DNA of 64,000 nt from Parasphingorhabdus sp. (GTDB taxonomy: Bacteria; Pseudomonadota; Alphaproteobacteria; Sphingomonadales; Sphingomonadaceae): NCBI GenBank assembly GCA_030373505.1, contig JAUCYS010000008.1, positions 62,001-126,000 of the forward strand. The letters run 5' to 3'. The stretch's first letter is position 1, and each line of letters starts with the position of its first letter. A model generated the notes under the pieces. It was not told the DNA's origin and ran no database searches. It saw nothing but the letters and a program-made list of their open reading frames with translations. Of this stretch, positions 1 to 64,000 are shown piece by piece. Both the position numbers and the translations under genes were made by a program.

Positions 1-279
1 GACGGCCTTCGAATGCGCGCGGACCGAAACGCGGTTTTCTTCCGCGGTGACATCATCGACGATGATCTTGAGGCCGGTTTCGGGGAACAGTTCCGGCAGC
101 ATGCCCACGAGGCCGCGGATCGCGTCCTTCCCCCGCACTTCGGGAGGGAGCATCGTTTCGCTTTCGACGATGATGGCACCATCTTCGGTAAACAGGTTGA
201 CGACGCCGTCGATATCACCTGCGGCGATACGCTCGAGATACTCTCTGGCAATCTGCTTGTTTTTCGCGATGTCGTTCAT
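1..279 (-). CDS. SnoaL-like (NTF2-fold) protein, 3' part outside the window
   Basis: The reading frame is open from an ATG at 279 to the window edge and gives 93 residues beginning MNDIAKNKQIAREYLERIAA. The pattern of an N-terminal helix, then GDIDGVVNLFTEDGAI and a VRGKDAIRG segment is typical of SnoaL/NTF2-like alpha+beta barrel proteins. That fold hosts ketosteroid isomerases, dehydratases, polyketide cyclases and many uncharacterised pocket proteins. A good ribosome site (GGAGG, 7 bases upstream) supports the start. It is the last visible gene of a minus-strand run with two SDRs, an ene-reductase and an enoyl-CoA hydratase, so a role as an isomerase or dehydratase in the same pathway is plausible. 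The C-terminal third is missing and no catalytic residue can be assigned. Confidence 0.8.
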   Translation of the reverse strand, partial: MNDIAKNKQIAREYLERIAAGDIDGVVNLFTEDGAIIVESETMLPPEVRGKDAIRGLVGMLPELFPETGLKIIVDDVTAEENRVSVRAHSKAV

Positions 280-492
280 TGGATTTCCTCCATGCAAAGT
301 TTTTGGTCGTTTCCCGTGACCGGGCACACCCGTTCAGAACAGGCAGATGCTGGTGCGACAATCTGGTTCGTCGCAGCTTGATAGGCGAGCATCGAGCGGT
401 CGTCTTCGCCTCTCGGTGTATTTCCTCTTGTATGCACAGGTAATGGCGCTGGTTTCCACGTCTTTGGCCTGATGCCGGTATTTTTCTTGGCG

Positions 493-1239
493 CTACAAGC
501 TGCGCCCACCGTCAACGATCATGGTTTGGCCGGTGACATAAGCTGCCAGGGGTGACACCAGATAGAGCGCGGCGGTGGCGACATCCTCAGGCTGACCCAG
601 CCGGCCCAGCGAAATTGTGTCCACCGCGGCCTTCAGCCGGTCGGGATTCTGGGTGGTGACTGCGGTCATCTTGGTGGCGATCATCCCCGGCGCGATGCCG
701 TTAACCCTTACGCCTTCACGCGCCCAGGCGTCGCCAAGTGTGCGGGTGAGGCCGACGACACCGGCTTTCGAGGCAGCATATGCAGGATTTCCGATCACCG
801 ATTTATACGCGCCAATCGAGCTGATGATGATGATATTGCCTTCACGCGCCTTGATCGCCGGAAAAAAACGCGTGCAGCAATGCATGACGCTGACGAGGTT
901 GATGTCGACAACACGGCGGAATGTTTCCATCTCATATTCTTTGCGGCGATAAACAACCGCCCCCTGGGCCAGGACGAGAATGTCCAGTCCGTCCCCGAAA
1001 TCGCCAGCGGAATCGATGGCGGCTGGATCGGAAACATCGACCTGTTCATAGTCCAGTCCGGTTAGGTCGGAACCTTCTTCGTCCGCATAATCAGTGGCAG
1101 CTGCACGCGTGCCCCAGACCCGCACACTGGCACCCTGCGCACGGAACATCTGTGCGATACCGTTGCCGATCCCGCTCGATCCGCCGACGACCAGGGCTTG
1201 CTTGCCGGTCAGCGACAAGGTTTCTTCAGATATGTCCAT
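493..1239 (-). CDS. Short-chain dehydrogenase/reductase
   Basis: 248-residue classical SDR. The nucleotide-binding GGSSGIG is at residues 19-25, the catalytic Ser near 140, and Tyr154-x3-Lys158 (YAASK) completes the triad. The tail TGQTMIVDGG is the usual SDR C-terminal signature. It should oxidise or reduce a hydroxyl/keto group with NAD(P). The start at 1239 is chosen because it lies just before the Rossmann fold and has an AGGAA site 9 bases upstream. It is followed on the same strand by the SnoaL-like gene after 213 bases and preceded by another SDR 62 bases away, so it probably belongs to the 4900-to-1 operon. The substrate is not identifiable from sequence. Confidence 0.9.
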   Translation of the reverse strand: MDISEETLSLTGKQALVVGGSSGIGNGIAQMFRAQGASVRVWGTRAAATDYADEEGSDLTGLDYEQVDVSDPAAIDSAGDFGDGLDILVLAQGAVVYRRKEYEMETFRRVVDINLVSVMHCCTRFFPAIKAREGNIIIISSIGAYKSVIGNPAYAASKAGVVGLTRTLGDAWAREGVRVNGIAPGMIATKMTAVTTQNPDRLKAAVDTISLGRLGQPEDVATAALYLVSPLAAYVTGQTMIVDGGRSL

Positions 1240-1301
1240 GTGTTTTGTTCCTGCCGTTGGGGCTGATATCAGATATGGTGTCGATAATGCTCGCTTGCGG
1301 A

Positions 1302-2093
1302 TCAGTCTGCATTGGTGGGGTCTGCCCCGACCATCTCCGGTCGTTCTGCAAGGGTTGGCATACGGGTCAACTGATTGCCACCGCTGACATGGAGGTTCAA
1401 TCCGCTGACGAACGACGGGCCGGCGAGCCATAGCGCGGCATCGGCATAATCCTCCGGTTCTCCGATCCGCCGCAGCGGAATTTCGTTGGCATAGGCGGCC
1501 TCCATCCCTTCCACGGTCCACAAAGCCGAGGCCATGGCGCTCCGGATCGGGCCGGGAAGGATCGAGTTTACCTTGATGCCTTGTGGGCCATATTCGGCGG
1601 CCGCGTACCGCACCAGGCTGTCGGTCGCCGCCTTGGCGCACCCATAGGCATAGACGAATTCCATCGGCTGGACGGCTGCCAGTGACGAGAACAGGATGAT
1701 CGAACCCCCCGATGTCATCGCTGCCGCACTATGTCTGATGAAATGAAGGCAGCCGAAATAGTTCACTTCCATCGCCGCGCGGGCATCTTCCAGCGGGGCA
1801 CCGGCAATGGTACCACCGACGGGCAGGCCCGCTGCGTTCACGGCAATGTCGAGCTGCCCATATTCATCGACGGCGCGCCCGACGAAGGCAGCAACCTGTG
1901 TCTCGTCGGCGACATCACATGCCTGGGCAAGGCCCCCGGTTTGCCGGGCCAGATCTTCCAGCGGCCCGGTACTGCGTGCGCCGACGACGAGGCGGGCGCC
2001 TTCCTCGGCAAAACGTTCGGCGATGGCCCAGCCGCTGCCTCCGGCGGCGGACGCGCCAAGCACGATCGCGGTCTTCCCTTCGAGCGCTCTCAT
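1302..2093 (-). CDS. Short-chain dehydrogenase/reductase
   Basis: 263-residue SDR with Tyr150 and Lys154 (YGCAK), a catalytic Ser at 136/137 (FSSLAA) and an NAAG-type motif near 86-89. The glycine-rich loop GASAAGGSG (13-21) is longer than the usual TGxxxGxG, so the cofactor loop is slightly atypical. The start at 2093 has AGGAG 8 bases upstream and leaves only 10 bases to the stop of the upstream ene-reductase gene, which indicates co-transcription and probably coupled translation. The C-terminus runs about 20 residues past the usual SDR end. Expected role: NAD(P)-dependent oxidoreduction of a pathway alcohol/ketone, partnered with the neighbouring flavoenzyme. Confidence 0.9.
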   Translation of the reverse strand: MRALEGKTAIVLGASAAGGSGWAIAERFAEEGARLVVGARSTGPLEDLARQTGGLAQACDVADETQVAAFVGRAVDEYGQLDIAVNAAGLPVGGTIAGAPLEDARAAMEVNYFGCLHFIRHSAAAMTSGGSIILFSSLAAVQPMEFVYAYGCAKAATDSLVRYAAAEYGPQGIKVNSILPGPIRSAMASALWTVEGMEAAYANEIPLRRIGEPEDYADAALWLAGPSFVSGLNLHVSGGNQLTRMPTLAERPEMVGADPTNAD

Positions 2094-2103
2094 CGGTTTT
2101 CTC

Positions 2104-4077
2104 CTAGACCGCTGCTCCTGCGAGATGACCTTCGCGAACAGCGGTTTGCAGGAAACGCGGTGATTCGGCGTCTCCGACCACACGCACCTCGGTGTTCCTG
2201 TCGCTGAGCGCAGTGTATAATTCCCGATTGGGCGCATTGGCGGACACGAAAACAACGGTATCGGCGGGGAGGCTGCGAACATCCGCATCATCGGTGAAAT
2301 GGGTGCCACTGACCAGCACCGCGTCTTCCGTAAACTCGACCGCGCGATGGCGGATCAGATAGTCGAACGGTTTGCCGCGCATCCGCGTCAGGAATGGCTC
2401 AACCATAAGCGGACCCTGTGCAAGCGGTGCCAGCATCCGCAGACGCGTGACATAGGTGACCGAAAGTCCCTGCTCGATCAGATGCTCTGCCGCTGCCAGA
2501 CCTTCATAATGGCCGACATCGTCAATAACCACGGCGGTTTTCCCCAGATTGGCCGGGGGCTGCATGAACAGGTCAAACGCGCTGATGACGTTCTTGCGCT
2601 CAAAATTGCGGATCGGTTGTCCTGGGTGCGAATGCTGGATGCCGTCCATACGCGGAAAAGAGCCAGTGGCCACGATAACGGCCTCCGCATTGCTGGCGAT
2701 CACATCGTCCTCGTCGAGATAGGTGGACAGCTGAACCTCGACGCCGAGACGGTAGATTTCGCTCTCCAGCCAGGTCGCGATATCGATCATGCCGTGGCGG
2801 GTCGGCGCCTTGGCAGCCGCACGCAATGTACCGCCCAGGGCAGGACTGGCTTCGGCGAGCGTAACCTTGTGTCCGCGCAACGCTGCCACGCGCGCCGCTT
2901 CCATACCGGCGGGGCCGCCGCCCACGACCAGTACATGTTTGGCTGTGTCGGCCGGATCAAGTTTGTGATCGCCGCGATATAACTCGTGTCCGTTGCCCGG
3001 ATTGACCGCGCATTCCAGATGGCCATGTTCGGTAGAAACCTGCGCCACGCATGCCTGATTGCAGCCGATGCAGGGACGCACTTCCTCGACCTTGCCAGCA
3101 AGGCTCTTTACCACAAGGTCGGGATCGGCGATCATCGCGCGGACAAGACCCACCATGTCCCCGTCACCCGCGCGGATGACCTGATCGCATTCCTCCAGAG
3201 TCCGGAAACGACCAACCACCATCGTGGGCGACTTCACCTTGCGGGTGATCGGTACGCTGGTCGGCAGTTCGTATCCTACCGGCTCATGCATGCCGCCGAC
3301 CATTTTGGTATAGCTGTTATAATTGCCGACCGAGACGTTGATATAATCGGTAAGACCGCGATCCTCCAGCATCAGCGCTATCGCGAGATTCTGTTCTTCA
3401 TCGACGCCCTTCACGGTCAGATCCGGCGCAAGGCGGACGCCGACAACAAAATTGCTGGATACGGCGCTGCGAACCGCTTCCATCAACTCGATGACAAAGC
3501 GGGACCGTTCCTGGATCGTTTCGCCGCCATATTCATCATCCCGCAGATTGGTGTTGGCGGAGAGGAACTGTCCCGGCAGATATCCATGGGCACAATGGAC
3601 ATCGACGCCGTCGAGTCCCCATGCTTCCATGCGCCGCGCTGCCAGCGCATAGGCCTCGATAATCTCGGCAATCATCGACTTGGTCATTTCGACCGGCACA
3701 ATGCCAACCTCGACGCTGGGTGTAGCGCTGACACCCCATGGCGGCGAACCATCGCGCGGCATGCCGTGATGGCCGGCGTGCCAGAGCTGCTGAAAGATTT
3801 TCATGTCATGGCGGCGGCCCATGTCGCCCAGCTTGCGATAGCCGTCCTCAAGCTCTGCTTTCCAGAGGTCGATTGCCAGGGGGCTGGTAGGGTGGACGGA
3901 GCCGACCTCCACGATCGAAAGGCCAGCGCCGCCGCGCGCCCGTGCCTCGTGATAGGCGATCAGGGCATCGCTCATGCCTCCCTTTCCCAATATGGTGGCA
4001 TGGGCGGGTCGAAAAATCCGGTTCTTGATCGTGATATTTCCGATCTTGAGCGGCGTATGGACATGCGTATAATTCAC
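2104..4077 (-). CDS. FadH/BaiCD-type NADH:flavin oxidoreductase with Fe-S and FAD domains
   Basis: 657 residues in the two-part architecture of 2,4-dienoyl-CoA reductase (FadH), trimethylamine dehydrogenase and BaiCD/BaiH. Residues 1 to about 330 form an FMN-binding TIM barrel (HCAHGYL at 161-167 is the old-yellow-enzyme active-site region). Cys336, Cys339, Cys343 and Cys356 give a C-x2-C-x3-C-x12-C 4Fe-4S site. A Rossmann FAD/NADH domain starts at about 383 (VVGGGPAGMEAA). Such enzymes reduce C=C bonds conjugated to a carbonyl or thioester. The GTG start at 4077 has GGAGAG upstream. It sits in a tight minus-strand operon with an enoyl-CoA hydratase and SDRs, so its substrate is likely an enone or dienoyl-CoA intermediate. 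Which one cannot be told. Confidence 0.92.
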   Translation of the reverse strand: MNYTHVHTPLKIGNITIKNRIFRPAHATILGKGGMSDALIAYHEARARGGAGLSIVEVGSVHPTSPLAIDLWKAELEDGYRKLGDMGRRHDMKIFQQLWHAGHHGMPRDGSPPWGVSATPSVEVGIVPVEMTKSMIAEIIEAYALAARRMEAWGLDGVDVHCAHGYLPGQFLSANTNLRDDEYGGETIQERSRFVIELMEAVRSAVSSNFVVGVRLAPDLTVKGVDEEQNLAIALMLEDRGLTDYINVSVGNYNSYTKMVGGMHEPVGYELPTSVPITRKVKSPTMVVGRFRTLEECDQVIRAGDGDMVGLVRAMIADPDLVVKSLAGKVEEVRPCIGCNQACVAQVSTEHGHLECAVNPGNGHELYRGDHKLDPADTAKHVLVVGGGPAGMEAARVAALRGHKVTLAEASPALGGTLRAAAKAPTRHGMIDIATWLESEIYRLGVEVQLSTYLDEDDVIASNAEAVIVATGSFPRMDGIQHSHPGQPIRNFERKNVISAFDLFMQPPANLGKTAVVIDDVGHYEGLAAAEHLIEQGLSVTYVTRLRMLAPLAQGPLMVEPFLTRMRGKPFDYLIRHRAVEFTEDAVLVSGTHFTDDADVRSLPADTVVFVSANAPNRELYTALSDRNTEVRVVGDAESPRFLQTAVREGHLAGAAV

Positions 4078-4120
4078 GGGTTATCTCTCCATCATTCTGT
4101 TTTATATTCCCCGCTTGCGG

Positions 4121-4900
4121 CTATTTTTGACGCAGCTTCTCAAGCGCTTCCGGCAAGTCATTGCTCGCCATCGATTCCATTTCCATTTCAAGTCCGGGCC
4201 CCAGCGCCTGGGCCGCGAGCAAGCCCGTGATCCGTGCAAAAGCGCGCTTTGTCCCGTTGACACCATTTGGGCTCATGGCGACGATCCTTCCCGCCAGTTC
4301 GCGTGCCAGGGGGAGAACATCTTCAGGATTGTCGACCAGATCGCTGACCAGGCCCCAGGCATGAGCCTGGTCGCCGGTGATAATTTCGCCGGTCAGCAGG
4401 CATCGTTTGGCCCGGTTGATGCCGATCGACTGGGACCAGCTGATGATACCGCCATCACCGGCCACGATACCCACATTGACATGCGTATCCGCTATCTTGG
4501 CGCCTTTCCAGGCGACCACGATGTCGGACAGGGTGGCGATGGTCGCACCGAGGCCGATAGCCGCCCCCTGTACGGCAGAGATGACCGGGATGGGCAGTTC
4601 CGACACGCCGTAAAATACACTCTTGGCATATTTTATCATGTCATTCCGGATCGCCTTGCTCTTGTGGGCATCGAGCATTTCGTCGAAGTCGCCGCCGGCT
4701 GAAAAGGCTCGCCCTTCAGCGCAAAGGATAAGGACGCGAACGTCCGGTACCCGGCTGGCGACCTCCTCCAGAGCCGAAACGAATTCGATGTGGGCATCCA
4801 TGTCGAATCGGTTGAGGAGATCGGGCCTTGCAAATCGCAGTTCCGCGACTCCTTCGGATATCGTCAGATTCAATGTTTGGTATTTCATACTGTCGGCCAA
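4121..4900 (-). CDS. Enoyl-CoA hydratase/isomerase (crotonase family)
   Basis: 259 residues. The crotonase oxyanion-hole segment AFSAGGDF lies at 65-72, with the second conserved block from GAAIGLGATIATLSD to the GDGG turn. The family hydrates enoyl-CoA, isomerises double bonds or cleaves beta-diketone CoA esters. I prefer a TTG start at 4900 because a GAGGAG site sits 8-9 bases upstream, whereas the in-frame ATG at 4888 would be about 20 bases away. It is the first gene of the minus-strand operon that continues into the ene-reductase and the SDRs, and it is divergent from the SDR gene at 5069. The exact reaction is open. Confidence 0.88.
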   Translation of the reverse strand: MADSMKYQTLNLTISEGVAELRFARPDLLNRFDMDAHIEFVSALEEVASRVPDVRVLILCAEGRAFSAGGDFDEMLDAHKSKAIRNDMIKYAKSVFYGVSELPIPVISAVQGAAIGLGATIATLSDIVVAWKGAKIADTHVNVGIVAGDGGIISWSQSIGINRAKRCLLTGEIITGDQAHAWGLVSDLVDNPEDVLPLARELAGRIVAMSPNGVNGTKRAFARITGLLAAQALGPGLEMEMESMASNDLPEALEKLRQK

Positions 4901-5068
4901 ATTCGGAGACTCCTCTAATCAGCCTGCAAGATAGCTGTAATCGCACAGACCGCATTGACTGATAGTGCACTGTTCCATGCATGGGATTGAAGCAACGCGA
5001 CTTTACTAGACCGCAGCGCCCAATGACGCCACTATTCGGGCAATCATATAAGCAATGGAGGGGAAGTT

Positions 5069-5839
5069 ATGGCTGTTCTGCAGGACAAGGTTGCGCTGGT
5101 AACCGGGGCGGCGAAAGGGATCGGTTTCAGTATCGCCAAAATCTTTGCCGCCGAAGGTGCGAAAGTCGCCCTTGCCGCGCGCACGCAGGCACAAGCCGAC
5201 GCCGCTGCCGCCCGGATAGAAGGGGATGTGACAGGCGTGGCCCTGGACACAAGCGATGGCGGGCAATGGCAAGAGGTGATCGCAAGGGTCGACCGCGTCT
5301 ATGGCGGGCTTAATATTCTCGTCAACTGCGCAGGCATAACGCGGGGCTCAACTCTGGCGGCGGCCGACGACGAAAATTGGGATGACCACATGGCGATCAA
5401 TCTGCGCGGCCCCTTCCTTGGCTGTCGCGCGGCGCTGCCGGTAATGACTCGCGACGAAAAGCACGGGGCCATCGTCAACATTTCCTCCGCATTCGGTAGT
5501 CGCGTAACCCCGGGATTTGCGGCCTACAGCGTCAGCAAGGCAGCCCTCAATGCGATGACGCAGGTGCTCGCGCTTGAATGCGCTGCCGCTGGCAATGCCA
5601 TCCGGGTCAACGCTGTCGCTCCTGGCGGGACGGAAACCGAGATGTTCGAGAAAGAGCTGCAACGCACGGGAATGGATCGCGAAAAGGCCTATGCGCTCTA
5701 TAGCAAGATTCATCCGATGGGGCGCATCGGCCAGCCCGAAGAAGTGGCCCGAGCGGTCCTGTGGCTTGCCTCTGATGCATCGAGTTTCACCACCGGCACC
5801 ATCATACCTGTCGACGGCGGTAGTGCGATCCGCTCATGA
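5069..5839 (+). CDS. Short-chain dehydrogenase/reductase (FabG-like)
   Basis: 256-residue classical SDR: TGAAKGIG at 12-19, NCAG at 86-89, catalytic Ser140, Tyr153 and Lys157 (YSVSK), and a C-terminal GTIIPVDGG. All catalytic residues are present, so it should be an active NAD(P)-dependent alcohol dehydrogenase/ketoreductase. A strong GGAGGGGA site precedes the ATG. The stop codon region overlaps an in-frame ATG of the next SDR-like gene, so the two are probably one transcript. The 168-base region 4901-5068 upstream separates it from the divergent enoyl-CoA hydratase gene and should contain both promoters, but I could not assign clear -35/-10 boxes there. Confidence 0.9.
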   Translation: MAVLQDKVALVTGAAKGIGFSIAKIFAAEGAKVALAARTQAQADAAAARIEGDVTGVALDTSDGGQWQEVIARVDRVYGGLNILVNCAGITRGSTLAAADDENWDDHMAINLRGPFLGCRAALPVMTRDEKHGAIVNISSAFGSRVTPGFAAYSVSKAALNAMTQVLALECAAAGNAIRVNAVAPGGTETEMFEKELQRTGMDREKAYALYSKIHPMGRIGQPEEVARAVLWLASDASSFTTGTIIPVDGGSAIRS

Positions 5840-5856
5840 AAAAGGAAAACAAAAGC

Positions 5857-6621
5857 ATGACACAGAATAGCAAAGGAAAATCGGCCATCGTATTCGGCGC
5901 TTCCGGCGGTCTGGGTGCAGGTTGTGTTCGAGCCATGGCGCAGGACTGGCCAGAGGTGGCCATCGTCTATCACCGCGGGCGCGACAAGGCCGAAGCGCTT
6001 GCCGCTGAACTGCCGGAAGGGTGCCGAGGATATCCCGTTCAATGCGATGTCACAGACGGCAAATCGGTCAGGAGCGCTATTGCAGAAGTGACCGAAAATT
6101 GCGGGCCTATCGGCGCTGCAATCTATTCCGCAGGCGTCGAAATCGATCAGCCCTATATCAGCGAGACGACCGAAGAACAGTGGCACGAAGTGTTCAACAC
6201 CGAGGTTCTGGGTTTCACCCGAGTGATATCCGCCGTGCTGCCGCTGTTCCGGGAACAGGGGGGCGGTGTGATCGTCGCGGTGACCTCGATGGCGAATACG
6301 CGCGTGATCGTCGGCGACACGATTTCCGCGGCTCCAAAGGCAGCAATCGAATCGCTCTGCCGCGGTATCGGCAAAGAGGAGGGGCGTTTTGGCATCCGTG
6401 CCAATACGGTGGCGCCGGGGGCAATGAATGCTGGCCTTGGCGAGCAGTTCATGGCCGAGCGCTGGACGCCGGAATTCTGGGAGAAATTCCGCAAGTCCAT
6501 CCCGCTACAACGCTTCGGCCTGGCCGAGGATATTGGCGAGGCGGCGGCCTTCTTCGCATCCGACAAGGCCAGCTATCTCACCGGCCAGACACTGATCGTG
6601 GATGGCGGCTACACGCTGTAG
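5857..6621 (+). CDS. SDR-fold protein lacking the catalytic tyrosine
   Basis: 254 residues with a standard SDR scaffold: GASGGLG at 14-20, Ser144 in VTSM, Lys161 and a C-terminal LTGQTLIVDGG. The position four residues before the lysine, normally the catalytic Tyr of YxxxK, is Ser157 (ISAAPK). The protein is therefore either inactive as a dehydrogenase, catalyses by another route, or serves as a partner of the fully active SDR encoded just upstream. The start at 5857 has AGGA 10 bases upstream; an alternative ATG at 5836 overlaps the previous stop (ATGA) and would add 7 residues. The gene ends inside a perfect hairpin (6602-6628) facing the convergent flavoprotein gene. Confidence 0.85.
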   Translation: MTQNSKGKSAIVFGASGGLGAGCVRAMAQDWPEVAIVYHRGRDKAEALAAELPEGCRGYPVQCDVTDGKSVRSAIAEVTENCGPIGAAIYSAGVEIDQPYISETTEEQWHEVFNTEVLGFTRVISAVLPLFREQGGGVIVAVTSMANTRVIVGDTISAAPKAAIESLCRGIGKEEGRFGIRANTVAPGAMNAGLGEQFMAERWTPEFWEKFRKSIPLQRFGLAEDIGEAAAFFASDKASYLTGQTLIVDGGYTL

Positions 6622-6628
6622 CCGCCAT
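6602..6628. terminator. 12-bp hairpin spanning the SDR stop codon, between convergent genes
   Basis: ATGGCGGCTACA (6602-6613) pairs perfectly with TGTAGCCGCCAT (6617-6628) around a CGC loop. The TAG stop of the plus-strand SDR gene is inside the right arm, and the minus-strand flavoprotein gene ends at 6641. There is no long T run on either side (ATTCTCC follows on plus), so it may be a weak bidirectional terminator or an mRNA-end stabiliser. Confidence 0.5.
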
Positions 6629-6640
6629 ATTCTCCGGGGT

Positions 6641-8362
6641 TTATGTCTGATTATGGGTGAACTGGCCCAGATCGGACTTTTGCGCTTCGGCGGCCACCAT
6701 ATCCGCAGCGATGAACCCGAACACCATCGCCGGACCGATGGTTCCACCCGCGCCGGGATAGGCATTGCCGAATGGTGAGCCGGATGCATTGCCCGCAGCA
6801 TAGAGGCCTCCGATAGGCTGGTCATTCTTGTCAAGAACGCGGGACTGGGCATCGCACTTGAGACCACCTTTCGTCCCGAGATCCCCGAGACTGACCGGGA
6901 TCGCATAGAAGGGAGCCTTGCCGATCTCGCCAAGGCAGGGGTTGGGCTTGAGCGCCGGGTCGCCAAAATTGACGTCATAGGCATTGCCGCCGCGCCCGAA
7001 TTCGGGGTCGACCCCGGACTTGGCATATTCGTTCATCCTGGCAACAACGGATGCAAGCTTGTCGGCGTTGATCTCGATCTTATCGGCGAGCCCAGCGATC
7101 GTTGGCGCGCGGAATATATAATGGTCCCACCAGTCCGGCGGTATCTTGCGGTCGGGCATAAGAGCCGTTGGCATGATCCCGCCAGCCGTGAACTTCTGGC
7201 GGAATGTAGCGTCGAACACCAGCCAGCATGGCGTATTGGCTCCGGTCTTGAGCTGGTCCTCCATCATCGCATTGCCGAACCGGTCATAACCGCAGGCCTC
7301 ATCAACGAATCGGTCGCCATTGCGGTTGACGCACACGCTATGCGGCCGTCCCACGTCGAAAACAGCCTGGTGGATTTCTTCGAAATTGGAGGCGGTGGTC
7401 AGCGGAATCGACATTGTCGGCACCCACCATCCGGTCTCCGTGAACTCGGTTGCGGCGCCGATTTCCAGCCCCGCTTCCAGCACTTCACCCTTGTTGCCAT
7501 CTTCGGGGGTGCTGCTGTTGCGGATGCTGCCGGGAATGGTGAAAAAGCGATCACGCAATTCCTGGTTCCATTCAAAACCGCCCGAACATGCGATCACGCC
7601 ATGGTGCGCATGCAGCGTTTCGGTGCGCCCGAACCGCTCGGTAACCACACCGACAACCCGACCGTTTTCGAAGACCAGCTTCTTGACCGCGGTGCCCAGC
7701 CGAAATTCTCCGCCCAGCTTGATGAATTGCTCGACCAGCGGCCCGATCAATGCGCCGCCCAGACTCAGCATGCGGTCGCGGCGTGTCAGTTTTCTGGTTT
7801 TCAGATCCAGCCAGTAGCGACCGATGACCTTGGCCAATGCCCGTTTCCATCCAGGCGAACGCGTGGAGATCGTATTGGCTTCCATAAAGTCCATTGTATA
7901 GCGGTTCATCAGCTTGAAACGCGTGAATTGTTCCCGAATCAGCGGGAAAAATTCGCCAAGTCGGCTCCCGTCATACATCGGGAAGACCACGGAGCGATCG
8001 GCGCGGGCGCCGGGTGCCTCGGGAAAATAGTCCGGCCACGGCATGGGAACGGGTTCCATGCCGATTTCCTTCAAAAAGGCGATCATCTGGGGTCCGGTAT
8101 CCAGAAAAATATCAACGCGCTCTTCACTGATCGGGCCGTTCGCTACGGCCTTCACATAAGTCATCGCTTCTTCCCGGTTGTCGTCGGTATCGAGGCCATG
8201 ATTGGGAATCCATGTAACGCCACCTGAAGTTGCGGATGTTCCGCCGATCTTGTGCGCCTTTTCAATGACAAGCACGCTTAGCCCCTTGGCCGCAGCCCGT
8301 ACGGCGGCTGTCATGCCTGCCGATCCCGATCCGGCAACAATCACGTCGTAGCTTTTTTGCAT
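6641..8362 (-). CDS. 3-ketosteroid delta1-dehydrogenase-like FAD flavoprotein
   Basis: 573 residues. The N-terminal dinucleotide fold carries GSGSAG at 11-16. The C-terminal block NAYPGAGGTIGPAMVFGF holds Tyr535 and Gly539 with the spacing of the catalytic Tyr/Gly pair of Rhodococcus KstD, and Tyr112 in PDYF resembles its N-terminal active-site Tyr. It belongs to the FAD_binding_2 family (KstD, fumarate reductase, urocanate reductase). Length and the YPGAGG motif favour a KstD-like dehydrogenase that introduces or removes a C=C next to a ring ketone. A GAGAAGGA site precedes the ATG. The gene stands alone on the minus strand, divergent from the ACAD gene at 8539. The substrate may be a steroid or another cyclic enone; sequence alone does not decide. 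Confidence 0.85.
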   Translation of the reverse strand: MQKSYDVIVAGSGSAGMTAAVRAAAKGLSVLVIEKAHKIGGTSATSGGVTWIPNHGLDTDDNREEAMTYVKAVANGPISEERVDIFLDTGPQMIAFLKEIGMEPVPMPWPDYFPEAPGARADRSVVFPMYDGSRLGEFFPLIREQFTRFKLMNRYTMDFMEANTISTRSPGWKRALAKVIGRYWLDLKTRKLTRRDRMLSLGGALIGPLVEQFIKLGGEFRLGTAVKKLVFENGRVVGVVTERFGRTETLHAHHGVIACSGGFEWNQELRDRFFTIPGSIRNSSTPEDGNKGEVLEAGLEIGAATEFTETGWWVPTMSIPLTTASNFEEIHQAVFDVGRPHSVCVNRNGDRFVDEACGYDRFGNAMMEDQLKTGANTPCWLVFDATFRQKFTAGGIMPTALMPDRKIPPDWWDHYIFRAPTIAGLADKIEINADKLASVVARMNEYAKSGVDPEFGRGGNAYDVNFGDPALKPNPCLGEIGKAPFYAIPVSLGDLGTKGGLKCDAQSRVLDKNDQPIGGLYAAGNASGSPFGNAYPGAGGTIGPAMVFGFIAADMVAAEAQKSDLGQFTHNQT

Positions 8363-8538
8363 TCCTTCTCTCCCTTTGGCGGCTGTCGATACTATCTCCT
8401 GACGTCGGACACGAGAGAAAGAAAACCGTCAGTGCAAGCCATGAATGGTATCACTGCATCTGGGGTCAATTGGATTTGGGGCCATTTGATATAGAGCATC
8501 CTCGGTGCAATGATTTGCCATTAGAATGAGGATTTGAT

Positions 8539-9702
8539 TTGTCTGCTTTTGATCTGCCGCGCCCTGCCTTCATGGACGACGAAGAACTGCGCATGTTCAC
8601 CGACAGCGTGGATCGCTTTCTTGATGCGAATGCCGGTCCCGCCACGCTGACCCAATGGCGCGAGCAAGGCTATGTTGATCAGGATTTCTGGCGCAAGGCG
8701 GGGGATGCAGGCATATTGGGGGTGTCCATTCCCGAGGCCTATGGCGGTTCCGGCCTCGATTTCCGCTTCGATGCGGTGGTCATGGAGCGGCAGGGACTCA
8801 AGCATGCTCTCAATTTCGCATTCTCGCTGCACACGACCGTGGTCGCGCCCTATATTTATAATTACGCAACCGACGATCAGTGCAAGGCATGGTTGCCCGG
8901 CGCTGTGTCCGGTGAAACCCTGCTTGCCGTCGCGATGACCGAGCCGGGTGCGGGTTCGGACCTTCAGGGCATGAAAACGACAGCCATCCGCGATGGCGAC
9001 CATTATGTCATCAATGGCCAGAAAACCTTCATATCCAATGGTCACGGCTGTTCGCTGGTGGTGCTGGCCGCCAAGACGGACCCCTCTGCCGGAGCCAGGG
9101 GCATTTCGCTGTTTGCGGTCGAAGTGGACAAGGTCGAGGGATTTGAGCGCGGCCGTCTGCTGCACAAGCTGGGACAGGAGGGGCGCGACACCGCGGAGCT
9201 GTTTTTTAATGATATGCGCGTTCCTGCAGAGAATCTGATCGGCGGAGTCGAAGGGAAGGGCTTCCCTATGCTGATGGAGCAGCTTCCCAAGGAACGGCTG
9301 GTAATTGCATGGCAGGCCATGGGCATGATGGAAGCTGCGCTCGAGATTACGGTTGAGCATGTCAAGCAGCGCAAGATGTTTGGCGGAACATTGTTCGACC
9401 AGCAAAACACCAAGTTCAAGCTCGCCGAATGCAAAACCCGGGCAACGGTGGCCAAGGCATTTCTTTATAATTGCACGGAACAGCTTCTGGCCAAAAAGCT
9501 GGATGCAGCGACCGCTTCCATGGCAAAACTGTTCGTCACAGAGGCCCAGGCGTTTGTCATCGATGAATGCCTGCAGCTGTTCGGGGGCTATGGCTATATG
9601 ACCGAATATCCGATTGCGGAAATGTACAAGGATGCGCGCGCCTTCCGCATTTACGGCGGCGCAAGCGAAATCATGAAGTTAATCATCGCACGATCAATCT
9701 GA
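8539..9702 (+). CDS. Acyl-CoA dehydrogenase, long-chain/isovaleryl type
   Basis: 387 residues with the three ACAD domains. AMTEPGAGSDLQGMKTTA is the FAD/substrate loop, KTFISNG follows, and the C-terminal segment is YGGASEIMK. The medium-chain catalytic Glu position is Gly, but a Glu occurs in QAMGMMEAALE, the position used by long-chain and isovaleryl-CoA dehydrogenases, so it should be active. It oxidises an acyl-CoA to the 2-enoyl-CoA, passing electrons to ETF. The TTG start at 8539 has a GAGG site close upstream; the next ATG is at 8572. It is followed after 35 bases by an enoyl-CoA hydratase and then a CoA ligase, forming a compact beta-oxidation operon. Confidence 0.9.
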   Translation: MSAFDLPRPAFMDDEELRMFTDSVDRFLDANAGPATLTQWREQGYVDQDFWRKAGDAGILGVSIPEAYGGSGLDFRFDAVVMERQGLKHALNFAFSLHTTVVAPYIYNYATDDQCKAWLPGAVSGETLLAVAMTEPGAGSDLQGMKTTAIRDGDHYVINGQKTFISNGHGCSLVVLAAKTDPSAGARGISLFAVEVDKVEGFERGRLLHKLGQEGRDTAELFFNDMRVPAENLIGGVEGKGFPMLMEQLPKERLVIAWQAMGMMEAALEITVEHVKQRKMFGGTLFDQQNTKFKLAECKTRATVAKAFLYNCTEQLLAKKLDAATASMAKLFVTEAQAFVIDECLQLFGGYGYMTEYPIAEMYKDARAFRIYGGASEIMKLIIARSI

Positions 9703-9737
9703 GATATTGCGTGCAGCAAATGCACGGGGGAAAAGAC

Positions 9738-10496
9738 ATGGCAGTAGAGTTTGAGATTCAGGATGGCGTTGCCATCATCACCATCAACCGGCCCGAGGCG
9801 CGCAATGCGATCGATCGGGAAGCCGCATTGGCCATCGAGGCAGCGGTACGCGAGGTGAACGAAACCGACGAAATCCGATGTGCCGTCATAACCGGCGCTG
9901 GCGGTAATTTCTGTGCCGGGATGGATCTCAAGGCATTTCTGCGCGGCGAAGTGGTCCGCTTGCCGGAGACGGGATTTGCCGGAGTCACCCAGGCGAAGCT
10001 GACAAAGCCCTTTATCGCCGCCATCGAAGGCTATGCGCTGGCCGGCGGCTTTGAAATCATGCTGGCCTGCGACATTGTGGTTGCCTCTGAGTCAGCCAAA
10101 TTTGGTCTGACCGAAGTCAAGCGCGGGCTGGTCGCCAATGCAGGCGGGCTGGTGCGCCTGCCAAGGCAAATGCCGACGAAGATCGCTCTCGAATTCGTCC
10201 TGACGGGGGATATTTTTCCTGCATCACGGCTTGAGTCAGCGGGTCTGGTTAACCGGGTGGTGCCGGAAGGCGAGGTATTGACGGCAGCGCTTGAGATCGC
10301 ACGCACAATCGCCAACAACGGGCCGATGGCGGTCGCAGTCAGCAGGCAAGTCATTCTCGAAAGTGGCGAATGGCCCGAGGCGGAAATGTTTGAGCGACAG
10401 TTCCAGATCACCGCGCCGGTATTCGCTTCGGAAGATGCCCGCGAAGGCGCTTCTGCCTTTGCCGAAAAACGGGCACCGGTGTGGAGCGGGCGGTAA
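9738..10496 (+). CDS. Enoyl-CoA hydratase/isomerase (crotonase family)
   Basis: 252 residues. The oxyanion-hole motif FCAGMDLKAF is at 58-67 and the second block GYALAGGFEIMLACD at about 98-112. Glu126 in FGLTEVKRG is a candidate catalytic acid; the second usual Glu is replaced in the VANAGG turn. That pattern fits crotonases that act as isomerases or use a single acid, but hydration is equally possible. The ATG at 9738 follows GGGGGAAAAGAC. The next gene, a CoA ligase, starts 4 bases after the stop, so the two are translationally linked. It works downstream of the ACAD at 8539 in side-chain beta-oxidation. Confidence 0.9.
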   Translation: MAVEFEIQDGVAIITINRPEARNAIDREAALAIEAAVREVNETDEIRCAVITGAGGNFCAGMDLKAFLRGEVVRLPETGFAGVTQAKLTKPFIAAIEGYALAGGFEIMLACDIVVASESAKFGLTEVKRGLVANAGGLVRLPRQMPTKIALEFVLTGDIFPASRLESAGLVNRVVPEGEVLTAALEIARTIANNGPMAVAVSRQVILESGEWPEAEMFERQFQITAPVFASEDAREGASAFAEKRAPVWSGR

Positions 10497-10500
10497 CCGG

Positions 10501-12069
10501 ATGTCTGGCAAGGGCGAACTGATCCACGAACAGTTGACGACTCTCTGGTCGGTCGTGACCTATCATGCCGAGCAAGATCCCGGCCGGGTTGCGACGATGT
10601 TCGAGGGGCGCGAAACCACATATTGCGGCTTGCGCGACTGGGCATCGGCACTGGCCTCCGAGCTTGTCCGCGAAGGACTGGGAGCGGGGGACCGCATCGG
10701 TTATCTCGGCAAGAACAGCGATGCCTATTTTGCGTTGCTGCTGGCGGTCGCCCGCATCGGCGCGGTGCTAGTTCCGCTCAACTGGAAGCTTGCTGCTGAT
10801 GAACTGGCCTATATCGTTCGGGATTCGACGATGCGGCATCTGTTCGCTGACGAAGCGTTCCGCGATGTTGCGCTGTCACTCACCGATGAAAGCGGATTGA
10901 CCCACTCCCAGTTGAGCGAATATCCGCCGCGAGATGGCGAAGGTTCATCGCTTCAGAATCTGCCGGCGCCGCCCCGACCGGACGATGCTGTGTTTCAGGT
11001 CTACACCTCCGGTACCACCGGTCGGCCCAAGGGTGCAATGCTGACCCATGCCAACCTCCTGGCATTGCGGGCACCGGGCTATCGCGCGGGTCTGGAATGG
11101 TTTCCGACGGCTTGTTCCACACTCGGATCGGTCCTGCCGGTCGCGCATATCGCTGGGACGGCTTATGCGTGCTTTGGCTTTTATGCAGGTTCGCGCGTCG
11201 TCATCGCTCGCGAGTTCGATCCCGGCGAGACGCTTGCATTGATCGAGAAGGAAGCGATCAATCATATTCTGTTCGCCCCTGCGGTGATGCGCATGGTGAT
11301 GGAGCATGAAAATGCCCGTTCGACGGATTTCGACTCGCTGAAGTTCATTACATATGGCGCTGCCCCCATTCCGGAGGCCCTTCTGCAGGATGCGCTGGCG
11401 ATGTTTGGCTGCGGCTTTGTACAAATGTACGGGATGAGCGAAGCGGCGGGCGGTGTTGTCGCATTGTCGCCGCAGGACCATATCTCGGGCGTGCCGGGTC
11501 GTTTGCGTTCGGCAGGCCGGGCTATGCCTGGCGTGGAGGTGGGAATAGTCGGAGACGACTGGACCCTGCTTCCCCCTCAGAAAACCGGGGAGATTGTCGT
11601 CCGGTCAGGTTCGGTCATGACGGGATATTGGAAAAGGCCCGATGCCAATGCCGAAGTCCTCGGTCCTGATGGCTGGTTTCGCACCGGCGATATCGGGACA
11701 ATGGATGAAGACGGATATCTCTATGTGCTCGACCGTGCCAAGGACATGATCATTTCAGGCGGAGAGAATATCTATCCTGCCGAGGTTGAAAATGCCATTT
11801 TCGGGCATCCCGATGTCGCAGATGTGGCGGTCATCGGAATCCCGTCGGATGAATGGGGCGAGGAAGTCACTGCAATAGTCGTTGCGGCATCTGGTGTCGA
11901 AGTAACGCGGGAAGCGATCAGCGACTGGCTGGATGGCAAGATTGCTCGCTTCAAATTTCCGAAACATGTCCATCTGGTGGAGGAAATCCCGCGCAACGCG
12001 GGCGGGAAAATCCTTCGCAGAACCCTGCGCGAGCCATATTGGCAGAATCGTGGTCGGCGGATCAACTGA
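10501..12069 (+). CDS. AMP-dependent acyl-CoA synthetase
   Basis: 522 residues of the ANL adenylate-forming family. The P-loop YTSGTTGRPKG is at 168-178. The core motif YGMSEAAGG, the hinge GWFRTGDIG and RAKDMIISGGENIYPAEVE follow, and a C-terminal NAGGKILRRTLRE carries the catalytic lysine. It activates a free carboxylic acid to its CoA thioester with ATP. The start at 10501 lies 4 bases after the enoyl-CoA hydratase stop. The order ACAD, hydratase, ligase suggests it primes a substrate for the enzymes encoded just upstream. The acyl specificity cannot be read from sequence. One of three ANL ligases in the window. Confidence 0.93.
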   Translation: MSGKGELIHEQLTTLWSVVTYHAEQDPGRVATMFEGRETTYCGLRDWASALASELVREGLGAGDRIGYLGKNSDAYFALLLAVARIGAVLVPLNWKLAADELAYIVRDSTMRHLFADEAFRDVALSLTDESGLTHSQLSEYPPRDGEGSSLQNLPAPPRPDDAVFQVYTSGTTGRPKGAMLTHANLLALRAPGYRAGLEWFPTACSTLGSVLPVAHIAGTAYACFGFYAGSRVVIAREFDPGETLALIEKEAINHILFAPAVMRMVMEHENARSTDFDSLKFITYGAAPIPEALLQDALAMFGCGFVQMYGMSEAAGGVVALSPQDHISGVPGRLRSAGRAMPGVEVGIVGDDWTLLPPQKTGEIVVRSGSVMTGYWKRPDANAEVLGPDGWFRTGDIGTMDEDGYLYVLDRAKDMIISGGENIYPAEVENAIFGHPDVADVAVIGIPSDEWGEEVTAIVVAASGVEVTREAISDWLDGKIARFKFPKHVHLVEEIPRNAGGKILRRTLREPYWQNRGRRIN

Positions 12070-12114
12070 TCGCAGTTGTCGTGAGCGGCCAAATTCACGG
12101 ATAGCTGCTGGTTC

Positions 12115-12137
12115 TTGCACTTGGTTGCACTCGCACT
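12115..12137. repeat. Short iterated TTGCACT motif upstream of the OYE gene
   Basis: TTGCACT occurs at 12115-12121 and 12125-12131, exactly one helical turn apart, with a third GCACT at 12133-12137. This lies about 95-115 bases before the old-yellow-enzyme start. It may be a regulator site. No promoter hexamers were assigned with confidence. Confidence 0.25.
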
Positions 12138-12231
12138 TGTCTTGTGCTCGCGCACCCGTTGGCAAGGTCCATGCAACCGAATAGGAATCGCAGTTCGATA
12201 TCCCTGATAAAAAGCAAGAGGTAGGCAAGCC

Positions 12232-13394
12232 ATGACCGTCGCAGTCCAGTCCGAGCGTGAATGTCTGTTTGAACCGCTGACCATCCGGGGCGTTACCTTG
12301 CCGAACCGGATTGTCATGTCTCCGATGACCCGCGGTTTTTCTCCCGACGGCATTCCGACGGATCAGGTCGCGGACTATTATGAACGGCGCGCGGCTGGGC
12401 AAGCGGGTCTTATCATTACGGAAGGTGTCGCTGTCGACCATCCCGCGGCTCTGGGAGACGCCGGGCTTGGCGAAGATAATATTCCGTTGCTTGCTGGCGA
12501 CGGGCCAATGGCCGGCTGGCGCAAAGTCGTCGACAAGGTCCACGCGCAGGGCGGAAAATCGTGCCGCAGCTCTGGCACCAGGGCGTGTTGCGCAAGCCCG
12601 GAACCGGCCCCTATCCCGATGTCCGCAGTGTAAGCCCCTCCGGGATCTGGGGGCCGCTCGACCGGGTGACCTCGGTTGACCCAAAGAGCATCCCGCCGGA
12701 GCCTCGCATCGGCGATCCGATGAACGAGGATGATATCGAGGAAGCGATTGAGGCATTCGTTCGATGTGCGCAGAACGCCGCAGCCGTGGGTTTTGACGGA
12801 ATCGCCCTGCATGGCGGGCATGGCTATCTGATCGACAATTTCCTGTGGGAAGGGACCAATCAACGGGACGATCGCTGGGGTGGTGACCGGGGGCGTCGCT
12901 CGGAATTTGCGGCAGAAATGGTGCGACGGATTCGCAAGGCGATTGGCGATGATCTGCCGATCTTCTTTCGCTTTTCCCAATGGAAGCAGCAGGATTTTCG
13001 CGCAACTTTGGCCGATACTCCCGACGAACTGGCGGAAGTGCTCCAGCCGATCGCGGACGCGGGAGCGGATGTTTTCGATGCCAGCGTGCGCTATTACAAC
13101 AAGGCCTGTTTCGAGGGCAGCCCGGAAAATCTCGCTGGCTGGGCCAAGAAAGTCACCGGGAAATATTCCATGGCGGTGGGCGGAATCGGGATCAATCAGG
13201 GCATGTATGATAGCGGCAAGGAAACCGCTGCCGTGACGGACTTCGGGCCGTTGATTTCCCGTTTCGCGAACGGCGAATTTGACCTTGTGGCTGTCGGCCG
13301 CTCGATGATCGGCGATGCGGAATGGGCGCGGAAATTCCGGGCCGGTGAGGAGCCGCGAGCCTATTCACTGGACGACAATCTGAGCTTGTCTTGA
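12232..13394 (+). pseudogene. Old-yellow-enzyme family flavin oxidoreductase, frameshifted
   Basis: Two overlapping frames make one FMN TIM-barrel protein of about 387 residues. The first (from ATG 12232) reads FEPLTIRGVTLPNRIVMSPM through VVDKVHAQGGK. The second continues PQLWHQGVL, then GIALHGGHGYLIDNFLW with the conserved His pair, to VAVGRSMIGDAEWARKF. The junction is an A run at 12555-12558. Adding one A would give GGK-IVPQLWHQG and restore the family sequence, so this is a one-base deletion or a sequencing error rather than two genes. Unlike the gene at 2104 it has no Fe-S or FAD domain. If intact, it would reduce an activated C=C with NAD(P)H. As written, the product stops at 12633 and is non-functional. 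Confidence 0.85.
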
Positions 13395-13509
13395 GTGGAA
13401 GGCGGAGTTGACTCGGATGCGCTTGGCCTCGCCCGCGCATCATTGAAGGCTACATACATAATATATGTTTGACGGTTGAAAGCCGTTTGTCGGCAGGAAG
13501 AGATAATTG

Positions 13510-14688
13510 ATGCAAAATAACCCGGTAATAGTTGATATAGCCCGCTCGCCAATGGGAAGGGGAAAGCCTGGATGTGCGCTTTCGGAGGTCCATCCCGCCG
13601 ATATGCTGCGCCAGGTGATTGTTGGTGTGGTCGAACGCAATAATCTCGATCCCGGTCTGGTCGACGACATTATCATGGGTTGCGTCAGTCAGGCCGGCGA
13701 GCAGGCGGTGCCGGTCGGGCGGACAGCCTGGCTGGGAGCCGGCTATCCGGTTCATGTGCCTTGCACGATGGTGGAGCGCCGTTGCGGTTCCAGCCAGCAG
13801 GCGGTTCACTTCGCCGCACAGGGCATCGCAGCGGGTTCCTATGACATCGTTCTCGCGGGCGGAATCGAGTCCATGAGCCGGGTGCCGATGGGCAGCGCGC
13901 GCATGGGCAAGGATCCCCATGGCACAGCCTATGAAGAACGCTTCCCCGGCACCGTCGGACAGGGTGTGTCGGCAGAGCTGATCGCCGCGCGCTGGGGAAT
14001 CTCGCGCGAGGATATGGACGCCTATTCCGCGCGCTCGCATCAGCTTGCAGAACAGGCGCGGCAGGACGGCCGGCTGGCCAGGGAAATTATCGCCATCGAA
14101 ACGCCGGGCGGCCAGGTAACCCAAGATGAGACAATCCGGGCGAGTACCACGGCCGAGGGGCTGGCTCAGCTGAAGACCTCATTCAACAATGACGAAATGG
14201 CGGAGCGTTTTCCGGAGATCAACTGGAGTGTGACGGCGGGAAACAGCTCCCAGATCACCGACGGTGCCTCTGTCGCGCTGGTCACGTCGGAGGCGGCGGC
14301 AAACCGTCTCGGCCTTACCCCGCGCGCGCGCTTCGTCGCTTTCGATGTGATCGGTGACGATCCGTTGCTGATGCTGACTGCGCCTATTCCCGCCACGCAG
14401 CGGGTGCTCAAGAAGGCCGGTCTAGACATCGGCCAGATCGATCATATTGAAGTCAACGAGGCTTTCGCGTCTGTACCGCTGGCCTGGCAGAACGACATCA
14501 AGGCAGACCCTGCTCGCCTCAATCCCCGCGGCGGTGCAATCGCTCTCGGGCATCCGCTCGGCGCATCGGGAACGCGGCTGATGGCCTCCATGCTCAACGG
14601 GCTGGAAGAAACCGGCGGACGCTATGGACTGCAAACGATGTGCGAAGCCGGAGGCCTTGCCAACGCCACCATAATAGAACGAATCTGA
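13510..14688 (+). CDS. Thiolase (acetyl-CoA acetyltransferase family)
   Basis: 392 residues. The nucleophilic Cys92 is in the ERRCGSSQQA block. The NEAF motif, the GGAIALGHPLGASGTRL histidine block and the C-terminal MCEAGGLANATIIER with the acid/base cysteine are all present, so it should be an active degradative thiolase. It cleaves 3-ketoacyl-CoA with CoA in the last step of a beta-oxidation turn. ATG 13510 is preceded by AGGAAGAGA; a TTG directly before it is less likely. The HSD10-like SDR follows after 15 bases, giving adjacent 3-hydroxyacyl-CoA dehydrogenase and thiolase steps. No DUF35 partner is present, unlike thiolase-DUF35 pairs of steroid side-chain cleavage. Confidence 0.92.
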   Translation: MQNNPVIVDIARSPMGRGKPGCALSEVHPADMLRQVIVGVVERNNLDPGLVDDIIMGCVSQAGEQAVPVGRTAWLGAGYPVHVPCTMVERRCGSSQQAVHFAAQGIAAGSYDIVLAGGIESMSRVPMGSARMGKDPHGTAYEERFPGTVGQGVSAELIAARWGISREDMDAYSARSHQLAEQARQDGRLAREIIAIETPGGQVTQDETIRASTTAEGLAQLKTSFNNDEMAERFPEINWSVTAGNSSQITDGASVALVTSEAAANRLGLTPRARFVAFDVIGDDPLLMLTAPIPATQRVLKKAGLDIGQIDHIEVNEAFASVPLAWQNDIKADPARLNPRGGAIALGHPLGASGTRLMASMLNGLEETGGRYGLQTMCEAGGLANATIIERI

Positions 14689-14703
14689 GGAAAGAACAGC
14701 AAG

Positions 14704-15468
14704 ATGGAAGTTAAGAATATTGTAGCAGTGGTCACCGGTGGCGCATCTGGACTGGGGCGCGCGACGGCCGAGCGGCTGATCGCCGCCGGAGCCAAGGTGG
14801 TGCTGGCTGATCTGCCGGTCTCGGACGGCGAGGCAGTTGCCAAAGCCATGGGCAATGGCACGCGCTTCGTGGCTGCGGATGTGACTGATGTCGACCAGAT
14901 GAACGAGGTATTCGATGCCGCTGAGGAACTCGGGACACTGCGCGCGGTGGTTCATTGCGCGGGCCGTGGCGGAGCGATCCGTGTGGTCGATCGGGATGGC
15001 AATCCGGGGTCGCTCGAAACCTATGAAATGGTGATACGCATAAACCTGATAGGCAGCTTCAACGTCCTGCGTCTCGGTGCGGCCCGTATGTCAAAGAACG
15101 AACCGATCGACGGCGAACGTGGCGTCGTTATCATGACCGCGTCCGTCGCCGCTTTCGAGGGGCAGATCGGGCAGATTCCCTATGCTTCTGCCAAGGCGGG
15201 TGTTGTCGGCATGACCATTGTTGCCGCGCGCGATCTTGCCAGTCATCAAATTCGCGTTTGCACCATCGCGCCAGGCGTTTTCGACACGCCGATCCTGGAA
15301 CGGGTAAAGCCCGAGGTGCGCGAAAGTCTCGGCGCTGCTGTGCCGCATCCCCGGCGCCTGGGTCGCCCCGACGAATTCGCCATGATGGCGCAGCAGATCG
15401 TCGAGAACCCGATGGTCAATGGTGAAACGATCCGGCTCGATGGCGCAATCCGTATGCCCCCGAGATGA
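14704..15468 (+). CDS. HSD10-like 3-hydroxyacyl-CoA dehydrogenase (SDR)
   Basis: 254 residues. TGGASGLG at 11-18, Asp36 at the end of beta-2 (favouring NAD over NADP), Ser147, Tyr160 and Lys164 (YASAK). The extra loop around residues 95-105 and the ending MVNGETIRLDGAIRMPPR match the 3-hydroxyacyl-CoA dehydrogenase type 2 / 17beta-HSD10 group, which acts on short and branched 3-hydroxyacyl-CoAs and on hydroxysteroids. Its place between thiolase and ACAD genes supports the 3-hydroxyacyl-CoA role. Start ATG 14704, 15 bases after the thiolase stop and in the same transcript. Confidence 0.88.
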   Translation: MEVKNIVAVVTGGASGLGRATAERLIAAGAKVVLADLPVSDGEAVAKAMGNGTRFVAADVTDVDQMNEVFDAAEELGTLRAVVHCAGRGGAIRVVDRDGNPGSLETYEMVIRINLIGSFNVLRLGAARMSKNEPIDGERGVVIMTASVAAFEGQIGQIPYASAKAGVVGMTIVAARDLASHQIRVCTIAPGVFDTPILERVKPEVRESLGAAVPHPRRLGRPDEFAMMAQQIVENPMVNGETIRLDGAIRMPPR

Positions 15469-15553
15469 CTGATGCGGCCCTTCAGAAAATGCATAAGAGG
15501 GGCTGTACGCTGGCGCTCAATCTTTACGGGCAACTAGTCTGCAAGGAGGCTTT

Positions 15554-16744
15554 GTGAAAGAATCCGATTCCATAGAGGCGCTGCGCCGCGAAATTCGCGA
15601 ATGGCTGGCTGCCAGCCTGCCAAAAGACTGGCGCGACCGGCAAAGGGGTGACGATATCCCCGGCTTCCTGGCCATGCAGCGCGAATTTTTCGCGGAGCTG
15701 GTGGCGGCCGGATATGCAACGCCCCATTGGCCGAAGGAATGGCCCGGCGGCGGCAAATCCCTCGCTGAGCAGATCGCGATATTCGAAGAGCTGGCGCGTG
15801 CGGGTGCGCCGCGCATGAGTCTGTTTTTCGTTTCGCTCTACCATGCCGCGATGACGCTGGTAGAATGCGGGACCGATGCGCAGCGCAAAAAGCATCTGCC
15901 GGCTATTCTCAATGGCGAAGTCTGGTGTCAGGGTTTTTCGGAACCGGGCGCGGGATCGGATTTGGCCGCGTTGCGGACACGCGCGGTACGCAAGGGCGAC
16001 CATTATGTCGTCTCCGGTCAGAAAATCTGGTCGACGCTCGGCCACTTCGCTGACCAGTGCCTGCTTCTGGTACGAACCGACAGCAGCGGCCCCAAGCAGG
16101 CGGGCATCACTTTCCTCCTGATGGACATGAAGTCCAAGGGGGTCGAGGTGCGGCCCATCAAGCAGATCACTGGCGACGAGGAATTCGCTGAAATTTTCCT
16201 CGATGAGGTCGAAATACCGGTCGAGAATCTCGTTGGGGTCGAGAATGAGGGATGGAAGGTTGCGCAGGTGACTTTGTCTTCCGAGCGCGGCCTTAGTCTC
16301 GTAGAACTGACCGAGCGGATGGCTCTTTCGCTGTGGCAGCTGGTCGATACCGCCAGCGCAGGCGGAGAGGGATTTTCCGCCATCGATATCGCCACACGGC
16401 GGGAAATCGTCGATATCTCGGGCCGGATCGAAGCGTTGCGGGCCATGCTGACCACATTGATGGCCAACCGCATTGCCGGCCGAGAGGCGATAGGCGATGC
16501 ATCGATTTTGAAACTTGCCTATTCGCGCCTGTCGCGTGATTTTACGGCGCTGGGGCTCCGGCTTGGTGGCAAGGCTGCGCTTTGTGACACGCATTATACC
16601 CTGGGTGCGGGATATGAGACCGGAAACTGGATGTTCGATTTCATGAACAGCTATCAATATAATATCGCGGGGGGCAGCAATGAGGTCCAGCGCAACATCA
16701 TCTCGGAGCGAGTGCTCAAGATGCCGCGGGAGAAGATGGCATGA
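15554..16744 (+). CDS. Acyl-CoA dehydrogenase, subunit of a two-gene ACAD (FadE-type)
   Basis: 396 residues with GTG start and a strong AAGGAGG site. It has the ACAD FAD loop (FSEPGAGSDLAAL), KIWSTLGH and C-terminal YNIAGGSNEVQRNIISERVL. The helix position where long-chain ACADs carry the catalytic Glu is Ala here (in the ERGLSLVEL segment), and the medium-chain position is Ala as well. The next gene overlaps by 4 bases and encodes a shorter ACAD with a Glu in the right helix. That split matches alpha2beta2 ACADs of steroid side-chain degradation (ChsE/FadE pairs), where one active site is shared. I infer the same arrangement: this subunit supplies FAD binding. Confidence 0.9.
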   Translation: MKESDSIEALRREIREWLAASLPKDWRDRQRGDDIPGFLAMQREFFAELVAAGYATPHWPKEWPGGGKSLAEQIAIFEELARAGAPRMSLFFVSLYHAAMTLVECGTDAQRKKHLPAILNGEVWCQGFSEPGAGSDLAALRTRAVRKGDHYVVSGQKIWSTLGHFADQCLLLVRTDSSGPKQAGITFLLMDMKSKGVEVRPIKQITGDEEFAEIFLDEVEIPVENLVGVENEGWKVAQVTLSSERGLSLVELTERMALSLWQLVDTASAGGEGFSAIDIATRREIVDISGRIEALRAMLTTLMANRIAGREAIGDASILKLAYSRLSRDFTALGLRLGGKAALCDTHYTLGAGYETGNWMFDFMNSYQYNIAGGSNEVQRNIISERVLKMPREKMA

Positions 16745-17799
16745 GCGAACTGGACAGCGGGATCGATACCGAAGAGCTGCGTGATGCAGCAAGGCGTTTG
16801 CTTTCCGACAAGGTCGATCGCCGCGCCCCGTGGGAAGACCGCGATGGCGGACGGGCGGAAATTGAAAGCGCGATGAGCGACCTCGGCTGGTATTTGCTGA
16901 CCATCCCGGAAGAGCTGGGCGGGCTGGGGCAGAATTTCGATTCCCTCGCTCCGATCTATGAAGAAGCCGGGCGAGCGCTGTTGCCGCTCTGGCCAGCCGG
17001 CACCATGGCGGCAATCGACGTGCTTGCCGCAGATGGCTCGCAGGAAGCGCTGACCGCCCTGCAGGCGATTGCGGAAGAGGGGCACCGGATCGCCACCGTC
17101 ATTTTACCCGCAGACGCTTCGCTTCAGTCAGCGCGCATCTCCATGGTGCCGGGTGCGGATCTGGCTACCCACCTGCTGCTCATTCCGGAGAGCGGCGATG
17201 CTTGCCATCTGTTAGCGGCGGACGCGGCCGGCATCTCGATCGAAGTCGTGGAAACCTGGGATCGCTCGCGCAGCTTTGCAGATGTGGTGCTCAGCGATAT
17301 GCCGGCGGATGCGGTGCGCATTGCATTGCCGGAATCCCTGGCTCTGGCGCGAGCGCACGGCGAACTTGCTCTGGCCTGGGACTGTGTGGGTGCGGCCGAA
17401 CAATGTTTGACCGAAACCGTCGATTATATGATGGGCCGCGAGCAATTCGGCCGGTCGATCGCTTCCTTCCAGGCCTTGAAACATCGTGCTGCGGACCACA
17501 AGGTTGCGCTCGAACTCGCCCGGTCGCTGGCCGGGCATGCCAGCGCTGCATATGCGCAGAAATCCGGCGGATGGGCTGAAATTGCCACACAGGCGCGTCT
17601 GATGGCCGCCGGGGCCTTTCGCAGCATTGCCGAAGATTCGGTGCAGTTGCATGGCGGAGTGGGCTTCACCTGGGAATATGATTGCCATCTGTTCCTCAAG
17701 CGCGCGTTGGTCAACGAAATGCTCGACGGTGCTCCGGAAACGCTGAAGGACCGGATCGCCGAAGCCTTGTTGGAAAGGGCTATGTCCTCACGGAATTGA
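16741..17799 (+). CDS. Acyl-CoA dehydrogenase, second subunit of a two-gene ACAD
   Basis: 352 residues, shorter than a complete ACAD (about 380-400) and divergent in the middle domain. The C-terminal half has VGAAEQCLTETVDYMMGREQFG, with a Glu at the long-chain-type catalytic position, and QLHGGVGFTWEYD. It starts at ATG 16741 overlapping the stop of the previous ACAD gene by 4 bases, so the two subunits are probably made in equal amounts and assemble together. The expected reaction is alpha,beta-desaturation of a bulky or branched acyl-CoA with electrons going to ETF. The gene ends just before a strong bidirectional terminator, closing the 8.5-17.8 kb run. Confidence 0.88.
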   Translation: MSELDSGIDTEELRDAARRLLSDKVDRRAPWEDRDGGRAEIESAMSDLGWYLLTIPEELGGLGQNFDSLAPIYEEAGRALLPLWPAGTMAAIDVLAADGSQEALTALQAIAEEGHRIATVILPADASLQSARISMVPGADLATHLLLIPESGDACHLLAADAAGISIEVVETWDRSRSFADVVLSDMPADAVRIALPESLALARAHGELALAWDCVGAAEQCLTETVDYMMGREQFGRSIASFQALKHRAADHKVALELARSLAGHASAAYAQKSGGWAEIATQARLMAAGAFRSIAEDSVQLHGGVGFTWEYDCHLFLKRALVNEMLDGAPETLKDRIAEALLERAMSSRN

Positions 17800-17820
17800 A
17801 CGCACTGGAACGAAAAGGAA

Positions 17821-17852
17821 AAGACCCGGCGGTAGGGATACCGCCGGGTCTT
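17821..17852. terminator. Bidirectional intrinsic terminator
   Basis: AAGACCCGGCGGTA (17821-17834) and TACCGCCGGGTCTT (17839-17852) form a perfect 14-bp stem with a GGGA loop. T-rich tracts follow in both directions (TTTCTGTT on plus; TTTTCCTTTT on minus). It separates the plus-strand ACAD pair from the minus-strand reductase gene ending at 17880. Confidence 0.93.
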
Positions 17853-17879
17853 TCTGTTGCATTATCCGCGCGATCGGGC

Positions 17880-18869
17880 TCAGATTTCGAGCGCAACCCC
17901 GCCAAAGGGCCTGGCCGTCGCCATATAGTCAAGCGCGGCCGGTGCTTGGTCAAAGGGAAAGCTGCGGTCGAACAGGGGCTTGATCTTGCCCGCGTCGGCC
18001 AGTTCGGTGAACACGGTCCATGCATCGGCCCATTCTTCGGGTGTGCATGTATAGACACCATAGCCCTGAATGCTGCCACGGAAGAGGATCAGGTCCGCCA
18101 GCGTGATCGTCGATTGCCGACCGGCGGCAAAGCCCAGTGCGATGATCTTGCTGTATCGCTTGATGCATTTGGCCGTTTCGGCGAGAATCTGCCCGCCCAG
18201 TGAGTCGATGACGATATCGACGCCTTCTCCGCCATTGAGGGCATGCACGCCTTCAACCATCGATTGTTTGGACATGTCCACGACATTTTCAAAGCCGGCG
18301 GCGCGGGCCTGTTCGGCTTTTGCCGTCGAGCTGGTCGTACCGATGACATTGGCGGCACCCAGCGCACGAGCGAGCTGGAAAGCAGCATTGCCCACCGAGC
18401 CACCAATGCCGGGCGCCAGCACCGTTTTTCCCGCGGCAAAGCCGGCCTCCATCAAGGCCCGATAGGCGGTCGGATAGGCGACCGAGGCCTGTGCCGCAGC
18501 GCCATCCGGAACGGAGTCCGGAATTTTCCAGGCATGATCTTCTTCCACCGCGCAATATTCCGCCCAGCTTCCCGGCCGCATGAAGCCATAGGGGAAGGCG
18601 CCGAACATTACCCGGTCACCAGCCTTCAGCCGGCTCGACGGGCCTGCGTCATCGACAATACCAGCGCCCTGGTTGCCGGGAATCAGGGGCAGGCTGCAAG
18701 GCGGGAAATTCGCTTCGTTCTCGTCATTGATGATCGCCACGTCGAACGGGATAACGCCCGGTGCTGTCATTTTGACGAGGATTTCCGTGCCAGAACGGAC
18801 CGGCTTGTCCACTTCGACTGATTTCAGAGCCTGCGAACCAGACTGAGTTTCAATTAACCAAGCGCGCAT
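17880..18869 (-). CDS. Medium-chain NAD(P)H oxidoreductase (quinone-oxidoreductase-like, zinc-free)
   Basis: 329 residues of the MDR superfamily. An N-terminal GroES-like domain (VKMTAPGVIPFDVAIIND, then LIPGNQGAGIV) is followed by a Rossmann domain with APGIGGSVGNAAFQLA, the AxxGxxG loop of quinone oxidoreductases. Zinc-ligand Cys/His motifs are absent, so it is a reductase-type MDR (quinone or enone/enoyl reductase). AAAGGA lies upstream of the ATG. It is the last gene of the eight-gene minus-strand arm downstream of the LysR locus, 33 bases after the CoA ligase. Saturation of an activated double bond is a reasonable but unproven role. Confidence 0.85.
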   Translation of the reverse strand: MRAWLIETQSGSQALKSVEVDKPVRSGTEILVKMTAPGVIPFDVAIINDENEANFPPCSLPLIPGNQGAGIVDDAGPSSRLKAGDRVMFGAFPYGFMRPGSWAEYCAVEEDHAWKIPDSVPDGAAAQASVAYPTAYRALMEAGFAAGKTVLAPGIGGSVGNAAFQLARALGAANVIGTTSSTAKAEQARAAGFENVVDMSKQSMVEGVHALNGGEGVDIVIDSLGGQILAETAKCIKRYSKIIALGFAAGRQSTITLADLILFRGSIQGYGVYTCTPEEWADAWTVFTELADAGKIKPLFDRSFPFDQAPAALDYMATARPFGGVALEI

Positions 18870-18902
18870 AGTTTTTCCTTTGATATTGTGTAATTTGAAG
18901 CG

Positions 18903-20534
18903 TTATTTGCGACGGCGGACCTGTATTCCCGCTGCTTCTCGATCCCAGGTTAGGGGAGTCACGCCTTCATCTCTCAGCTGGTATTTGAGCACCTTTCCCG
19001 TCGGGTTCTTCGGCAGGCTGTCCCGGAACTCGACATAGCGTGGCACTGCGAAATGCGGCAGGTTATCCAAACTCCAGATACACAGTTCCTGCTCGGTAAC
19101 GCGCGCATTTTCCCGCAAGACTACGGTTACCTTTATATCATCTTCGCCGGTCTGCAGGCCTACGGCATGGACGGCGATTTCGGCGATAGCATGGTGGGCG
19201 CTGAAGGCCCGTTCGACCTCGAAGCTGGAGACATTTTCTCCACGCGAGCGCATATAGTCCTTCGCCCGGTCGGCAAAATAGAGATAGCCGTCCATCATCT
19301 TGCCCAGATCGCCGGTATGCATCCACATGTTTTTCCAGACGGCTGCGGTCGCTTCCGGTCGCTTCCAATAGCCTTCAAACATGACATTCGCTTCTCGCGG
19401 GCGGAAAACGATCTGGCCAACCGTGCCATCGGCCACGGGTTGATCATTCTCGTCGAAGATCATTATTTCATATTCATCGAGCGGCCGGCCTGCGCAGGTT
19501 TCAGGCGCCTCCTGATCATAGGGAATGCCGGTCATGCGGATGGCCTCGGTTTGACCGTAAGACCAGCTTCCGACGATCTCTACGCCGAAACGCTCTTTCC
19601 AGATCCTGCGATCCTCGGGTGTGATCGGCATGCCGTAGATCATTTTGAGTTTGCCGTGATAGCGTTTGGCTGCCTCGCAATCTGGAGCCTGCGCTACCAG
19701 AGTGAAGATCGAAGCCATAAGCATGGCTGCGACGGCACCCGACTGTTCGATGTCGTCCCAAAAGCGCGTGACGGAAAAATGGCTGGCTATCGCAATGCGC
19801 GACCCGTCTTCCATTACGGACAGCAGATTGGATAGGGCCGCCGCATGGAACAGCGGAAGCGGCGTAAAAAGTGTCTGGCCCTCCTCGAGCAAAGTCAGTC
19901 GACGGTTGATTCGGCCGACCGCCGCAAGATAATTGTGCGAGATCATGCAGCCCTTTGAAGGGCCGGTGGTGCCCGAGGTATAAAGAAGGGCGGCGAGATC
20001 ACCCGGCTCTACGACGACGGGCAGCGCTGAAGTATCGGAACCGCGAAACTCGTCCAGAGGATGGATAGGAATGCTGCAAATCGGCAGTGGCTCCGCCGAG
20101 CGACAGAGTATCAACTGCACGCACGGAATATTGTCCGCAATATGCGTGAAGCGCTCCAGATAATGCTCGTCGCATATGACTATCTTGGCTTCCGCGTCGG
20201 TGGTCTGATGCTTCAGAAAATCGCCGCGATAGGCGGTGTTGATCGGAACCCATATCGCACCGAGCTTGTTTGCCGCAAACCAGCATATGACCATATCGAT
20301 ACTTGTGTCGAACAAGGTAACGACGCATTCGCCCTTGCTTATTCCGAGCGCTTTCAGCTCCCGTGCCATCGCGTTGGAGCGCTGCTCGATGTCGCTGTAG
20401 GTTACTGCTTCCCCGTCGATCACCAGAAATTCCCGGTTGGGGTAGGCTTTTGCCGCTCTTGCCAGAAGATGTACAACCGTATCGCGGATACCGGGCTTGA
20501 AACCCGAAGTCTGTGGTAAGCTGCTCACGGTCAT
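18903..20534 (-). CDS. AMP-dependent acyl-CoA synthetase (CaiC-like)
   Basis: 543-residue ANL enzyme: LLYTSGTTGPSKGCMISH P-loop, YGQTEAIRM, MHTGDLGKM hinge, RAKDYMRSRGENVSSFEVE, and NPTGKVLKYQLR with the C-terminal catalytic lysine. The overall pattern is close to the crotonobetaine/carnitine-CoA ligase-like branch, which in bacteria covers many carboxylic acids. The start ATG at 20534 overlaps the EthD gene stop as ATGA, so translation is coupled. Within the arm it presumably activates a product of the Rieske/alcohol dehydrogenase steps. Bile-acid-CoA ligase (BaiB) belongs to the same superfamily, but I cannot assign that specificity. Confidence 0.92.
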   Translation of the reverse strand: MTVSSLPQTSGFKPGIRDTVVHLLARAAKAYPNREFLVIDGEAVTYSDIEQRSNAMARELKALGISKGECVVTLFDTSIDMVICWFAANKLGAIWVPINTAYRGDFLKHQTTDAEAKIVICDEHYLERFTHIADNIPCVQLILCRSAEPLPICSIPIHPLDEFRGSDTSALPVVVEPGDLAALLYTSGTTGPSKGCMISHNYLAAVGRINRRLTLLEEGQTLFTPLPLFHAAALSNLLSVMEDGSRIAIASHFSVTRFWDDIEQSGAVAAMLMASIFTLVAQAPDCEAAKRYHGKLKMIYGMPITPEDRRIWKERFGVEIVGSWSYGQTEAIRMTGIPYDQEAPETCAGRPLDEYEIMIFDENDQPVADGTVGQIVFRPREANVMFEGYWKRPEATAAVWKNMWMHTGDLGKMMDGYLYFADRAKDYMRSRGENVSSFEVERAFSAHHAIAEIAVHAVGLQTGEDDIKVTVVLRENARVTEQELCIWSLDNLPHFAVPRYVEFRDSLPKNPTGKVLKYQLRDEGVTPLTWDREAAGIQVRRRK

Positions 20535-20917
20535 CCCTGTCCGAAGCCAGTGTTGACCACTTCAACCATGATCATCACGGTCTTGTCGCGTTCCAGGAAT
20601 CTCAGTTCATCCTCTACCAGGATCGGATTGATTTCGGGGTCGTTGAATATCCGGGTCATTTCATCGACCGCAGCCTGGTCTGGAACATGCATTTCGGTGA
20701 TGCAGTCATAGCCGATGTCATAGGGTTCGGGTTCGGTGCCCGGGGGAATTTCGCTCGGGTTGAGCAAGGCAAAGGTCGGGTAATTGCGTATATAGTCAGT
20801 GAGCAGATGGCCGATATATTTCTTGGCCAGAACGACATGGCTGCTTTCATAATGTTGACGAAATTGTTCGGGTGTCGTGCCGGCCTTGCGCTTTAGGAAA
20901 TATATAATTTTGATCAT
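20531..20917 (-). CDS. EthD-domain protein (dimeric alpha+beta barrel)
   Basis: 128 residues: MIKIIYFLKRKAGTTPEQFR, HYESSHVVLAKKYIGHLLT and a C-terminal WxxE-like region with VDEMTRIFNDPEI. This is the EthD fold, a ferredoxin-like dimeric barrel first seen near the ETBE monooxygenase EthB and common in sphingomonad catabolic operons. Known relatives act as small decarboxylases, cyclases or oxygenases, so the function here is unknown. The catalytic-type His in HYESSHVV is conserved. ATG 20917 has GGAGAG upstream; the stop overlaps the CoA ligase start. A paralogue lies at 24902, at the other end of the same arm. Confidence 0.85.
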   Translation of the reverse strand: MIKIIYFLKRKAGTTPEQFRQHYESSHVVLAKKYIGHLLTDYIRNYPTFALLNPSEIPPGTEPEPYDIGYDCITEMHVPDQAAVDEMTRIFNDPEINPILVEDELRFLERDKTVMIMVEVVNTGFGQG

Positions 20918-20954
20918 TTTTGTCTCTCCTGATAATTATTATTGTTACCGCCTG

Positions 20955-21350
20955 TCAGTGGAGTGCGGCCAGAATAGCCGCGGTGTCGCCGTAAACGGGA
21001 TGGATCAGCTTGATCTTTCCATCAATCACATGTGCGGCTTCTGCGAGCGGGAAGGTCACGGATTTGCCGGTTTTTCGGACGGTGACGGCAAAGCTTCCGT
21101 ACGCGATCACCCATTCGCCGGTCGTCGCAAAAATATCCGGCTCAAAACTGAAGGCGCTAAAGGTTTCCATCACCTGCATCAGTGCAGTGCGAATCTCGTT
21201 CGGGCCTGTGAAACGCCCGCCATAGGGAAGGGAATCCGCTTCCAGCAAAACGCCATCTTCCGCAAAGAAGGACAAGAAGCCTTCCAGATCCCCCCTATTT
21301 AGCATGGCCTCATAGGATGCCTTTACGACGTCGACAGGATTGCTGCTCAA
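20955..21350 (-). CDS. SnoaL-like (NTF2-fold) protein
   Basis: 131 residues if the TTG at 21350 is used (AAGGA 7 bases upstream); an open frame extends to 21443 but has no better site. Sequence features: VVKASYEAMLNRGDLEGFLSF, FAEDGVLLEADSLPYG, FTGPNEIRTALMQVM and IHPVYGDTAAILAALH. These fit the SnoaL/limonene-epoxide-hydrolase-like alpha+beta barrel. The fold binds small hydrophobic molecules and includes ketosteroid isomerase and bile acid 7alpha-dehydratase. It lies 37 bases before the EthD gene and 165 bases after the Rieske gene in the same arm, so it may isomerise or dehydrate a hydroxylated product. Confidence 0.82.
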   Translation of the reverse strand: MSSNPVDVVKASYEAMLNRGDLEGFLSFFAEDGVLLEADSLPYGGRFTGPNEIRTALMQVMETFSAFSFEPDIFATTGEWVIAYGSFAVTVRKTGKSVTFPLAEAAHVIDGKIKLIHPVYGDTAAILAALH

Positions 21351-21463
21351 GACACATTCCTTTTCGCGGTTGATGTTAAAAAAACGAGGCTCTATCAAAG
21401 AGCAATGTGGGTGATTTTGCCAGTCTGGCGAGCACCGCTTCAATCAGAGTCAAGTTTTGCTGC

Positions 21464-21499
21464 GGTGGGGGCCGCGAACTCGGGTCGCGTGCTCCCACC
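21464..21499 (-). other. GC-rich hairpin downstream of the first Rieske gene
   Basis: GGTGGG at 21464-21469 pairs with CCCACC at 21494-21499, and CGCGA (21473-21477) with TCGCG (21485-21489), giving a near-continuous 13-14 bp stem with one bulge. It begins 17 bases after the Rieske stop on the minus strand. No U tract follows, so it is more likely an mRNA-stabilising or attenuating structure than a full terminator. Confidence 0.5.
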
Positions 21500-21515
21500 A
21501 CATTGTTGAAAAGGG

Positions 21516-22949
21516 CTAAATCTCTATGCCCATCGCCTTCATATATGCTTCATGGAAATGGCGGATGCGGACCTCCTGTTCGGAAGCGAGAATGGGGCGA
21601 GCGGCGCCGGGATCAGCAGCCTTCATGCCCCGGTGCACCTCTTCCATGTTTTCCATATCTTCATCCATAATAAAGCCGACCTGCCCGGTTTCGGGGAAAT
21701 CGCGGCCCTGCTGATCGAAATCGATCCATACCGTTTCCGCTTTCTCCGGCCGTTTGGCACCCTTGGCGAGCGGCCGCAGCCAACGAATTTCCATAATGCA
21801 TTCGTCCGGACTGTCGCCCAGCGGCGTGAAATTATACCACCAGGACAGACCTTCGCCCCACCATGGGAAATATGCCGGGAACATGAACCATTGGTGCATG
21901 TCGACGAGATAGGAGATGGACCGTCCGGTATAATCGACACCGGATTGGGTCTTGTGCACTTCTATCGTCTTTTCTGCGGCATAGGCGCGGGCTTCCGCCA
22001 GCGTCTCGCCAACGCCTTCAGGTGCGATGGGAAGGCCATATGTGTTGCAGAAAAGGTCGAGCGACACGCGAGGCGAGATATCGTTCTTGACCCAGCCATC
22101 CGGGATGAGAGCCGGTGTAATAAGCCGGCTTACCGAAGCTTTGCCATCATCCCAGCAATCGGTCTGCGTGTAGGTGGAACCAAAAATGGGCATGCCGCTG
22201 GGATGAGTGGTCAGGACATGATAGCCTTCAAGGAACGCTTCCAAACCGGATTTCCAGTTGATCTTGACCTTCTTCTTGATGTGAGCGGCCGTATAGCGAT
22301 CTTCCTGCGGACAATCCTCGAAATGTTTGGGCATAACGCCCATCGCGTCCTTCAGCGGAGCCGCATCCAAATCGGGATTGATGAAAACATTGCCACCCCA
22401 TGTGTCACACTGGACGGGACGCAGGCTGTAATTTTTTGGCGTTGCCTTCTCGAACTCCTCCCAGCGCGGAACCCAGGTCAGCTTGCCATTGAGGTCATAG
22501 CTCCAGGCATGAAAGGGACACTGGATCATGTCGCCGGATTCGGGCTTGTCACCGCACAGACGGCGTCCGCGATGGCGGCAGCTGTTCCAGAACGCCTTGA
22601 ACTCATTCTCCCCCGACCGGACGATCATGAATGACAAGGGACCCACTTCGTAGGAGACGCGATCACCGACATTGGGAATGTCTTCTGCGCGACAGGCAAC
22701 CTGCCACGTTTTCTTCCAGATCTTCTCGATCTCGTCGGGGACATATTTGGGGTCGAGATAATATTCGTAGGGAAGCGGCTGGTTCTTTGGCTGATGGGTG
22801 CCGCGTTCTGCAGCGGTCCAGGGAACCTCCTCGCCGGCCTGCTTAATATATTCGACATATTGCGGCATGTCGGAAAACTGGGTGCCGTGCACGGCGCGGA
22901 CATAGCTCTTGTTGCCATATTTCGTGATGTCGGGAGTAAGTTCGTTCAT
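21516..22949 (-). CDS. Rieske non-heme iron oxygenase, alpha subunit
   Basis: 477 residues. The Rieske 2Fe-2S site is Cys124-x-His126 and Cys144-x2-His147. The mononuclear iron site is His244 and His249 in EAFLEGYHVLTTH, with Asp431 (DMENMEEVHRG) as the likely third ligand. All ligands are present, so an active mono- or dioxygenase is expected. Length and the FPWWGEGLSWWYNF segment place it among the larger alpha subunits, not the KshA/ferredoxin-less 380-residue type. No small beta subunit, ferredoxin or reductase gene is nearby, so electron-transfer partners must come from elsewhere. AAAGGTG precedes the ATG. Adjacent to a Zn-alcohol dehydrogenase that could oxidise the new hydroxyl. Confidence 0.93.
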   Translation of the reverse strand: MNELTPDITKYGNKSYVRAVHGTQFSDMPQYVEYIKQAGEEVPWTAAERGTHQPKNQPLPYEYYLDPKYVPDEIEKIWKKTWQVACRAEDIPNVGDRVSYEVGPLSFMIVRSGENEFKAFWNSCRHRGRRLCGDKPESGDMIQCPFHAWSYDLNGKLTWVPRWEEFEKATPKNYSLRPVQCDTWGGNVFINPDLDAAPLKDAMGVMPKHFEDCPQEDRYTAAHIKKKVKINWKSGLEAFLEGYHVLTTHPSGMPIFGSTYTQTDCWDDGKASVSRLITPALIPDGWVKNDISPRVSLDLFCNTYGLPIAPEGVGETLAEARAYAAEKTIEVHKTQSGVDYTGRSISYLVDMHQWFMFPAYFPWWGEGLSWWYNFTPLGDSPDECIMEIRWLRPLAKGAKRPEKAETVWIDFDQQGRDFPETGQVGFIMDEDMENMEEVHRGMKAADPGAARPILASEQEVRIRHFHEAYMKAMGIEI

Positions 22950-23013
22950 GATTGCACCTTTGAATTAAAGTGATGTGACAAGCAAAGTGACTGGTTTTTA
23001 GTGCTGCGCATGT

Positions 23014-24114
23014 TCAGAACATGACAACGGTTCGGATACCCTCCCCACGCTCCATTGCGTCGAGTCCGGAGGAAATCTCGTCGAGCGAAATTTTGTTGGT
23101 GATCAGGCTTTCGAGATCGAACTCCCGCTCCATCAAGCGATCAACGAGCTTGGGTATTCCGGAACGGCACTTCGCGCCGCCGATGGACGACCCCTTGAGA
23201 GTTTTGCCAAAGAGCAGGTCGGTCGGGGGGATAGAGAGCATTTCACCATCTGGGGCCAGTCCCACGACCATGCACACGCCCCACGCAAAATGCGTGGCGG
23301 CGAAAGCTTGCTGGATAGTGGAAATCGCGCCGACGCATTCGAATACATAGTCGGCCCCGGCGCCGGTGATTTCAACGATATGCTGCCCCAGCTCCTTGTC
23401 GAGCGTCTTCGGGTTTACGAACTCGGTTGCCCCCATCTTGCGGGCCAGAGCTTCTTTCCCAGGATTGGTATCAACAGCGATGATCCTGCTCGCGCCGCAG
23501 ATGCGCGCTCCCTGGATCACACTGAGGCCAATGCCGCCGAGGCCGATGACCGCCACCGTCGAACCGGGCTCCACTTGCGCCTCGATAATCGCCGCACCAA
23601 GGCCGGTGGTGGCGCCGCAGCCGAGATAAGCAATCTGTTCAAACGGCGCATCTTTGCGCACTTTTGCAAGGCTGATTTCGCGATAGACGCCAAAATTGGA
23701 GAAGGTACCGAGATCGTGAAAGGAATGGAGCCGCGTACCGTTATATTCCGCTCTTGTCTTGAGGTCATGGCCCGTAAACATTTCTGCACATAAATTCGTT
23801 TTGGGGGAGTGGCAGAAATCACAATCGCCGCATTCCGGGCACATATAGGGGATCACGTGATCGCCGACTTCCAGATCGGTCACGCCGGGACCAACTTCGA
23901 CCACCACACCGCCAGCTTCATGGCCGGGGATCCCCGGGAAGTTAACCAGCGAGCCAACCTGGCCGGCCAGCGCGGAAAGGTCTGTATGGCAAAGGCCCGT
24001 GGCCTTGATCTCGACCAGAACTTCACCCTCGCCCGGCGCGTCGACCTTGACCTTGTCAATGATAAGCGGAGTGCCGGGTGCCATGGCGATCGCGGCACGT
24101 GATGTTACTGACAT
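23014..24114 (-). CDS. Zinc-dependent alcohol dehydrogenase (MDR)
   Basis: 366 residues. Catalytic zinc ligands are Cys42 (GLCHTD), His65 with Glu66 (GHE) and Cys165 (GCGATTG). The structural zinc loop has Cys95, Cys98, Cys101 and Cys109. The Rossmann motif is GLGGIGLSVIQGA. This is the class III-like/NDMA-type MDR alcohol dehydrogenase group, oxidising primary or secondary alcohols with NAD. A GAGGAC site precedes the ATG at 24114. Sitting 64 bases upstream of the Rieske gene in the same direction, it is well placed to oxidise the hydroxylated product to an aldehyde or ketone before CoA activation by the ligase at 18903. Confidence 0.93.
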   Translation of the reverse strand: MSVTSRAAIAMAPGTPLIIDKVKVDAPGEGEVLVEIKATGLCHTDLSALAGQVGSLVNFPGIPGHEAGGVVVEVGPGVTDLEVGDHVIPYMCPECGDCDFCHSPKTNLCAEMFTGHDLKTRAEYNGTRLHSFHDLGTFSNFGVYREISLAKVRKDAPFEQIAYLGCGATTGLGAAIIEAQVEPGSTVAVIGLGGIGLSVIQGARICGASRIIAVDTNPGKEALARKMGATEFVNPKTLDKELGQHIVEITGAGADYVFECVGAISTIQQAFAATHFAWGVCMVVGLAPDGEMLSIPPTDLLFGKTLKGSSIGGAKCRSGIPKLVDRLMEREFDLESLITNKISLDEISSGLDAMERGEGIRTVVMF

Positions 24115-24287
24115 ATTCTGTCCTCGTCGATTGTGCTTACAGGACCAATCGCTCGATTTCGAGATTTGGTCGCCAAGCGCCTTTCCTAATATTCAAACAG
24201 TATCACTCCATCGGGAGGGGTGGGAAGGTCGCTTTTGTCCACAGTTCGCTAGCAAATTGCCGGATAGTGCAATCGAGAGGCGTGAAT

Positions 24288-24752
24288 TCATCTGGAGACA
24301 AAGTCGACCCTCAGGCGCGTCAGCCTCAACGTCGCAATTCGCCAGTTGCCGGCGATCTTTCGGTAAGTTTCGTGATAATGGCCGTAGCCAACGATTTCCC
24401 TGGTCGGTGAGTCGGGCAGCAACAGATGGTCGGTCATGGCCCAGATTCCGCTGGCGGTTTCGGGGCTGTCGACGGTGATTTCCGGCATATACCCCTGATG
24501 GACAGAGACAAGAGGTGTCAAACCCGCACGAATATAGTCCTTCACCGCAGCCAGGCCGCTGATCAGGTCCTTGTCGCCATCTTCTCCGGCAGGTTCTTCA
24601 GAAGTATCGAGAGCGCCGCGGTAATCGCAGATGACGTCCTGCGTGAACACGCTGTCCAGAAGATCCCATAGCTTCGTGTCCATAGCCCGGAAATACAGCC
24701 CTTTGAGCTTCCGAATTTCCTCGCTGGCAACGAGAGCTTCCATTTCATTCAT
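24288..24752 (-). CDS. SnoaL-like protein (SnoaL_4 type)
   Basis: 154 residues: EEIRKLKGLYFRAMDTKLWD, FTQDVICDYRGALD, VHQGYMPEITV, and GHYHETYRKIAGNWRIATLRLTRL. This is the NTF2-like SnoaL_4 pattern shared with many dehydratase/isomerase-like proteins, including the family containing BaiE-type bile acid dehydratase. The conserved Tyr, Asp and His positions of that pocket appear to be present (YFRAMD, HQGYMPE), but I cannot align them rigorously. The start at 24752 has a weak ribosome site; an ATG at 24743 is an alternative. It is the second gene of the arm, between EthD and the Zn-alcohol dehydrogenase. Confidence 0.83.
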   Translation of the reverse strand: MNEMEALVASEEIRKLKGLYFRAMDTKLWDLLDSVFTQDVICDYRGALDTSEEPAGEDGDKDLISGLAAVKDYIRAGLTPLVSVHQGYMPEITVDSPETASGIWAMTDHLLLPDSPTREIVGYGHYHETYRKIAGNWRIATLRLTRLRVDFVSR

Positions 24753-24901
24753 CAGTGCAAATCTCGACTATATTGCACAATCGGGCCAGTGAACCAGCGG
24801 CCGGCATCGGATGCGGGAGATACGGCAACGGGTCCAGTATCCCCAAGTGCTGCCGTCCGCCTAATAACGACATGGTGGCCGGGATTTTGGGGACAGGAAG
24901 G

Positions 24902-25270
24902 TCACGGCAATGTGGTGCCGTTGTCATATTCCTCGACCATCAAAAGACGGGTCGCTAGGCGGTCCTGAAACTTTTCCTCATCCTCCAGAATGATCTTGTT
25001 ATTCTCCGGCAGGTTGATGATGCGGCTCATCTCCTCGACGGCCGCCTCGTCCTTCAGCCATATCTCTGTAACCGCATCATAGCTGTCTTCGACCGCGTTA
25101 TCCTCCGGCTGATATTCCATCAGGGAAATGGGATAGTTCCGCACATATTTGGTCCACAGGTGGCCCAGCAAGCGCTTGCCGATCTCGGCATGGCTTGTTT
25201 CATAATGGTGGATGAAATCCTCGCGGCTCATGCCGGGCTTTTTTTTGATCAGAATAACGATCTTGGGCAT
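24902..25270 (-). CDS. EthD-domain protein (dimeric alpha+beta barrel)
   Basis: 122 residues, similar in layout to the protein at 20531: MPKIVILIKKKPGMSREDFI, HHYETSHAEIGKRLLGHLWT, YVRNYPISL, EIWLKDEAAVEEMSRIINLP. The His-x2-E-x-SHA block is conserved between the two. A strong AAGGAG site precedes the ATG at 25270. It is the first gene of the minus-strand arm, transcribed away from LysR, so it probably tops an eight-gene operon (25270 to 17880). Its biochemical role is unknown; two paralogues in one operon suggest a heterodimer or two related small-molecule reactions. Confidence 0.86.
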   Translation of the reverse strand: MPKIVILIKKKPGMSREDFIHHYETSHAEIGKRLLGHLWTKYVRNYPISLMEYQPEDNAVEDSYDAVTEIWLKDEAAVEEMSRIINLPENNKIILEDEEKFQDRLATRLLMVEEYDNGTTLP

Positions 25271-25474
25271 CGTAAGGCTCCTTGTGATCCGTCAATGAGA
25301 ACATATTATGGTGCGCGCTGTGAAGCACCTATCCGCCCGGGCCGGCTGTCTTGCAGCTGAGGGCAAGCACTATCTCCAGTTGCATCATGCGCTTCGCGCC
25401 CTGTGCCCTAAATCGCCGTGCAAAAGTGGATTCCGTCAGTTGCCAATTGCGGGCGGTTGCCGGATAACGGGGCC

Positions 25475-26344
25475 ATGACGGACCGGCTACCATCGCTGCG
25501 AGGCATCGAGACATTCGTGTGTGTTGCGGAGCTTCTAAACCTGCGCGTGGCTTCCGAGCGGCTGAACGTTTCGGTGTCCGCGATCAGCCATCGTATCCAG
25601 GCGCTGGAGGAGGAACTGGGAATCCTGTTATTTGATCGCAGTGGCGGCCGCATGCAGCTGACCACCGAAGGTTCAGATTTTCTGGAGCAGCTGCGACCCG
25701 GTCTCGCTTTCCTTCAGAAAGCAACGAGTGCCTTGCGCAAACATGCGGCGCGCCCCTTGCTGCGCATTTCTGCCCCACCGGTCATTCATGACCAGTGGCT
25801 GCTGGGCGTGCTGGAAGGGTTTCAGGAAGACAATCCCGGCGTCCGCTTCGAGCTCCTGACCAGCGGTCGCCGCCGTGCAGCCGGCTGCGATATCAGCATC
25901 GTGCCCGTCTCGCCCTCCACGATACGGAATGGCGCGGAGCCGCTGCTCGACCTCAGCATTGTGCCCATCTGCAGTCCCGAGTTTCTGGCCAGGCATCCGA
26001 TTGCCAGTTACGAGGATCTTCTATCGCTGCCGCTGCTGGAAGCGCTGCCTAAATTTGGCGCCTGGAACATGTGGTTCGAGGCCGCAGGTTTCCGGGGCGA
26101 TTGCCCAGCCCCGGCCGTCACCGTCGACAATCCGATACTCCTCTATCAGGCAACAACCCGTGGACTGGGAGTGGCGCTGGGCGTGCAATCGCTGATCGGT
26201 GATTATCTGCGATCCGGTCAGTTGGTCGCACCACTGGACATTATATGCAACATGCCGCCCCCGCTCGGCATCATCGTGCACGAAGGCGCCAATGTCCGGC
26301 TCGCAAAGTCGTTCGTTGCGATGATGAAGCGCAAATTTCATTGA
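25475..26344 (+). CDS. LysR-family transcriptional regulator
   Basis: 289 residues from ATG 25475 (the frame is open to a GTG at 25418, but the conserved N-terminus starts here). The winged helix-turn-helix is at about 23-42 (RVASERLNVSVSAISHRIQA), followed by the linker helix and a two-lobe periplasmic-binding-like effector domain (RISAPPVIHDQWLLGVLEGF). GcvA-like members have this DLSIVPICSPEFLARHP pattern. It lies between two divergent catabolic arms and is the natural local regulator of both. A 17-bp inverted repeat directly after its stop codon, and a second copy before the amidohydrolase gene, fit the T-N11-A LysR site. The effector is unknown. Confidence 0.93.
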   Translation: MTDRLPSLRGIETFVCVAELLNLRVASERLNVSVSAISHRIQALEEELGILLFDRSGGRMQLTTEGSDFLEQLRPGLAFLQKATSALRKHAARPLLRISAPPVIHDQWLLGVLEGFQEDNPGVRFELLTSGRRRAAGCDISIVPVSPSTIRNGAEPLLDLSIVPICSPEFLARHPIASYEDLLSLPLLEALPKFGAWNMWFEAAGFRGDCPAPAVTVDNPILLYQATTRGLGVALGVQSLIGDYLRSGQLVAPLDIICNMPPPLGIIVHEGANVRLAKSFVAMMKRKFH

Positions 26345-26347
26345 AGC

Positions 26348-26364
26348 GTTCAAATTATTTCAAC
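26348..26364 (+). promoter_or_regulatory. Candidate regulator box GTTCAA-N5-TTCAAC
   Basis: GTTCAAATTATTTCAAC resembles the perfect inverted repeat at 29488-29504 with one mismatch between its arms. It is preceded by an overlapping TTGAA-GCG-TTCAA (26341-26353). It lies 97 bases before the DUF2889 start. Both elements contain T-N11-A as in LysR sites, and both are followed by CAACxGTG and an A-rich CCAAAA segment. Confidence 0.45.
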
Positions 26365-26460
26365 AGTGTGGCCAAAATCCGAAAGACGCCTGGCGCTGGC
26401 AGCCGTCTAGGGGAGGAGCAATGATGGGCTTGCGCCCTAACCCTTCTTGTGGAGCTATCG

Positions 26461-27495
26461 ATGTCAAACCATGCTGCTGCAGCAAATCGGACCGCCGGTC
26501 CGCCGCCACCGCGAAGACCCAATTCGTTACGGCGATCCAGTTCGCTCCAGTCGATCTGGCCTGCCGGAGCGACCGGTCCGCATCATCTGGTCGGGCGGGC
26601 AAGAGATCTGTTTACCGGACAGGGGACGGACGCGCCCGAAACCTTGGGCTCGGATTGGATCGAGACGATACTCGCCCCCGACCGGCGACTGCTTACCCTG
26701 AGCGCCAGTCGCCAGTCCGATACGCTTGCAGATTTTGCCGGACTGACTCCGGGCGGAGACCTGCGACGGGCCATTGCCGACAGGATACCGGAAGAAAGGG
26801 AGGGCGGCACCTTGCTTTGTCGCCTGCTGGAAGACATGGCGGGTGCGGTCTTCATGGCCAGTTCGGCATGGTATGACTGGGACGCAGAAGGCCTTGACGG
26901 ATATTTCCGGAAGGTCGGACTGAGTTCCGTCAGAGAACGTCCGGTTACCGGATTATGCCTGAGCTATGTTCCGGGTTCGGAAGCGATTACAGCAGACGGC
27001 CGGATGGACGAAAATAATGCGGATCACCCGGTTGCAATGTCGCCCGTGTCGGATACGGACCCGTTTGCGTGGCATGACCTTGTTGAAATTGATGCACCCA
27101 ATCACTGGCGACTGCGCTGGACGGATCTCTGGGTCGAAGACGGGATTGTGCATGTCGACGCCTGGTTTCAGGACAGTTCCGTCATTCGCGGACGCGATGA
27201 CATCAGGACCATCTTTCACGAATATGGCCTGCGAGCACGCCTTGATCCTGCGGAAATGACACTGATCGCCATTGATGTAGAGGCGCGTGTGCTGCCGTTC
27301 GGAACCTGCCAGGCGGCACCGGCCACTGCCAATATTCTGGTTGGGCGTCCAGCCTTGGAGTTCCGCGATTCGGTGGGCCAGGCTCTAGGCGGCACGCAGG
27401 GTTGTACGCATCTCAATGACATGCTTCGTGCCCTGCAGGATGTTTCGGCGATGTTTGGTATATTCAGCAATGCAACCGCTTCTCGTGCAGGCTAG
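26461..27495 (+). CDS. DUF2889-domain protein
   Basis: 344 residues. The N-terminal block RRPNSLRRSSSLQSIWPAGA then LVGRARDLFTG, and the C-terminal GCTHLNDMLRAL, are the hallmarks of DUF2889, a family of unknown function often found in sphingomonad and actinobacterial lipid/steroid catabolic clusters. Start ATG 26461 has GGAG about 8 bases upstream; a GTG at 26449 is possible. No signal peptide or membrane segment is visible, so it is probably cytoplasmic. It opens the plus-strand arm behind LysR, followed by the hotdog hydratase. The second DUF2889 gene at 50002 also follows an acyl-CoA enzyme. Confidence 0.82.
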   Translation: MSNHAAAANRTAGPPPPRRPNSLRRSSSLQSIWPAGATGPHHLVGRARDLFTGQGTDAPETLGSDWIETILAPDRRLLTLSASRQSDTLADFAGLTPGGDLRRAIADRIPEEREGGTLLCRLLEDMAGAVFMASSAWYDWDAEGLDGYFRKVGLSSVRERPVTGLCLSYVPGSEAITADGRMDENNADHPVAMSPVSDTDPFAWHDLVEIDAPNHWRLRWTDLWVEDGIVHVDAWFQDSSVIRGRDDIRTIFHEYGLRARLDPAEMTLIAIDVEARVLPFGTCQAAPATANILVGRPALEFRDSVGQALGGTQGCTHLNDMLRALQDVSAMFGIFSNATASRAG

Positions 27496-27574
27496 GCAGT
27501 CTGCATCCTGAGGCCATAGCAGCCCGCTAATAGACCATGGGCAGATATAGAGAGACAAAGCAAATGACGAGCAG

Positions 27575-27760
27575 ATGCTGGTGACGTTAAGCGGTGAGGC
27601 GGAATGGCGCGCCTGCTCAAGGCGCCTGAAACAACGGCCGCCTGCTTTCGGGGCGCAGCAATATCGGGCCGCGCGGATGGACATGGTTCGCGCGGCATCC
27701 GCCGCACAGAATACAGCCGATTTTCTAAGGCAGAAACTAGCAGGGGAGAACGCCTCGTGA
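27575..27760 (+). CDS. Small hypothetical protein, overlapping the hydratase start
   Basis: 61 residues, MLVTLSGEAEWRACSRRLKQ to DFLRQKLAGENAS. The sequence is Ala/Arg/Gln rich and predicted mostly helical by eye. Its TGA stop overlaps the GTG start of the hydratase gene (GTGA at 27757-27760), the layout of a translationally coupled gene. It has no clear ribosome site and no family I recognise. It could be a real small protein, a remnant of a larger gene's C-terminus, or chance. It fills most of the 262-base gap between DUF2889 and the hydratase. Confidence 0.3.
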   Translation: MLVTLSGEAEWRACSRRLKQRPPAFGAQQYRAARMDMVRAASAAQNTADFLRQKLAGENAS

Positions 27761-28839
27761 TTGACCATAATTCCTATCCGTCCCTCAACTGGGAGGATGT
27801 CAGCGAAGGCGATATCCTTCCCCCGTTCGAATATGAGTTGAGCCTCGTCCGGCTTGTCGCCTTTGTACGCGCGACCGGCTTGTACGATTATGTGCATCAT
27901 GATGCCAAATATGCGCAAGCCGTGGGGGCCGAGGATGCCTTCATTTCAACCACCCAGGTCGGCGGTCTGTTCACGCGTCTGGTGACCGACTGGTCCGGCC
28001 CGGCCAGCCTGGTCCGGCGCATCACCTTTCGCATGACCGCCCAATGTCTCCGTGACGACATGCTCACGGTAAGCGGCAAGGTGGGGCGGAAATATCGCGG
28101 AGAGGACGGCAGCTATCTGGTCGATATCGTCGATCTCAATATAGCGACTCAATCCACCGCCAGCGCTGTAAATGCAACCGCGACCATCGAGATGCCGTCC
28201 GCTGACGGGCAGATGCCTGCCATATTCCGTGAGCGCTCGCCTGGCGAAGAACCCGCTGCGAACGATGATATGCCTGATTTCGCCCGGGCCATGATGGGCA
28301 TAGAGCGTGACGGGAACTGGGAGCCCCGGGATCCGCTGTTGCCGAGTGATGTTCACCTTTGGTGCGAGGCGCTGGAAGACTGGAACCCGCTCTATTGGGA
28401 TAGAGAATATGCCGCCGCTTCCCCGTTCGGCACGCTGATCTCCCCGCCCACAGGACTGTTTTTCGGCGCAGATTCGTCGCTCAATGTCGGCCTTGGCTAC
28501 CGCAAGCCCGGTGCCGACGTTCCCGAGCCGATCAAGCGCAATCTGCATGGTATGGAATTGATGACGGCGCTGCGCGAAGAAATCATCAAGGGCGGGGTGC
28601 CTTTTCCGCCCCCAGATTGCCCGGAGGCGGTAGTGACTCAGGCCGACTATCATTTTTATACACCGCTGCGCATCGGCGAAACTTTGCGTACCAAGCAGCG
28701 GCTCGTCTCGTGCAGTCCGCTTCGCAAAACCCGGCTTGGCGAAGGCTATTTCGTTACCGGCGAGAATCTCTTGTTCAACCAGCGGGACGAGCTTGTCCGG
28801 ACCGTTGCGATGAGCCTTTTCTGTTACCGGGCGGCATGA
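27757..28839 (+). CDS. Double-hotdog MaoC-like hydratase
   Basis: 360 residues from a GTG with GGGGAG 8 bases upstream. Two tandem hotdog domains are visible. Domain 1 (about 10-150) has GLYDYVHHDAKYAQAVG, resembling the R-hydratase acid/His segment (Asp44, His47, His48, Asp49). Domain 2 (about 210-355) has EDWNPLYWDREYAAASPFG, the D-x-N-P-L-H hydratase motif with His replaced by Tyr, and ends RTVAMSLFCYR. One catalytic and one degenerate half is typical of eukaryotic-type hydratase 2 and of ChsH1/ChsH2-type steroid enoyl-CoA hydratases. The expected reaction is hydration of a bulky 2-enoyl-CoA. Confidence 0.85.
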   Translation: MIDHNSYPSLNWEDVSEGDILPPFEYELSLVRLVAFVRATGLYDYVHHDAKYAQAVGAEDAFISTTQVGGLFTRLVTDWSGPASLVRRITFRMTAQCLRDDMLTVSGKVGRKYRGEDGSYLVDIVDLNIATQSTASAVNATATIEMPSADGQMPAIFRERSPGEEPAANDDMPDFARAMMGIERDGNWEPRDPLLPSDVHLWCEALEDWNPLYWDREYAAASPFGTLISPPTGLFFGADSSLNVGLGYRKPGADVPEPIKRNLHGMELMTALREEIIKGGVPFPPPDCPEAVVTQADYHFYTPLRIGETLRTKQRLVSCSPLRKTRLGEGYFVTGENLLFNQRDELVRTVAMSLFCYRAA

Positions 28840-28921
28840 GTTTGGATCGTCCCGTGGAAACAGGCGGCCGGTAACCCCGAGAGTTGGGCGATCTGACAAT
28901 TTATGCGGATGGAGGGATGCT

Positions 28922-29461
28922 ATGGAACTGGATGTAAAGGCCGTGCAACGGCTTCTGGACAAGGAAGCGATTCGCGACGCTTCCCTGCGCTACACACGGG
29001 GCATTGACCGGCATGACGAGGAACTGATGGCTTCCGCCTATCATGCCGATGCGACAGACGATCATGGCGATTATATCGGTGATCCGGCGGGTTTTGCCGA
29101 CTACGCCAACACGGTCCACGGCCAGAACTGGGTGCAGCATCAGCATTATGTGAGCAATCAGGTGATCGACCTTGATGGCGACACCGCGCATAGCGAAATG
29201 TATTTTTTTGCCGTTCTCAAACGGCCGGACGGTACATGCGATCTCGTCGGCGGTCGTTATGTTGATCGCTTCGAGCGGCGCGGGAATCTGTGGGCCATTG
29301 CCGACCGCGCTTGCCTGGTCGAATGGAATGCCGAGACAGGCCCGAAAGGCGCGGCCCTCGACCCATCTGTTTTTCTCTCGGGAAGCTGGGACAAAAGCGA
29401 CATATCCTATCAGCGGCCTTTGCGGGTCGATCGGCCTCACCGTAATCTGCTGGATGGTTGA
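28922..29461 (+). CDS. SnoaL-like protein (SnoaL_4 type)
   Basis: 179 residues: VQRLLDKEAIRDASLRYTRG, IDRHDEELMASAYHADATDDHG, HQHYVSNQVIDLDGDTAHSE, and RYVDRFERRGNLWAIADRAC. This is a clear SnoaL_4 NTF2-like barrel with the conserved IDRHDEELM and HYVSN segments seen in dehydratase-like members. GGAGGG precedes the ATG at 28922. A C-terminal 35-residue tail (about 145-179) extends past the domain. It lies in the plus-strand arm between the hotdog hydratase and the amidohydrolase. It is the third of three complete SnoaL-like proteins around LysR, which makes enzymatic roles in successive dehydration or isomerisation steps likely. Confidence 0.86.
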   Translation: MELDVKAVQRLLDKEAIRDASLRYTRGIDRHDEELMASAYHADATDDHGDYIGDPAGFADYANTVHGQNWVQHQHYVSNQVIDLDGDTAHSEMYFFAVLKRPDGTCDLVGGRYVDRFERRGNLWAIADRACLVEWNAETGPKGAALDPSVFLSGSWDKSDISYQRPLRVDRPHRNLLDG

Positions 29462-29487
29462 GCCTCTGCGTCAGGCAGGCGCTGCCC

Positions 29488-29504
29488 GTTGAAAATAATT
29501 CAAC
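29488..29504 (+). promoter_or_regulatory. Candidate LysR box GTTGAA-N5-TTCAAC
   Basis: GTTGAAAATAATTCAAC is a perfect 6-bp inverted repeat with a 5-base spacer and contains T-N11-A. It lies 76 bases before the amidohydrolase start. It shares arms and downstream context with the element at 26348-26364, which is the main reason to think both are bound by the nearby LysR protein. Confidence 0.5.
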
Positions 29505-29579
29505 GGTGCCAAAAAACTTCGCCATTGGCGCGGAAGTGCAGCTGGTCGATATCAAATGTGGATGGAGATGGAGAATATC

Positions 29580-30824
29580 ATGGACACGCAAGCACCCGCT
29601 ACCGTTAACAAGGAAAATCTGTGGCGTCTCGAAACGCCGAAGATTGAAGGATGGACGCGTGACGTCCGTCCAGGTCCCAACAAGCATTTCATGGTCTCTG
29701 TCGACACACATTTGTCGCCGCCGGTGAAGCTGTTCCATGAGCGGATGGATAAGAAATTCCATGACTTGCTGCCGAAGATCGAAAAGCGCGACGATGGCGA
29801 GCGTTATATCATCATGCCCGGTGCGCGTCCCGAACGACTGGTCAACTTCGCCTTTGAAGGAGAGGATCTGCTTCGTTCCAAGTCCGGTGCCGATCTCCTG
29901 CAAAAAGACCTCGACGGCGCCGTCATCACCGGTCTCCAGCGGATCGCAGATCAGGAGCTGGATGGCGTTGATGCAGAAATCATCTTCCCCAACGGCGCGG
30001 CCCTGTTGATGTGGTCTATCAACAATAATGAAATGGTGGCGGCCCAGGCCGCGGTCTGGAACGACTGGGCGATGGAGGTCTGCGGACCCTTTATCGACCA
30101 GTGCAGCCCGGCCGCGGCGCTGTGCACCGCTGACATTGATCTGGCAATAGCCGAAATTGAGCGCGTCGCGAAGCTCGGTTATCGCGTGCTGACCCTGCCA
30201 TGCAAACCTGTTTTCGGGCCCCATGACGTCAGCGATATCAATTATAACCTGCCGATTTTCGATCCCATGTGGGCCGCCATTCAGGATCATGATCTGACGA
30301 TCACCTACCATGTTTCCACCGGCCGTGACCCCCGCGCAGCGCGCGGCAACGGCGGTGCGATCATTAACTATGTCTGCCACTCGCTTTCACCAACGATTGA
30401 GCCGATCGTCAATATGTGTGCATCGGGCGTGTTCGAGCGCTTCCCCAAATTGCGGGCCTCGACGATTGAGGCGGACGCGGGCTGGGTGCCGTGGATGCTG
30501 CAGAAGATGGATGAATCCTATCTCAAGCATCATTTCTGGGTGCGGCCAAAACTGAAAAATCTGCCGAGTGAATATTACCGCAGCAATTGTTTCGCTTCCT
30601 TTGGCGAAGACCAGGCGGCGATCGCCTTGGTTGAGCAATTCGGTCTTGAGGACAATTTCATGTGGGCCAATGACTACCCCCATCATGAAGGAAGCTGGCC
30701 GCATTCCGCAGAGGCGCTGTACCGCACGCTTGGCAACGATCTGCGCGAGGATACGCGCGCGAAGCTCGTCGGTCTGAATGCGGCAAGAGCCTTCAACATT
30801 CCGGTGCCCGAGAAATATCGCTGA
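29580..30824 (+). CDS. Amidohydrolase-2 (ACMSD-like) metal-dependent hydrolase/decarboxylase
   Basis: 414 residues. The N-terminal metal site reads SVDTHLSPP (Asp-x-His in place of the His-x-His of ACMSD). TYHVSTG supplies a barrel His and MWANDYPHHEG a C-terminal Asp-x-x-His, giving a PF04909 TIM barrel. Members hydrolyse or decarboxylate aromatic and cyclic carboxylates, and some cleave C-C bonds in 1,3-dicarbonyl rings. GGAGA lies before the ATG at 29580; the in-frame ATGs at 29556 and 29568 are less well placed. It is the last gene of the plus-strand arm, 205 bases before a bidirectional terminator. A ring-opening or decarboxylation step for the Rieske arm product is plausible. Confidence 0.87.
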   Translation: MDTQAPATVNKENLWRLETPKIEGWTRDVRPGPNKHFMVSVDTHLSPPVKLFHERMDKKFHDLLPKIEKRDDGERYIIMPGARPERLVNFAFEGEDLLRSKSGADLLQKDLDGAVITGLQRIADQELDGVDAEIIFPNGAALLMWSINNNEMVAAQAAVWNDWAMEVCGPFIDQCSPAAALCTADIDLAIAEIERVAKLGYRVLTLPCKPVFGPHDVSDINYNLPIFDPMWAAIQDHDLTITYHVSTGRDPRAARGNGGAIINYVCHSLSPTIEPIVNMCASGVFERFPKLRASTIEADAGWVPWMLQKMDESYLKHHFWVRPKLKNLPSEYYRSNCFASFGEDQAAIALVEQFGLEDNFMWANDYPHHEGSWPHSAEALYRTLGNDLREDTRAKLVGLNAARAFNIPVPEKYR

Positions 30825-31028
30825 ACGCCAAAGCCGTTGCCTTCAATCCGGAGGCCGTCATGCTGCCATGAAACCCGTTGCAGGATCCATCAGAGCCGCA
30901 TGGGTCAGACTGGTGGCGGGGCAGTGCCTCCACTAGGCTTTTGATCAATACCTGAAGGCGGACGTCGACATCGGCTTGTGGTCGCTTGACGGAAACCGCT
31001 CGGACCGAAATCGCGGCATCCAGAAAAC

Positions 31029-31059
31029 AGAAGGGCGGCAATCTGCTTGCCGCCCTTCT
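31029..31059. terminator. Bidirectional intrinsic terminator
   Basis: AGAAGGGCGGCAA (31029-31041) and TTGCCGCCCTTCT (31047-31059) form a perfect 13-bp stem with a TCTGC loop. TCATTG follows on plus and GTTTTC on minus. It separates the convergent amidohydrolase and TonB receptor genes; the receptor stop is at 31083. The rest of 30825-31082 shows no gene. Confidence 0.9.
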
Positions 31060-31082
31060 TCATTGTCCGACTGTTTGAGACT

Positions 31083-33551
31083 TTAGAATTTGAATCCGAC
31101 GCGGAGCATGACTTCACGACCACGCGATACGGATGCGTGCTGATCGGCCAGCTGGTTCGGATTGACCGACGCAGCGGGGTTATCCGTCGCGCGGGCCCAG
31201 TAATATTTGTCGGTCAGGTTGCGTCCGATCAGCGCCAATTCCCACTTGTCGTCGATTTCTGCCACGCGGACGGATGCATCGAGCAAGGTATAATGGGGTG
31301 AGCGGGAGCGGGGCTGCGAACTCGCGCTCGTGACATAGCTGTCGCTGAAGCTGATGCCACTGGCAAACTCGATCTTGGTCGAGTCGGTCAGCGGTGTTTC
31401 ATATACAAAACCCGCGTTGCCGCTCCATTCAGGCGAACGGATCAACTGCGTTCCGCTCAGATTCTGCAGCACGCCGACGATATTGTCGTTGGTCGGGTTC
31501 GGCTGGCTGGCGCACTGGCCAATGCCGGTGCCGGGCGAGAGGGCCAGCTGGCCAATATAGCAGGAGGCATAATATTGGTCGTACTTGGCATCAGCATAAG
31601 CCAGGTTGCCGTAAAGCGAGAGGCCGGTGGTTGGCCGCACGGTCAGACTGAACTCGGCTCCCTTTGAGGAGACCTTGCCGGCGTTCTTCAGTTCTTGAAT
31701 CGTGCCCTGCGTTGTCACCTGAACCTGCAGGTCATCGATCTTGTACGAGTATAGAGCGAGGTCTGCTGACACCATGCCGTCAAACAGGCGGCTCTTGATA
31801 CCGCCTTCGAAGCCCTTGACCTTCTGTGGACGATAGCTGAAATCACCGGCCGCGTTGAACGAGCCGCCGTTGAAACCGCCAGACAGGAAGCCCTGCTTGT
31901 AGTTAGCGTAAATGTTCAGGTCACTTGTTGGACGATAGCTGATCGAGATTTCCGGCGAGAAGTTGTTGAACGTCTTCTTGTTTCCGCCGTTTGACAGAAA
32001 CGGCTGGGCTCCAACCAGCTCGGTCGCGCGGTTCACCACCGAGATCAGTTCCTTTTCCTCGTGGGAGTAGCGACCGCCAGCCGCAATTTCGATTTCCGGT
32101 ATCGGCTTCACCTGTACCTGGCCGAAGAACGAATAGGCCTTGCCATCCTGGTCGAGATAGTAGTTCGACACCACAAAGGGGCTTGGACGCGCCGCTCCGA
32201 AGAGCGATGGCTGTCCCGCTATCGCGCCAAATGCGGCGAGTGAAGCGCTGATCGCGCTGGTGTCCTGATATTGACCGCCGACGAGGAAATTGATGGGCCC
32301 CGAGAAGCTGCTTGCGACGCGGAGTTCCTGACTGATCTCGCGAATGTCCAGGAAATTGACCGAGCCAAGAATGGCGTCGGGCCGGCTTGTCGCGGTATAG
32401 TTCGCCCGGTTGAAGAAGCTGAGCTTGTAGAAGCCGGTTACCGAAGTGATCGTTACATCATCGGCAAGATCATAGTTGAGTTCGAGACCGGACAACCACT
32501 GTTTCGAGTGGGAGTAGAGAGAGCCATCGCCGAAGGAGGAATAAGGCAGTTTTGGGTTGCCCGCCGGATTTGACGTCGTTGCCAATGGTCCTGCCAAGGC
32601 AGTGATCTTTGCCATATCGGGACCAAGACTGGCCAGAACAATGCGATCGTCACCGGTGCAATCGACAGGACCGCCCGTGGTTGGCGTGCCTGAAGGGCAA
32701 TCCACGGTCTGGATATTGCCGCTACTGCTGTTCCCTACGACATCGTTGTAGGAAAGCTTGAAGCGTGCACGGAAGGGGCCGCCATTGTCGAATTTGAGCG
32801 TTCCGCGGAAGGCAATCTCGTCGCTTTCCGGCGTACGGGATCCGCCAAAGAAGGGGTCGGTCTCAGGTACGATATTCTTTACCCAGCCCTTCATCGTCGA
32901 GCCATAGACGGCAAGGCGTGCACCCAGACCATCGGTCAGGGGGCCGGAAATATAGCCTTCGCCGCGCAACTCGTCGGCGTTAAACTCGTAACCAAGCTTG
33001 CCGCCCACTTCGAACTGGTCGGTCGGATCGGCGGTGCGGGTTGAAATGATGCCGCCCGGGCTGTTCTTCCCGAAGAACAGGGCCTGCGGCCCCTTCAATA
33101 CTTCGACGCCGGCAATGTCAAAATCGCCCATCCTGCGGACCGACGATCGTGCAACCTGCACGCCATCAATGTTGAACGAAACGGCCTGGTCGCCCAGCGG
33201 GTTGGAGTCAGCCGCGGAAATGCCGCGCAGCGAGAGTGATCCGCCCTGGACCGTGCCGCCGCCTTCGCCGACCACGAGGCCGGGAATCTTCCGCGCGAGA
33301 GCGTCCGTGCCGTTGATGCCGCTGCGGGACAGGTCATCCCCCGACACCGCAGTAATAGCGACCGGCACATCGATGAGTCGTTCATCGCGCTTACGTGCGG
33401 TCACGATGATCACGCCCTCATCTGCTTCCGAAGATTCCTGCGGTGCTGCGTTTTCCTGGGCAGTCGCCTGTGAACTGCTTGCTATGGCCGCGAATGCGAC
33501 CGAGCCTAGCAACAAGGTTGAAAATTGCCGCCGTCCGTATGAAGATGCCAT
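31083..33551 (-). CDS. TonB-dependent outer-membrane receptor
   Basis: 822 residues. A signal peptide (about 1-32, with a hydrophobic LLLGSVAFAAIAS core, ending near ATAQ) is followed by a TonB-box-like GVIIVTARK at about residue 47. Then come the plug domain (VPVAITAVSGDDL, VEVLKGPQALFFGKNSPGG) and a long beta barrel ending in VSRGREVMLRVGFKF with the C-terminal Phe. It imports large or hydrophobic molecules across the outer membrane using TonB energy; sphingomonads use such receptors for many organic substrates. GGGAGGA precedes the ATG at 33551. It lies downstream of the SDR-Gfo-EthD-VOC genes on the same strand and may have its own promoter in the 310-base gap. Confidence 0.94.
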   Translation of the reverse strand: MASSYGRRQFSTLLLGSVAFAAIASSSQATAQENAAPQESSEADEGVIIVTARKRDERLIDVPVAITAVSGDDLSRSGINGTDALARKIPGLVVGEGGGTVQGGSLSLRGISAADSNPLGDQAVSFNIDGVQVARSSVRRMGDFDIAGVEVLKGPQALFFGKNSPGGIISTRTADPTDQFEVGGKLGYEFNADELRGEGYISGPLTDGLGARLAVYGSTMKGWVKNIVPETDPFFGGSRTPESDEIAFRGTLKFDNGGPFRARFKLSYNDVVGNSSSGNIQTVDCPSGTPTTGGPVDCTGDDRIVLASLGPDMAKITALAGPLATTSNPAGNPKLPYSSFGDGSLYSHSKQWLSGLELNYDLADDVTITSVTGFYKLSFFNRANYTATSRPDAILGSVNFLDIREISQELRVASSFSGPINFLVGGQYQDTSAISASLAAFGAIAGQPSLFGAARPSPFVVSNYYLDQDGKAYSFFGQVQVKPIPEIEIAAGGRYSHEEKELISVVNRATELVGAQPFLSNGGNKKTFNNFSPEISISYRPTSDLNIYANYKQGFLSGGFNGGSFNAAGDFSYRPQKVKGFEGGIKSRLFDGMVSADLALYSYKIDDLQVQVTTQGTIQELKNAGKVSSKGAEFSLTVRPTTGLSLYGNLAYADAKYDQYYASCYIGQLALSPGTGIGQCASQPNPTNDNIVGVLQNLSGTQLIRSPEWSGNAGFVYETPLTDSTKIEFASGISFSDSYVTSASSQPRSRSPHYTLLDASVRVAEIDDKWELALIGRNLTDKYYWARATDNPAASVNPNQLADQHASVSRGREVMLRVGFKF

Positions 33552-33861
33552 TATTAATCCTCCCAAATTATATTTTGTCGCTCCTCGGCGACGCGGTCCG
33601 TTAAGCGAACTGCAGGTCGCACTATACAGCATCGGTTTGCTCTACATTGCAGGAGCACTTGTCGTGGGCGGTAAAATGAAGGGGGGTGGATGAGCGAAAG
33701 CGATCAACCCGTCGATGCTGGTCTTGAGCCGGGCGAAGTCGCATCAAGGAATCGCGGTTTTCGCCTTGAAGGGGGGCATCTTTTCATCCAGGGCGAGAAA
33801 AGGCGAGCAATCGGTGGCGCCGTAAAATTACGCGGCCTCGTGCGGGTTTCTGCGGTTCATT
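33552..33861. other. 310-base gap upstream of the TonB receptor
   Basis: It holds the leader and presumably the promoter of the minus-strand receptor gene. A TATAGT near 33623-33628 (minus strand) could be a -10 box, but no matching -35 is visible. A plus-strand frame at 33690-33887 with a purine-rich AAGGGGGG before its ATG has no recognisable product and runs into the VOC gene, so I do not call it. No terminator was seen for the VOC operon here. Confidence 0.4.
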
Positions 33862-34284
33862 TCAAACATCAACATCGGCATAAATGATGAACTCCAGCAA
33901 TGATCCGTCAGGATCGCGGAAATAGCGGCTGATGCCTTTTCCCAGCGCGCCCATTCGTTCCACGGGACCGAAAATGATGTCGACTCCACAATCGTGCAAA
34001 TGCTGCTCCAGCGAATCGGGCGTATCATCCCACCGGAAACACAGGTCGCTGCCGCCCGGCTGAACCGGCAGCGTAGCGAGGAGTTCTGGTGGCGCCATGG
34101 CGGCGAGGCCGGGGCCGTGGACGCTCAGCATCACATCACCGATCCGATATTGCCGGAAATTGTCCATCGGTGCATCGATCTCGGCTCCGAACACCGTGCG
34201 GTAAAATATATCGGACCGCTCGATGTCGCTCGACCCGATCACGCAATGATCGAAACCAACCGGCAACTTCCCATTTTCACCCAT
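33862..34284 (-). CDS. VOC-family (glyoxalase/dioxygenase fold) protein
   Basis: 140 residues. PVGFDHCVIGSSDIERSDIFYRTVFG is the first beta-alpha-beta module with a metal-type His. RYFRDPDGSLLEFIIY is the second, with the Glu ligand position. A DLCFRWDD segment stands where a second His would be expected, so metal ligation is uncertain. VOC proteins include glyoxalases, extradiol dioxygenases, epimerases and resistance proteins; this single-domain form is not assignable further. AAAGGAG precedes the ATG at 34284. It ends the minus-strand SDR-Gfo-EthD operon, 190 bases after the EthD-like gene. Confidence 0.83.
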   Translation of the reverse strand: MGENGKLPVGFDHCVIGSSDIERSDIFYRTVFGAEIDAPMDNFRQYRIGDVMLSVHGPGLAAMAPPELLATLPVQPGGSDLCFRWDDTPDSLEQHLHDCGVDIIFGPVERMGALGKGISRYFRDPDGSLLEFIIYADVDV

Positions 34285-34474
34285 GCTATATCTCCTTTGT
34301 GCGCACGGACACGGTCCTGTGTCCCGTTTATCCGGAAACCCCGCAACCCGTCGTCGGGATTTTGCGGGCGGAGCCAACCGCAGCATCAAAGACAAGATTG
34401 TGTTTAAATACTGCCGGTCCGGCGGCTCTCATCGGCGACTCTGTTTCGCCCAGCCTTCTTTCGACGGAAGCCGA

Positions 34475-34804
34475 TCAGGCCGATCCTGCCGACCGATACG
34501 GGGTAATTGTCTCGGCGCTGCCCATGAAAAAACTGGCCATGTCGAACGCTTCGCTCATCACCATGTCCGCCGTTCCGGCCCGTTTCATCAGTTCGGCTTC
34601 GACTGCGGCACTGTCGTCACAATCCAGTTCATATATTGCGAGATATTTCCACTGATCACCCGACCGCATCCGGAACCGCTCGGCGCCGACGACCCCGGGA
34701 ACCCGAAAAACGTCAGGCAGGTGAACATCGTCATACCATCTATTGAACTCGTCATCGCGTCCATCCACCGGGCTCGACAATACAAGCATCTTGAAGCGGG
34801 GCAT
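34475..34804 (-). CDS. EthD/Dabb-like dimeric alpha+beta barrel protein
   Basis: 109 residues: MPRFKMLVLSSPVDGRDDEF, NRWYDDVHLPDVFRVPGVVGAERFR, YLAIYELD. The FNxWYDxVHxPD pattern is typical of a small ferredoxin-like barrel family common next to catabolic oxidoreductases. The His in DDVHLPD is the conserved polar residue of the cavity. Function unknown; relatives act as monooxygenase-like or decarboxylase-like small enzymes. GGGAGA precedes the ATG at 34804. It is 24 bases from the Gfo/Idh/MocA gene, in the same transcript as an SDR. It is more distant from the two EthD proteins of the LysR arm than those are from each other. Confidence 0.8.
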   Translation of the reverse strand: MPRFKMLVLSSPVDGRDDEFNRWYDDVHLPDVFRVPGVVGAERFRMRSGDQWKYLAIYELDCDDSAAVEAELMKRAGTADMVMSEAFDMASFFMGSAETITPYRSAGSA

Positions 34805-34828
34805 TGATATTCTCCCTGATATTGTGCG

Positions 34829-35935
34829 TTACAGCGTAACCTTGCTGCCCGATCGCGCGGCCTGTTCGATCGCCTGCAACAGTCGGTGGCGAACGACCGC
34901 ATCGTCGAAATCGGCGGCGCTGTGGGTGCCGTCGCGCAAATCATCGGCGAGCAGAAGATAGCTTTGCGCCACGTTCAGCGCCGGGTTGGTCAGGCCCTCC
35001 GGTGCCCAGCGATATGTTGCCGGAATCTCGAGGGGGGCGAGCTGGCGATCTTTTCCGAAGCCGCCACTCAGAGCGAGGTCAGCCATCTGGGCATGGCCGA
35101 TCGGTGCCTCCAGCCGCAGGTCGCCCTTGCTGCCATTGATTTCCCAAACGAAATTTGCCCCGCGCGATGATCCTCCGCGATAGTGCACTGCCGCCACTGC
35201 GTCATTTTCCAGCTGGCCGGAAACGATGATTTGGTCCGGCGTATTCTTGTCCAGAAATTCGCCGGTCTCGACAAGCCGGACCTTGGGAATCCGGGTGGCG
35301 GTTACGGCCGTGACATCGCGAAATTCGCCGAGCGCATAGCACATCGCATCGACCGCATGGCCGAACGGAATGGTCAGCATCGTCGCGCCATTGGCACCGT
35401 CCAGCACATAGGCATTGGGCTGATTGACCCAGTCGCCCCACATGATTCCCGTTGCAAAAATATGGGAGGAGAGCAGGTCGCCAATTTCACCCGCTTGTAC
35501 CATGTCCTTCACATAGCGGATCGCCGGCGCACACCGCGCCTGCAGGCCGATCGCGCCGCGGAGCTCGCTGTCGCGGATCAGGGCTGCCATCTGCTCCGCT
35601 TCTTCCAGCCCATTGCCCAGCGGCCATTCGCAATAGACATGCTTGCCCGCAGCAATCGCTGTACGCACGAGGTCGAGGTGGAAAGGGACTTTCACCGTGA
35701 CGGCGACCACATCCACGTCCGGGCAGGCGGCAAGCTCTGCTGCCGAGGCAAAGGCCCGGTTTTCAGGAAGTCCGATGTCTTTCGCTGCGGCCAGCGCCGA
35801 TTCCTGCCGGGTGGTGGCTACTGCTGCAATGTCGAATTCGGGCAGGCTGCGCAGCGCTGGCACATGGGCCGTCGCACCCCAGCTGCGGCCGACCTCATAG
35901 CCGATAATGCCGACCCCTATCGTTGATTTCGCCAT
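34829..35935 (-). CDS. Gfo/Idh/MocA-family oxidoreductase
   Basis: 368 residues. An N-terminal Rossmann fold (IGVGIIGYEVGRSWGATAHV) is followed by VYCEWPLGNGLEEAEQM, the family's E-K-P-x block with Trp replacing Lys, and then the GFO C-terminal alpha/beta domain. The missing catalytic-type Lys at EWP and the Gal80-like GRSWGATAHVPALRS start fit the Gal80-like branch, some members of which are non-enzymatic sensors. A dehydrogenase acting on a cyclic polyol or related ketone is the alternative. It starts 3 bases after the SDR stop (35939), so the two are tightly coupled. Confidence 0.85.
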   Translation of the reverse strand: MAKSTIGVGIIGYEVGRSWGATAHVPALRSLPEFDIAAVATTRQESALAAAKDIGLPENRAFASAAELAACPDVDVVAVTVKVPFHLDLVRTAIAAGKHVYCEWPLGNGLEEAEQMAALIRDSELRGAIGLQARCAPAIRYVKDMVQAGEIGDLLSSHIFATGIMWGDWVNQPNAYVLDGANGATMLTIPFGHAVDAMCYALGEFRDVTAVTATRIPKVRLVETGEFLDKNTPDQIIVSGQLENDAVAAVHYRGGSSRGANFVWEINGSKGDLRLEAPIGHAQMADLALSGGFGKDRQLAPLEIPATYRWAPEGLTNPALNVAQSYLLLADDLRDGTHSAADFDDAVVRHRLLQAIEQAARSGSKVTL

Positions 35936-35938
35936 CGC

Positions 35939-36715
35939 TTACATCCCTGCCAGTGCCGAGGTTCCGCCACCGTCCACTACAAATTCGGAGCCGGTGGAAA
36001 AGCTCGAATCATCGCTCGCCAGATATAGCGCCATATGGGCGATTTCCCGCGGCTGACCCAAACGGCCCAGCGGCACCATCTCCCGCAAGGTTGCGTCAAG
36101 CTGCGCGGAAGCCTTTTCGTTTGACCGCCACGGCTCGAAGATCGGCGTGTCTGTCGGCCCCGGATGAACGGAATTGCAGCGAATGGAAAGCCCCCGTCTG
36201 GCAAAATTTATCGCGATCGACTTGGTCATCAGCCGCACGGCTCCCTTGGTCGCGGAATAGCCGCAATCCGCAGCGGTTGCCAGAATGCCGGCGTTGGAAG
36301 AAATGTTGATGATCGAGCCGGAGCTGCCGCCCGGATTGCGCTGCATCAGCATGCCGCCATGTTTGCAGCCCAGCATGACGCCGGTCACGTTGACGGCAAA
36401 CAGCCGGTCCCAGCGCGCAACATCAATCGTCTCCAGCGGACCCGTGCCCAGTATCCCCGCATTGTTTACCACAACGTCGAGCCGGCCCCGGTCTTTTTCG
36501 ATTCGCTCGACAGCGGCCACCCACTGATCTTCCTCGCTCACGTCGAGCGGCAGGAATATCGCGCCGCAATCTTCGGCGATCGCTTCTCCACGAGCGGCAT
36601 CGATATCACCCAGGTAAACCTCGGCTCCTTCTTCACGGAATAGACGGACCATGGCTTCGCCCAGGCCGGATGCACCGCCAGATATCAGGCATATCTTATT
36701 CTCTAGCCGAGCCAT
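35939..36715 (-). CDS. Short-chain dehydrogenase/reductase (3alpha/20beta-HSD-like)
   Basis: 258 residues: SGGASGLG at 12-19, acidic Asp37 for NAD preference, NNAG at 84-87, Ser140, Tyr153 and Lys157 (YSATK), and C-terminal TGSEFVVDGGGT. All catalytic residues are present. The overall pattern is that of cyclopentanol/hydroxysteroid dehydrogenase-type SDRs, which oxidise alicyclic secondary alcohols. Start 36715 (GGGAGA upstream) is preferred over an ATG at 36727 and over the long open frame to 36850. It is the first gene of the minus-strand SDR-Gfo-EthD-VOC operon and divergent from the nitroreductase gene. Confidence 0.9.
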   Translation of the reverse strand: MARLENKICLISGGASGLGEAMVRLFREEGAEVYLGDIDAARGEAIAEDCGAIFLPLDVSEEDQWVAAVERIEKDRGRLDVVVNNAGILGTGPLETIDVARWDRLFAVNVTGVMLGCKHGGMLMQRNPGGSSGSIINISSNAGILATAADCGYSATKGAVRLMTKSIAINFARRGLSIRCNSVHPGPTDTPIFEPWRSNEKASAQLDATLREMVPLGRLGQPREIAHMALYLASDDSSFSTGSEFVVDGGGTSALAGM

Positions 36716-37026
36716 ATCGTCTCCCATCTTTCTGCCCGCGCTGCCGCAAACGGTTTTTTTCATAGCTACAGTGACGGTTGCACCGAATGGCGGCCAGAAA
36801 ATTCGGTCGATGCCCAAGACAGGGACAAGCGAGCATTCCATCTCAGTCAAATTGGCACGTCAGGTATGATGCATGATTTCGTCTCGATGAAAACCAACCT
36901 GTCTGTTGCTGCACAGCCGGGCCAGCCTATGGCCATGAATTCGATAGACAGTTACAACCCGCTACACTGAACCTTTGTTTCGCGGCGATTCTCGAACTCG
37001 CTCTCCATCCGGTAAAAGGACCACAT
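36716..37026. other. 311-base divergent intergenic region
   Basis: It separates the SDR gene (minus) from the nitroreductase gene (plus) and must contain both promoters. I see a T7 run near the left end and AT-rich patches around 36840-36900. No clear -35/-10 pair, inverted repeat or coding frame with a ribosome site was found. Confidence 0.4.
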
Positions 37027-37776
37027 ATGACTTCACAAGAGCGTGTCTCCCCGATCAAGAGCGACGACGCCGCAAGCGCGAAAAATCCGGCTGCTATATT
37101 GGCAGACCTGCTGGTCAATCGTTTCAGCTGTCGGGCCTATCAGGATCGCCCGGTAGAGCGCGCCAAAATCGAACAAATGCTGGAGATCGCGCAGCTCACA
37201 GCATCCTGGTGCAATTCGCAGCCTTGGCAGGTGATTGTCACCGAAGGCGAAGGCACCGAGCGAATCCGCAATGCCCTTTTTGCTGCGGCGACAGAAGATA
37301 CAAAGTCAAACGGCATGCCCAAAATGGATTCGGATGTTTCGTTTCCAGAGGCCTATCGCGGCATTTACAAGGAACGGCAGCGCGAAGTCGGCTGGCAACT
37401 TTATGAAAGTGTCGGTGTCGAATTTGGTGATCGTGCCGCGTCGGGCAAGCAGATGCTCGAGAATTTTCGCTTCTTCGGCGCGCCGCATATGCTTGTCGTC
37501 ACATCGGAGCGCGAGCTGGGGCCTTATGGGGTCCTGGATTGCGGGCTGTATATCGGCAGCCTCCTGCTTGCGGCGCAAAGTCTGGGCATTGGCATGATCC
37601 CCCAGGCAGCGATCGCCGGCTACGGACCGCTGATACGGAAACATTTCAATATACCCGACAATCGCCTCGTCGTCCTGGGCGCCTCGTTCGGTTATCCGGA
37701 TACAGACCATCCAGCAAACAGCTTCCGGTCACGGCGGGCCGGATTGGATGATGCCGTTCAGTGGGTTGAAGAATAA
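37027..37776 (+). CDS. Nitroreductase-family flavoprotein
   Basis: 249 residues. NRFSCRAYQDRPVERAKIEQMLEIAQLTASWCNSQPWQVIV is split across the FMN-binding Arg/Ser start and the SWCNSQPW loop; the central GLYIGSLLLAAQSLGIG and C-terminal VVLGASFGYPD complete the fold. Such FMN enzymes reduce nitro groups, quinones, enones or act as dehydrogenases, and form homodimers. AAAGGA precedes the ATG. It is a single plus-strand gene facing the SDR operon, and converges on a terminator at 37871. The link to the surrounding catabolic genes suggests an ene-reductase or dehydrogenase function rather than nitro reduction, but this is inference. Confidence 0.88.
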   Translation: MTSQERVSPIKSDDAASAKNPAAILADLLVNRFSCRAYQDRPVERAKIEQMLEIAQLTASWCNSQPWQVIVTEGEGTERIRNALFAAATEDTKSNGMPKMDSDVSFPEAYRGIYKERQREVGWQLYESVGVEFGDRAASGKQMLENFRFFGAPHMLVVTSERELGPYGVLDCGLYIGSLLLAAQSLGIGMIPQAAIAGYGPLIRKHFNIPDNRLVVLGASFGYPDTDHPANSFRSRRAGLDDAVQWVEE

Positions 37777-37870
37777 GCGCTATTCTTTGGTGAATGCCGG
37801 ATTGCAGGGGGCTTTTCCGGAAGCCCTCAGACCGATCACGCGACCCAGTCCGCAAAGGACTCATAAAAAA

Positions 37871-37899
37871 GCCCGGCAACAGGAATTCTGTTGCCGGGC
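37871..37899. terminator. Intrinsic terminator for the AraC-to-ACAD operon (minus), also facing the nitroreductase gene
   Basis: GCCCGGCAACAG (37871-37882) and CTGTTGCCGGGC (37888-37899) make a perfect 12-bp stem with a GAATT loop. On the minus strand it is followed by TTTTTTATGA, a classic U tract. It lies 21 bases after the ACAD stop at 37921 and about 95 bases after the nitroreductase stop. Confidence 0.93.
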
Positions 37900-37920
37900 A
37901 TCTTGCTTGCGTTTCGGGCT

Positions 37921-39066
37921 TCAGTAGGATTTGGGGAGACCGAGAACTTTTTCGGCAATGAAGCTCAGAACGATCTGGTTATTGACTGGCGCCACGATGT
38001 TGTTCTGTGCGGCGATATAGAAGGGCAGAATGTCCTGGCTTACATCGACGCCAGCGCCGCCAAAGCAGGTCATGGCGATTTCTGCGGCCATTTTGAAGGA
38101 CTCCGACGCCAGGACCTTTACCATATTGGCCTCGACGCCAATATTCTCGCCACGGTCATGCTTTGCGGTCGCCAGATACATCATCGAGCGGGCGGATTCA
38201 TTATAAGTCTTGGCGCGCGCCAATGGATGCTGGATCGACTGATAGGCGCCGATCGGGGTGTCAAACGGGGCGCGCGTTTTGGCATATTCTGCGGCGCGGT
38301 TGATGCAGTAATCGGCCTGTCCCACGTTCATCGCAGCAACCAGCAAGCGTTCCGAGTTGAGGCTGTCGAACAGAATATTCAGACCGCGCCCTTCTTCACC
38401 CACCAGTGCATCGGCGGGCAGAACGACATTGTCGAAATAGGTCGTGTAGTTCTTTTCGGGCAGATACATGCCGATGTCCATTTGCGTGGCGCTGATGCCG
38501 GGCAATTTGGTGTCGAGGATGAACAGGGAGATGCCCTTGGTCCGGTCCTCCGGATCATAAGGCTGGGTTCTTGCGACCAGCAGACAATGCGCCGATTCCA
38601 CGAACGCCGTCTGATAGGTCTTGCCGCCGTTTAACAGGAAGGTCCCGTCGGGCTGCCGAATGGCGGTGGTCTTGATCTTGAACGTATTGGTACCGGCATC
38701 CGGTTCGGTGATGCCAAAGCTGAAGAATTCCTCACCGGTGGCGGTGGGCGGCAGGTAGCGGCGCTTCTGTTCTTCGCTGGCAAATTTCAGCAGTGGCCCA
38801 CGCGACATGAAATTGGGGACCGCCAAGGGAAGGAGCAAGGCCTCGGTGTGCAGCAGATCCATCGCCAGCACGATGTCGGAGAGGCTCCCGCCCGAACCGC
38901 CATATTCTTCTGGCAGACCGATCGAAAGCAGACCGCTTTCGGCCCACATGTCCCAGAGTTTTTTCGGCAGTTCGTTCCGCTTCCCGCATTCGGCCACATA
39001 GGCGCGGTCGACCCTGCGAATGATGCTGTCACATATTTCTCGGATTGCTTCGGCATTCTCGCTCAT
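37921..39066 (-). CDS. Acyl-CoA dehydrogenase-family protein with unusual active site
   Basis: 381 residues with a full-length ACAD fold: GLPEEYGGSGG, FGITEPDAGTNTFKIKTTA, LNGGKTYQTAF, and a C-terminal segment APVNNQIVLSFIAEKVLGLP. The position of the medium-chain catalytic Glu (normally Y-E-G-T) is Pro here, and the alternative long-chain position is Asp (NVGQADYC). So neither standard catalytic Glu is present. Asp may substitute, or the protein may have a different activity. It may act on CoA esters or on another activated acyl group. Last gene of the AraC-GloA-GlcD-Rieske operon; start ATG 39066. The upstream ribosome site is weak. Confidence 0.87.
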   Translation of the reverse strand: MSENAEAIREICDSIIRRVDRAYVAECGKRNELPKKLWDMWAESGLLSIGLPEEYGGSGGSLSDIVLAMDLLHTEALLLPLAVPNFMSRGPLLKFASEEQKRRYLPPTATGEEFFSFGITEPDAGTNTFKIKTTAIRQPDGTFLLNGGKTYQTAFVESAHCLLVARTQPYDPEDRTKGISLFILDTKLPGISATQMDIGMYLPEKNYTTYFDNVVLPADALVGEEGRGLNILFDSLNSERLLVAAMNVGQADYCINRAAEYAKTRAPFDTPIGAYQSIQHPLARAKTYNESARSMMYLATAKHDRGENIGVEANMVKVLASESFKMAAEIAMTCFGGAGVDVSQDILPFYIAAQNNIVAPVNNQIVLSFIAEKVLGLPKSY

Positions 39067-39229
39067 TTTTCGATCCTATTTCTGTAAAGCAAGGCAGGTC
39101 CGAGATGGTCCAAGCTTGCATGGATTGTAAGTACAAATCACTGTTTGGCATCCTTCGCCGCTATATAGCGAGCGCTAGCTGCGTTGCGAGCAAGAGATTT
39201 TGCAGCTCTGGACAGCTGGCAGGGATCCG

Positions 39230-39254
39230 GGCAGGGAAAGTCCGTTTCCCTGCC
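39230..39254 (-). other. Hairpin downstream of the second Rieske gene
   Basis: GGCAGGGAAA (39230-39239) and TTTCCCTGCC (39245-39254) form a perfect 10-bp stem with a GTCCG loop, 4 bases after the Rieske stop on the minus strand. No U tract follows. It could be a partial terminator or an mRNA processing/stabilising element that sets the Rieske to ACAD ratio, like the hairpin after the first Rieske gene at 21464. The rest of 39067-39229 shows no gene. Confidence 0.5.
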
Positions 39255-39258
39255 TAGC

Positions 39259-40686
39259 TTAATCAAGGCCAAGCAATTTGTTGTACACGTTATGGAAATG
39301 TCGGATGTTCGATTCTTGATAGCGGGCCAGCGTCATGAAGGCCTTCTCCGGTCTCGCCGCCTTAAGGCCTTTCTGGATCTCGACAAGATTCGACATATCC
39401 TGATTGAGAATGTGGCCAACGACGCCCAGCGCCTCGCACTCGGAGGTCAGGTCATCAGGCCCCAGATCGATGGGCGGCGGCGGCGGCGGTGCGCTCTGAC
39501 CCTTGGGAATGCGGGCGGTAATGCGCACTTCCATGGTTGAAAGGTCTGGATCCCTGCCAACCGGCAGGAAGCGATACCACCAAGCGAGCGCTTCACCCCA
39601 CCAGGGATGATGATTGGGAAAGACAAAAGCTTTTGTCATGTCGAGGAAATAGGAATGCGGCTTGTCCGACAGGTCATATCCGCTTGCCGCCTCAAGCGCC
39701 TGACGGCGCTGAATTGCGCACCATTCACGCGCCTGCGCTACGGTGTGAATATCCTCGAAAGAGGGGACAGGCAAATCCATGGTCAGGCAAAATTGCCGTG
39801 CGCTTTCGAAGGGAGAGACTGAATCCTCAACCCACAGATCAGGGGCGACCGAAGGAGTGACGAGGCGATTGATGTGACTGTCACCGTCATCCCAATTGTC
39901 ATATTGGGAGTAGGCCGATCCGAAGAAGGGCATGCCGTCCCAGTGCGTTTCCAGCACATGATAGCCTTCCATGAAGGCTTCCTGCGTCAGCTTCCAGTTG
40001 CAGCGCACCTGCTTGCGCAAATGGACGACCGTGTACCGTTCTTCCATCGGATGATCGGCAAACATCGCGGGAATCGGACCGAGTGATTTTTTGAAATCAA
40101 TCGCCTCGGGGTCGGGATTGATGAAGACATTGCCGCCCCAACGACCGACCTGTACTTCTTGCAGTGCGTGATGCTCCTTTGATACCGACGGGAAATCCTC
40201 TTGGCCGGGAACCCAGGCCAGGCTGCCATCGAGATTCCAGGTCCATGCGTGGAAAGGGCATCTGAAATCATCGCGATTTTCGGCATGATCGCACAATCGG
40301 CGGCCGCGATGTGGGCAGCTGTTGTAGAAGGCCTTGATCTCGTCGGCTGCAGACCGGACGATGATGAAGGAGAGGTCGACGATGTCGTAAGTCAGCCGGT
40401 CGCCGACATTGGGAATATCTTCCTCGCGACACGCGACCTGCCACTGCTTCTTCCACAGATGCTCGACTTCCAGATCGACGAATTTCGGATCAATATATCG
40501 ATCGAACGAGATCAGGCCTTCGACTTCGACCGGCTGTCCGCTCGGTTGTAATATCAGGGGAACGGGTTGATTATCTCCCGCCAATATATCTGCATAACTC
40601 GGCTTGCCGATCGAACTGGTACCAGGGGCAGGTTTGGTGACTTCGAAACCATAGGCACCCATTGACCGCAAGGGTATAATATTCAT
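39259..40686 (-). CDS. Rieske non-heme iron oxygenase, alpha subunit (paralogue)
   Basis: 475 residues. Rieske ligands Cys124-x-His126 and Cys143-x2-His146; iron site His243 and His248 in EAFMEGYHVLETH with Asp430 (NQDMSNLVEIQKG). All are conserved. The sequence runs parallel to the protein at 21516 over the whole length (WKKxWQVACRxEDIPNVGDR, FINPDP), so the two are paralogues. A proline stretch at about 400-405 is an insertion relative to the other. GGAGAG precedes ATG 40686; the open frame to 40767 has no better site. No ferredoxin or reductase gene is near. It probably hydroxylates a related intermediate of the same pathway. Confidence 0.93.
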   Translation of the reverse strand: MNIIPLRSMGAYGFEVTKPAPGTSSIGKPSYADILAGDNQPVPLILQPSGQPVEVEGLISFDRYIDPKFVDLEVEHLWKKQWQVACREEDIPNVGDRLTYDIVDLSFIIVRSAADEIKAFYNSCPHRGRRLCDHAENRDDFRCPFHAWTWNLDGSLAWVPGQEDFPSVSKEHHALQEVQVGRWGGNVFINPDPEAIDFKKSLGPIPAMFADHPMEERYTVVHLRKQVRCNWKLTQEAFMEGYHVLETHWDGMPFFGSAYSQYDNWDDGDSHINRLVTPSVAPDLWVEDSVSPFESARQFCLTMDLPVPSFEDIHTVAQAREWCAIQRRQALEAASGYDLSDKPHSYFLDMTKAFVFPNHHPWWGEALAWWYRFLPVGRDPDLSTMEVRITARIPKGQSAPPPPPPIDLGPDDLTSECEALGVVGHILNQDMSNLVEIQKGLKAARPEKAFMTLARYQESNIRHFHNVYNKLLGLD

Positions 40687-40815
40687 GATATCTCTCCACA
40701 AGTGATTACCCGGGGAGAAGAACAATCCTTCGGCGATTCGGATTTGACATCGATCAAACACCGCCATTTGGTGCAGTTCGGGGCAACCGGTTGGCCAGCT
40801 GGAGTCAAATCAATT

Positions 40816-42207
40816 TCAGAACACCATCTTGCGATTGAGAATGCGGTCCGTATCGAGTGCGTTTCGCACTCGAACCATGGTTTCTAATGCTTGCGGGGTG
40901 ATATGGGATGGCAAATAGTCGCGTTTTGAAGTGCCAATTCCATGTTCCGCCGTCAGGGCACCGCCAAATTCCTTCACCGCGCCATAAACCACTGCCTCAA
41001 TGTCGGCCTCCCGCGCGATGGTGTCCGGACCGACATGGACTCCTATGTGGATATTGCCGTCACCCAGATGCCCAAAGCTGATGGCCTTGAAAAAGCCGAA
41101 TTGCGCATCGAGACGCTGGTATGCCGTGGCGACAAATTCTTCCGCCTGGCGGATATCGATGCTGATGTCGAAAGAGATGAACGGCCCCATCTCTTTCACC
41201 AGCAGTTCCGAACCCTCCCGGATGCGCCACAAGTCTTTAACCTGCTGGAGCGAACACGCGGTAACCGCATCGGTGAGCAGGCCATCTTCCAGTGCCTGCT
41301 CCAGAAAGCCCTGCAAAGCCTCCGCATCAGCGGCTTCATCCATGCCCATCGTTTCAACGAGAATATAATATTTCTGGTCGGTTTTCAGCGGACTGCGATG
41401 CGGATCATGTTTTGCGATCACCGCATAATAGTCTTGCCACATGACTTCGAACGCCGACAATTGCTGCATCGAACGGGCGCGTTTGAGCAGATTCAGGACG
41501 GACGGATAGTCCGGCACGCTGATAAAGGCGAGGTTCTGGGTCGTTGGAAGCGGGACCAGACGCAAGACCGCGCGTGTCACAATCCCCAATGTTCCTTCGG
41601 ATCCGATAAACAGCTGCTTGAGATCATATCCGGTGTTGTTCTTCAGAAACCGGTTCATCAGGTCGACGACCGTTCCGTCCCCGAGAACCGCCTCCAGTCC
41701 AAGGATGTTGGCGCGGGTCATCCCCCAGCGCAGCACCCGATTGCCCCCCGCATTTGTAGCAATGGTCCCACCGACCGTTGCGCTGCCTTTTGAGCCGAGA
41801 TCGATGGGATATAGCAGGCCATGTTCGGCCGCGGCGCTTTGTATCGCTTCTATCGTGGCACCGGCTTCCACGATCGCCGTCTGGGTGACCGGATCGATTT
41901 CGATGATCTTCGTCATTCGTTCCAGCGATATCACAAGGTCGTCGGGGCCAGCGCTGGCGCCTCCTGCGACCCCGGTCCGTCCGCCATGCGTGACAATTGG
42001 TTGGCCGGCGTCATGGCAGAGGGAGAGAATCTGCGACAGTTCCTCGCTGCTGGCCGGGCGAATGATGGCCGGGGAGCCGAGCGGAACGTGACGGAACGGA
42101 TCGCAGCTGCGGGCTGAAACGTCCTCACCGGTCAGTATTCCGCGCGGCCCAACTATGACCATGATCCGATCGAGCAGCGGGGACGAGTCTAGCGACATGC
42201 CGTTCAT
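40816..42207 (-). CDS. FAD-linked oxidase, D-lactate/glycolate dehydrogenase (GlcD) family
   Basis: 463 residues. The PCMH FAD-binding domain (HGGRTGVAGGASAGPDDLVISLERM, then GGTIATNAGGNRVLRWGMTR) is followed by the FAD-oxidase C domain (FGHLGDGNIHIGVHVG and TAEHGIGTSKRDYL), the active-site signature of D-2-hydroxyacid dehydrogenases (D-lactate, D-2-hydroxyglutarate, glycolate subunit D). It oxidises a D-2-hydroxy acid to the 2-keto acid. The ATG at 42207 overlaps the glyoxalase stop (ATGA), so the two proteins are translated together. That supports a D-lactate-like product of the glyoxalase as substrate. Confidence 0.9.
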   Translation of the reverse strand: MNGMSLDSSPLLDRIMVIVGPRGILTGEDVSARSCDPFRHVPLGSPAIIRPASSEELSQILSLCHDAGQPIVTHGGRTGVAGGASAGPDDLVISLERMTKIIEIDPVTQTAIVEAGATIEAIQSAAAEHGLLYPIDLGSKGSATVGGTIATNAGGNRVLRWGMTRANILGLEAVLGDGTVVDLMNRFLKNNTGYDLKQLFIGSEGTLGIVTRAVLRLVPLPTTQNLAFISVPDYPSVLNLLKRARSMQQLSAFEVMWQDYYAVIAKHDPHRSPLKTDQKYYILVETMGMDEAADAEALQGFLEQALEDGLLTDAVTACSLQQVKDLWRIREGSELLVKEMGPFISFDISIDIRQAEEFVATAYQRLDAQFGFFKAISFGHLGDGNIHIGVHVGPDTIAREADIEAVVYGAVKEFGGALTAEHGIGTSKRDYLPSHITPQALETMVRVRNALDTDRILNRKMVF

Positions 42208-42674
42208 CGGGAAGTCGCGGACGGCTGCCGGTTCACCTGAATCAGTTCGATAGCATAGCCATCCGGATCCTGGACAAAGGCAAGCTGCGGCGCCCCTTCC
42301 AGCATCGACTTGGGAGCGGAGCCCTGACGACCGCCAAATTGGGTGAGGCGCGACCACATGGCCGGTACGTCGGGAACGCCGATCGCGATATGGCCATAGC
42401 CGGACCCGTGCGAATAGTCGGCCTCTTGATCCCAGTTATAAGTCAGCTCCAGAGCGGCTGGCCCGTCCCGATAACCGGCGTAGGAAAGGAACAGGATCGA
42501 AAAGCGCCCCTGCTCGAAATCATAACGGTCGAGCAATTGCATGCCAAGACCGTCGCAATAGAAGCGCAACGACGCATCGATATCACGCACGCGAAACATG
42601 CTGTGCAAAATGCGAGGCGTCTGCGTGTCTTCACCCCAGACCCACAATGGATCGACATCGCTCTCTTGAGACAA
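42204..42674 (-). CDS. gloA: Lactoylglutathione lyase (glyoxalase I)-like VOC protein
   Basis: 156 residues from a TTG start with AAGGAA upstream. The four glyoxalase I metal positions can be seen: His in RILHSMFRV, Glu in ALELTYNW, His in YGHIAIGV and Glu in YAIELIQ. LDRYDFEQGRFSILFLSY also matches glyoxalase I. This enzyme isomerises the glutathione hemithioacetal of methylglyoxal to S-D-lactoylglutathione. Next to a D-2-hydroxyacid dehydrogenase and a Rieske oxygenase, it could instead process a pathway-specific alpha-ketoaldehyde. No glyoxalase II gene is in the window. Overlaps the GlcD start. Confidence 0.88.
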   Translation of the reverse strand: MSQESDVDPLWVWGEDTQTPRILHSMFRVRDIDASLRFYCDGLGMQLLDRYDFEQGRFSILFLSYAGYRDGPAALELTYNWDQEADYSHGSGYGHIAIGVPDVPAMWSRLTQFGGRQGSAPKSMLEGAPQLAFVQDPDGYAIELIQVNRQPSATSR

Positions 42675-42765
42675 ATGAAATTCCTTTCCCGTTCAAGTGG
42701 AATGAATCGTCTGTCTCACAGCCGCTTTGTCCATCGCTGCCAATATTTTTGCCGGGTGATGCTTT

Positions 42766-43809
42766 TTAGGCCGCCTCGGGAATCATTTCCCTGTGGTCAT
42801 GGTCCTGATTCCCGCTGAGAGTCATGGCTTTATCCATTTTCTGGAAATGCTTGGCCCGATATTCACGCGGTGGCATGCCGTAATTTGCCTTGAACATTCG
42901 GCTGAAATGAGCCGCGCTTTTGAAACCGGACATATAGGCGATCTCGTGAATGGGATAATCCCTTGTCTTCGGCGAGATGAGCCAGTCCCTGGCTTTCGGC
43001 AGCCGGTTGCTCCAGACCAGTTCGGAAAAGGACGTATTCACGGCCTTCAGGAGGAAGCACAAATAGCGCGGCGAAATACCGCAAGAGATGGCCACCTTGT
43101 CATAGCTGAGCTCCGGATCGGAAAGATTCTTCAGGATGAAGCTCTCGATATCGCTAAGCCGGCGATCGACCAATGTCTGGCGTTTGGGCATGTTGATATC
43201 ACTGTTGCGCAAAAGCTTGGCAACGGCTTCCAGCAGTGCATGGGACAGGTTCTCCGCAATGTCGTTGCCCAGCGTGGATCCATGTTTCACGATAACGTCG
43301 AACAACTCGCGAACCATCTCTCCATCGATCGATTCGAGCGGGAATGGATCCGAAAAGCGATCTGCTTCCTGCAGATGGCTGCTGAAAATATCTGGCGGTA
43401 TCAATATTTGATAAGAAAAATGGTTGGCTTCCGGAGAGCTTTTCAGGGATGCCGTGAAGGGAACATTGGAATCCAGCAATCCTGCCTGTCCGGCCAGAAT
43501 TTCGGTGGTCCCGCTCCCTCTCACTATTTTTACGGAGCCGCTGTTGACGATCCACAGCACACGCAAGCCTACGTGATTTTTGCGGACATGATGAGGCCGT
43601 CGCCGGAAGGTCACCTCATCTCGCGTGGTGATTCTGGTAATGGAAAGGGGAGAACTGAGCGCCTTTTCCATCTCGACGTCCCGGAAGTCGCCGGAGGCAC
43701 TCTCCAGGTCGCCGTCATAGAATTCTCGTCGCACGATCGCGGAATAGGCATTGTAGGCAGCCATAGTCGGCGCCGAACGCATCGATGTACCCGAAAAGAT
43801 CTTTTCCAT
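42766..43809 (-). CDS. AraC-family transcriptional regulator
   Basis: 347 residues. An N-terminal AraC-binding-like domain (about 20-220, with LRVLWIVNSGSVKIV and AGQAGLLDSNVPF) is followed by two helix-turn-helix motifs at the C-terminus (SYDKVAISCGISPRYLCFLL and HEIAYMSGFKSAAHFSRMFKANYG), ending PPREYRAKHF. A strong GGAGGACTG site precedes ATG 43809. It is the first gene of the minus-strand operon that ends at the 37871 terminator. Direct repeats in the 369-base gap upstream (44064-44094) suit an AraC-type site and may control the reductase gene at 44179 and the operon itself. Confidence 0.92.
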   Translation of the reverse strand: MEKIFSGTSMRSAPTMAAYNAYSAIVRREFYDGDLESASGDFRDVEMEKALSSPLSITRITTRDEVTFRRRPHHVRKNHVGLRVLWIVNSGSVKIVRGSGTTEILAGQAGLLDSNVPFTASLKSSPEANHFSYQILIPPDIFSSHLQEADRFSDPFPLESIDGEMVRELFDVIVKHGSTLGNDIAENLSHALLEAVAKLLRNSDINMPKRQTLVDRRLSDIESFILKNLSDPELSYDKVAISCGISPRYLCFLLKAVNTSFSELVWSNRLPKARDWLISPKTRDYPIHEIAYMSGFKSAAHFSRMFKANYGMPPREYRAKHFQKMDKAMTLSGNQDHDHREMIPEAA

Positions 43810-43933
43810 TTCAGTCCTCCTATCCATTGATACCATTATTATTATGATTGCATCGCAGAGCGATCCGGAAAGGGGCGTTTCGCCCTTCCCTCGGAACAGA
43901 CATCCATCATCTGCAATCAACTATGGTTGTTTC

Positions 43934-43949
43934 GTGAATGATTATTCAC
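43934..43949. promoter_or_regulatory. Inverted repeat GTGAAT-GATT-ATTCAC
   Basis: A perfect 6-bp palindrome with a 4-base spacer, 125 bases upstream of the AraC start. An operator for a dimeric regulator, or the symmetrical part of the AraC promoter, is possible. Confidence 0.35.
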
Positions 43950-44063
43950 CATCATGAATTTAGAGTCAAGAGCGGATAATCAAACGGGATATCACCGTGA
44001 CAAAAAAGACCGCATTACCAACCGATAACAGCAGCGAACGGGGCATCGCGACGAGACGGCCGG

Positions 44064-44094
44064 CTATTGACCGTGTCTGAAATCACTATTGACC
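44064..44094 (+). promoter_or_regulatory. Direct repeats CTATTGACC, 22 bases apart (candidate AraC site)
   Basis: CTATTGACC occurs at 44064-44072 and 44086-44094, exactly 22 bases (two helical turns) apart, 85 bases before the reductase start. This repeat geometry is what AraC-family proteins typically bind. The adjacent AraC gene makes the assignment reasonable but unproven. Confidence 0.5.
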
Positions 44095-44178
44095 AGCAGC
44101 CGTTACACCATGGCTGCTTTCTCAATGTCCGTCCATGATTAGCTAACTCATGAATCTGTAAATTTTAGGAAGAATAGT

Positions 44179-45180
44179 GTGAAGTGTTTCGAAATTGCAG
44201 CAAATCCATCGATCGCTTCTCTGGGCTCCGTCGAACGGGATCAGGTCGAGCCGTCCGGCGATGATCTGCTGGTTCGCATCGAAGCCAGTTCTCTCAATTT
44301 CCATGACTATCTGGTCGTAACGGGCGCGATCAAGGTCGCGCCTGGCCGGGTGCCACTTTCGGATGGTGTTGGCATTGTCGAAGAATGCGGCCCAGACTCG
44401 ACCCGTTTCAGGCCGGGAGACAGGGTCATGGGTACCTTTTTTGCCGACTGGCCCGACGGACCGCCAACCGCTGCCGGAACGGGAAGGATGCTGGGAGACC
44501 ATGTCGACGGGTTCGCATCGCGCTATGTCACGATGTCAGAGAAACGCTTCACGCGCGCGCCAGCGGGACTCAGCCCTGCCGAGGCCGCTACCCTGCCTTG
44601 TGCAGGCCTGACTGCCTGGCGGGCGACCGTGATTGAAGGCAATATCAAGCCTGGCGACACCGTTCTGGTCCAGGGGACCGGCGGCGTGTCGGTTTTTGCG
44701 GCGCAGTTTGCCCGGATGGCCGGGGCCAGGGTGATCGCCACATCCTCTTCGGCCGAGAAGGGGGAGAGGATGAAGGCGCTAGGGGTCGAGGAAGTCGTCA
44801 ACTACAGGGAAAATCCTGAATGGGGCGATACAGTGAAGCAGCTCAGCGACGGCGGCGTGGATCATCTGGTCGAGGTCGCCGGAGGAGATCTTGCACAGTC
44901 TCTCCAGGCGCTGCGGGTTGACGGCAGCCTGTGCCTTGTCGGCGCGTTGACCAGGCAACCCATCGCGTTCCCGGCGCCGTATATGATATACGGCAATCTT
45001 CATGTCTCCGGAATTACCGTGGGAAGCCGGCAGCAGCAGCTTGATATGGTCAAGGCCGTTGAAACCGGCGGATTGCGTCCGGTGATCGATTCCGTTCACT
45101 CTTTCCATGATTTGCCAGAGGCTTTTGGAGCGCTGAAGCAACAAAGGCACTTTGGCAAAATTGCCATAGAATACGACTAA
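44179..45180 (+). CDS. Medium-chain NAD(P)-dependent oxidoreductase (quinone-oxidoreductase-like)
   Basis: 333 residues from a GTG start with AGGAAG six bases upstream. The GroES-like domain (SLNFHDYLVVTGAIK, LSDGVGIVEECG) and Rossmann domain (VQGTGGVSVFAAQFARMAGA, with AlaThr-type NADPH pocket ATSSSAEKGERMK) identify an MDR reductase without zinc ligands. Such proteins reduce quinones or conjugated enones, or act as alcohol dehydrogenases. It is divergent from the AraC operon across the 369-base region with direct repeats, and is followed by the IclR gene. It is probably AraC-regulated. Confidence 0.88.
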   Translation: MKCFEIAANPSIASLGSVERDQVEPSGDDLLVRIEASSLNFHDYLVVTGAIKVAPGRVPLSDGVGIVEECGPDSTRFRPGDRVMGTFFADWPDGPPTAAGTGRMLGDHVDGFASRYVTMSEKRFTRAPAGLSPAEAATLPCAGLTAWRATVIEGNIKPGDTVLVQGTGGVSVFAAQFARMAGARVIATSSSAEKGERMKALGVEEVVNYRENPEWGDTVKQLSDGGVDHLVEVAGGDLAQSLQALRVDGSLCLVGALTRQPIAFPAPYMIYGNLHVSGITVGSRQQQLDMVKAVETGGLRPVIDSVHSFHDLPEAFGALKQQRHFGKIAIEYD

Positions 45181-45190
45181 TCTAAGATTA
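45178..45190. promoter_or_regulatory. Palindrome TAATCT-A-AGATTA
   Basis: A perfect 13-base palindrome overlapping the reductase stop codon. Its half-site AATCT/AGATT recurs in the 45309-45324 repeat, so both may bind one regulator, the IclR protein encoded next being the obvious candidate. Confidence 0.35.
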
Positions 45191-45308
45191 TTCTGGAACG
45201 AAAACGCACGGTTGGCTAGTCGGGCGAGGGGGGTGGCGAACGTAAATGGATAGACGAGGCAAGCGAAAATGAAATCAGGGGCAGAAGCAAACGGCGAAAA
45301 AAAGGCAG

Positions 45309-45324
45309 AATCTACCTTTAGATT
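45309..45324. promoter_or_regulatory. Inverted repeat AATCTA-CCTT-TAGATT (candidate IclR operator)
   Basis: A perfect 6-bp inverted repeat with a 4-base spacer, 60 bases before the chosen IclR start. It shares half-sites with the palindrome at 45178. IclR proteins commonly bind near their own promoters as dimers or tetramers. The nearby ATG at 45327 has no ribosome site and sits on the repeat, supporting the downstream start. Confidence 0.4.
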
Positions 45325-45383
45325 ATATGCCCAATCCGGGGTCAGAGCATATATTGTTTCGAGCCAGGTTTTTGGACCCGGTC

Positions 45384-46163
45384 ATGGGCGATAAGCAAGC
45401 GACTGCCGCCGTCAAAAAGCCGAGCACAGTCGTACAAACCATCCTCATCTTGCGCCTTCTTGCCACCATGCGCAGGCCAATGGGTGTGAACGCGATTGCG
45501 CGCGAATTGGGCATCGCGCCAAGTTCCTGTTTCAAAATCCTCAAGCAACTGCATGAAGAGAGCTTTGCGGAATTTGACCCTGACACGAAATGCTACACGC
45601 TTGGCGGCGGCGCTGCGCTCCTCGCGTCCCGCGCCCTCGATCCCCAGAATATATTCTCCCAGCTTCACTCGGAGCTGGAAAGATTTGCCGTGGCTTACGA
45701 TGTTTCCATCGGGTTCTGGCGGCGCGTGGCGGACAACCGGATCATCCTGATGGGATTTATCGAAACGCAGAGCCTCATGCGCATCCACATGTCGATCGGC
45801 CAAAGAGTCCCGATGCTGGTGGGTGCCGTGGGTCGCGCCTTTGCAGCCGAGCTGGGTCTGACGAACGAGCAAATCGAAAGCGAATTCGCAAAACTGCGCT
45901 GGCAGCGGCCTCCCAGCATGGCCGATTTCCAGGAGGATATCGAACTTTGCCGCCGTCGCGGCTATGCGGTGGATCGCAACAATTTCGACGCCGGCGTGAC
46001 GACCGTTGCGGTTGCTCTTTCCGACGCGCAGGACCATTTGCGCTATGGAATCTCTGCGATCCGGTTCAGCGCGAATGAATCGGAACCGGATACGCACGAA
46101 ATTGGTGCGGCTCTGGTCGAGCTGAAGCAAAATCTGGTCCGCCGCTGGCAACAGCAGAGATAA
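45384..46163 (+). CDS. IclR-family transcriptional regulator
   Basis: 259 residues from ATG 45384 (frame open from 45327). A winged helix-turn-helix (STVVQTILILRLLATMRRP, then GVNAIARELGIAPSSCFKIL) is followed by the IclR effector domain (SIGQRVPMLVGAVGRAFAAEL, CRRRGYAVDRNNFDAGVTTVAV). The ligand is unknown; family members sense aromatic or aliphatic acids. It converges on the racemase gene, 53 bases apart. The AATCTA/TAGATT palindromes nearby may be its sites. Confidence 0.9.
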   Translation: MGDKQATAAVKKPSTVVQTILILRLLATMRRPMGVNAIARELGIAPSSCFKILKQLHEESFAEFDPDTKCYTLGGGAALLASRALDPQNIFSQLHSELERFAVAYDVSIGFWRRVADNRIILMGFIETQSLMRIHMSIGQRVPMLVGAVGRAFAAELGLTNEQIESEFAKLRWQRPPSMADFQEDIELCRRRGYAVDRNNFDAGVTTVAVALSDAQDHLRYGISAIRFSANESEPDTHEIGAALVELKQNLVRRWQQQR

Positions 46164-46216
46164 TCTTCGCTATTTTACCGGCACCGACCGCACAATGCAG
46201 TGCCCGTCCGCTCAAC

Positions 46217-47314
46217 TCAGGTCCATTCCGACAGAATATCTTCGGCCAACCACTGTTTATCCGATGGCGCCCACTGGACTGTAGCCGGAGTGCCTGAAAA
46301 GCGCGGTGCGGGGGCTACCTGCCGAACGCCGCCCACGTCGACAAACACCTCGCGAGCAACCTGATGCGGGTGGCTTGGCACCTCTTCCAAGGCAAGAACA
46401 GGGGCAAAGCAGACATCGGTGCCTTCCATGATCTCGCACCATTCGTCGCGCGTTCTGGTGCGAAAAATCTCGCGCAGCGTTTCGCGCATCTCCGGCCATT
46501 TGCTGCGATCCATCTGCTGATGGGACAGCTTTTCCGCCGCGCCGGTCTTTTCGAGAAGCAAGGCGTAAAATTGTGGCTCGATCGATCCGATCGCAACGAA
46601 CTTGCCATCGGCACATTCATAATTTCCATAGAAATGCGCGCCGCCATCAAGCAAATTCGCTTCGCGCTGATCTTTCCAGTCGCCGCTTCCGCGCATATCG
46701 TGAAAGAGCGTGCCGAGATAGGTTGCGCAATCGGTCATCGCGACATCGACCACCTGGCCCTTGCCGGTCGTTCGGGCGTGAATCAGCGCCGAAAGCATGC
46801 CGGCGATCAGGAACATCGAGCCGCCGCCATAGTCGGCGCCGAGATTGAGCGGCGGCACCGGTCTCTCTTCTGGCCCGATCGCGTGGAGCAGGCCGGTGAG
46901 AGCGAAATAGTTGATGTCGTGGCCTGCGGCCTGCGCCAGTGGCCCATATTGCCCCCATCCTGTCATCCGCCCGTAAACAAGCGCGGGATTGCGGGCCAGC
47001 ATCACATCGGGACCCAGTCCCAGCCGCTCCATGACGCCCGGCCGGTTGCCTTCGAATATAATGTCGGCTTTCTCTATAAGACTCAGGCAGGTCTCGACCG
47101 CTTCTGGCGTTTTCAGGTTCAGGCCGATGCGTTTGCGCCCTCTGGCATCGCTTCTTGTCGCTCGCGGTGCCGGCGCGCCGTCGCGGGCGATTTCAACAAC
47201 CTCCGCGCCGAGGTCGGATAGCACCATGCCGGCGAAGGGCCCGGGCCCAAGTCCTGCAAATTCGATTACTTTAACGCCAGCCAGTGGTCCGCTTGCCATA
47301 TATTTGTCCTTCAT
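46217..47314 (-). CDS. Alpha-methylacyl-CoA racemase (family III CoA-transferase fold)
   Basis: 365 residues. The catalytic triad of alpha-methylacyl-CoA racemase is preserved: His132 (AGHDINYFALTG), Asp161 (NLGADYGGG) and Glu246 (GSIEPQFY). The His-to-Asp distance is 29 residues and Asp-to-Glu 85; the Mycobacterium enzyme has His126/Asp156/Glu241, 30 and 85 apart. The N-terminus GVKVIEFAGLGPGPFAGMVLSDLGAEVV also matches. The enzyme epimerises the 2-methyl centre of acyl-CoAs so that beta-oxidation dehydrogenases accept it. The start at 47314 has GGAGAA upstream; an ATG at 47299 is possible. It points to a substrate with a methyl-branched side chain. CoA transferases of this fold (BaiF) are the alternative. 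Confidence 0.9.
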   Translation of the reverse strand: MKDKYMASGPLAGVKVIEFAGLGPGPFAGMVLSDLGAEVVEIARDGAPAPRATRSDARGRKRIGLNLKTPEAVETCLSLIEKADIIFEGNRPGVMERLGLGPDVMLARNPALVYGRMTGWGQYGPLAQAAGHDINYFALTGLLHAIGPEERPVPPLNLGADYGGGSMFLIAGMLSALIHARTTGKGQVVDVAMTDCATYLGTLFHDMRGSGDWKDQREANLLDGGAHFYGNYECADGKFVAIGSIEPQFYALLLEKTGAAEKLSHQQMDRSKWPEMRETLREIFRTRTRDEWCEIMEGTDVCFAPVLALEEVPSHPHQVAREVFVDVGGVRQVAPAPRFSGTPATVQWAPSDKQWLAEDILSEWT

Positions 47315-47628
47315 CGCTTTCTCCGCGTCGGGACGGCAGCGACATATGTTCGCCATCACCCGCCCCTCTGCGTGCCCGTCGGCATCCTGATGGGAATGCT
47401 ATATAGGGGATGAACGGCAAACATCCGTTTCCGCCACTTGCAAGCGCGCTGGTCCTCAGCGGTAATGAAACGGCTCCGGATCTTTCCTCGCTGTCCTGCG
47501 GAGAAGGCCGAGCCGTGCACCTCCCCCTTTGTCTGCTCTTAACTTCCCCTTGTGCTCCAACTGCAATCCGCGCCTGCCGCCTTGTCATCCCCTCTGCATC
47601 GGGACCATGGCCGTTTCAGGAGCGAAGA
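47315..47628. other. 314-base divergent intergenic region
   Basis: It lies between the racemase gene (minus) and the kinase gene (plus). An in-frame open segment upstream of the kinase start (from 47410) has no ribosome site and looks non-coding. No clear promoter boxes, repeats or hairpins were found. Confidence 0.4.
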
Positions 47629-48687
47629 ATGACCCGAACCAATGCAGATATTTCCGACCTGCCTCTCGATCTGGATGCGATAGCGATCTGGCTTCGGGAA
47701 CATGGTGCCATGGGCGATCATCAGATGGAGAACCCCCGGCTGCTGGCCGGTGGCAGCCAGAATATCGTCCTCCGTTTCGGCTGGGGAGGGCGGGATTGCG
47801 TGCTGCGTCATCCGCCGGCAAAGCCCCGTCCCAACAGCAACAAGCTGCTGACAAGGGAAATACGCGTTCTGTCAGCGCTGGAGGGTTCTGCAGTGCCGCA
47901 TCCGCACCTGCTTGCGACATCCACCGATCTGTCGGTGACGGGAACAGTCTTTTACGTAATGGAAGCCGTCGACGGTTTTAATCCGACTGTCGAGAGTCCG
48001 GTCGCAGTCAGGCAGGAACCTGCGCTGAGAAACCGGATGGGGCTGGAACTGATGGATGCACTCGCGGCCTTGTCGCGCATTGATCCGGTTGCGGCTGGCC
48101 TTTCCGACTTCGGCAAGCTGGATGGATTTCTGGAGCGTCAGGTCGCGCGCTGGGCTAGCGAGCTCGACAGCTACGGCCGGTTTGAAGGCTGGGACGGGCC
48201 GGCGGCGCTTGGCGATGTCGGGAGCGTCGGCAAATGGCTGACGGACCATTGTCCGAACGCCATGCAGCCGGGGATCATCCACGGTGACTATCACATCGGC
48301 AACGGCATCTTCGGGGAAGACGGGCAGCTGCGCGCAGTGGTCGATTGGGAAATGTCGACTCTGGGCGATCCGCTGGTCGATCTTGGCCGAATCCTGATCA
48401 GTTGGCCCGACGGCAAATCGGTCAGACCCCATACAATGCGGGTGGACCCGCTCGAGGGCTATCCGTCACGCAGTGAAATGGTCGCACGCTATGCCGAACG
48501 GTCCGGCCGTCGCCTTGATGATTTGCCCTGGTTTGAAGTTCTCGCTTGTTACAAGCTGGGTCTGATCCTGGAAGGCAGTCATGCGCGGGCGCAGGCGGGT
48601 CTCGCCGACATGGCAACGGGGCAGCGCCTGCATGCTTCCGCCATAGCATTGCTCGATGAAGCGAGAAAGATCATCGCGGATGTCTGA
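47629..48687 (+). CDS. APH-fold kinase of the ACAD10/ACAD11 (LvaA-like) type
   Basis: 352 residues. [13 protein letters not shown] (39-51) and VLRHPPAKP form the nucleotide loop; the catalytic loop [10 protein letters not shown] ends at 225 (HGDxxxxN) and the metal segment [10 protein letters not shown] starts at 239. The protein follows the N-terminal domain of mammalian ACAD10/ACAD11 and of bacterial LvaA segment by segment ([19 protein letters not shown]). Those kinases phosphorylate 4-hydroxyacyl-CoAs. AGGAG precedes the ATG. The adjacent ACAD11-like dehydrogenase 29 bases downstream makes a functional pair. It may handle a gamma-hydroxylated acyl-CoA made by the oxygenases. Confidence 0.9.
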
Positions 48688-48716
48688 CAGCCGCCCTTTA
48701 TCAGGAGTTTTTATCA

Positions 48717-49937
48717 GTGAATTTTGACATATCCGAACGCCAGGCCCAATGGCTCGAACGCGTGAAAAGCTTTATGGCCGAACATGTCTATCCTGCGGTG
48801 CCCGCTTATTATGCCGAGCTGGAACAAAATCGCTGGAAGCAGCCGGAAGTCCTACAGGGGCTCAAGAAAAAGGCGAAAGCGGAAGGGCTCTGGAATCTCT
48901 TCATGTGCCCGTCAGACCATGACGAGGGGGATTTCCGGGGGGCAGGGCTGACCAACCTGGAATATGCCCCGCTTGCAGAAGAGATGGGCCGGATTTTCTG
49001 GGTATCCGAAGTGTTCAATTGCAGCGCGCCGGATACCGGCAACATGGACCTGCTGCATCTTTTTGGCACAAGAGAGCAGAAGGAAGACTGGCTGCGCCCG
49101 CTGATGGCGGGTGAAATCCGGTCCGCTTATGCAATGACGGAGCCGGATGTGGCTTCCTCCGATGCCACGAATATGCAGACCGAGATCCGCCGCGATGGCG
49201 ATGAATATGTCATCAATGGGCGCAAATGGTGGATATCGGGTGTGCTTGATCCCCGCTGCAAGATCATGATCGTCATGGGGCGCAGCAATCCTGACGCGCC
49301 CCGGCACCAGACGGCCTCTCAAATCCTCGTGCCGATGGACACTCCTGGCATGACGATCGGCCGCAACATGACCAACTTCGGATATGACGATGCTCCTCAT
49401 GGTCACTGCGATGTAACCTTCGACAATGTGCGCGTCCCGGCCAGCAACATGATTCTGGGGGAAGGGCGCGGGTTCGAGATTTCACAGGGTCGTCTGGGCC
49501 CCGGACGCATCCACCATTGCATGCGCATCATCGGCATGGCCGAGGTGGCGCTGGAAAAAATGGTCCGTCGCCTGATGAGCCGCAGTGCTTTCGGCAAGCG
49601 CATCATCGAACATAGCGTGTGGGAACAGCGCATTGCCAATGCCCGGATCGATATCGAAGCGTCGCGACTGCTTACCCTCAAGGCCGCGGATATGATGGAC
49701 AAGGTGGGCAACAAGGTCGCGCGTCTGGAAATATCGATGATCAAGGTGATGGCGCCGCGCACGGCGCTTGCGATCATCGACGATGCGATACAGGCCTTCG
49801 GGGCCGGCGGACTGGACAGCGACGCGGGAACGGCTGCCCTGTTCGCGCGGGTTCGGGCGCTGCGTATTGCGGACGGACCGGATGAAGTGCACGCCCGCAC
49901 GATCGCGCGTCTGGAACAAAAGAAATATGCCGACTGA
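48717..49937 (+). CDS. ACAD11-like acyl-CoA dehydrogenase
   Basis: 406 residues from a GTG with AGGAG upstream. [35 protein letters not shown] and [16 protein letters not shown] follow the dehydrogenase domain of mammalian ACAD11 and LvaC closely. The catalytic-type Glu in GMAEVALE is present; the medium-chain position reads A-D-G-P. LvaC/ACAD11 convert a 4-phosphoacyl-CoA, eliminating phosphate to give an enoyl-CoA, using the FAD for chemistry other than simple desaturation. Here kinase and dehydrogenase are separate genes, as in bacteria. The DUF2889 gene follows after 64 bases. Confidence 0.9.
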
Positions 49938-50001
49938 CCCCTCCGGGGCAATGATGTGATCCGCAAGCTGCCGCGTATCGCGGCAAATCCGAGGGGAATC
50001 T

Positions 50002-50814
50002 GTGACCAATCGAAACCATGGAGACAAGACCGAAGCCGGGAAGGCGGAAAAGAAAGTGTCCGATATCCGGTTTCCCCCCGATCCCGGCTATGGATCGGGT
50101 GTCTACAGGCGTCGCATCCGTCTGACACGCAAAGAGCAGTTCGTGCTGGCGGAGATGGAAGACGATCCGCACGCCATGAAGTGCAAAATCGCGCATGATG
50201 GCGATACCGTCACGGCGGTAGAGGCGGATTTTCGTCATTATCCGTTGACGACATGCCCCGGTGCCATTGCCCCGCTTCGCGAACTCGTCGGCCTGCCCGT
50301 GAATATCTCGACAGCCGATTTTTTCGCCGGCGGCAGAGCGCGAGCAAATTGCACCCATATGCTGGATCTCGCATGGCTGGCCTTGCGTCATGTCGGGCGC
50401 GATCAGGTGGAACTGCATTACGCGATCGACATTCCGGATGAGCAGGGCGGCATAATCCATGCAGTCTTGCTGCGGGACGGTCAGCCCCGTCTTGAGTGGC
50501 GACTGAGTAAGGGTGTTGTCACCACACCCGGCCCGTTTGAGGGGCGCAATCCGCTGAACGGGTTCAACAGATGGGCGATCGGCGCCTTGCAGGAAGACGA
50601 TCTGGAGGCGGCCCTTGTTCTGCAAAAAGGCCTGTTTGTTTCGGGTGCGCGCCGGTTCGACCAGGGTCCCGGTCCCCTGGATCAAGCCGAGCAGACAGGA
50701 TTGGCCGGAATCTGCTTCGGTTATGGCGCCGAACGCATCGCAACCGCACGGCGGTGTGAAAAGGGTCGGCGCGATTTTACCGCCCATCCGGAACGGCTGC
50801 TGAAGTTCCTCTGA
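50002..50814 (+). CDS. DUF2889-domain protein
   Basis: 270 residues from GTG 50002 (GAGGGG upstream). VYRRRIRLTRKEQFVLAEMEDD, FRHYPLTTCPGAIAPLRELVG and ARANCTHMLDLAWLAL are the DUF2889 core; it is about 75 residues shorter than the copy at 26461. The Cys-Thr-His (CTH) motif is shared by both, so it may be important for structure or chemistry. No signal peptide or membrane segment. Function unknown. It follows the kinase/ACAD11-like pair on the same strand and could be the third component of that step; LvaB-like small proteins are not visible here. Confidence 0.82.
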   Translation: MTNRNHGDKTEAGKAEKKVSDIRFPPDPGYGSGVYRRRIRLTRKEQFVLAEMEDDPHAMKCKIAHDGDTVTAVEADFRHYPLTTCPGAIAPLRELVGLPVNISTADFFAGGRARANCTHMLDLAWLALRHVGRDQVELHYAIDIPDEQGGIIHAVLLRDGQPRLEWRLSKGVVTTPGPFEGRNPLNGFNRWAIGALQEDDLEAALVLQKGLFVSGARRFDQGPGPLDQAEQTGLAGICFGYGAERIATARRCEKGRRDFTAHPERLLKFL

Positions 50815-51120
50815 CCCTCCCGGTCTTTTGACTCACAACCTTGTCCGTCGTGCTGCGGCACAGCAGCTGGTCGCTCGCATCCCCGCGCAGAACTGCCGTT
50901 AACGGGCGGTCATCTCTGTAAATTTCTGCCCCGCCAGTCTCCTGCTGTATGTCCCGGATCCCTCTTTCTCTGATGCCCTTCAAGCGTCTTCTCGAGCCTT
51001 CCAGCATCTCTCAAAAAGATATTCACACACGTGATAGTGAGTATTGACAGGGCGACATATCGTGGCGTACATGCTGCCCCAGTTGGTGACAAAGAGCACT
51101 GGCTTGGAGGAGAGGTTCAA
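50815..51120. other. 306-base gap with candidate promoter upstream of the TonB receptor
   Basis: It carries a candidate TetR operator (51021-51042) directly before TTGACA (51044-51049), which would be the -35. The base sequence 17 further on (GTACAT) is a poor -10, so the promoter remains tentative. No terminator for the DUF2889 gene and no additional coding frame were seen. Confidence 0.4.
51021..51042. promoter_or_regulatory. Candidate TetR operator upstream of the TonB receptor
   Basis: ATTCACACACGTGATAGTGAGT shares ATTCAC and GTGAGT half-sites with the palindrome at 57455-57473 downstream of the TetR gene, and lies directly before a TTGACA. A repressor bound here would cover the -35 region. 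Confidence 0.35.
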
Positions 51121-53418
51121 ATGAAAGCAATATTATTCGCGTCTGCGTCAGCAATGGCCTTGCTCGCGCAACCCGTATCGGCTCAGGTCCAGTCGACCGA
51201 AACAGCTGCCGACAGCACTGCAAAGAAGCAACAGCGCGGGGACAGGGAAATCGTGGTCACCGCCACCCGGCGCACCGTGCGGCTGCAGGATGTTCCGCTC
51301 AGTGTCACGGCTTTCAACCAGGAGGAGCTGGATGATCTCGGCATCGTTGGGTTCGAGGGAATAGCCCAGAATACGCCGGGCATCGTCGTCAACCGACCGA
51401 CGCAGAATTTCAACAATTTCACTGCCCGCGGCATCAACACCAATGGCTATAGCGCCGGGCTGCAGAGCGCGGTCGCCATCTATGTCGACGAGCTGCCGAT
51501 TTCGGCCAACGGCAACTCGACCATTCTCGATCCCAATCTCTATGATGTCGAGCGGGTCGAGTTTTTGCGCGGTCCCCAGGGCACATTGTTCGGGTCGAAT
51601 TCCCTGGCCGGCGCCATGCGCATCATTACGAAAAGTCCCGACCTCGATGAATTCGAGGCCTCGGCCAGCGTCGACCTTGGCCTGACCGGTTCCAATACGG
51701 TGCGCCAGCGCTACAATGCGATGATCAATATCCCGTTGATGACCGACGAGGCCGGCCTGCGTGTGACCGGCTATTATCGCAACGAGGACGGATGGGTCGA
51801 CAATATCGGAACCGGCGTAAAGGATTCCAACAGTCTCGAGGCCTATGGCGGCCGGGCGACCCTGATGCTGCAGCCAAGCGACCGGATGCAGGTCAAGCTG
51901 CTGGTGTCCTACGAGAACAGCCAGCCCGCCGATTCCGGGCTGACCAATCCGAATCTCGGCAAGTTCGTGCGCCGCTCGGACCGGCCAGACCTGTTCCAGG
52001 GTGAGCTGACCAACTATAATGCCACGATCAATTACGAATTCGATTTTGCCGAACTGATCAGTTCGACGACCATGTCCAATTATGATGCATCCTTTTATGT
52101 TGATCTCGCAGGGACCTATGATCAGGCCTTTCCCTTCGCGCTGGATGCCTATGGCTATGACGACCTGTTTGTCCAGGAATCGCGCCTGGTCTCGCGGGGC
52201 AAGGGGCCGTTCGAATGGGTCGCCGGCTTTTTCTATTATGACAAACGCCGGACGGTCGATTTCGCCTATCGGTCAACGGAGGAATATCTGGCCGCCAATG
52301 GCCTGACCGGCCTTCCGGACGAATATTACCAGCGTTTCAATTCCTATACCGACCAGACCGAGATCGCCGGCTTCGGCGAACTGACCTACCGGTTCAGCGA
52401 CAGCTTCTGGATCACCGGCGGCCTGCGTTATGGCAATACAAAAGTGCAGAGCTTCACTCGCGCTGGCGGTTATTCCAGCAACTATCTGACGGCGGCCTAT
52501 TGCCGGGAACTCTTTCCCGCCTGCGGCTTCTTTTTCCCGCCGCTTACCATAACGCCCAATGCCTATGCCGAGGGACTGAAGGTTTCGGATGATCGTCTGT
52601 CCTGGAAGGCCAGTGCATCGTGGAAACCGAATAGCGATCTGACCACCTATGTCACCGTCTCGACCGGTTTCCGGACGCCGGTGGTCAATGCCCGTGCCGG
52701 CCTGGCCCCGCCGGCGGCGGCTCCGAATGACATTGTCATCCCGGACGGTGCGAAATCGGACGGTGTGACCAACTATGAAGTCGGCCTGAAAGGCAGCTGG
52801 CTGGGCGGTGACCTGACCGCCAATCTTGCGGCTTATTATATCGACTGGAAGGACATCCAGGTACAGGCGAACCGGGTCTCCGACTCGATCCAGTTTGCCA
52901 CCAATATCGGCGGCGCCGAAAGCTATGGGCTCGAATTCGAGTTTCTGGCCCGGCCGTTTGCCGGTCTTAGCCTGGCGGTCAACGGATCGTTCAACCGGGC
53001 GAAGGTCACCGACCTGTCACCGGTCGAAGCCGCGATTTCGGGTGCGGTACCGGGCGTCCGTCTGGCCTCGCCGCATTTTCAGGGATCGGGCACCTTGCGC
53101 TATGACTTTGCTGTTGGCGATGGCAAGACTGCCTTTGCGGCGCTGAACGCGTCGCATGTCGGATCATTTCCGAACCAGTTCCCCAATGTCCCGGGGGATC
53201 CCGATACGGTCAGCCCGACCTATGACTTCACCGAGGCGTGGACCAATGTGAATCTGTTTGCCGGGGTCAAGCTGGGGGCGCTCGACCTGACCGCCTATGT
53301 CGAGAATATCTTTGACGATTCCTCGATCACCTATATCCATCCGGAAGCCTTTCTCGATGGACGCTATGCCCGGCTCCGGCCGCGCACGGTGGGTCTTCGC
53401 GCCAATTATCGCTTCTGA
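51121..53418 (+). CDS. TonB-dependent outer-membrane receptor
   Basis: 765 residues. Signal peptide about 1-22 (AILFASASAMALLAQPVSAQ), TonB-box-like REIVVTATRR near 41-50, plug domain with VPLSVTAFNQEELDDLG, YVDELPIS, FLRGPQGTLFG, and a beta barrel ending in VGLRANYRF. It is smaller than the receptor at 31083 and not closely similar outside conserved blocks. ATG 51121 has AGAGG upstream. It is the first gene of a plus-strand group with a secreted esterase, a CoA ligase and TetR, so it likely takes up the ester substrate of that group. Confidence 0.94.
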   Translation: MKAILFASASAMALLAQPVSAQVQSTETAADSTAKKQQRGDREIVVTATRRTVRLQDVPLSVTAFNQEELDDLGIVGFEGIAQNTPGIVVNRPTQNFNNFTARGINTNGYSAGLQSAVAIYVDELPISANGNSTILDPNLYDVERVEFLRGPQGTLFGSNSLAGAMRIITKSPDLDEFEASASVDLGLTGSNTVRQRYNAMINIPLMTDEAGLRVTGYYRNEDGWVDNIGTGVKDSNSLEAYGGRATLMLQPSDRMQVKLLVSYENSQPADSGLTNPNLGKFVRRSDRPDLFQGELTNYNATINYEFDFAELISSTTMSNYDASFYVDLAGTYDQAFPFALDAYGYDDLFVQESRLVSRGKGPFEWVAGFFYYDKRRTVDFAYRSTEEYLAANGLTGLPDEYYQRFNSYTDQTEIAGFGELTYRFSDSFWITGGLRYGNTKVQSFTRAGGYSSNYLTAAYCRELFPACGFFFPPLTITPNAYAEGLKVSDDRLSWKASASWKPNSDLTTYVTVSTGFRTPVVNARAGLAPPAAAPNDIVIPDGAKSDGVTNYEVGLKGSWLGGDLTANLAAYYIDWKDIQVQANRVSDSIQFATNIGGAESYGLEFEFLARPFAGLSLAVNGSFNRAKVTDLSPVEAAISGAVPGVRLASPHFQGSGTLRYDFAVGDGKTAFAALNASHVGSFPNQFPNVPGDPDTVSPTYDFTEAWTNVNLFAGVKLGALDLTAYVENIFDDSSITYIHPEAFLDGRYARLRPRTVGLRANYRF

Positions 53419-53433
53419 ACGGATAACGGAAAA

Positions 53434-55083
53434 ATGGACTTTAGGATGATCTGCCGTCTGCTGCCGCTTGCTCTTGTCGCAACCGCCTTCCTGCCAGCGC
53501 CTTCTGCCGCCGCGACCGGCCCCGTGGTCGAGGCGCCGGCCGGCAAGGTCGAAGGAAAGGCAAGCAGGGGGATGCATATTTTCAAGGGCATCCCCTATGC
53601 GGCGCCCCCGACCGGAAAGCTGCGCTGGGCACCACCCCAGCCGCTTTCCGCCTGGCAGGACGTCCACGATGCCACGAAATTCGGCCCTGCATGCATGCAG
53701 CCGAAACCGCGCGGCCCCAGCATCTACGCCTGGGACCTGCCGGCGATGAGCGAGGATTGCCTGTCGCTCAATATCTGGGCACCGGAAGATGCAAGCAATG
53801 CGCCGGTGTTCCTCTGGATCCACGGCGGCTCGCTGACCACCGGCTCCGGCGGCGACCCGCTCTATGATGGCAGCGCGCTTGCCGAGCGAGGCATGGTTGT
53901 CGTTTCGATCAACTACCGGCTTGGCGCGCTCGGCTATTTCGCGCATCCGGCGCTCAGCGCCGAATCGGCCGACGGGGTGTCGGGCAATTACGGGCTGCTC
54001 GACCAGATTGCGGCGCTCGCCTGGGTGAAGCGCAATATCGGCGCTTTCGGCGGTGACGCCGGCAATGTGACGATCGCCGGGGAGTCCGCGGGGGCGCTGA
54101 GCGTCATGTATCTGATGGCAGCACCGGACGCACGCGGGCTGTTCCACAAGGCCGTCGCCCAGAGCGCCTATATGGTGTCCGCGCCGGCGCTGCGTGAAAA
54201 GCGGAACGGCATGGTGCCGGCGGAGGAGCAGGGCGTCGACCTCGCGGCAAAGATCGGTGCATCCGATCTTGCCGCGCTTCGCGCGCTGCCGGCGGAAGAG
54301 ATTGTGAACAAGGCGCCGGCGACCGGCTATTTCCCTTTCCCTGTCATCGACGGCAAAACTGTGCCCCGGCAACTGGTCGAGACCTTCGACCGCAATGAAC
54401 AGGCGCCGGTGCCGATACTCGCGGGCTTCAACGCCGGCGAAATCCGCTCCCTGCGCTTTCTGCTGCCCAAGGCTCCCGCCGATGCGGAGGCCTATGAAGC
54501 GGCCATCCGGGCCAGCTACGGCGAATTTGCCGATGCTTTTCTGGCTCGCTATCCGGCAAAGGATATCGATGAAAGCATGCTCGCCGCTACCCGCGATGCG
54601 ATGTACGGCTGGACGTCCGAGCGACTGGTGTCGAACCAGGCGGCGCTGGGCCAACCCGCCTATCTCTATCTTTTTGATCATGGCTATCCGGCGACCCAGC
54701 AATGGAAATTGCATGCATTCCATGCTGCCGAACTGCCTTTCCTATTTGACACGGCCAGCAAGACCCCGCCGCTTTGGCCAAAGATTCCGGACAAGCTGGC
54801 CGAGCGCAAGCTGATCGACGCGATGGGCGATTATTGGGCCAGTTTCGCCAGGAGCGGGCAACCCCGGGCCAAGGGTCAGCCCGACTGGCTGTCTTATTCA
54901 GAGGACAGGGCCTTCATGCATTTTGCCGACAAGCCGCATATGCGCCACAATCTGTTCCCCGGCACAGCGGCACTGCACGAAGCGGTCGTGTGCCGCCGTC
55001 TGGCGGCGGGCGATATGCCGTGGAACTGGAATGTCGGAATCATTTCGCCGCCGCTCCCCCCCAAAGCAGAGGGCTGCCAATGA
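53434..55083 (+). CDS. Secreted type-B carboxylesterase
   Basis: 549 residues. Signal peptide about 1-27 (LLPLALVATAFLPAPSAAA). EDCLSLNIW (108-116), oxyanion HGGS (130-133) and nucleophile Ser218 (GESAG 216-220), with an acid in DxGE-type context and a His in LHAFHAAELPFLF. This is a full-length type B carboxylesterase/lipase, presumably acting in the periplasm on a carboxylic ester. It starts 15 bases after the receptor stop and its stop overlaps the ligase start (ATGA), so receptor, esterase and ligase are one operon: import, hydrolysis, CoA activation. Confidence 0.93.
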   Translation: MDFRMICRLLPLALVATAFLPAPSAAATGPVVEAPAGKVEGKASRGMHIFKGIPYAAPPTGKLRWAPPQPLSAWQDVHDATKFGPACMQPKPRGPSIYAWDLPAMSEDCLSLNIWAPEDASNAPVFLWIHGGSLTTGSGGDPLYDGSALAERGMVVVSINYRLGALGYFAHPALSAESADGVSGNYGLLDQIAALAWVKRNIGAFGGDAGNVTIAGESAGALSVMYLMAAPDARGLFHKAVAQSAYMVSAPALREKRNGMVPAEEQGVDLAAKIGASDLAALRALPAEEIVNKAPATGYFPFPVIDGKTVPRQLVETFDRNEQAPVPILAGFNAGEIRSLRFLLPKAPADAEAYEAAIRASYGEFADAFLARYPAKDIDESMLAATRDAMYGWTSERLVSNQAALGQPAYLYLFDHGYPATQQWKLHAFHAAELPFLFDTASKTPPLWPKIPDKLAERKLIDAMGDYWASFARSGQPRAKGQPDWLSYSEDRAFMHFADKPHMRHNLFPGTAALHEAVVCRRLAAGDMPWNWNVGIISPPLPPKAEGCQ

Positions 55084-56663
55084 TCGACGGCGCGATGCAG
55101 GATTATGCACTGACGCTCGACAAGTTCCTCTCCCACGCTGCAAAATGGCACCCCCTCGCGGAGGTGGTGTCGGCAGCGGCGGACGGAACGGTCGAACGGA
55201 TTGGCTATGCTGAACTCCATGATCGGGCGCGCTCGGTTTCTGCCGCTCTGCACCGGCTGGGCGTGCGCCAGGGCGACCGCGTGGCGACGCTGGCCTGGAA
55301 CAGCCGGGGGCATTTCGAAAGCTGGTACGGTATCATCGGCATGGGGGCGGTGTGCCACACGCTCAATCCGCGCCTGACGGCCAAGAATCTCGGCTCGATG
55401 CTCGCCCAGTCCGAAGCACGGGTCCTGCTGGTCAGCCCGGATCTGCTGCCGCTGGCGCAGGCCGCTTCGATCGAAGGCAGCGCGATAGAGCATATCCTGC
55501 TGCTCGACGATCACGGAGCAGCGATTGAGGCAAGCGAGGGTCTCGTCAATATCGGTTCGCTGGAAACAGCGATGGCCGCTGAAACGGCGGATATCCAATG
55601 GGGGCAGTTCGACGAACATATGCCATCCGGTCTCTGCTTTACCTCGGGCACGACGGGAGCGCCCAAGGGCGTTACCTATACGCATCGCGGATGCTATCTG
55701 CACACGATGCGGCAACTCAGTGCCGATGTCATGGGTGTACGGTCGCATGATGCGGTCCTTACGGTGGTACCCATGTTTCATGCCAATGCCTGGGGCCTGC
55801 CGTTTACGGTACCGGCGGTTGGCGGCAAGCTTGTCCTGCCGGGCCGCAACAGTGACGGAGCGCATCTGGCTTCGCTGATCCGGTCCGAATCTGTGACTCT
55901 GGGGGTCGGCGTTCCGACGGTCTGGCTGGGTCTGGTGGAGCATCTCGAGAAAGAAGGCGGCGATCTGCCCTCGCTCGAACGGATTCTGGTCGGCGGGGCA
56001 TCGATGCCGCCAGCCCTGATGGAGCGGATCGAGCAACGGCTTGGCGCCGAGGTGCAGACAAGCTGGGGAATGACCGAATTGTCGCCGCTTGGCACGGCCG
56101 CCATCCCCGGTGACCCCGAACGGGCGCCCGGTGTTTCCGGGAGGCCGGCGATCGGGATCGATCTTCTGCTTACGAACAAGGAAGGCCTGCCACTGGACGA
56201 GCAACGCGGACCGGAGGGGCATTTGCGGGTCCGCGGGCCCAGCGTCGTTGGGCGCTATTTTGGTGATCCCGCTCCGGCTACCGATGCCGACGGCTGGTTC
56301 GATACCGGCGATCTGGCCCGGATCGATCCGTCCGGCAATATCAGGATTACCGGTCGCGCCAAAGATCTGATCAAGTCGGGGGGCGAGTGGATCAATCCTG
56401 CCGAGATGGAATCGCTGGTCGGCGCGCTGCCGCAGGTGTCGCTTGCTGCGGTTATAGGCCGGACCGATCCCAAATGGGGCGAACGGCCGATCCTGCTGGT
56501 CGAAACCTGCGACGAAGAGATTGACGACGAGGCTCTGCTGGCACCCTTGCGCGAAGGTGTCGCCTCCTGGTGGATTCCGGACGCAATCATCCGGCTCGAC
56601 CGGATGCCCCTGGCTGCCACCGGCAAGATCGACAAAATACAATTGCGAGCCGATTACGGATAA
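55080..56663 (+). CDS. AMP-dependent acyl-CoA synthetase
   Basis: 527-residue ANL ligase: CFTSGTTGAPKGVTYTHRG P-loop, SWGMTELSPLG, GWFDTGDLA hinge, RAKDLIKSGGEWINPAEME and C-terminal AATGKIDKIQLR. This signature follows the long/medium-chain and branched-chain acyl-CoA ligases with the GEWIN motif. ATG 55080 overlaps the esterase stop. It would activate the carboxylate released by the upstream esterase. An open frame running upstream to 54774 overlaps the esterase gene and is not used. Third ANL ligase of the window. Confidence 0.93.
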   Translation: MIDGAMQDYALTLDKFLSHAAKWHPLAEVVSAAADGTVERIGYAELHDRARSVSAALHRLGVRQGDRVATLAWNSRGHFESWYGIIGMGAVCHTLNPRLTAKNLGSMLAQSEARVLLVSPDLLPLAQAASIEGSAIEHILLLDDHGAAIEASEGLVNIGSLETAMAAETADIQWGQFDEHMPSGLCFTSGTTGAPKGVTYTHRGCYLHTMRQLSADVMGVRSHDAVLTVVPMFHANAWGLPFTVPAVGGKLVLPGRNSDGAHLASLIRSESVTLGVGVPTVWLGLVEHLEKEGGDLPSLERILVGGASMPPALMERIEQRLGAEVQTSWGMTELSPLGTAAIPGDPERAPGVSGRPAIGIDLLLTNKEGLPLDEQRGPEGHLRVRGPSVVGRYFGDPAPATDADGWFDTGDLARIDPSGNIRITGRAKDLIKSGGEWINPAEMESLVGALPQVSLAAVIGRTDPKWGERPILLVETCDEEIDDEALLAPLREGVASWWIPDAIIRLDRMPLAATGKIDKIQLRADYG

Positions 56664-56712
56664 GTGTAGGACATCCGGGGTTGAGGCCGGTCACCGGCAT
56701 GTGCAGAAGGAA

Positions 56713-57411
56713 ATGAGTTTGGCGTCGAAAGCAAAAACTGCAGTCAAGAAATCGTCGAAGGCGGAGCAGCGCGCCGAGATGATGGAGCAGATTCTGGATG
56801 TCGCCGAACTGCTTTTTTCCAAGCACGGCTTTTATGGCGTGACCCTGAAGGACGTGGCCAAACAGGTCGGTGTCCATCACACGCTGCTCAACTATTATTT
56901 CGACGACAAGCAGACGCTGTTCGATGCAGTATTCGCTCGGCGCGCAGTGGTGACCATCGAAAAGCGGATGAAGGCGCTCGATGACTATGACAAGGCGGCT
57001 GGCGACAGCCCGACGGTAGAGGGCGCACTGCATGCCTTTCTCGACACCGATCTCGATCTCTATATCGAGGGCGGGGAAGGCTGGAAAAATTACGGTGCAT
57101 TCGGTGCCCAGGCATCGAACAGTCCGGATGGCGCGGAATATATGGACAAATATTTTGATCCGGTCGTGCTGCGCCTGATCGAAATCTTGAAAAAGGCGCT
57201 GCCGGACTCAGCCGAGGAAGATATTTTCTGGGGCTATCATTTTGTGACCGGCGCACTGATGCTGACTCTCGCGCGGACGGGCCGCATTGACAAATTGTCG
57301 GACGGTCTGTGTCATTCGGAGGATTATTCGGCGGTTAAACAGCGGATGGCGCGGTTCATGGCGGCCGGGTTCAAGGAAATTTGCGAGCAGCGGAAGCACG
57401 ACAAAGGCTGA
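56713..57411 (+). CDS. TetR-family transcriptional regulator
   Basis: 232 residues. The helix-turn-helix is at about 42-63 (VTLKDVAKQVGVHHTLLNYYF), followed by a ligand-binding helical domain (about 75-230). ATG 56713 has AAGGAA close upstream; TTG 56719 is an alternative. It follows the ligase by 50 bases and presumably represses the receptor-esterase-ligase operon and the permease gene. A perfect inverted repeat 47 bases downstream of its stop codon is a good operator candidate. Confidence 0.92.
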   Translation: MSLASKAKTAVKKSSKAEQRAEMMEQILDVAELLFSKHGFYGVTLKDVAKQVGVHHTLLNYYFDDKQTLFDAVFARRAVVTIEKRMKALDDYDKAAGDSPTVEGALHAFLDTDLDLYIEGGEGWKNYGAFGAQASNSPDGAEYMDKYFDPVVLRLIEILKKALPDSAEEDIFWGYHFVTGALMLTLARTGRIDKLSDGLCHSEDYSAVKQRMARFMAAGFKEICEQRKHDKG

Positions 57412-57454
57412 GGCAGCAAGCAGAACGGGCCATTGGCGCTGCACAGACATAATA

Positions 57455-57473
57455 TTCACTCACGAGTGAGTTA
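57455..57473. promoter_or_regulatory. Candidate TetR operator upstream of the permease gene
   Basis: ACTCAC (57458-57463) GA GTGAGT (57466-57471) is a perfect inverted repeat, with ATT before and TA after it. A TATAAG follows at 57475-57480. It lies between the TetR and permease genes and shares half-sites with 51021-51042. Confidence 0.5.
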
Positions 57474-57496
57474 CTATAAGAGGAGAGGAGCGGTTC

Positions 57497-57598
57497 ATGA
57501 TCTATATTCGGAAATATCTGCTCCTTTCGCACAAGGCGAGACCAACTGAGGCAGCGCTTGGCGACGACGGCGGTCAGAACGGGATCAGACAGGGATAA
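57497..57598 (+). CDS. Possible 33-residue leader peptide
   Basis: ATG at 57497 has a very strong GGAGAGGAG site upstream and reads MIYIRKYLLLSHKARPTEAA, ending at TAA 57598, 63 bases before the permease start. It lies just downstream of the TetR-type inverted repeat. It may be a translated leader, or a chance frame after a purine-rich 5' region. No homology is claimed. Confidence 0.25.
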   Translation: MIYIRKYLLLSHKARPTEAALGDDGGQNGIRQG

Positions 57599-57661
57599 TT
57601 CCGAGAGCGAGCGGAAGGCAGATGCCTGCCGTCGCTATCGGGGCACAAAGGGAGAAGGACA

Positions 57662-59332
57662 TTGGCTACCAAGACGGACGCTTTGCCGGATGGCGCGGGC
57701 AAAAAACAGAATGAGAAGCTGGTTATCACCGCGTCCTCCTTGGGAACGGTATTTGAATGGTATGATTTCTATCTCTATGGCCTGCTCGCCAGCGTCATTT
57801 CGGCGAAATTCTTTTCCGGCGTCAACGAAACCACGGGCTTCATTCTGGCGCTGATGGCTTTTGCCGCCGGCTTTGCGGTGCGACCGTTCGGCGCCCTGGT
57901 CTTTGGCCGGGTCGGCGATATCGTGGGGCGCAAGAAGACCTTTCTTGTCACCATGGCGATCATGGGCCTGTCGACCTTTGCGGTCGGCCTGCTCCCTTCT
58001 TATGAAAGCATCGGCATCGCCGCACCGATCATCCTGATGGCGCTGCGGCTGTTGCAGGGTCTGGCGATCGGCGGCGAATATGGCGGCGCGGCAGTCTATA
58101 TCGCGGAACATTCGCCGAAGGGGAAGCGCGGCTTCTACACCGGATTCATCCAGACCACGGCGATGATGGGGCTGATCCTGGCGTCGATGTTTGTCGTCGG
58201 CTTGCGCACGACTCTCGAGGCGGACGACTTTCTCGCCTGGGGCTGGCGTCTGCCCTTCCTTTTCTCGATCGTGCTGCTGCTGGTGGCCCTGTGGATTCGC
58301 CTGCAGCTCAACGAAAGCCCGGTGTTCCAGCGGATGAAGTCGCACGGCCAGACGTCCAAAGCGCCGCTGACCGAGGCCTTCGGCCAGTGGAAAAATCTCA
58401 AAATTGTCCTGATCGCGCTGTTCGGTGCGGTTGCGGGGCAGGCGGTGATCGGTTTTTCCGGCCACCTCTATCCGCTGTTCTTCCTGGAAAAAATTGCCAA
58501 GGTCGACGGCGCCACCGCCAATTTTCTGGTGGCGACGGCGCTGACCATAACCATCCCGCTCTATGTCTTCTGGGGCTGGCTCAGCGACAAGATCGGCCGC
58601 AAGCCGATCATGATGTCCGCTTGTGTGATCGCCGTCTTTGCCTATTTCCCGCTCTACAACGCGCTGGTCGGTGCGGCGAACCCGGAAATGGCGGCGGCGA
58701 TAGAACGCTCGCCCGTCACGGTTGTGGCCCATGGCAGCGAATGTTCGTTCCAGTTCGATCCGATCGGCAGCAACAGCTTTGATGAAACCAGCTGCGATAT
58801 CGTCAAATCCTATCTGGCGAAAAGCGGAGTCAATTATAACAATGTCGAAGCCCCGGAAGGGACCATTGCCTCGGTGCAAATCGGCGACCGCACGATCGTT
58901 GCGCCCAATCCCGCCGGTCTCACGGACGAGGCGACGGTTGCGACCATCGCCGCCTTCGGGGTCAGTGTGGAAAGGGAACTGGAAGCGGCCGGCTATCCGA
59001 CCAGCGCCGACCCGGAACAGATCAACCGGTTCCGGGTGCTGCTGATCCTCTGCGCTCTGGGTACGCTGGGCACCATGGTCTACGGCCCGCTTGCGGCGCT
59101 GCTGGTCGAGCTGTTTCCCGCGCGAATCCGCTACAGCTCGCTGTCGCTGCCCTATCATATCGGCAACGGCTGGATCGGCGGCTTCATGCCGACCGTCGCC
59201 TTCGCGATGGTCGCGGCAACCGGCAATATCTATCAGGGGTTGTGGTACGCCATCATCATCGCCGGGATCACTGCCGTGGTCGGAATATTGTTCCTGCCGG
59301 AAACCTACAAGCGCGATATCGAGGCGGACTAG
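57662..59332 (+). CDS. MHS-family major facilitator (organic acid/betaine-type symporter)
   Basis: 556 residues from TTG 57662 (GGAGAAGGA upstream). Twelve transmembrane segments are expected. FEWYDFYLYG (31-40), motif A GRVGDIVGRKKT (82-93), GGEYGGAAVYIAEHSP (137-152) and the second motif A GWLSDKIGRKP (305-315) mark the metabolite:proton symporter group (ProP, KgtP, ShiA). An extra segment at about 337-455 lies in the loop between TM9 and TM10, predicted periplasmic, with Cys361 and Cys378 that could form a disulfide. This loop is not typical of the family. It probably moves the acid made by the esterase across the inner membrane. Confidence 0.92.
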   Translation: MATKTDALPDGAGKKQNEKLVITASSLGTVFEWYDFYLYGLLASVISAKFFSGVNETTGFILALMAFAAGFAVRPFGALVFGRVGDIVGRKKTFLVTMAIMGLSTFAVGLLPSYESIGIAAPIILMALRLLQGLAIGGEYGGAAVYIAEHSPKGKRGFYTGFIQTTAMMGLILASMFVVGLRTTLEADDFLAWGWRLPFLFSIVLLLVALWIRLQLNESPVFQRMKSHGQTSKAPLTEAFGQWKNLKIVLIALFGAVAGQAVIGFSGHLYPLFFLEKIAKVDGATANFLVATALTITIPLYVFWGWLSDKIGRKPIMMSACVIAVFAYFPLYNALVGAANPEMAAAIERSPVTVVAHGSECSFQFDPIGSNSFDETSCDIVKSYLAKSGVNYNNVEAPEGTIASVQIGDRTIVAPNPAGLTDEATVATIAAFGVSVERELEAAGYPTSADPEQINRFRVLLILCALGTLGTMVYGPLAALLVELFPARIRYSSLSLPYHIGNGWIGGFMPTVAFAMVAATGNIYQGLWYAIIIAGITAVVGILFLPETYKRDIEAD

Positions 59333-59652
59333 CCCGCCGATGTACAGAGGCACTAGCCGGGAAGGCCGTCCCTTGTCACCGCTTGACGGCGGCGCAGGGA
59401 GCGGTCTTCCGGTCTCCAGATATCGTCCATCATCTCCTTCTAAGCCCTGCCATTCTGCCACCGCATGGCCTGTGTTATCGTTCTGAGCGCATGTGTTTCT
59501 GATGGCGTGACGTGCCCAATTACCAAATCCTGATTTGACATTTGCCTAATTAGGCTCTTTATGTCCTCATAAGGCTATAGTTCTATGGCCGCTCGCAATG
59601 ACGTATGAGTCGCCGCGAGATGGACAAGGCCATGGGCACAGGGAGTTGAGAT
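59333..59652. other. 320-base gap upstream of the serine hydrolase
   Basis: It contains the promoter described at 59535-59563 near its centre. No terminator hairpin for the permease gene and no coding frame with a ribosome site could be recognised in the rest. Confidence 0.5.
59535..59563 (+). promoter_or_regulatory. Candidate sigma-70 promoter with palindrome GCCTAATTAGGC in the spacer
   Basis: TTGACA (59535-59540) is a perfect -35. A 17-base spacer holds the perfect 12-base palindrome GCCTAATTAGGC (59544-59555), and TTTATG (59558-59563) is a moderate -10. The palindrome between the two boxes is an ideal repressor position. The start of the serine hydrolase is 90 bases downstream. Confidence 0.5.
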
Positions 59653-61632
59653 ATGCGTTTTTTTTATAAACTCATGATAATATTGGCGATGGCGGGCTTT
59701 GTCCCTTTGTCTGCCCAAGCCCCGGTCAACCCCGACAGCGGCGGCGCTTCCAATTCCCAGCCCGGCAAGTCTTCTGCACCCCTGCCGGAAACAGTCGCTC
59801 TCGACACCGCCGATGTGACGGCATGGCTGGACGGCTTTATGCCTTATGCCCTGGAGCGCGGCCAGATTGCCGGTGGTGCGGTGGTCGTGGTGCACAACGG
59901 GCAGCCCATCGTTGAAAAAGGTTATGGCTATGCCGACTTCGCCACCAAAAAGCCGGTCGATGGCAAAACCACGATGTTCCGCCCCGGTTCGATTTCCAAA
60001 TTGTTCACCTGGACTGCCGTGATGCAGCAGGTCGAAGCCGGAAAACTCGACCTCGACAAGGATGTGAATGCCTATCTCGACTTCAAGATTCCTCCTTATG
60101 ACGGCAAGCCGATTACGTTGCGCAACATCATGACCCACAGCGCCGGATTCGAGGAATCGATTCGCCATCTGATCAGCAATGATCCGAAAGCGGTCATGGA
60201 GCTCGGCAAATATTCCAGGGAGGCCCTGCCGGAACGGGTCTTCGCGCCGGGTACCACGCCCGCCTATTCCAATTATGCGACCGCGCTCGCCGGCCATATT
60301 GTCGAACGGGTCAGCGGCATGTCCTTCGACGATTATGTCGAAAAGCGCATATTTGCGCCGCTTGGCATGGCGCATTCGACCTTCCGGCAACCGCTGCCGG
60401 CGAAGTTCAAGCCGTTCATGTCGAGCGGCTACAAAAGCTTGGCTGAGCCCGCGCAGCCTTTCGAGATCGTCGTCCCCGCGCCCGCCGGCAGCCTGTCGGC
60501 GAGCAGCGCCGATATGGGCAAATTCATGATGGCACATCTTGCCGATGGCGGCAAACTGCTCTCGCCGGAGACGGCCCGCATGATGCACAATTATCAGGCA
60601 CCCAAGCTCGGTCCGCTCAATTCCATGGCCCTCGGTTTTTACGAGCAATGGATCAACGGCCGGCGCGCCATTTCCCACGGCGGCGACACTGGCCTGTTCC
60701 ACAGCGATTTGTGGCTGTTTCCGAAAGAGAATATCGGGGTGTACATCACGATGAACAGCGGCGGGAAAGAGGGTGCTTCGCACGCTGTCCGAACCGCGCT
60801 GATCCAGAAATTCGCCAATCGCTATCTTCCGGACAACAGGCAATTTACGCCGATCGACGAAGACACGGCACGCAAGCATGCCGAGATGATGGCTGGCACC
60901 TATGTGATGAGCCGCGGTTCATTCACCAATTTCGTGAGCCTGTTCGGTCTGCTCAGCACGACCAAGGTGCTGGTGGGTCCGGATGGCAAGCTCATGATTC
61001 CCTCGCTAGACGGCATGAGCGCAGGTATCCGGGAATGGGTCGAGGTCGAGCCCTTTGTATGGCGTGACACGACGACCGGGGAACGGCTTGCGGCCGAAGT
61101 GAAGGATGGCCGGGTGGTTCGCTTCAGCATCGACACGTTCTCGCCCTTCACGGTGCTCGAACCGGCACCTGCGGCAACCAATGCGGCGTGGCTGGTCCCG
61201 GCGCTGCTGGCGGCGCTCGCGATCGCTCTGGTCGCAGCCCTGGCCTGGCCGATCCGGGCTCTGGTGCGGCGAAGCTACAAGGCGGAATTTGCGCTGACCG
61301 ACCGGTCGCTTCTCGCCTATCGCCTGTCTCGGGTCTGTGCCTGGCTGGTGCTTGCGGCCGTCGCCGGCTGGGTCGGGCTCGTCGCTGCCTTTTCTGCCGA
61401 CATCGGCAGCGTCGGCGGGCCGCTTGACTGGCTGCTCCACCTGCTCAGGATTATAACGCCGCTTGCTTCGATCGGGCTGCTGGCCACTTCCATATGGCAT
61501 CTGGTGCTGTCGGTTCAGAACGGGCGCCGCTGGACGATGAAACTGGGTGCGGTCCTGATGATCTTCGCAGGGCTGGTGCTGACCTGGGTCACGTTCCAGT
61601 TCCATCTATACGGCTTCAATATGGTCTATTGA
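59653..61632 (+). CDS. Beta-lactamase-fold serine hydrolase with C-terminal membrane domain
   Basis: 659 residues. Signal peptide about 1-22. The class C/esterase catalytic set is visible: SISK (113-116, Ser nucleophile and Lys), Y-S-N (AYSNYAT, near 202) and HGG in ISHGGDTG (near 340). Domain 1 ends about 400; a linker and lipocalin-like region follow, and the C-terminus has four transmembrane segments at about 513-532, 561-580, 594-619 and 630-650. Homologues are esterases, D-aminopeptidases or peptidoglycan-related enzymes. ATG 59653 has GGGAG upstream. It is next to the esterase/permease group and may share substrates, but a cell-envelope role is equally possible. Confidence 0.88.
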   Translation: MRFFYKLMIILAMAGFVPLSAQAPVNPDSGGASNSQPGKSSAPLPETVALDTADVTAWLDGFMPYALERGQIAGGAVVVVHNGQPIVEKGYGYADFATKKPVDGKTTMFRPGSISKLFTWTAVMQQVEAGKLDLDKDVNAYLDFKIPPYDGKPITLRNIMTHSAGFEESIRHLISNDPKAVMELGKYSREALPERVFAPGTTPAYSNYATALAGHIVERVSGMSFDDYVEKRIFAPLGMAHSTFRQPLPAKFKPFMSSGYKSLAEPAQPFEIVVPAPAGSLSASSADMGKFMMAHLADGGKLLSPETARMMHNYQAPKLGPLNSMALGFYEQWINGRRAISHGGDTGLFHSDLWLFPKENIGVYITMNSGGKEGASHAVRTALIQKFANRYLPDNRQFTPIDEDTARKHAEMMAGTYVMSRGSFTNFVSLFGLLSTTKVLVGPDGKLMIPSLDGMSAGIREWVEVEPFVWRDTTTGERLAAEVKDGRVVRFSIDTFSPFTVLEPAPAATNAAWLVPALLAALAIALVAALAWPIRALVRRSYKAEFALTDRSLLAYRLSRVCAWLVLAAVAGWVGLVAAFSADIGSVGGPLDWLLHLLRIITPLASIGLLATSIWHLVLSVQNGRRWTMKLGAVLMIFAGLVLTWVTFQFHLYGFNMVY

Positions 61633-61828
61633 GGAAGGGTCAGAAGTACGGAGGCCTGGAGTTCCTGGTGCGTGCCCGTCCCGCGATCAAAGCGGAGGGC
61701 GCGCGCGAGGACCTGCAGCAGATCCCCTTCCGTCGGCCCACCCGCAGGTGGCGCAGGCCGACTAAGCAGATGTTGTCGAGACTGTATTTCAGCCAGCAGG
61801 GTGACACACCACCCTGGACTATGTCTCT

Positions 61829-62953
61829 CTAGATATCGTCGATCATCTCGGCCAGCGTCGCCAGGCATTCGCGGGCCAGCAGGGTGCATCGCTCCGGCGA
61901 CCAGCCCTGTTCGGCATCGGGCAGATCGCGATTGTCCTTGAACGGCATCTCCAGCGTCATCGCAACCGCGCCAAAGCGTTCGGCGAGCTGGTTGGTCGAC
62001 ATCGACAGATTGGCCTTGCCATCGGCAGCGGTGGGATAGCCGAGCTTGGTCTGGAAATCCGGCGTCCGTTCAGCGAGCCGGTTGCGGAAGCCGTGATAGG
62101 TCTCGAGCTGCGCGTCGGTAATCGAGGGAATGCCCTCGAAGCCGGCGATAAAGACCGCCGGAATCGCTTCATCGCCATGCACATCCATTGCGAAATCGAC
62201 TCCGCTCGCGTCCATCGCATCGCGGACACACAGCACTTCGGGCGATTTTTCGGCGCTCGGCTCGTGCCATTCGCGGTTGAGATTGGTGCCAGCGAAATTG
62301 GTTCGCAGATGCCCTCTGCACGAACCATCCGGGTTCATATTGGGCACGATATGGAGGCGGCATTTCTGCAGCAGCCGCCGCGCATGCGGGTCCGAGGGAT
62401 CGGTCAGCATGTCCAGTGCGCCTTCCATCCACCATTCGGCCATGCTTTCGCCGGGATGCTGGCGGGCGTAGAGCCAGACCTGCTTGTCGCCTGAGCCCAG
62501 TTCCACGCAGTCGATCGGCTGGCCTTCCAGGCTGTGGCCAAGCGTCCGTACCGAAACCCCTTCGAAACCGGCGGCTTCGGCGATCAGATCATGATGCCGT
62601 TCGATGCTGTAGGGGGCGAAATAGGCGAACCAGATGATATTGCTGCTGGCGGTGTAGCGGATCGTCAGGGTGCCGCTGTCTTCGTCATAGCTGCTCGGCG
62701 CGCGGCCCCAATAGGCGCGGTCCTCGCTGACGCAGGCGTCATAATCGGGCCAGCCCTGCGGATAGGCCGATTCCTTGAGGCCGCCAATATTCAGTTCCAA
62801 TTCGTCGCCAATTTCGCAGGCGACCCGGAAATGGAACCACTGGAAAAATTCGCTGTCCTTGTCCTTGCGGATCGACAGTTGGGCGGTGGTGCCCTCAATG
62901 GCATGAACTTCGATATTGCCGCTATCGAAAGCGCTGGTGATTTTTATGGTCAT
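61829..62953 (-). CDS. M14-family zinc carboxypeptidase (cytosolic carboxypeptidase-like)
   Basis: 374 residues. Zinc ligands His166 and Glu169 in QHPGES and His258 in DVHGDE; NMNPDG (204-209), [10 protein letters not shown] and catalytic Glu334 in LEMPFKDN. The N-terminal beta domain (about 1-115) with YFAPYS is that of bacterial M14-type carboxypeptidases related to CCP/Nna1. These cleave C-terminal residues from peptides. It starts at ATG 62953, overlapping the lipoprotein stop by 4 bases, so the two genes are one unit. Nothing here links to the catabolic genes; this is probably core chromosome. Confidence 0.92.
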
Positions 62954-63558
62954 GGGACGGTGATAGTGGTTCCGGACACTCCGGGGAAGTCCTTGAATAA
63001 GGCTTCTGCCAATTTTGACGCCGCGAGGCCCGGCTGCGATGCGGGCGAGCCCTGTTTGGCCTCGATCGACGCGCGGCCTTCCCAGATCACATTGCCATTG
63101 GCGCGATGGGCGATCCGCACCGATAGCTCCGTGGCGATCCTGTCCTTCGGCGTCCCGCTCAGGTCGATCCCGATGCCCAGGCCAACGCCGGACCCGTAGC
63201 TGCCGGTGCTGCCGCCGACTCCGACCGATACGGGAGACCGTGTTCCGCCAGCGGTCAACACCGCCCGGTCGATCGTGTAGCGCACGACATATTCGCTATT
63301 GTCCGGATTGTCGCGCGCTTCGGTAAAGCCCACGCGCTGCAGTTCGCGCAGCAGTGCGGCGGAATAGGTCATATATTCGATACTGCTGCTGTCGTCCTGG
63401 TCCGGGAAATTGGGCTGGATGTGAACGGATCCCGGTATGATCGGGGCGACCTCGGCGTTGTGGAACCGGGTGACGTCTACCGGCGGCGTCATCGCCGCGC
63501 ATCCGGTCAGCAGCAATGCTGCCAATGCCCCTGTCGCAATTGATGGAAAAGCGGCCAT
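62950..63558 (-). CDS. DUF4136-domain lipoprotein
   Basis: 202 residues from ATG 63558 with GAGGAG upstream. Signal peptide with lipobox LLTGC (Cys near 20), then VDVTRFHN and a C-terminal [17 protein letters not shown], the DUF4136 pattern. It should be lipid-anchored in the envelope; function unknown. The glycine-rich [19 protein letters not shown] region (about residues 120-140) is characteristic. Translationally coupled with the M14 peptidase gene through a 4-base overlap. Divergent from galE. Confidence 0.88.
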
Positions 63559-63713
63559 GATACTAACTCCTCTACACACCCCCGAGATATCCTAGCGCAT
63601 AATCGCGGACACTGCGGCAAAAAAATTGCATCCGCAGGCGGGCGCGGTTAATCGATTGAAGATTGCGGCGGGCTAGATAGCCGATACTGAGAACTGACGA
63701 GGATATGCAACCC

Positions 63714-64000
63714 ATGGCAAAACCGTTCACGATTCTGGTTACTGGCGGCGGCGGCTATATCGGCAGCCACGCCGTGCTTGCGCTGCGCGATGCGGGTTGG
63801 CCGGTCGCGGTGATCGACAATCTGACCACCGGCTTCCGCTGGGCCGTGCCGGAGGATGTCGCTTTCTACGAAGGCGATATCGAGGATTCTGCCCTGCTCG
63901 CGCAAATCATCGCGGACGAGAATATCGGCGCGATCATGCATTTTGCGGGGTCGATCATCGTCCCTGAATCGGTTGCCGATCCGCTCAAATATTATCACAA
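63714..64000 (+). CDS. galE: UDP-glucose 4-epimerase, 3' part outside the window
   Basis: The frame is open from ATG 63714 (63705 is an in-frame alternative) to the window end, 95 residues. FTILVTGGGGYIGSHAV is the NAD-binding GxxGxxG of extended SDRs, VIDNLTTG and FAGSIIVPESVADPLKYYH match the GalE family, so the enzyme interconverts UDP-glucose and UDP-galactose for cell-surface polysaccharide. GAGGA lies upstream. A typical housekeeping gene, and with the M14/DUF4136 pair it marks the right boundary of the catabolic region. The catalytic Tyr/Lys block is not in the window. Confidence 0.9.
   Translation, partial: MAKPFTILVTGGGGYIGSHAVLALRDAGWPVAVIDNLTTGFRWAVPEDVAFYEGDIEDSALLAQIIADENIGAIMHFAGSIIVPESVADPLKYYH

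Follow-up and report, generated by a model that had tools for sequence, protein, structure and literature searches.

A patchy supercluster in Sphingomonadaceae, probably for the breakdown of a bulky polycyclic acid, with a predicted PtmU3-like dinuclear oxygenase

Introduction

Published hydroxysteroid dehydratases include the NTF2/SnoaL proteins BaiE, Hsh2 and SteC and the EthD protein Hsh3 (PMC12175502, PMC13101464). The sphingomonad Sphingobium sp. Chol11, which represents the Delta-4,6 bile-salt pathway of Sphingomonadaceae, has homologues of both KshA and HsaC (PMC8399759, Table 1), and a 2025 paper calls the side-chain route of sphingomonads ‘largely unknown’. For side-chain hydration, ChsH3, CasD and CasQ hold both hydratase domains within one chain (PMC11321319). 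Among the amidohydrolase-related dinuclear oxygenases (AROs), PtmU3 acts in diterpenoid biosynthesis and takes CoA-ligated substrates, and the ligand list of AibH2 comprises six residues (Asp, His, His, Glu, Asp, His) and an acid two residues past the last His (PMC7782822); AROs have been found through a neighbouring small Rieske ferredoxin (PMC10811679).

Here we describe 13 genes, termed the island, from Parasphingorhabdus sp. (genome G000, assembly 88% complete), which lie in a 64-kb stretch of DNA, the whole of which is called the window. Judged by sequence comparison, they form, somewhat more probably than otherwise, one regulated part of a rare and patchy catabolic supercluster, covering about 49 kb of the window, for a bulky polycyclic carboxylic acid of steroid- or terpenoid-like structure.

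Organisation of the island and its flanks

All 13 genes are open frames whose coordinates and families (Pfam search of the translations) agree with the original prediction, which had placed a LysR-type regulator (25475–26344, plus strand) between a minus-strand arm of eight genes and a plus-strand arm of four. The LysR start is upheld by one related locus (L020) that aligns from residue 20. At the outer end of the minus arm is an MDR-family enone/quinone-type reductase (17880–18869), assigned by Pfam, whose orthologues (84–93%) adjoin the CoA ligase or EthD2 in six of the seven related loci. The neighbouring AMP-forming acyl-CoA ligase (18903–20534; Pfam) recurs at 71–83% in five of the seven; it falls below the cut-off of every NCBIfam model among the 25 listed of 105, and its score with the model for steroid-24-oyl-CoA synthetase is 190 bits, where the cut-off lies at 750. 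A zinc-dependent, class III-like alcohol dehydrogenase (Zn-ADH; 23014–24114, minus strand; Pfam and NCBIfam) has a close orthologue in two of the seven. The plus arm opens with a DUF2889-domain protein (26449–27495; Pfam) that carries an invariant GCTHLND motif, and the predicted fold (AF2 pTM 0.83) gave no match in the PDB at E ≤ 0.001.

Terminator-like hairpins lie at both ends, one with a 16-pair stem between the convergent ACAD and MDR genes (17819–17854) and one with a 13-pair stem at 31029–31059, and these were first read as strong bidirectional terminators that close a self-contained module. Both hairpins exist, with stems longer than any others in the terminator scan, but the scan calls neither on the plus strand, and the number of such sites between 16.5 and 33 kb (10, compared with 15.8 ± 3.9 in shuffles) shows no excess. 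Self-containment fails because synteny crosses both hairpins: in relatives, where about 49 kb of the 64-kb window recurs, the cluster continues past both ends. The conserved left flank (493–17799) encodes SDRs, an OYE/FAD enzyme (2104–4077), a KstD (6641–8362; E 1e-135 to 3-oxosteroid 1-dehydrogenase), ACADs, ECHs, a CoA ligase, an OYE and a thiolase. On the other side lie a TonB-dependent receptor (31083–33632, minus strand), a candidate for substrate uptake that also adjoins the ARO gene in the closest relative found (G098), and a conserved right flank (34829–49937) with a second Rieske gene (39259–40767), an FAD oxidase, an AraC regulator, ACADs, a CoA transferase and an APH kinase.

Further relatives include a Blastomonas (G102), N. 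hassiacum (G103) and N. rosa (G101). The view that the two arms form one system is supported in that they diverge from LysR in five of the seven related loci and that the Rieske and ARO genes co-occur, but these two genes are on separate contigs in three of the seven relatives. On the contig that carries the cluster in N. rosa there was no match for EthD1, SnoaL3, Zn-ADH or the second Rieske protein.

A predicted dinuclear oxygenase annotated as an amidohydrolase

The last gene of the plus arm (29556–30824) encodes a PF04909 protein that sequence, fold and ligands alike predict to be a PtmU3-like ARO. Its best match is PtmU3 (sequence E 8e-49; fold E 3e-25 with the predicted model), followed in both searches by DitZ, and the nearest structures include PtmU3, DitZ, SfbO and AibH2, as well as 4dzi, an uncharacterised amidohydrolase, and mononuclear PF04909 decarboxylases. 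The ARO ligand set is complete (D50, H52, H252, E305, D373 and H376, with the acid E378), and since these are the metal ligands kept in AibH2 and PtmU3, the product of this ‘amidohydrolase’ gene is probably an oxygen-using hydroxylase. No small Rieske ferredoxin was found among the 13 island genes.

It had been proposed that this protein cleaves rings or C–C bonds at the end of a self-contained LysR module, an idea with which the gene order, the hairpins and the fold matches to mononuclear decarboxylases would be consistent. An intact set of dinuclear-oxygenase ligands, synteny through both ends, and the placement of the ARO gene on another contig in three relatives leave that version hard to credit.

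Rieske oxygenases and small barrels

The Rieske oxygenase alpha subunit of the island (21516–22949, minus strand) has both a Rieske domain and a Ring_hydroxyl_A catalytic domain (Pfam), is nearest to GbcA/CntA-type enzymes, and has homologues of 75–92% in all seven loci; a second Rieske protein (44–46%) accompanies it in four of the seven relatives. No recognised Rieske beta subunit, ferredoxin or reductase partner was found among the 13 island genes, nor any PF00866 match above the cut-off, so that an alpha/beta arrangement of the DitA or naphthalene type is not seen in the island.

Three SnoaL and two EthD proteins accompany these enzymes. SnoaL1 (24288–24752, minus strand) is a relative of the bile-acid dehydratase BaiE, with modest similarity (E 2.8e-18), and its Y20, D25 and H85 align with a Tyr, an Asp and a His of BaiE, which makes it a candidate NTF2 dehydratase of the BaiE/Hsh2 type. 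SnoaL2 (20955–21443, minus strand; SnoaL_2/SnoaL and NTF2-like by Pfam) is conserved at 65–79% and adjoins the Rieske gene in six of the seven loci, and SnoaL3 (28922–29461, plus strand; SnoaL_4 by Pfam) occurs at 67–84% in four. The single-domain proteins EthD1 (24902–25270, minus strand; 82–95% in four of the seven loci) and EthD2 (20531–20917, minus strand), the latter a putative dehydratase or isomerase, were both assigned by Pfam and are 43% identical to each other. Three SnoaL and two EthD proteins in one module had been thought unusual, and the clustering of the EthD genes is real: two of the three EthD matches in G000 fall within 13 kb, and both of those in G098 are inside the island.

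The Ring_hydroxyl_B family shares the NTF2-like fold of the SnoaL proteins, which raises the question of whether the SnoaL protein beside the Rieske gene is an oxygenase beta subunit instead of a dehydratase. The conserved adjacency of SnoaL2 would fit such a role, as would a weak match of SnoaL3 to PF00866 (E 0.009; 16.5 bits, below the cut-off of 27). SnoaL2 itself, however, matches SnoaL_2/SnoaL and not PF00866, and the GbcA/CntA-type enzymes are not known to have a beta subunit; we therefore regard this role as very unlikely.

The small barrels had also been thought to point to unfamiliar chemistry, an expectation weakened by the dehydratases already published, viz. BaiE, Hsh2, SteC and Hsh3. 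For the island EthDs, Hsh3 is a precedent and not a homologue, given that neither EthD1 nor EthD2 could be aligned with the Hsh3 homologue WP_011906908, and no Hsh3 orthologue is found among them. The two small-barrel families are tied together on pNL2, where an EthD–SnoaL_4 fusion adjoins an FAD_binding_2 gene.

A fused double-hotdog hydratase and a missing ACAD pair

The second gene of the plus arm encodes a fused double-hotdog (MaoC) enoyl-CoA hydratase, with an N half like ChsH1 (E 6e-11) and a C half like ChsH2 (E 5e-4). Its probable start is near 27757, and not at 27604, because five of the six loci that hold the gene align only from residues 53–56 (in L018, the remaining one, the alignment begins at residue 2), giving coordinates of 27757–28839. 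The protein consists of two unlike MaoC domains, one of which has Tyr in place of His: a D-x-N-P-x-Y motif, found in all six aligned orthologues, brings the tyrosine of ChsH2 into the second domain. On our reading of the alignment, the N half shares an HHD segment with ChsH1, with Leu at −5 and Asp at −3. Measured against the usual spacing of the MaoC His/Asp dyad, this Asp is off its place by two residues.

Just upstream, the junction at 27597–27621 marks the position of an ACAD alpha/beta pair that relatives have and the window lacks; in G098 the pair takes up about 1.97 kb. ACAD alpha is present at 67–100% in all nine other genomes searched, and the best match in G000, on contig C20, is only 50% identical; the step before the hydratase would therefore be supplied from elsewhere, perhaps by this 50% relative, or be lost. 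Compared with its relatives the window also lacks one or two crotonase (ECH) genes and, compared with G098, an SDR gene adjoining EthD1 and about 4.9 kb between SnoaL3 and ARO, which may be a gain in G098 because only that genome has such a neighbourhood. These absences would suit a copy in decay, no longer functional as a pathway, but all 13 frames are open and 72–95% identical to those of G098, with the breaks falling between genes, and we consider decay improbable.

Distribution

Among 397 genomes drawn from the family, the source genome included, nine have the Rieske protein and eight the ARO at E ≤ 1e-100, with both in eight (hypergeometric 6e-16, with the source genome included and uncorrected for kinship); in these eight the ARO is 57–100% and the Rieske protein 47–100% identical. 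At 70% identity or more the two sets are the same six genomes. The ARO need not accompany the LysR arm, as Cupriavidus necator pBB1 indicates: a 57% homologue occurs there together with counterparts of the beta-oxidation genes from the island's flanks, and the matches listed for the 140 kb examined include none to a Rieske, SnoaL or EthD protein.

A possible route and its substrate

From family membership, conserved metal ligands and motifs, synteny and co-occurrence we infer a set of reactions, their order, a type of substrate and a shared regulation. The substrate would enter through the TonB receptor and be activated by the CoA ligase; the Rieske enzyme would hydroxylate it, the dinuclear oxygenase may hydroxylate the CoA ester, as for PtmU3, and Zn-ADH would serve an oxidation step. 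SnoaL1 may remove water from ring hydroxyls, possibly helped by the remaining SnoaL and EthD proteins, the MDR protein would reduce an enone, and the ChsH1/ChsH2-like protein would hydrate the enoyl side chain, after which the left-flank genes could carry out beta-oxidation and KstD would act on a 3-keto ring.

The best reading is that this is not the canonical 9,10-seco pathway. Of ten genomes searched for KshA (PF19298, KshA_C), six gave no match (G000, which is 88% complete, G098, G099, G102, G103 and G169) and two a strong one (G100 and G104); in G101 and G170 the matches were partial and marginal. The HsaC/TesB-type extradiol dioxygenase was searched with TIGR03213 as a proxy. G099, G100 and G104 were the only genomes to exceed 240 bits, the others reached at most 91 bits, and G000 had no match; weak matches also occur in five of 14 control genomes. 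G000, G098, G102 and G103 gave neither a KshA_C match nor an HsaC-type match above 70 bits and are therefore unlikely to use the normal C19-steroid route; ring opening falls outside the scheme above.

The substrate could instead be a non-steroidal terpenoid or lignan-type acid, with steroid-like enzymes recruited for their ability to take bulky polycyclic CoA esters. The ARO matches to the diterpenoid enzyme PtmU3 and then DitZ, the failure to find KshA- and HsaC-type genes in several carriers and the paired Rieske genes of four relatives would agree with this, whereas KstD and the BaiE relative speak for a steroid nucleus. Abietanes are degraded with an alpha/beta dioxygenase and an extradiol enzyme; the former was not seen in the island and the latter in neither the island nor G000, and we find such a substrate doubtful.

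A bolder version of the preferred steroid- or terpenoid-like scheme, offered tentatively, would be an undescribed aerobic pathway by which sphingomonads degrade a polycyclic acid of steroid- or triterpenoid-like structure without KshAB and HsaC, and in which two beta-less Rieske oxygenases and the PtmU3-like oxygenase open the rings and EthD and SnoaL proteins perform the dehydrations. DUF2889 would then act as a new enzyme alongside the two-part ACAD and the hydratase and might replace the missing aldolase. If true, bacterial breakdown of steroids or terpenoids would extend past the 9,10-seco route, a PtmU3-like oxygenase annotated as an amidohydrolase would gain a catabolic role, the sphingomonad side-chain steps would have candidates, and DUF2889 would have a testable setting in the culturable N. 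hassiacum DSM 14552.

Comparison with known systems

With PtmU3 of platensimycin biosynthesis, AibH2 and SfbO, the island ARO shares the PF04909 fold, all six metal ligands and the additional acid; it differs in a setting that looks catabolic and in an N-terminal extension of about 40 residues, modelled with low confidence. SnoaL1 resembles the bile-acid 7-alpha-dehydratases BaiE and Hsh2 in its SnoaL_4 domain and aligned Tyr, Asp and His, although its similarity is modest (E 3e-18 to BaiE). The hydratase, like ChsH1–ChsH2, ChsH3 and CasD, pairs a catalytic-type domain with a tyrosine-carrying inert-type domain, but the DUF35 of ChsH2 was not found in it and the Asp of the dyad is displaced in the N half. 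The pBB1 cluster of C. necator N-1 (about 386–437 kb) has homologues of KstD, ACAD, thiolase, SDR, ARO and CoA ligase at 40–78%, and differs in the three families missing from its listed matches.

The nearest systems in sphingomonad hosts are those of Chol11 and Caenibius tardaugens (SclA, Scd4AB, a MaoC hydratase, a monooxygenase, Hsh2 and Hsh3), which share with the island a CoA ligase, a MaoC hydratase, an oxygenase, a known or candidate NTF2 dehydratase, an EthD protein and, in its relatives, the two-part ACAD. The island might be the missing side-chain module of the known Delta-4,6 bile-salt pathway, for which SnoaL1, KstD, the OYE/FAD enzyme at 2104–4077, the CoA ligase, two-part ACAD and MaoC hydratase of the relatives, a layout resembling bsd I of C. 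tardaugens and the gap in the described side-chain route could all be cited. We nevertheless think this unlikely: the KshA and HsaC types of Chol11 were not found in four island genomes (for HsaC, no match above 70 bits), the island EthDs do not align with the Hsh3 homologue, and the bsd I cluster is described with a TetR regulator, LysR not being named there. What sets the island apart from both is its combination of LysR, DUF2889, the ARO and a fused ChsH1/ChsH2-like hydratase.

Conserved neighbourhood of the LysR-centred gene set

All 13 genes named in the original prediction for 17880–30824 are open frames with the domains stated there; the 64-kb window that holds them is part of a 165-kb contig, in an assembly of 3.13 Mb that is 88% complete and comprises 28 contigs. 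The LysR start at 25475 is backed by the protein of a related locus, L020, whose alignment begins at residue 20 of the longer frame, while a later start for SnoaL2 was dropped, as relatives align from residues 2–6 in three of six cases and from 25–32 in the other three. Divergence among the six aligned intergenic rows was too great for a conserved LysR box to be named. As for the strong bidirectional terminators proposed to close both ends, two long hairpins are present and close convergent gene pairs, but the scan called each of them on just the minus strand, and it found no more terminator-like sites than expected by chance.

When genomes were scanned with the Rieske protein, seven related loci (L018–L024) emerged at 75–92% identity; six belong to records with sphingomonad names and the seventh to a MAG whose title says only Pseudomonadota. 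In five of them (L018, L020–L023) the Rieske arm keeps the order SnoaL2, EthD2, CoA ligase and MDR, and LysR and DUF2889 are divergent from it. Six of the seven loci have the hydratase, while SnoaL3 and EthD1 are found in four and a close Zn-ADH in two; in L019 the CoA ligase and LysR are without a match, and in L024 the Rieske gene lies apart from most other island genes.

The description of the island as self-contained did not survive this comparison, the conserved gene order of the relatives continuing past it on the left and the right. The left flank order of ACADs, thiolase, OYE, CoA ligase, ECH, ACAD, KstD, SDRs and OYE/FAD is the same in Blastomonas (G102) and N. hassiacum (G103), and in G100 as far as KstD, where the contig ends; in N. 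rosa (G101) the order is unchanged but the block lies ~33 kb away from MDR, and in the closest relative found (G098) the contig stops at the first left-flank ACAD. On the right, a TonB receptor recurs at 70–81% in G098, G100, G102 and G103 and at 40% in N. rosa. A second Rieske gene (39259–40767), its product 44% identical to the first, neighbours FAD oxidase, AraC and ACAD genes and has close orthologs (74–92%) in the same four genomes and none in N. rosa; the block around it, which also includes a CoA transferase and an APH/ACAD pair, recurs in relatives. Farther right on the contig, at 126–165 kb, there was no homologue of a window gene among the matches listed. The pair at 47410–49937, an APH-type kinase adjoining an acyl-CoA dehydrogenase, is kept in G098, G102, G103, G170 and Cupriavidus necator pBB1, and is reminiscent of pairs in 4-hydroxyacyl-CoA catabolism.

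Co-occurrence and distribution

The draw comprised 397 genomes of the family, the genome studied here (G000) included, and the Rieske search scored up to four candidates in each; the Rieske and PF04909 draws were taken as the same genomes, since the listed handles agree, and G353, G431 and G042 were judged by coordinates to be G102, G103 and G104, respectively. At E≤1e-100 the Rieske protein occurs in 9/397 genomes and the PF04909 protein in 8/397, all eight lying within the nine and representing eight genera (hypergeometric test on 9, 8 and 8: 6e-16, with kinship ignored). The ninth Rieske genome, G405, has a Rieske protein of only 41% identity, and G048 and G294 have Rieske proteins of 47–48% and PF04909 proteins of 57%; at ≥70% identity the two sets are identical (G000, G042, G169, G170, G353 and G431). 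The hydratase (E≤1e-60) occurs in four of the 397 genomes, all among the nine. Within the seven locus genomes, the oxygenase ortholog (75–92%) shares a contig with the Rieske gene in three, lies on another contig in three (N. hassiacum among them) and is absent from one, G099, where the best match has 31–35% identity. The proposed joint conservation of the two arms thus holds as a functional link and not as one physical unit, since oxygenase and Rieske share genomes while often occupying separate contigs.

The gene set is accessory, because a close DUF2889 protein is absent from all 31 other genomes of the genus, two of which have relatives at 35–37%. Spread by plasmids was considered and rejected: among plasmid records there was no match at ≥60% identity for Rieske or hydratase, and the search gave only one partial ARO (amidohydrolase-related dinuclear oxygenase) match, in Tardibacter pHSL2 (L116:19947–20600; 74% over 46% of the query), which abuts an IS6 transposase. 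The 3.0-Mb genome G169 has 23 EthD-domain matches and, at E≤1e-100, at least four Rieske matches (46–75%) and four ARO matches (50–71%).

Gaps relative to related genomes

Base-by-base comparison of the window with G098 revealed three gaps: ~1.97 kb of G098, containing an ACAD alpha and beta pair, is skipped at 27597/27621, 0.70 kb (SDR) is absent at 24814/24901, and 4.9 kb is absent at 29453/29488. The last may be a gain in G098, because its neighbourhood was found in no other relative. The ACAD alpha is present at 67–100% in all nine other genomes searched and a crotonase at 82–100% in all five (the query's own genome counted in each case); the best matches in G000 are 50% and 47% identical, respectively, both on contig C20. 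The gaps in the window may reflect assembly collapse instead of gene loss. Two more clusters with distant relatives of island genes lie on G000 contigs C22 (125–181 kb) and C20 (112–150 kb), the former with two PF04909 proteins (25%) and a 36% DUF2889 protein.

A predicted oxygenase and other island enzymes

The best solved relative of the PF04909 protein, originally called an amidohydrolase, is PtmU3 (E 8e-49), followed by DitZ (E 1e-25). Foldseek with its AlphaFold2 model (mean pLDDT 75) also placed PtmU3 first (E 3e-25) and DitZ next; SfbO and AibH1H2 fell within the top ten, the uncharacterised amidohydrolase 4dzi took ranks four to six and mononuclear decarboxylases came lower. The metal ligands of AibH2 are given as Asp25, His27, His211, Glu265, Asp337 and His340; a further acid, two residues past the last ligand (PtmU3 Glu313), is reportedly found only in enzymes with a two-metal centre (PMC7782822). 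The window protein has D50, H52, H252, E305, D373 and H376 together with E378, which is conserved in the eight closest sequences; an acid occupies this position in 14/15 rows. Such proteins are named AROs in PMC10811679. From the similarity to PtmU3, the oxygenase ligands with E378 and the ARO class definition, the PF04909 protein is predicted to be a hydroxylase, and by analogy with PtmU3 its substrate would probably be a CoA ester. Counting against the ARO reading, there is no small Rieske ferredoxin among the 13 island genes, a neighbour by which AROs were found in PMC10811679.

The fused hydratase matches ChsH1 in its N half (E 6e-11) and, weakly, the steroid-binding ChsH2 MaoC domain in its C half (E 5e-4). 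The table entries for 4w78/4wnb swap the names ChsH1 and ChsH2; naming here follows PMC11321319, where ChsH2 is the chain with Tyr replacing the catalytic His. The N half has an HHD segment in common with ChsH1, but the Asp of its putative His/Asp dyad is displaced; the C half shares D-x-N-P-x-Y with ChsH2 in all six aligned orthologs. For the actinobacterial enzymes, an unlike, inert partner domain has been linked to bulky steroid substrates, yet is described as not always required (PMC11321319).

DUF2889 (26449–27495) is the sole enzyme family of the set not already known. Its alignment has an invariant GCTHLND in 10/10 rows, and its AF2 model (pTM 0.83) retrieved nothing from the PDB with Foldseek at E≤0.001. 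A duplicated domain was rejected, the halves being unalignable by profile (E 0.68) and the Foldseek search having yielded no match at E≤0.001.

Among the small barrels, Hsh3 of Sphingobium Chol11 is reported as an EthD-domain 7-beta-hydroxysteroid dehydratase (PMC12175502) and SteC of Comamonas, a SnoaL/NTF2 protein, as a 12-beta-dehydratase (PMC13101464). N. rosa retains a SnoaL1 homologue of 59% identity at the corresponding place. Orthology of EthD1 and EthD2 with Hsh3 was rejected; because neither aligns to the published Hsh3 homologue WP_011906908 of pNL2 (62% to Hsh3), the dehydratase link is by precedent only. Also on pNL2, WP_011906962 (L135:8001–8825), neighbouring an FAD_binding_2 gene, is an EthD–SnoaL_4 fusion, which suggests that EthD and SnoaL barrels can act together.

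Substrate and comparison with known pathways

A polycyclic acid, steroid- or terpenoid-like, fits best as substrate. The flanking KstD (6641–8362) matches 3-oxosteroid 1-dehydrogenase at E 1e-135. G000, G098, G099, G102, G103 and G169 all lack a KshA_C match, and of ten genomes searched for an HsaC-type dioxygenase three (G099, G100 and G104) scored over 240 bits; other matches, at ≤91 bits, are uninformative, as the model rings below cut-off in 5/14 control genomes. Chol11, a bile-salt degrader, has homologues of both KshA and HsaC (PMC8399759 Table 1), whereas several island carriers show neither type. Judged by gene content, the island is unlikely to be an ordinary 9,10-seco cluster, because searches in several carriers did not find these types, and a plain Delta-4,6 bile-salt cluster, against which the same finding speaks, is for that reason kept only as a rival to the polycyclic acid reading. 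An abietane route of the dit type was rejected, the island having no beta-subunit gene and G000 no HsaC-type match.

No description of this gene set was recognised among the open-licence papers listed, two of which name DUF2889; the Chol11 gene lists in two AEM 2021 papers may contain one. A betaproteobacterial cluster in Cupriavidus necator pBB1 (L115, L130; ~386–437 kb) has KstD, ACAD, thiolase, SDR and ARO homologues at 40–78%; unlike the island, it shows no Rieske, SnoaL or EthD among the matches listed, and it additionally has DUF1302, DUF1329 and MMPL genes. The enzyme families of the island, DUF2889 apart, are already known.
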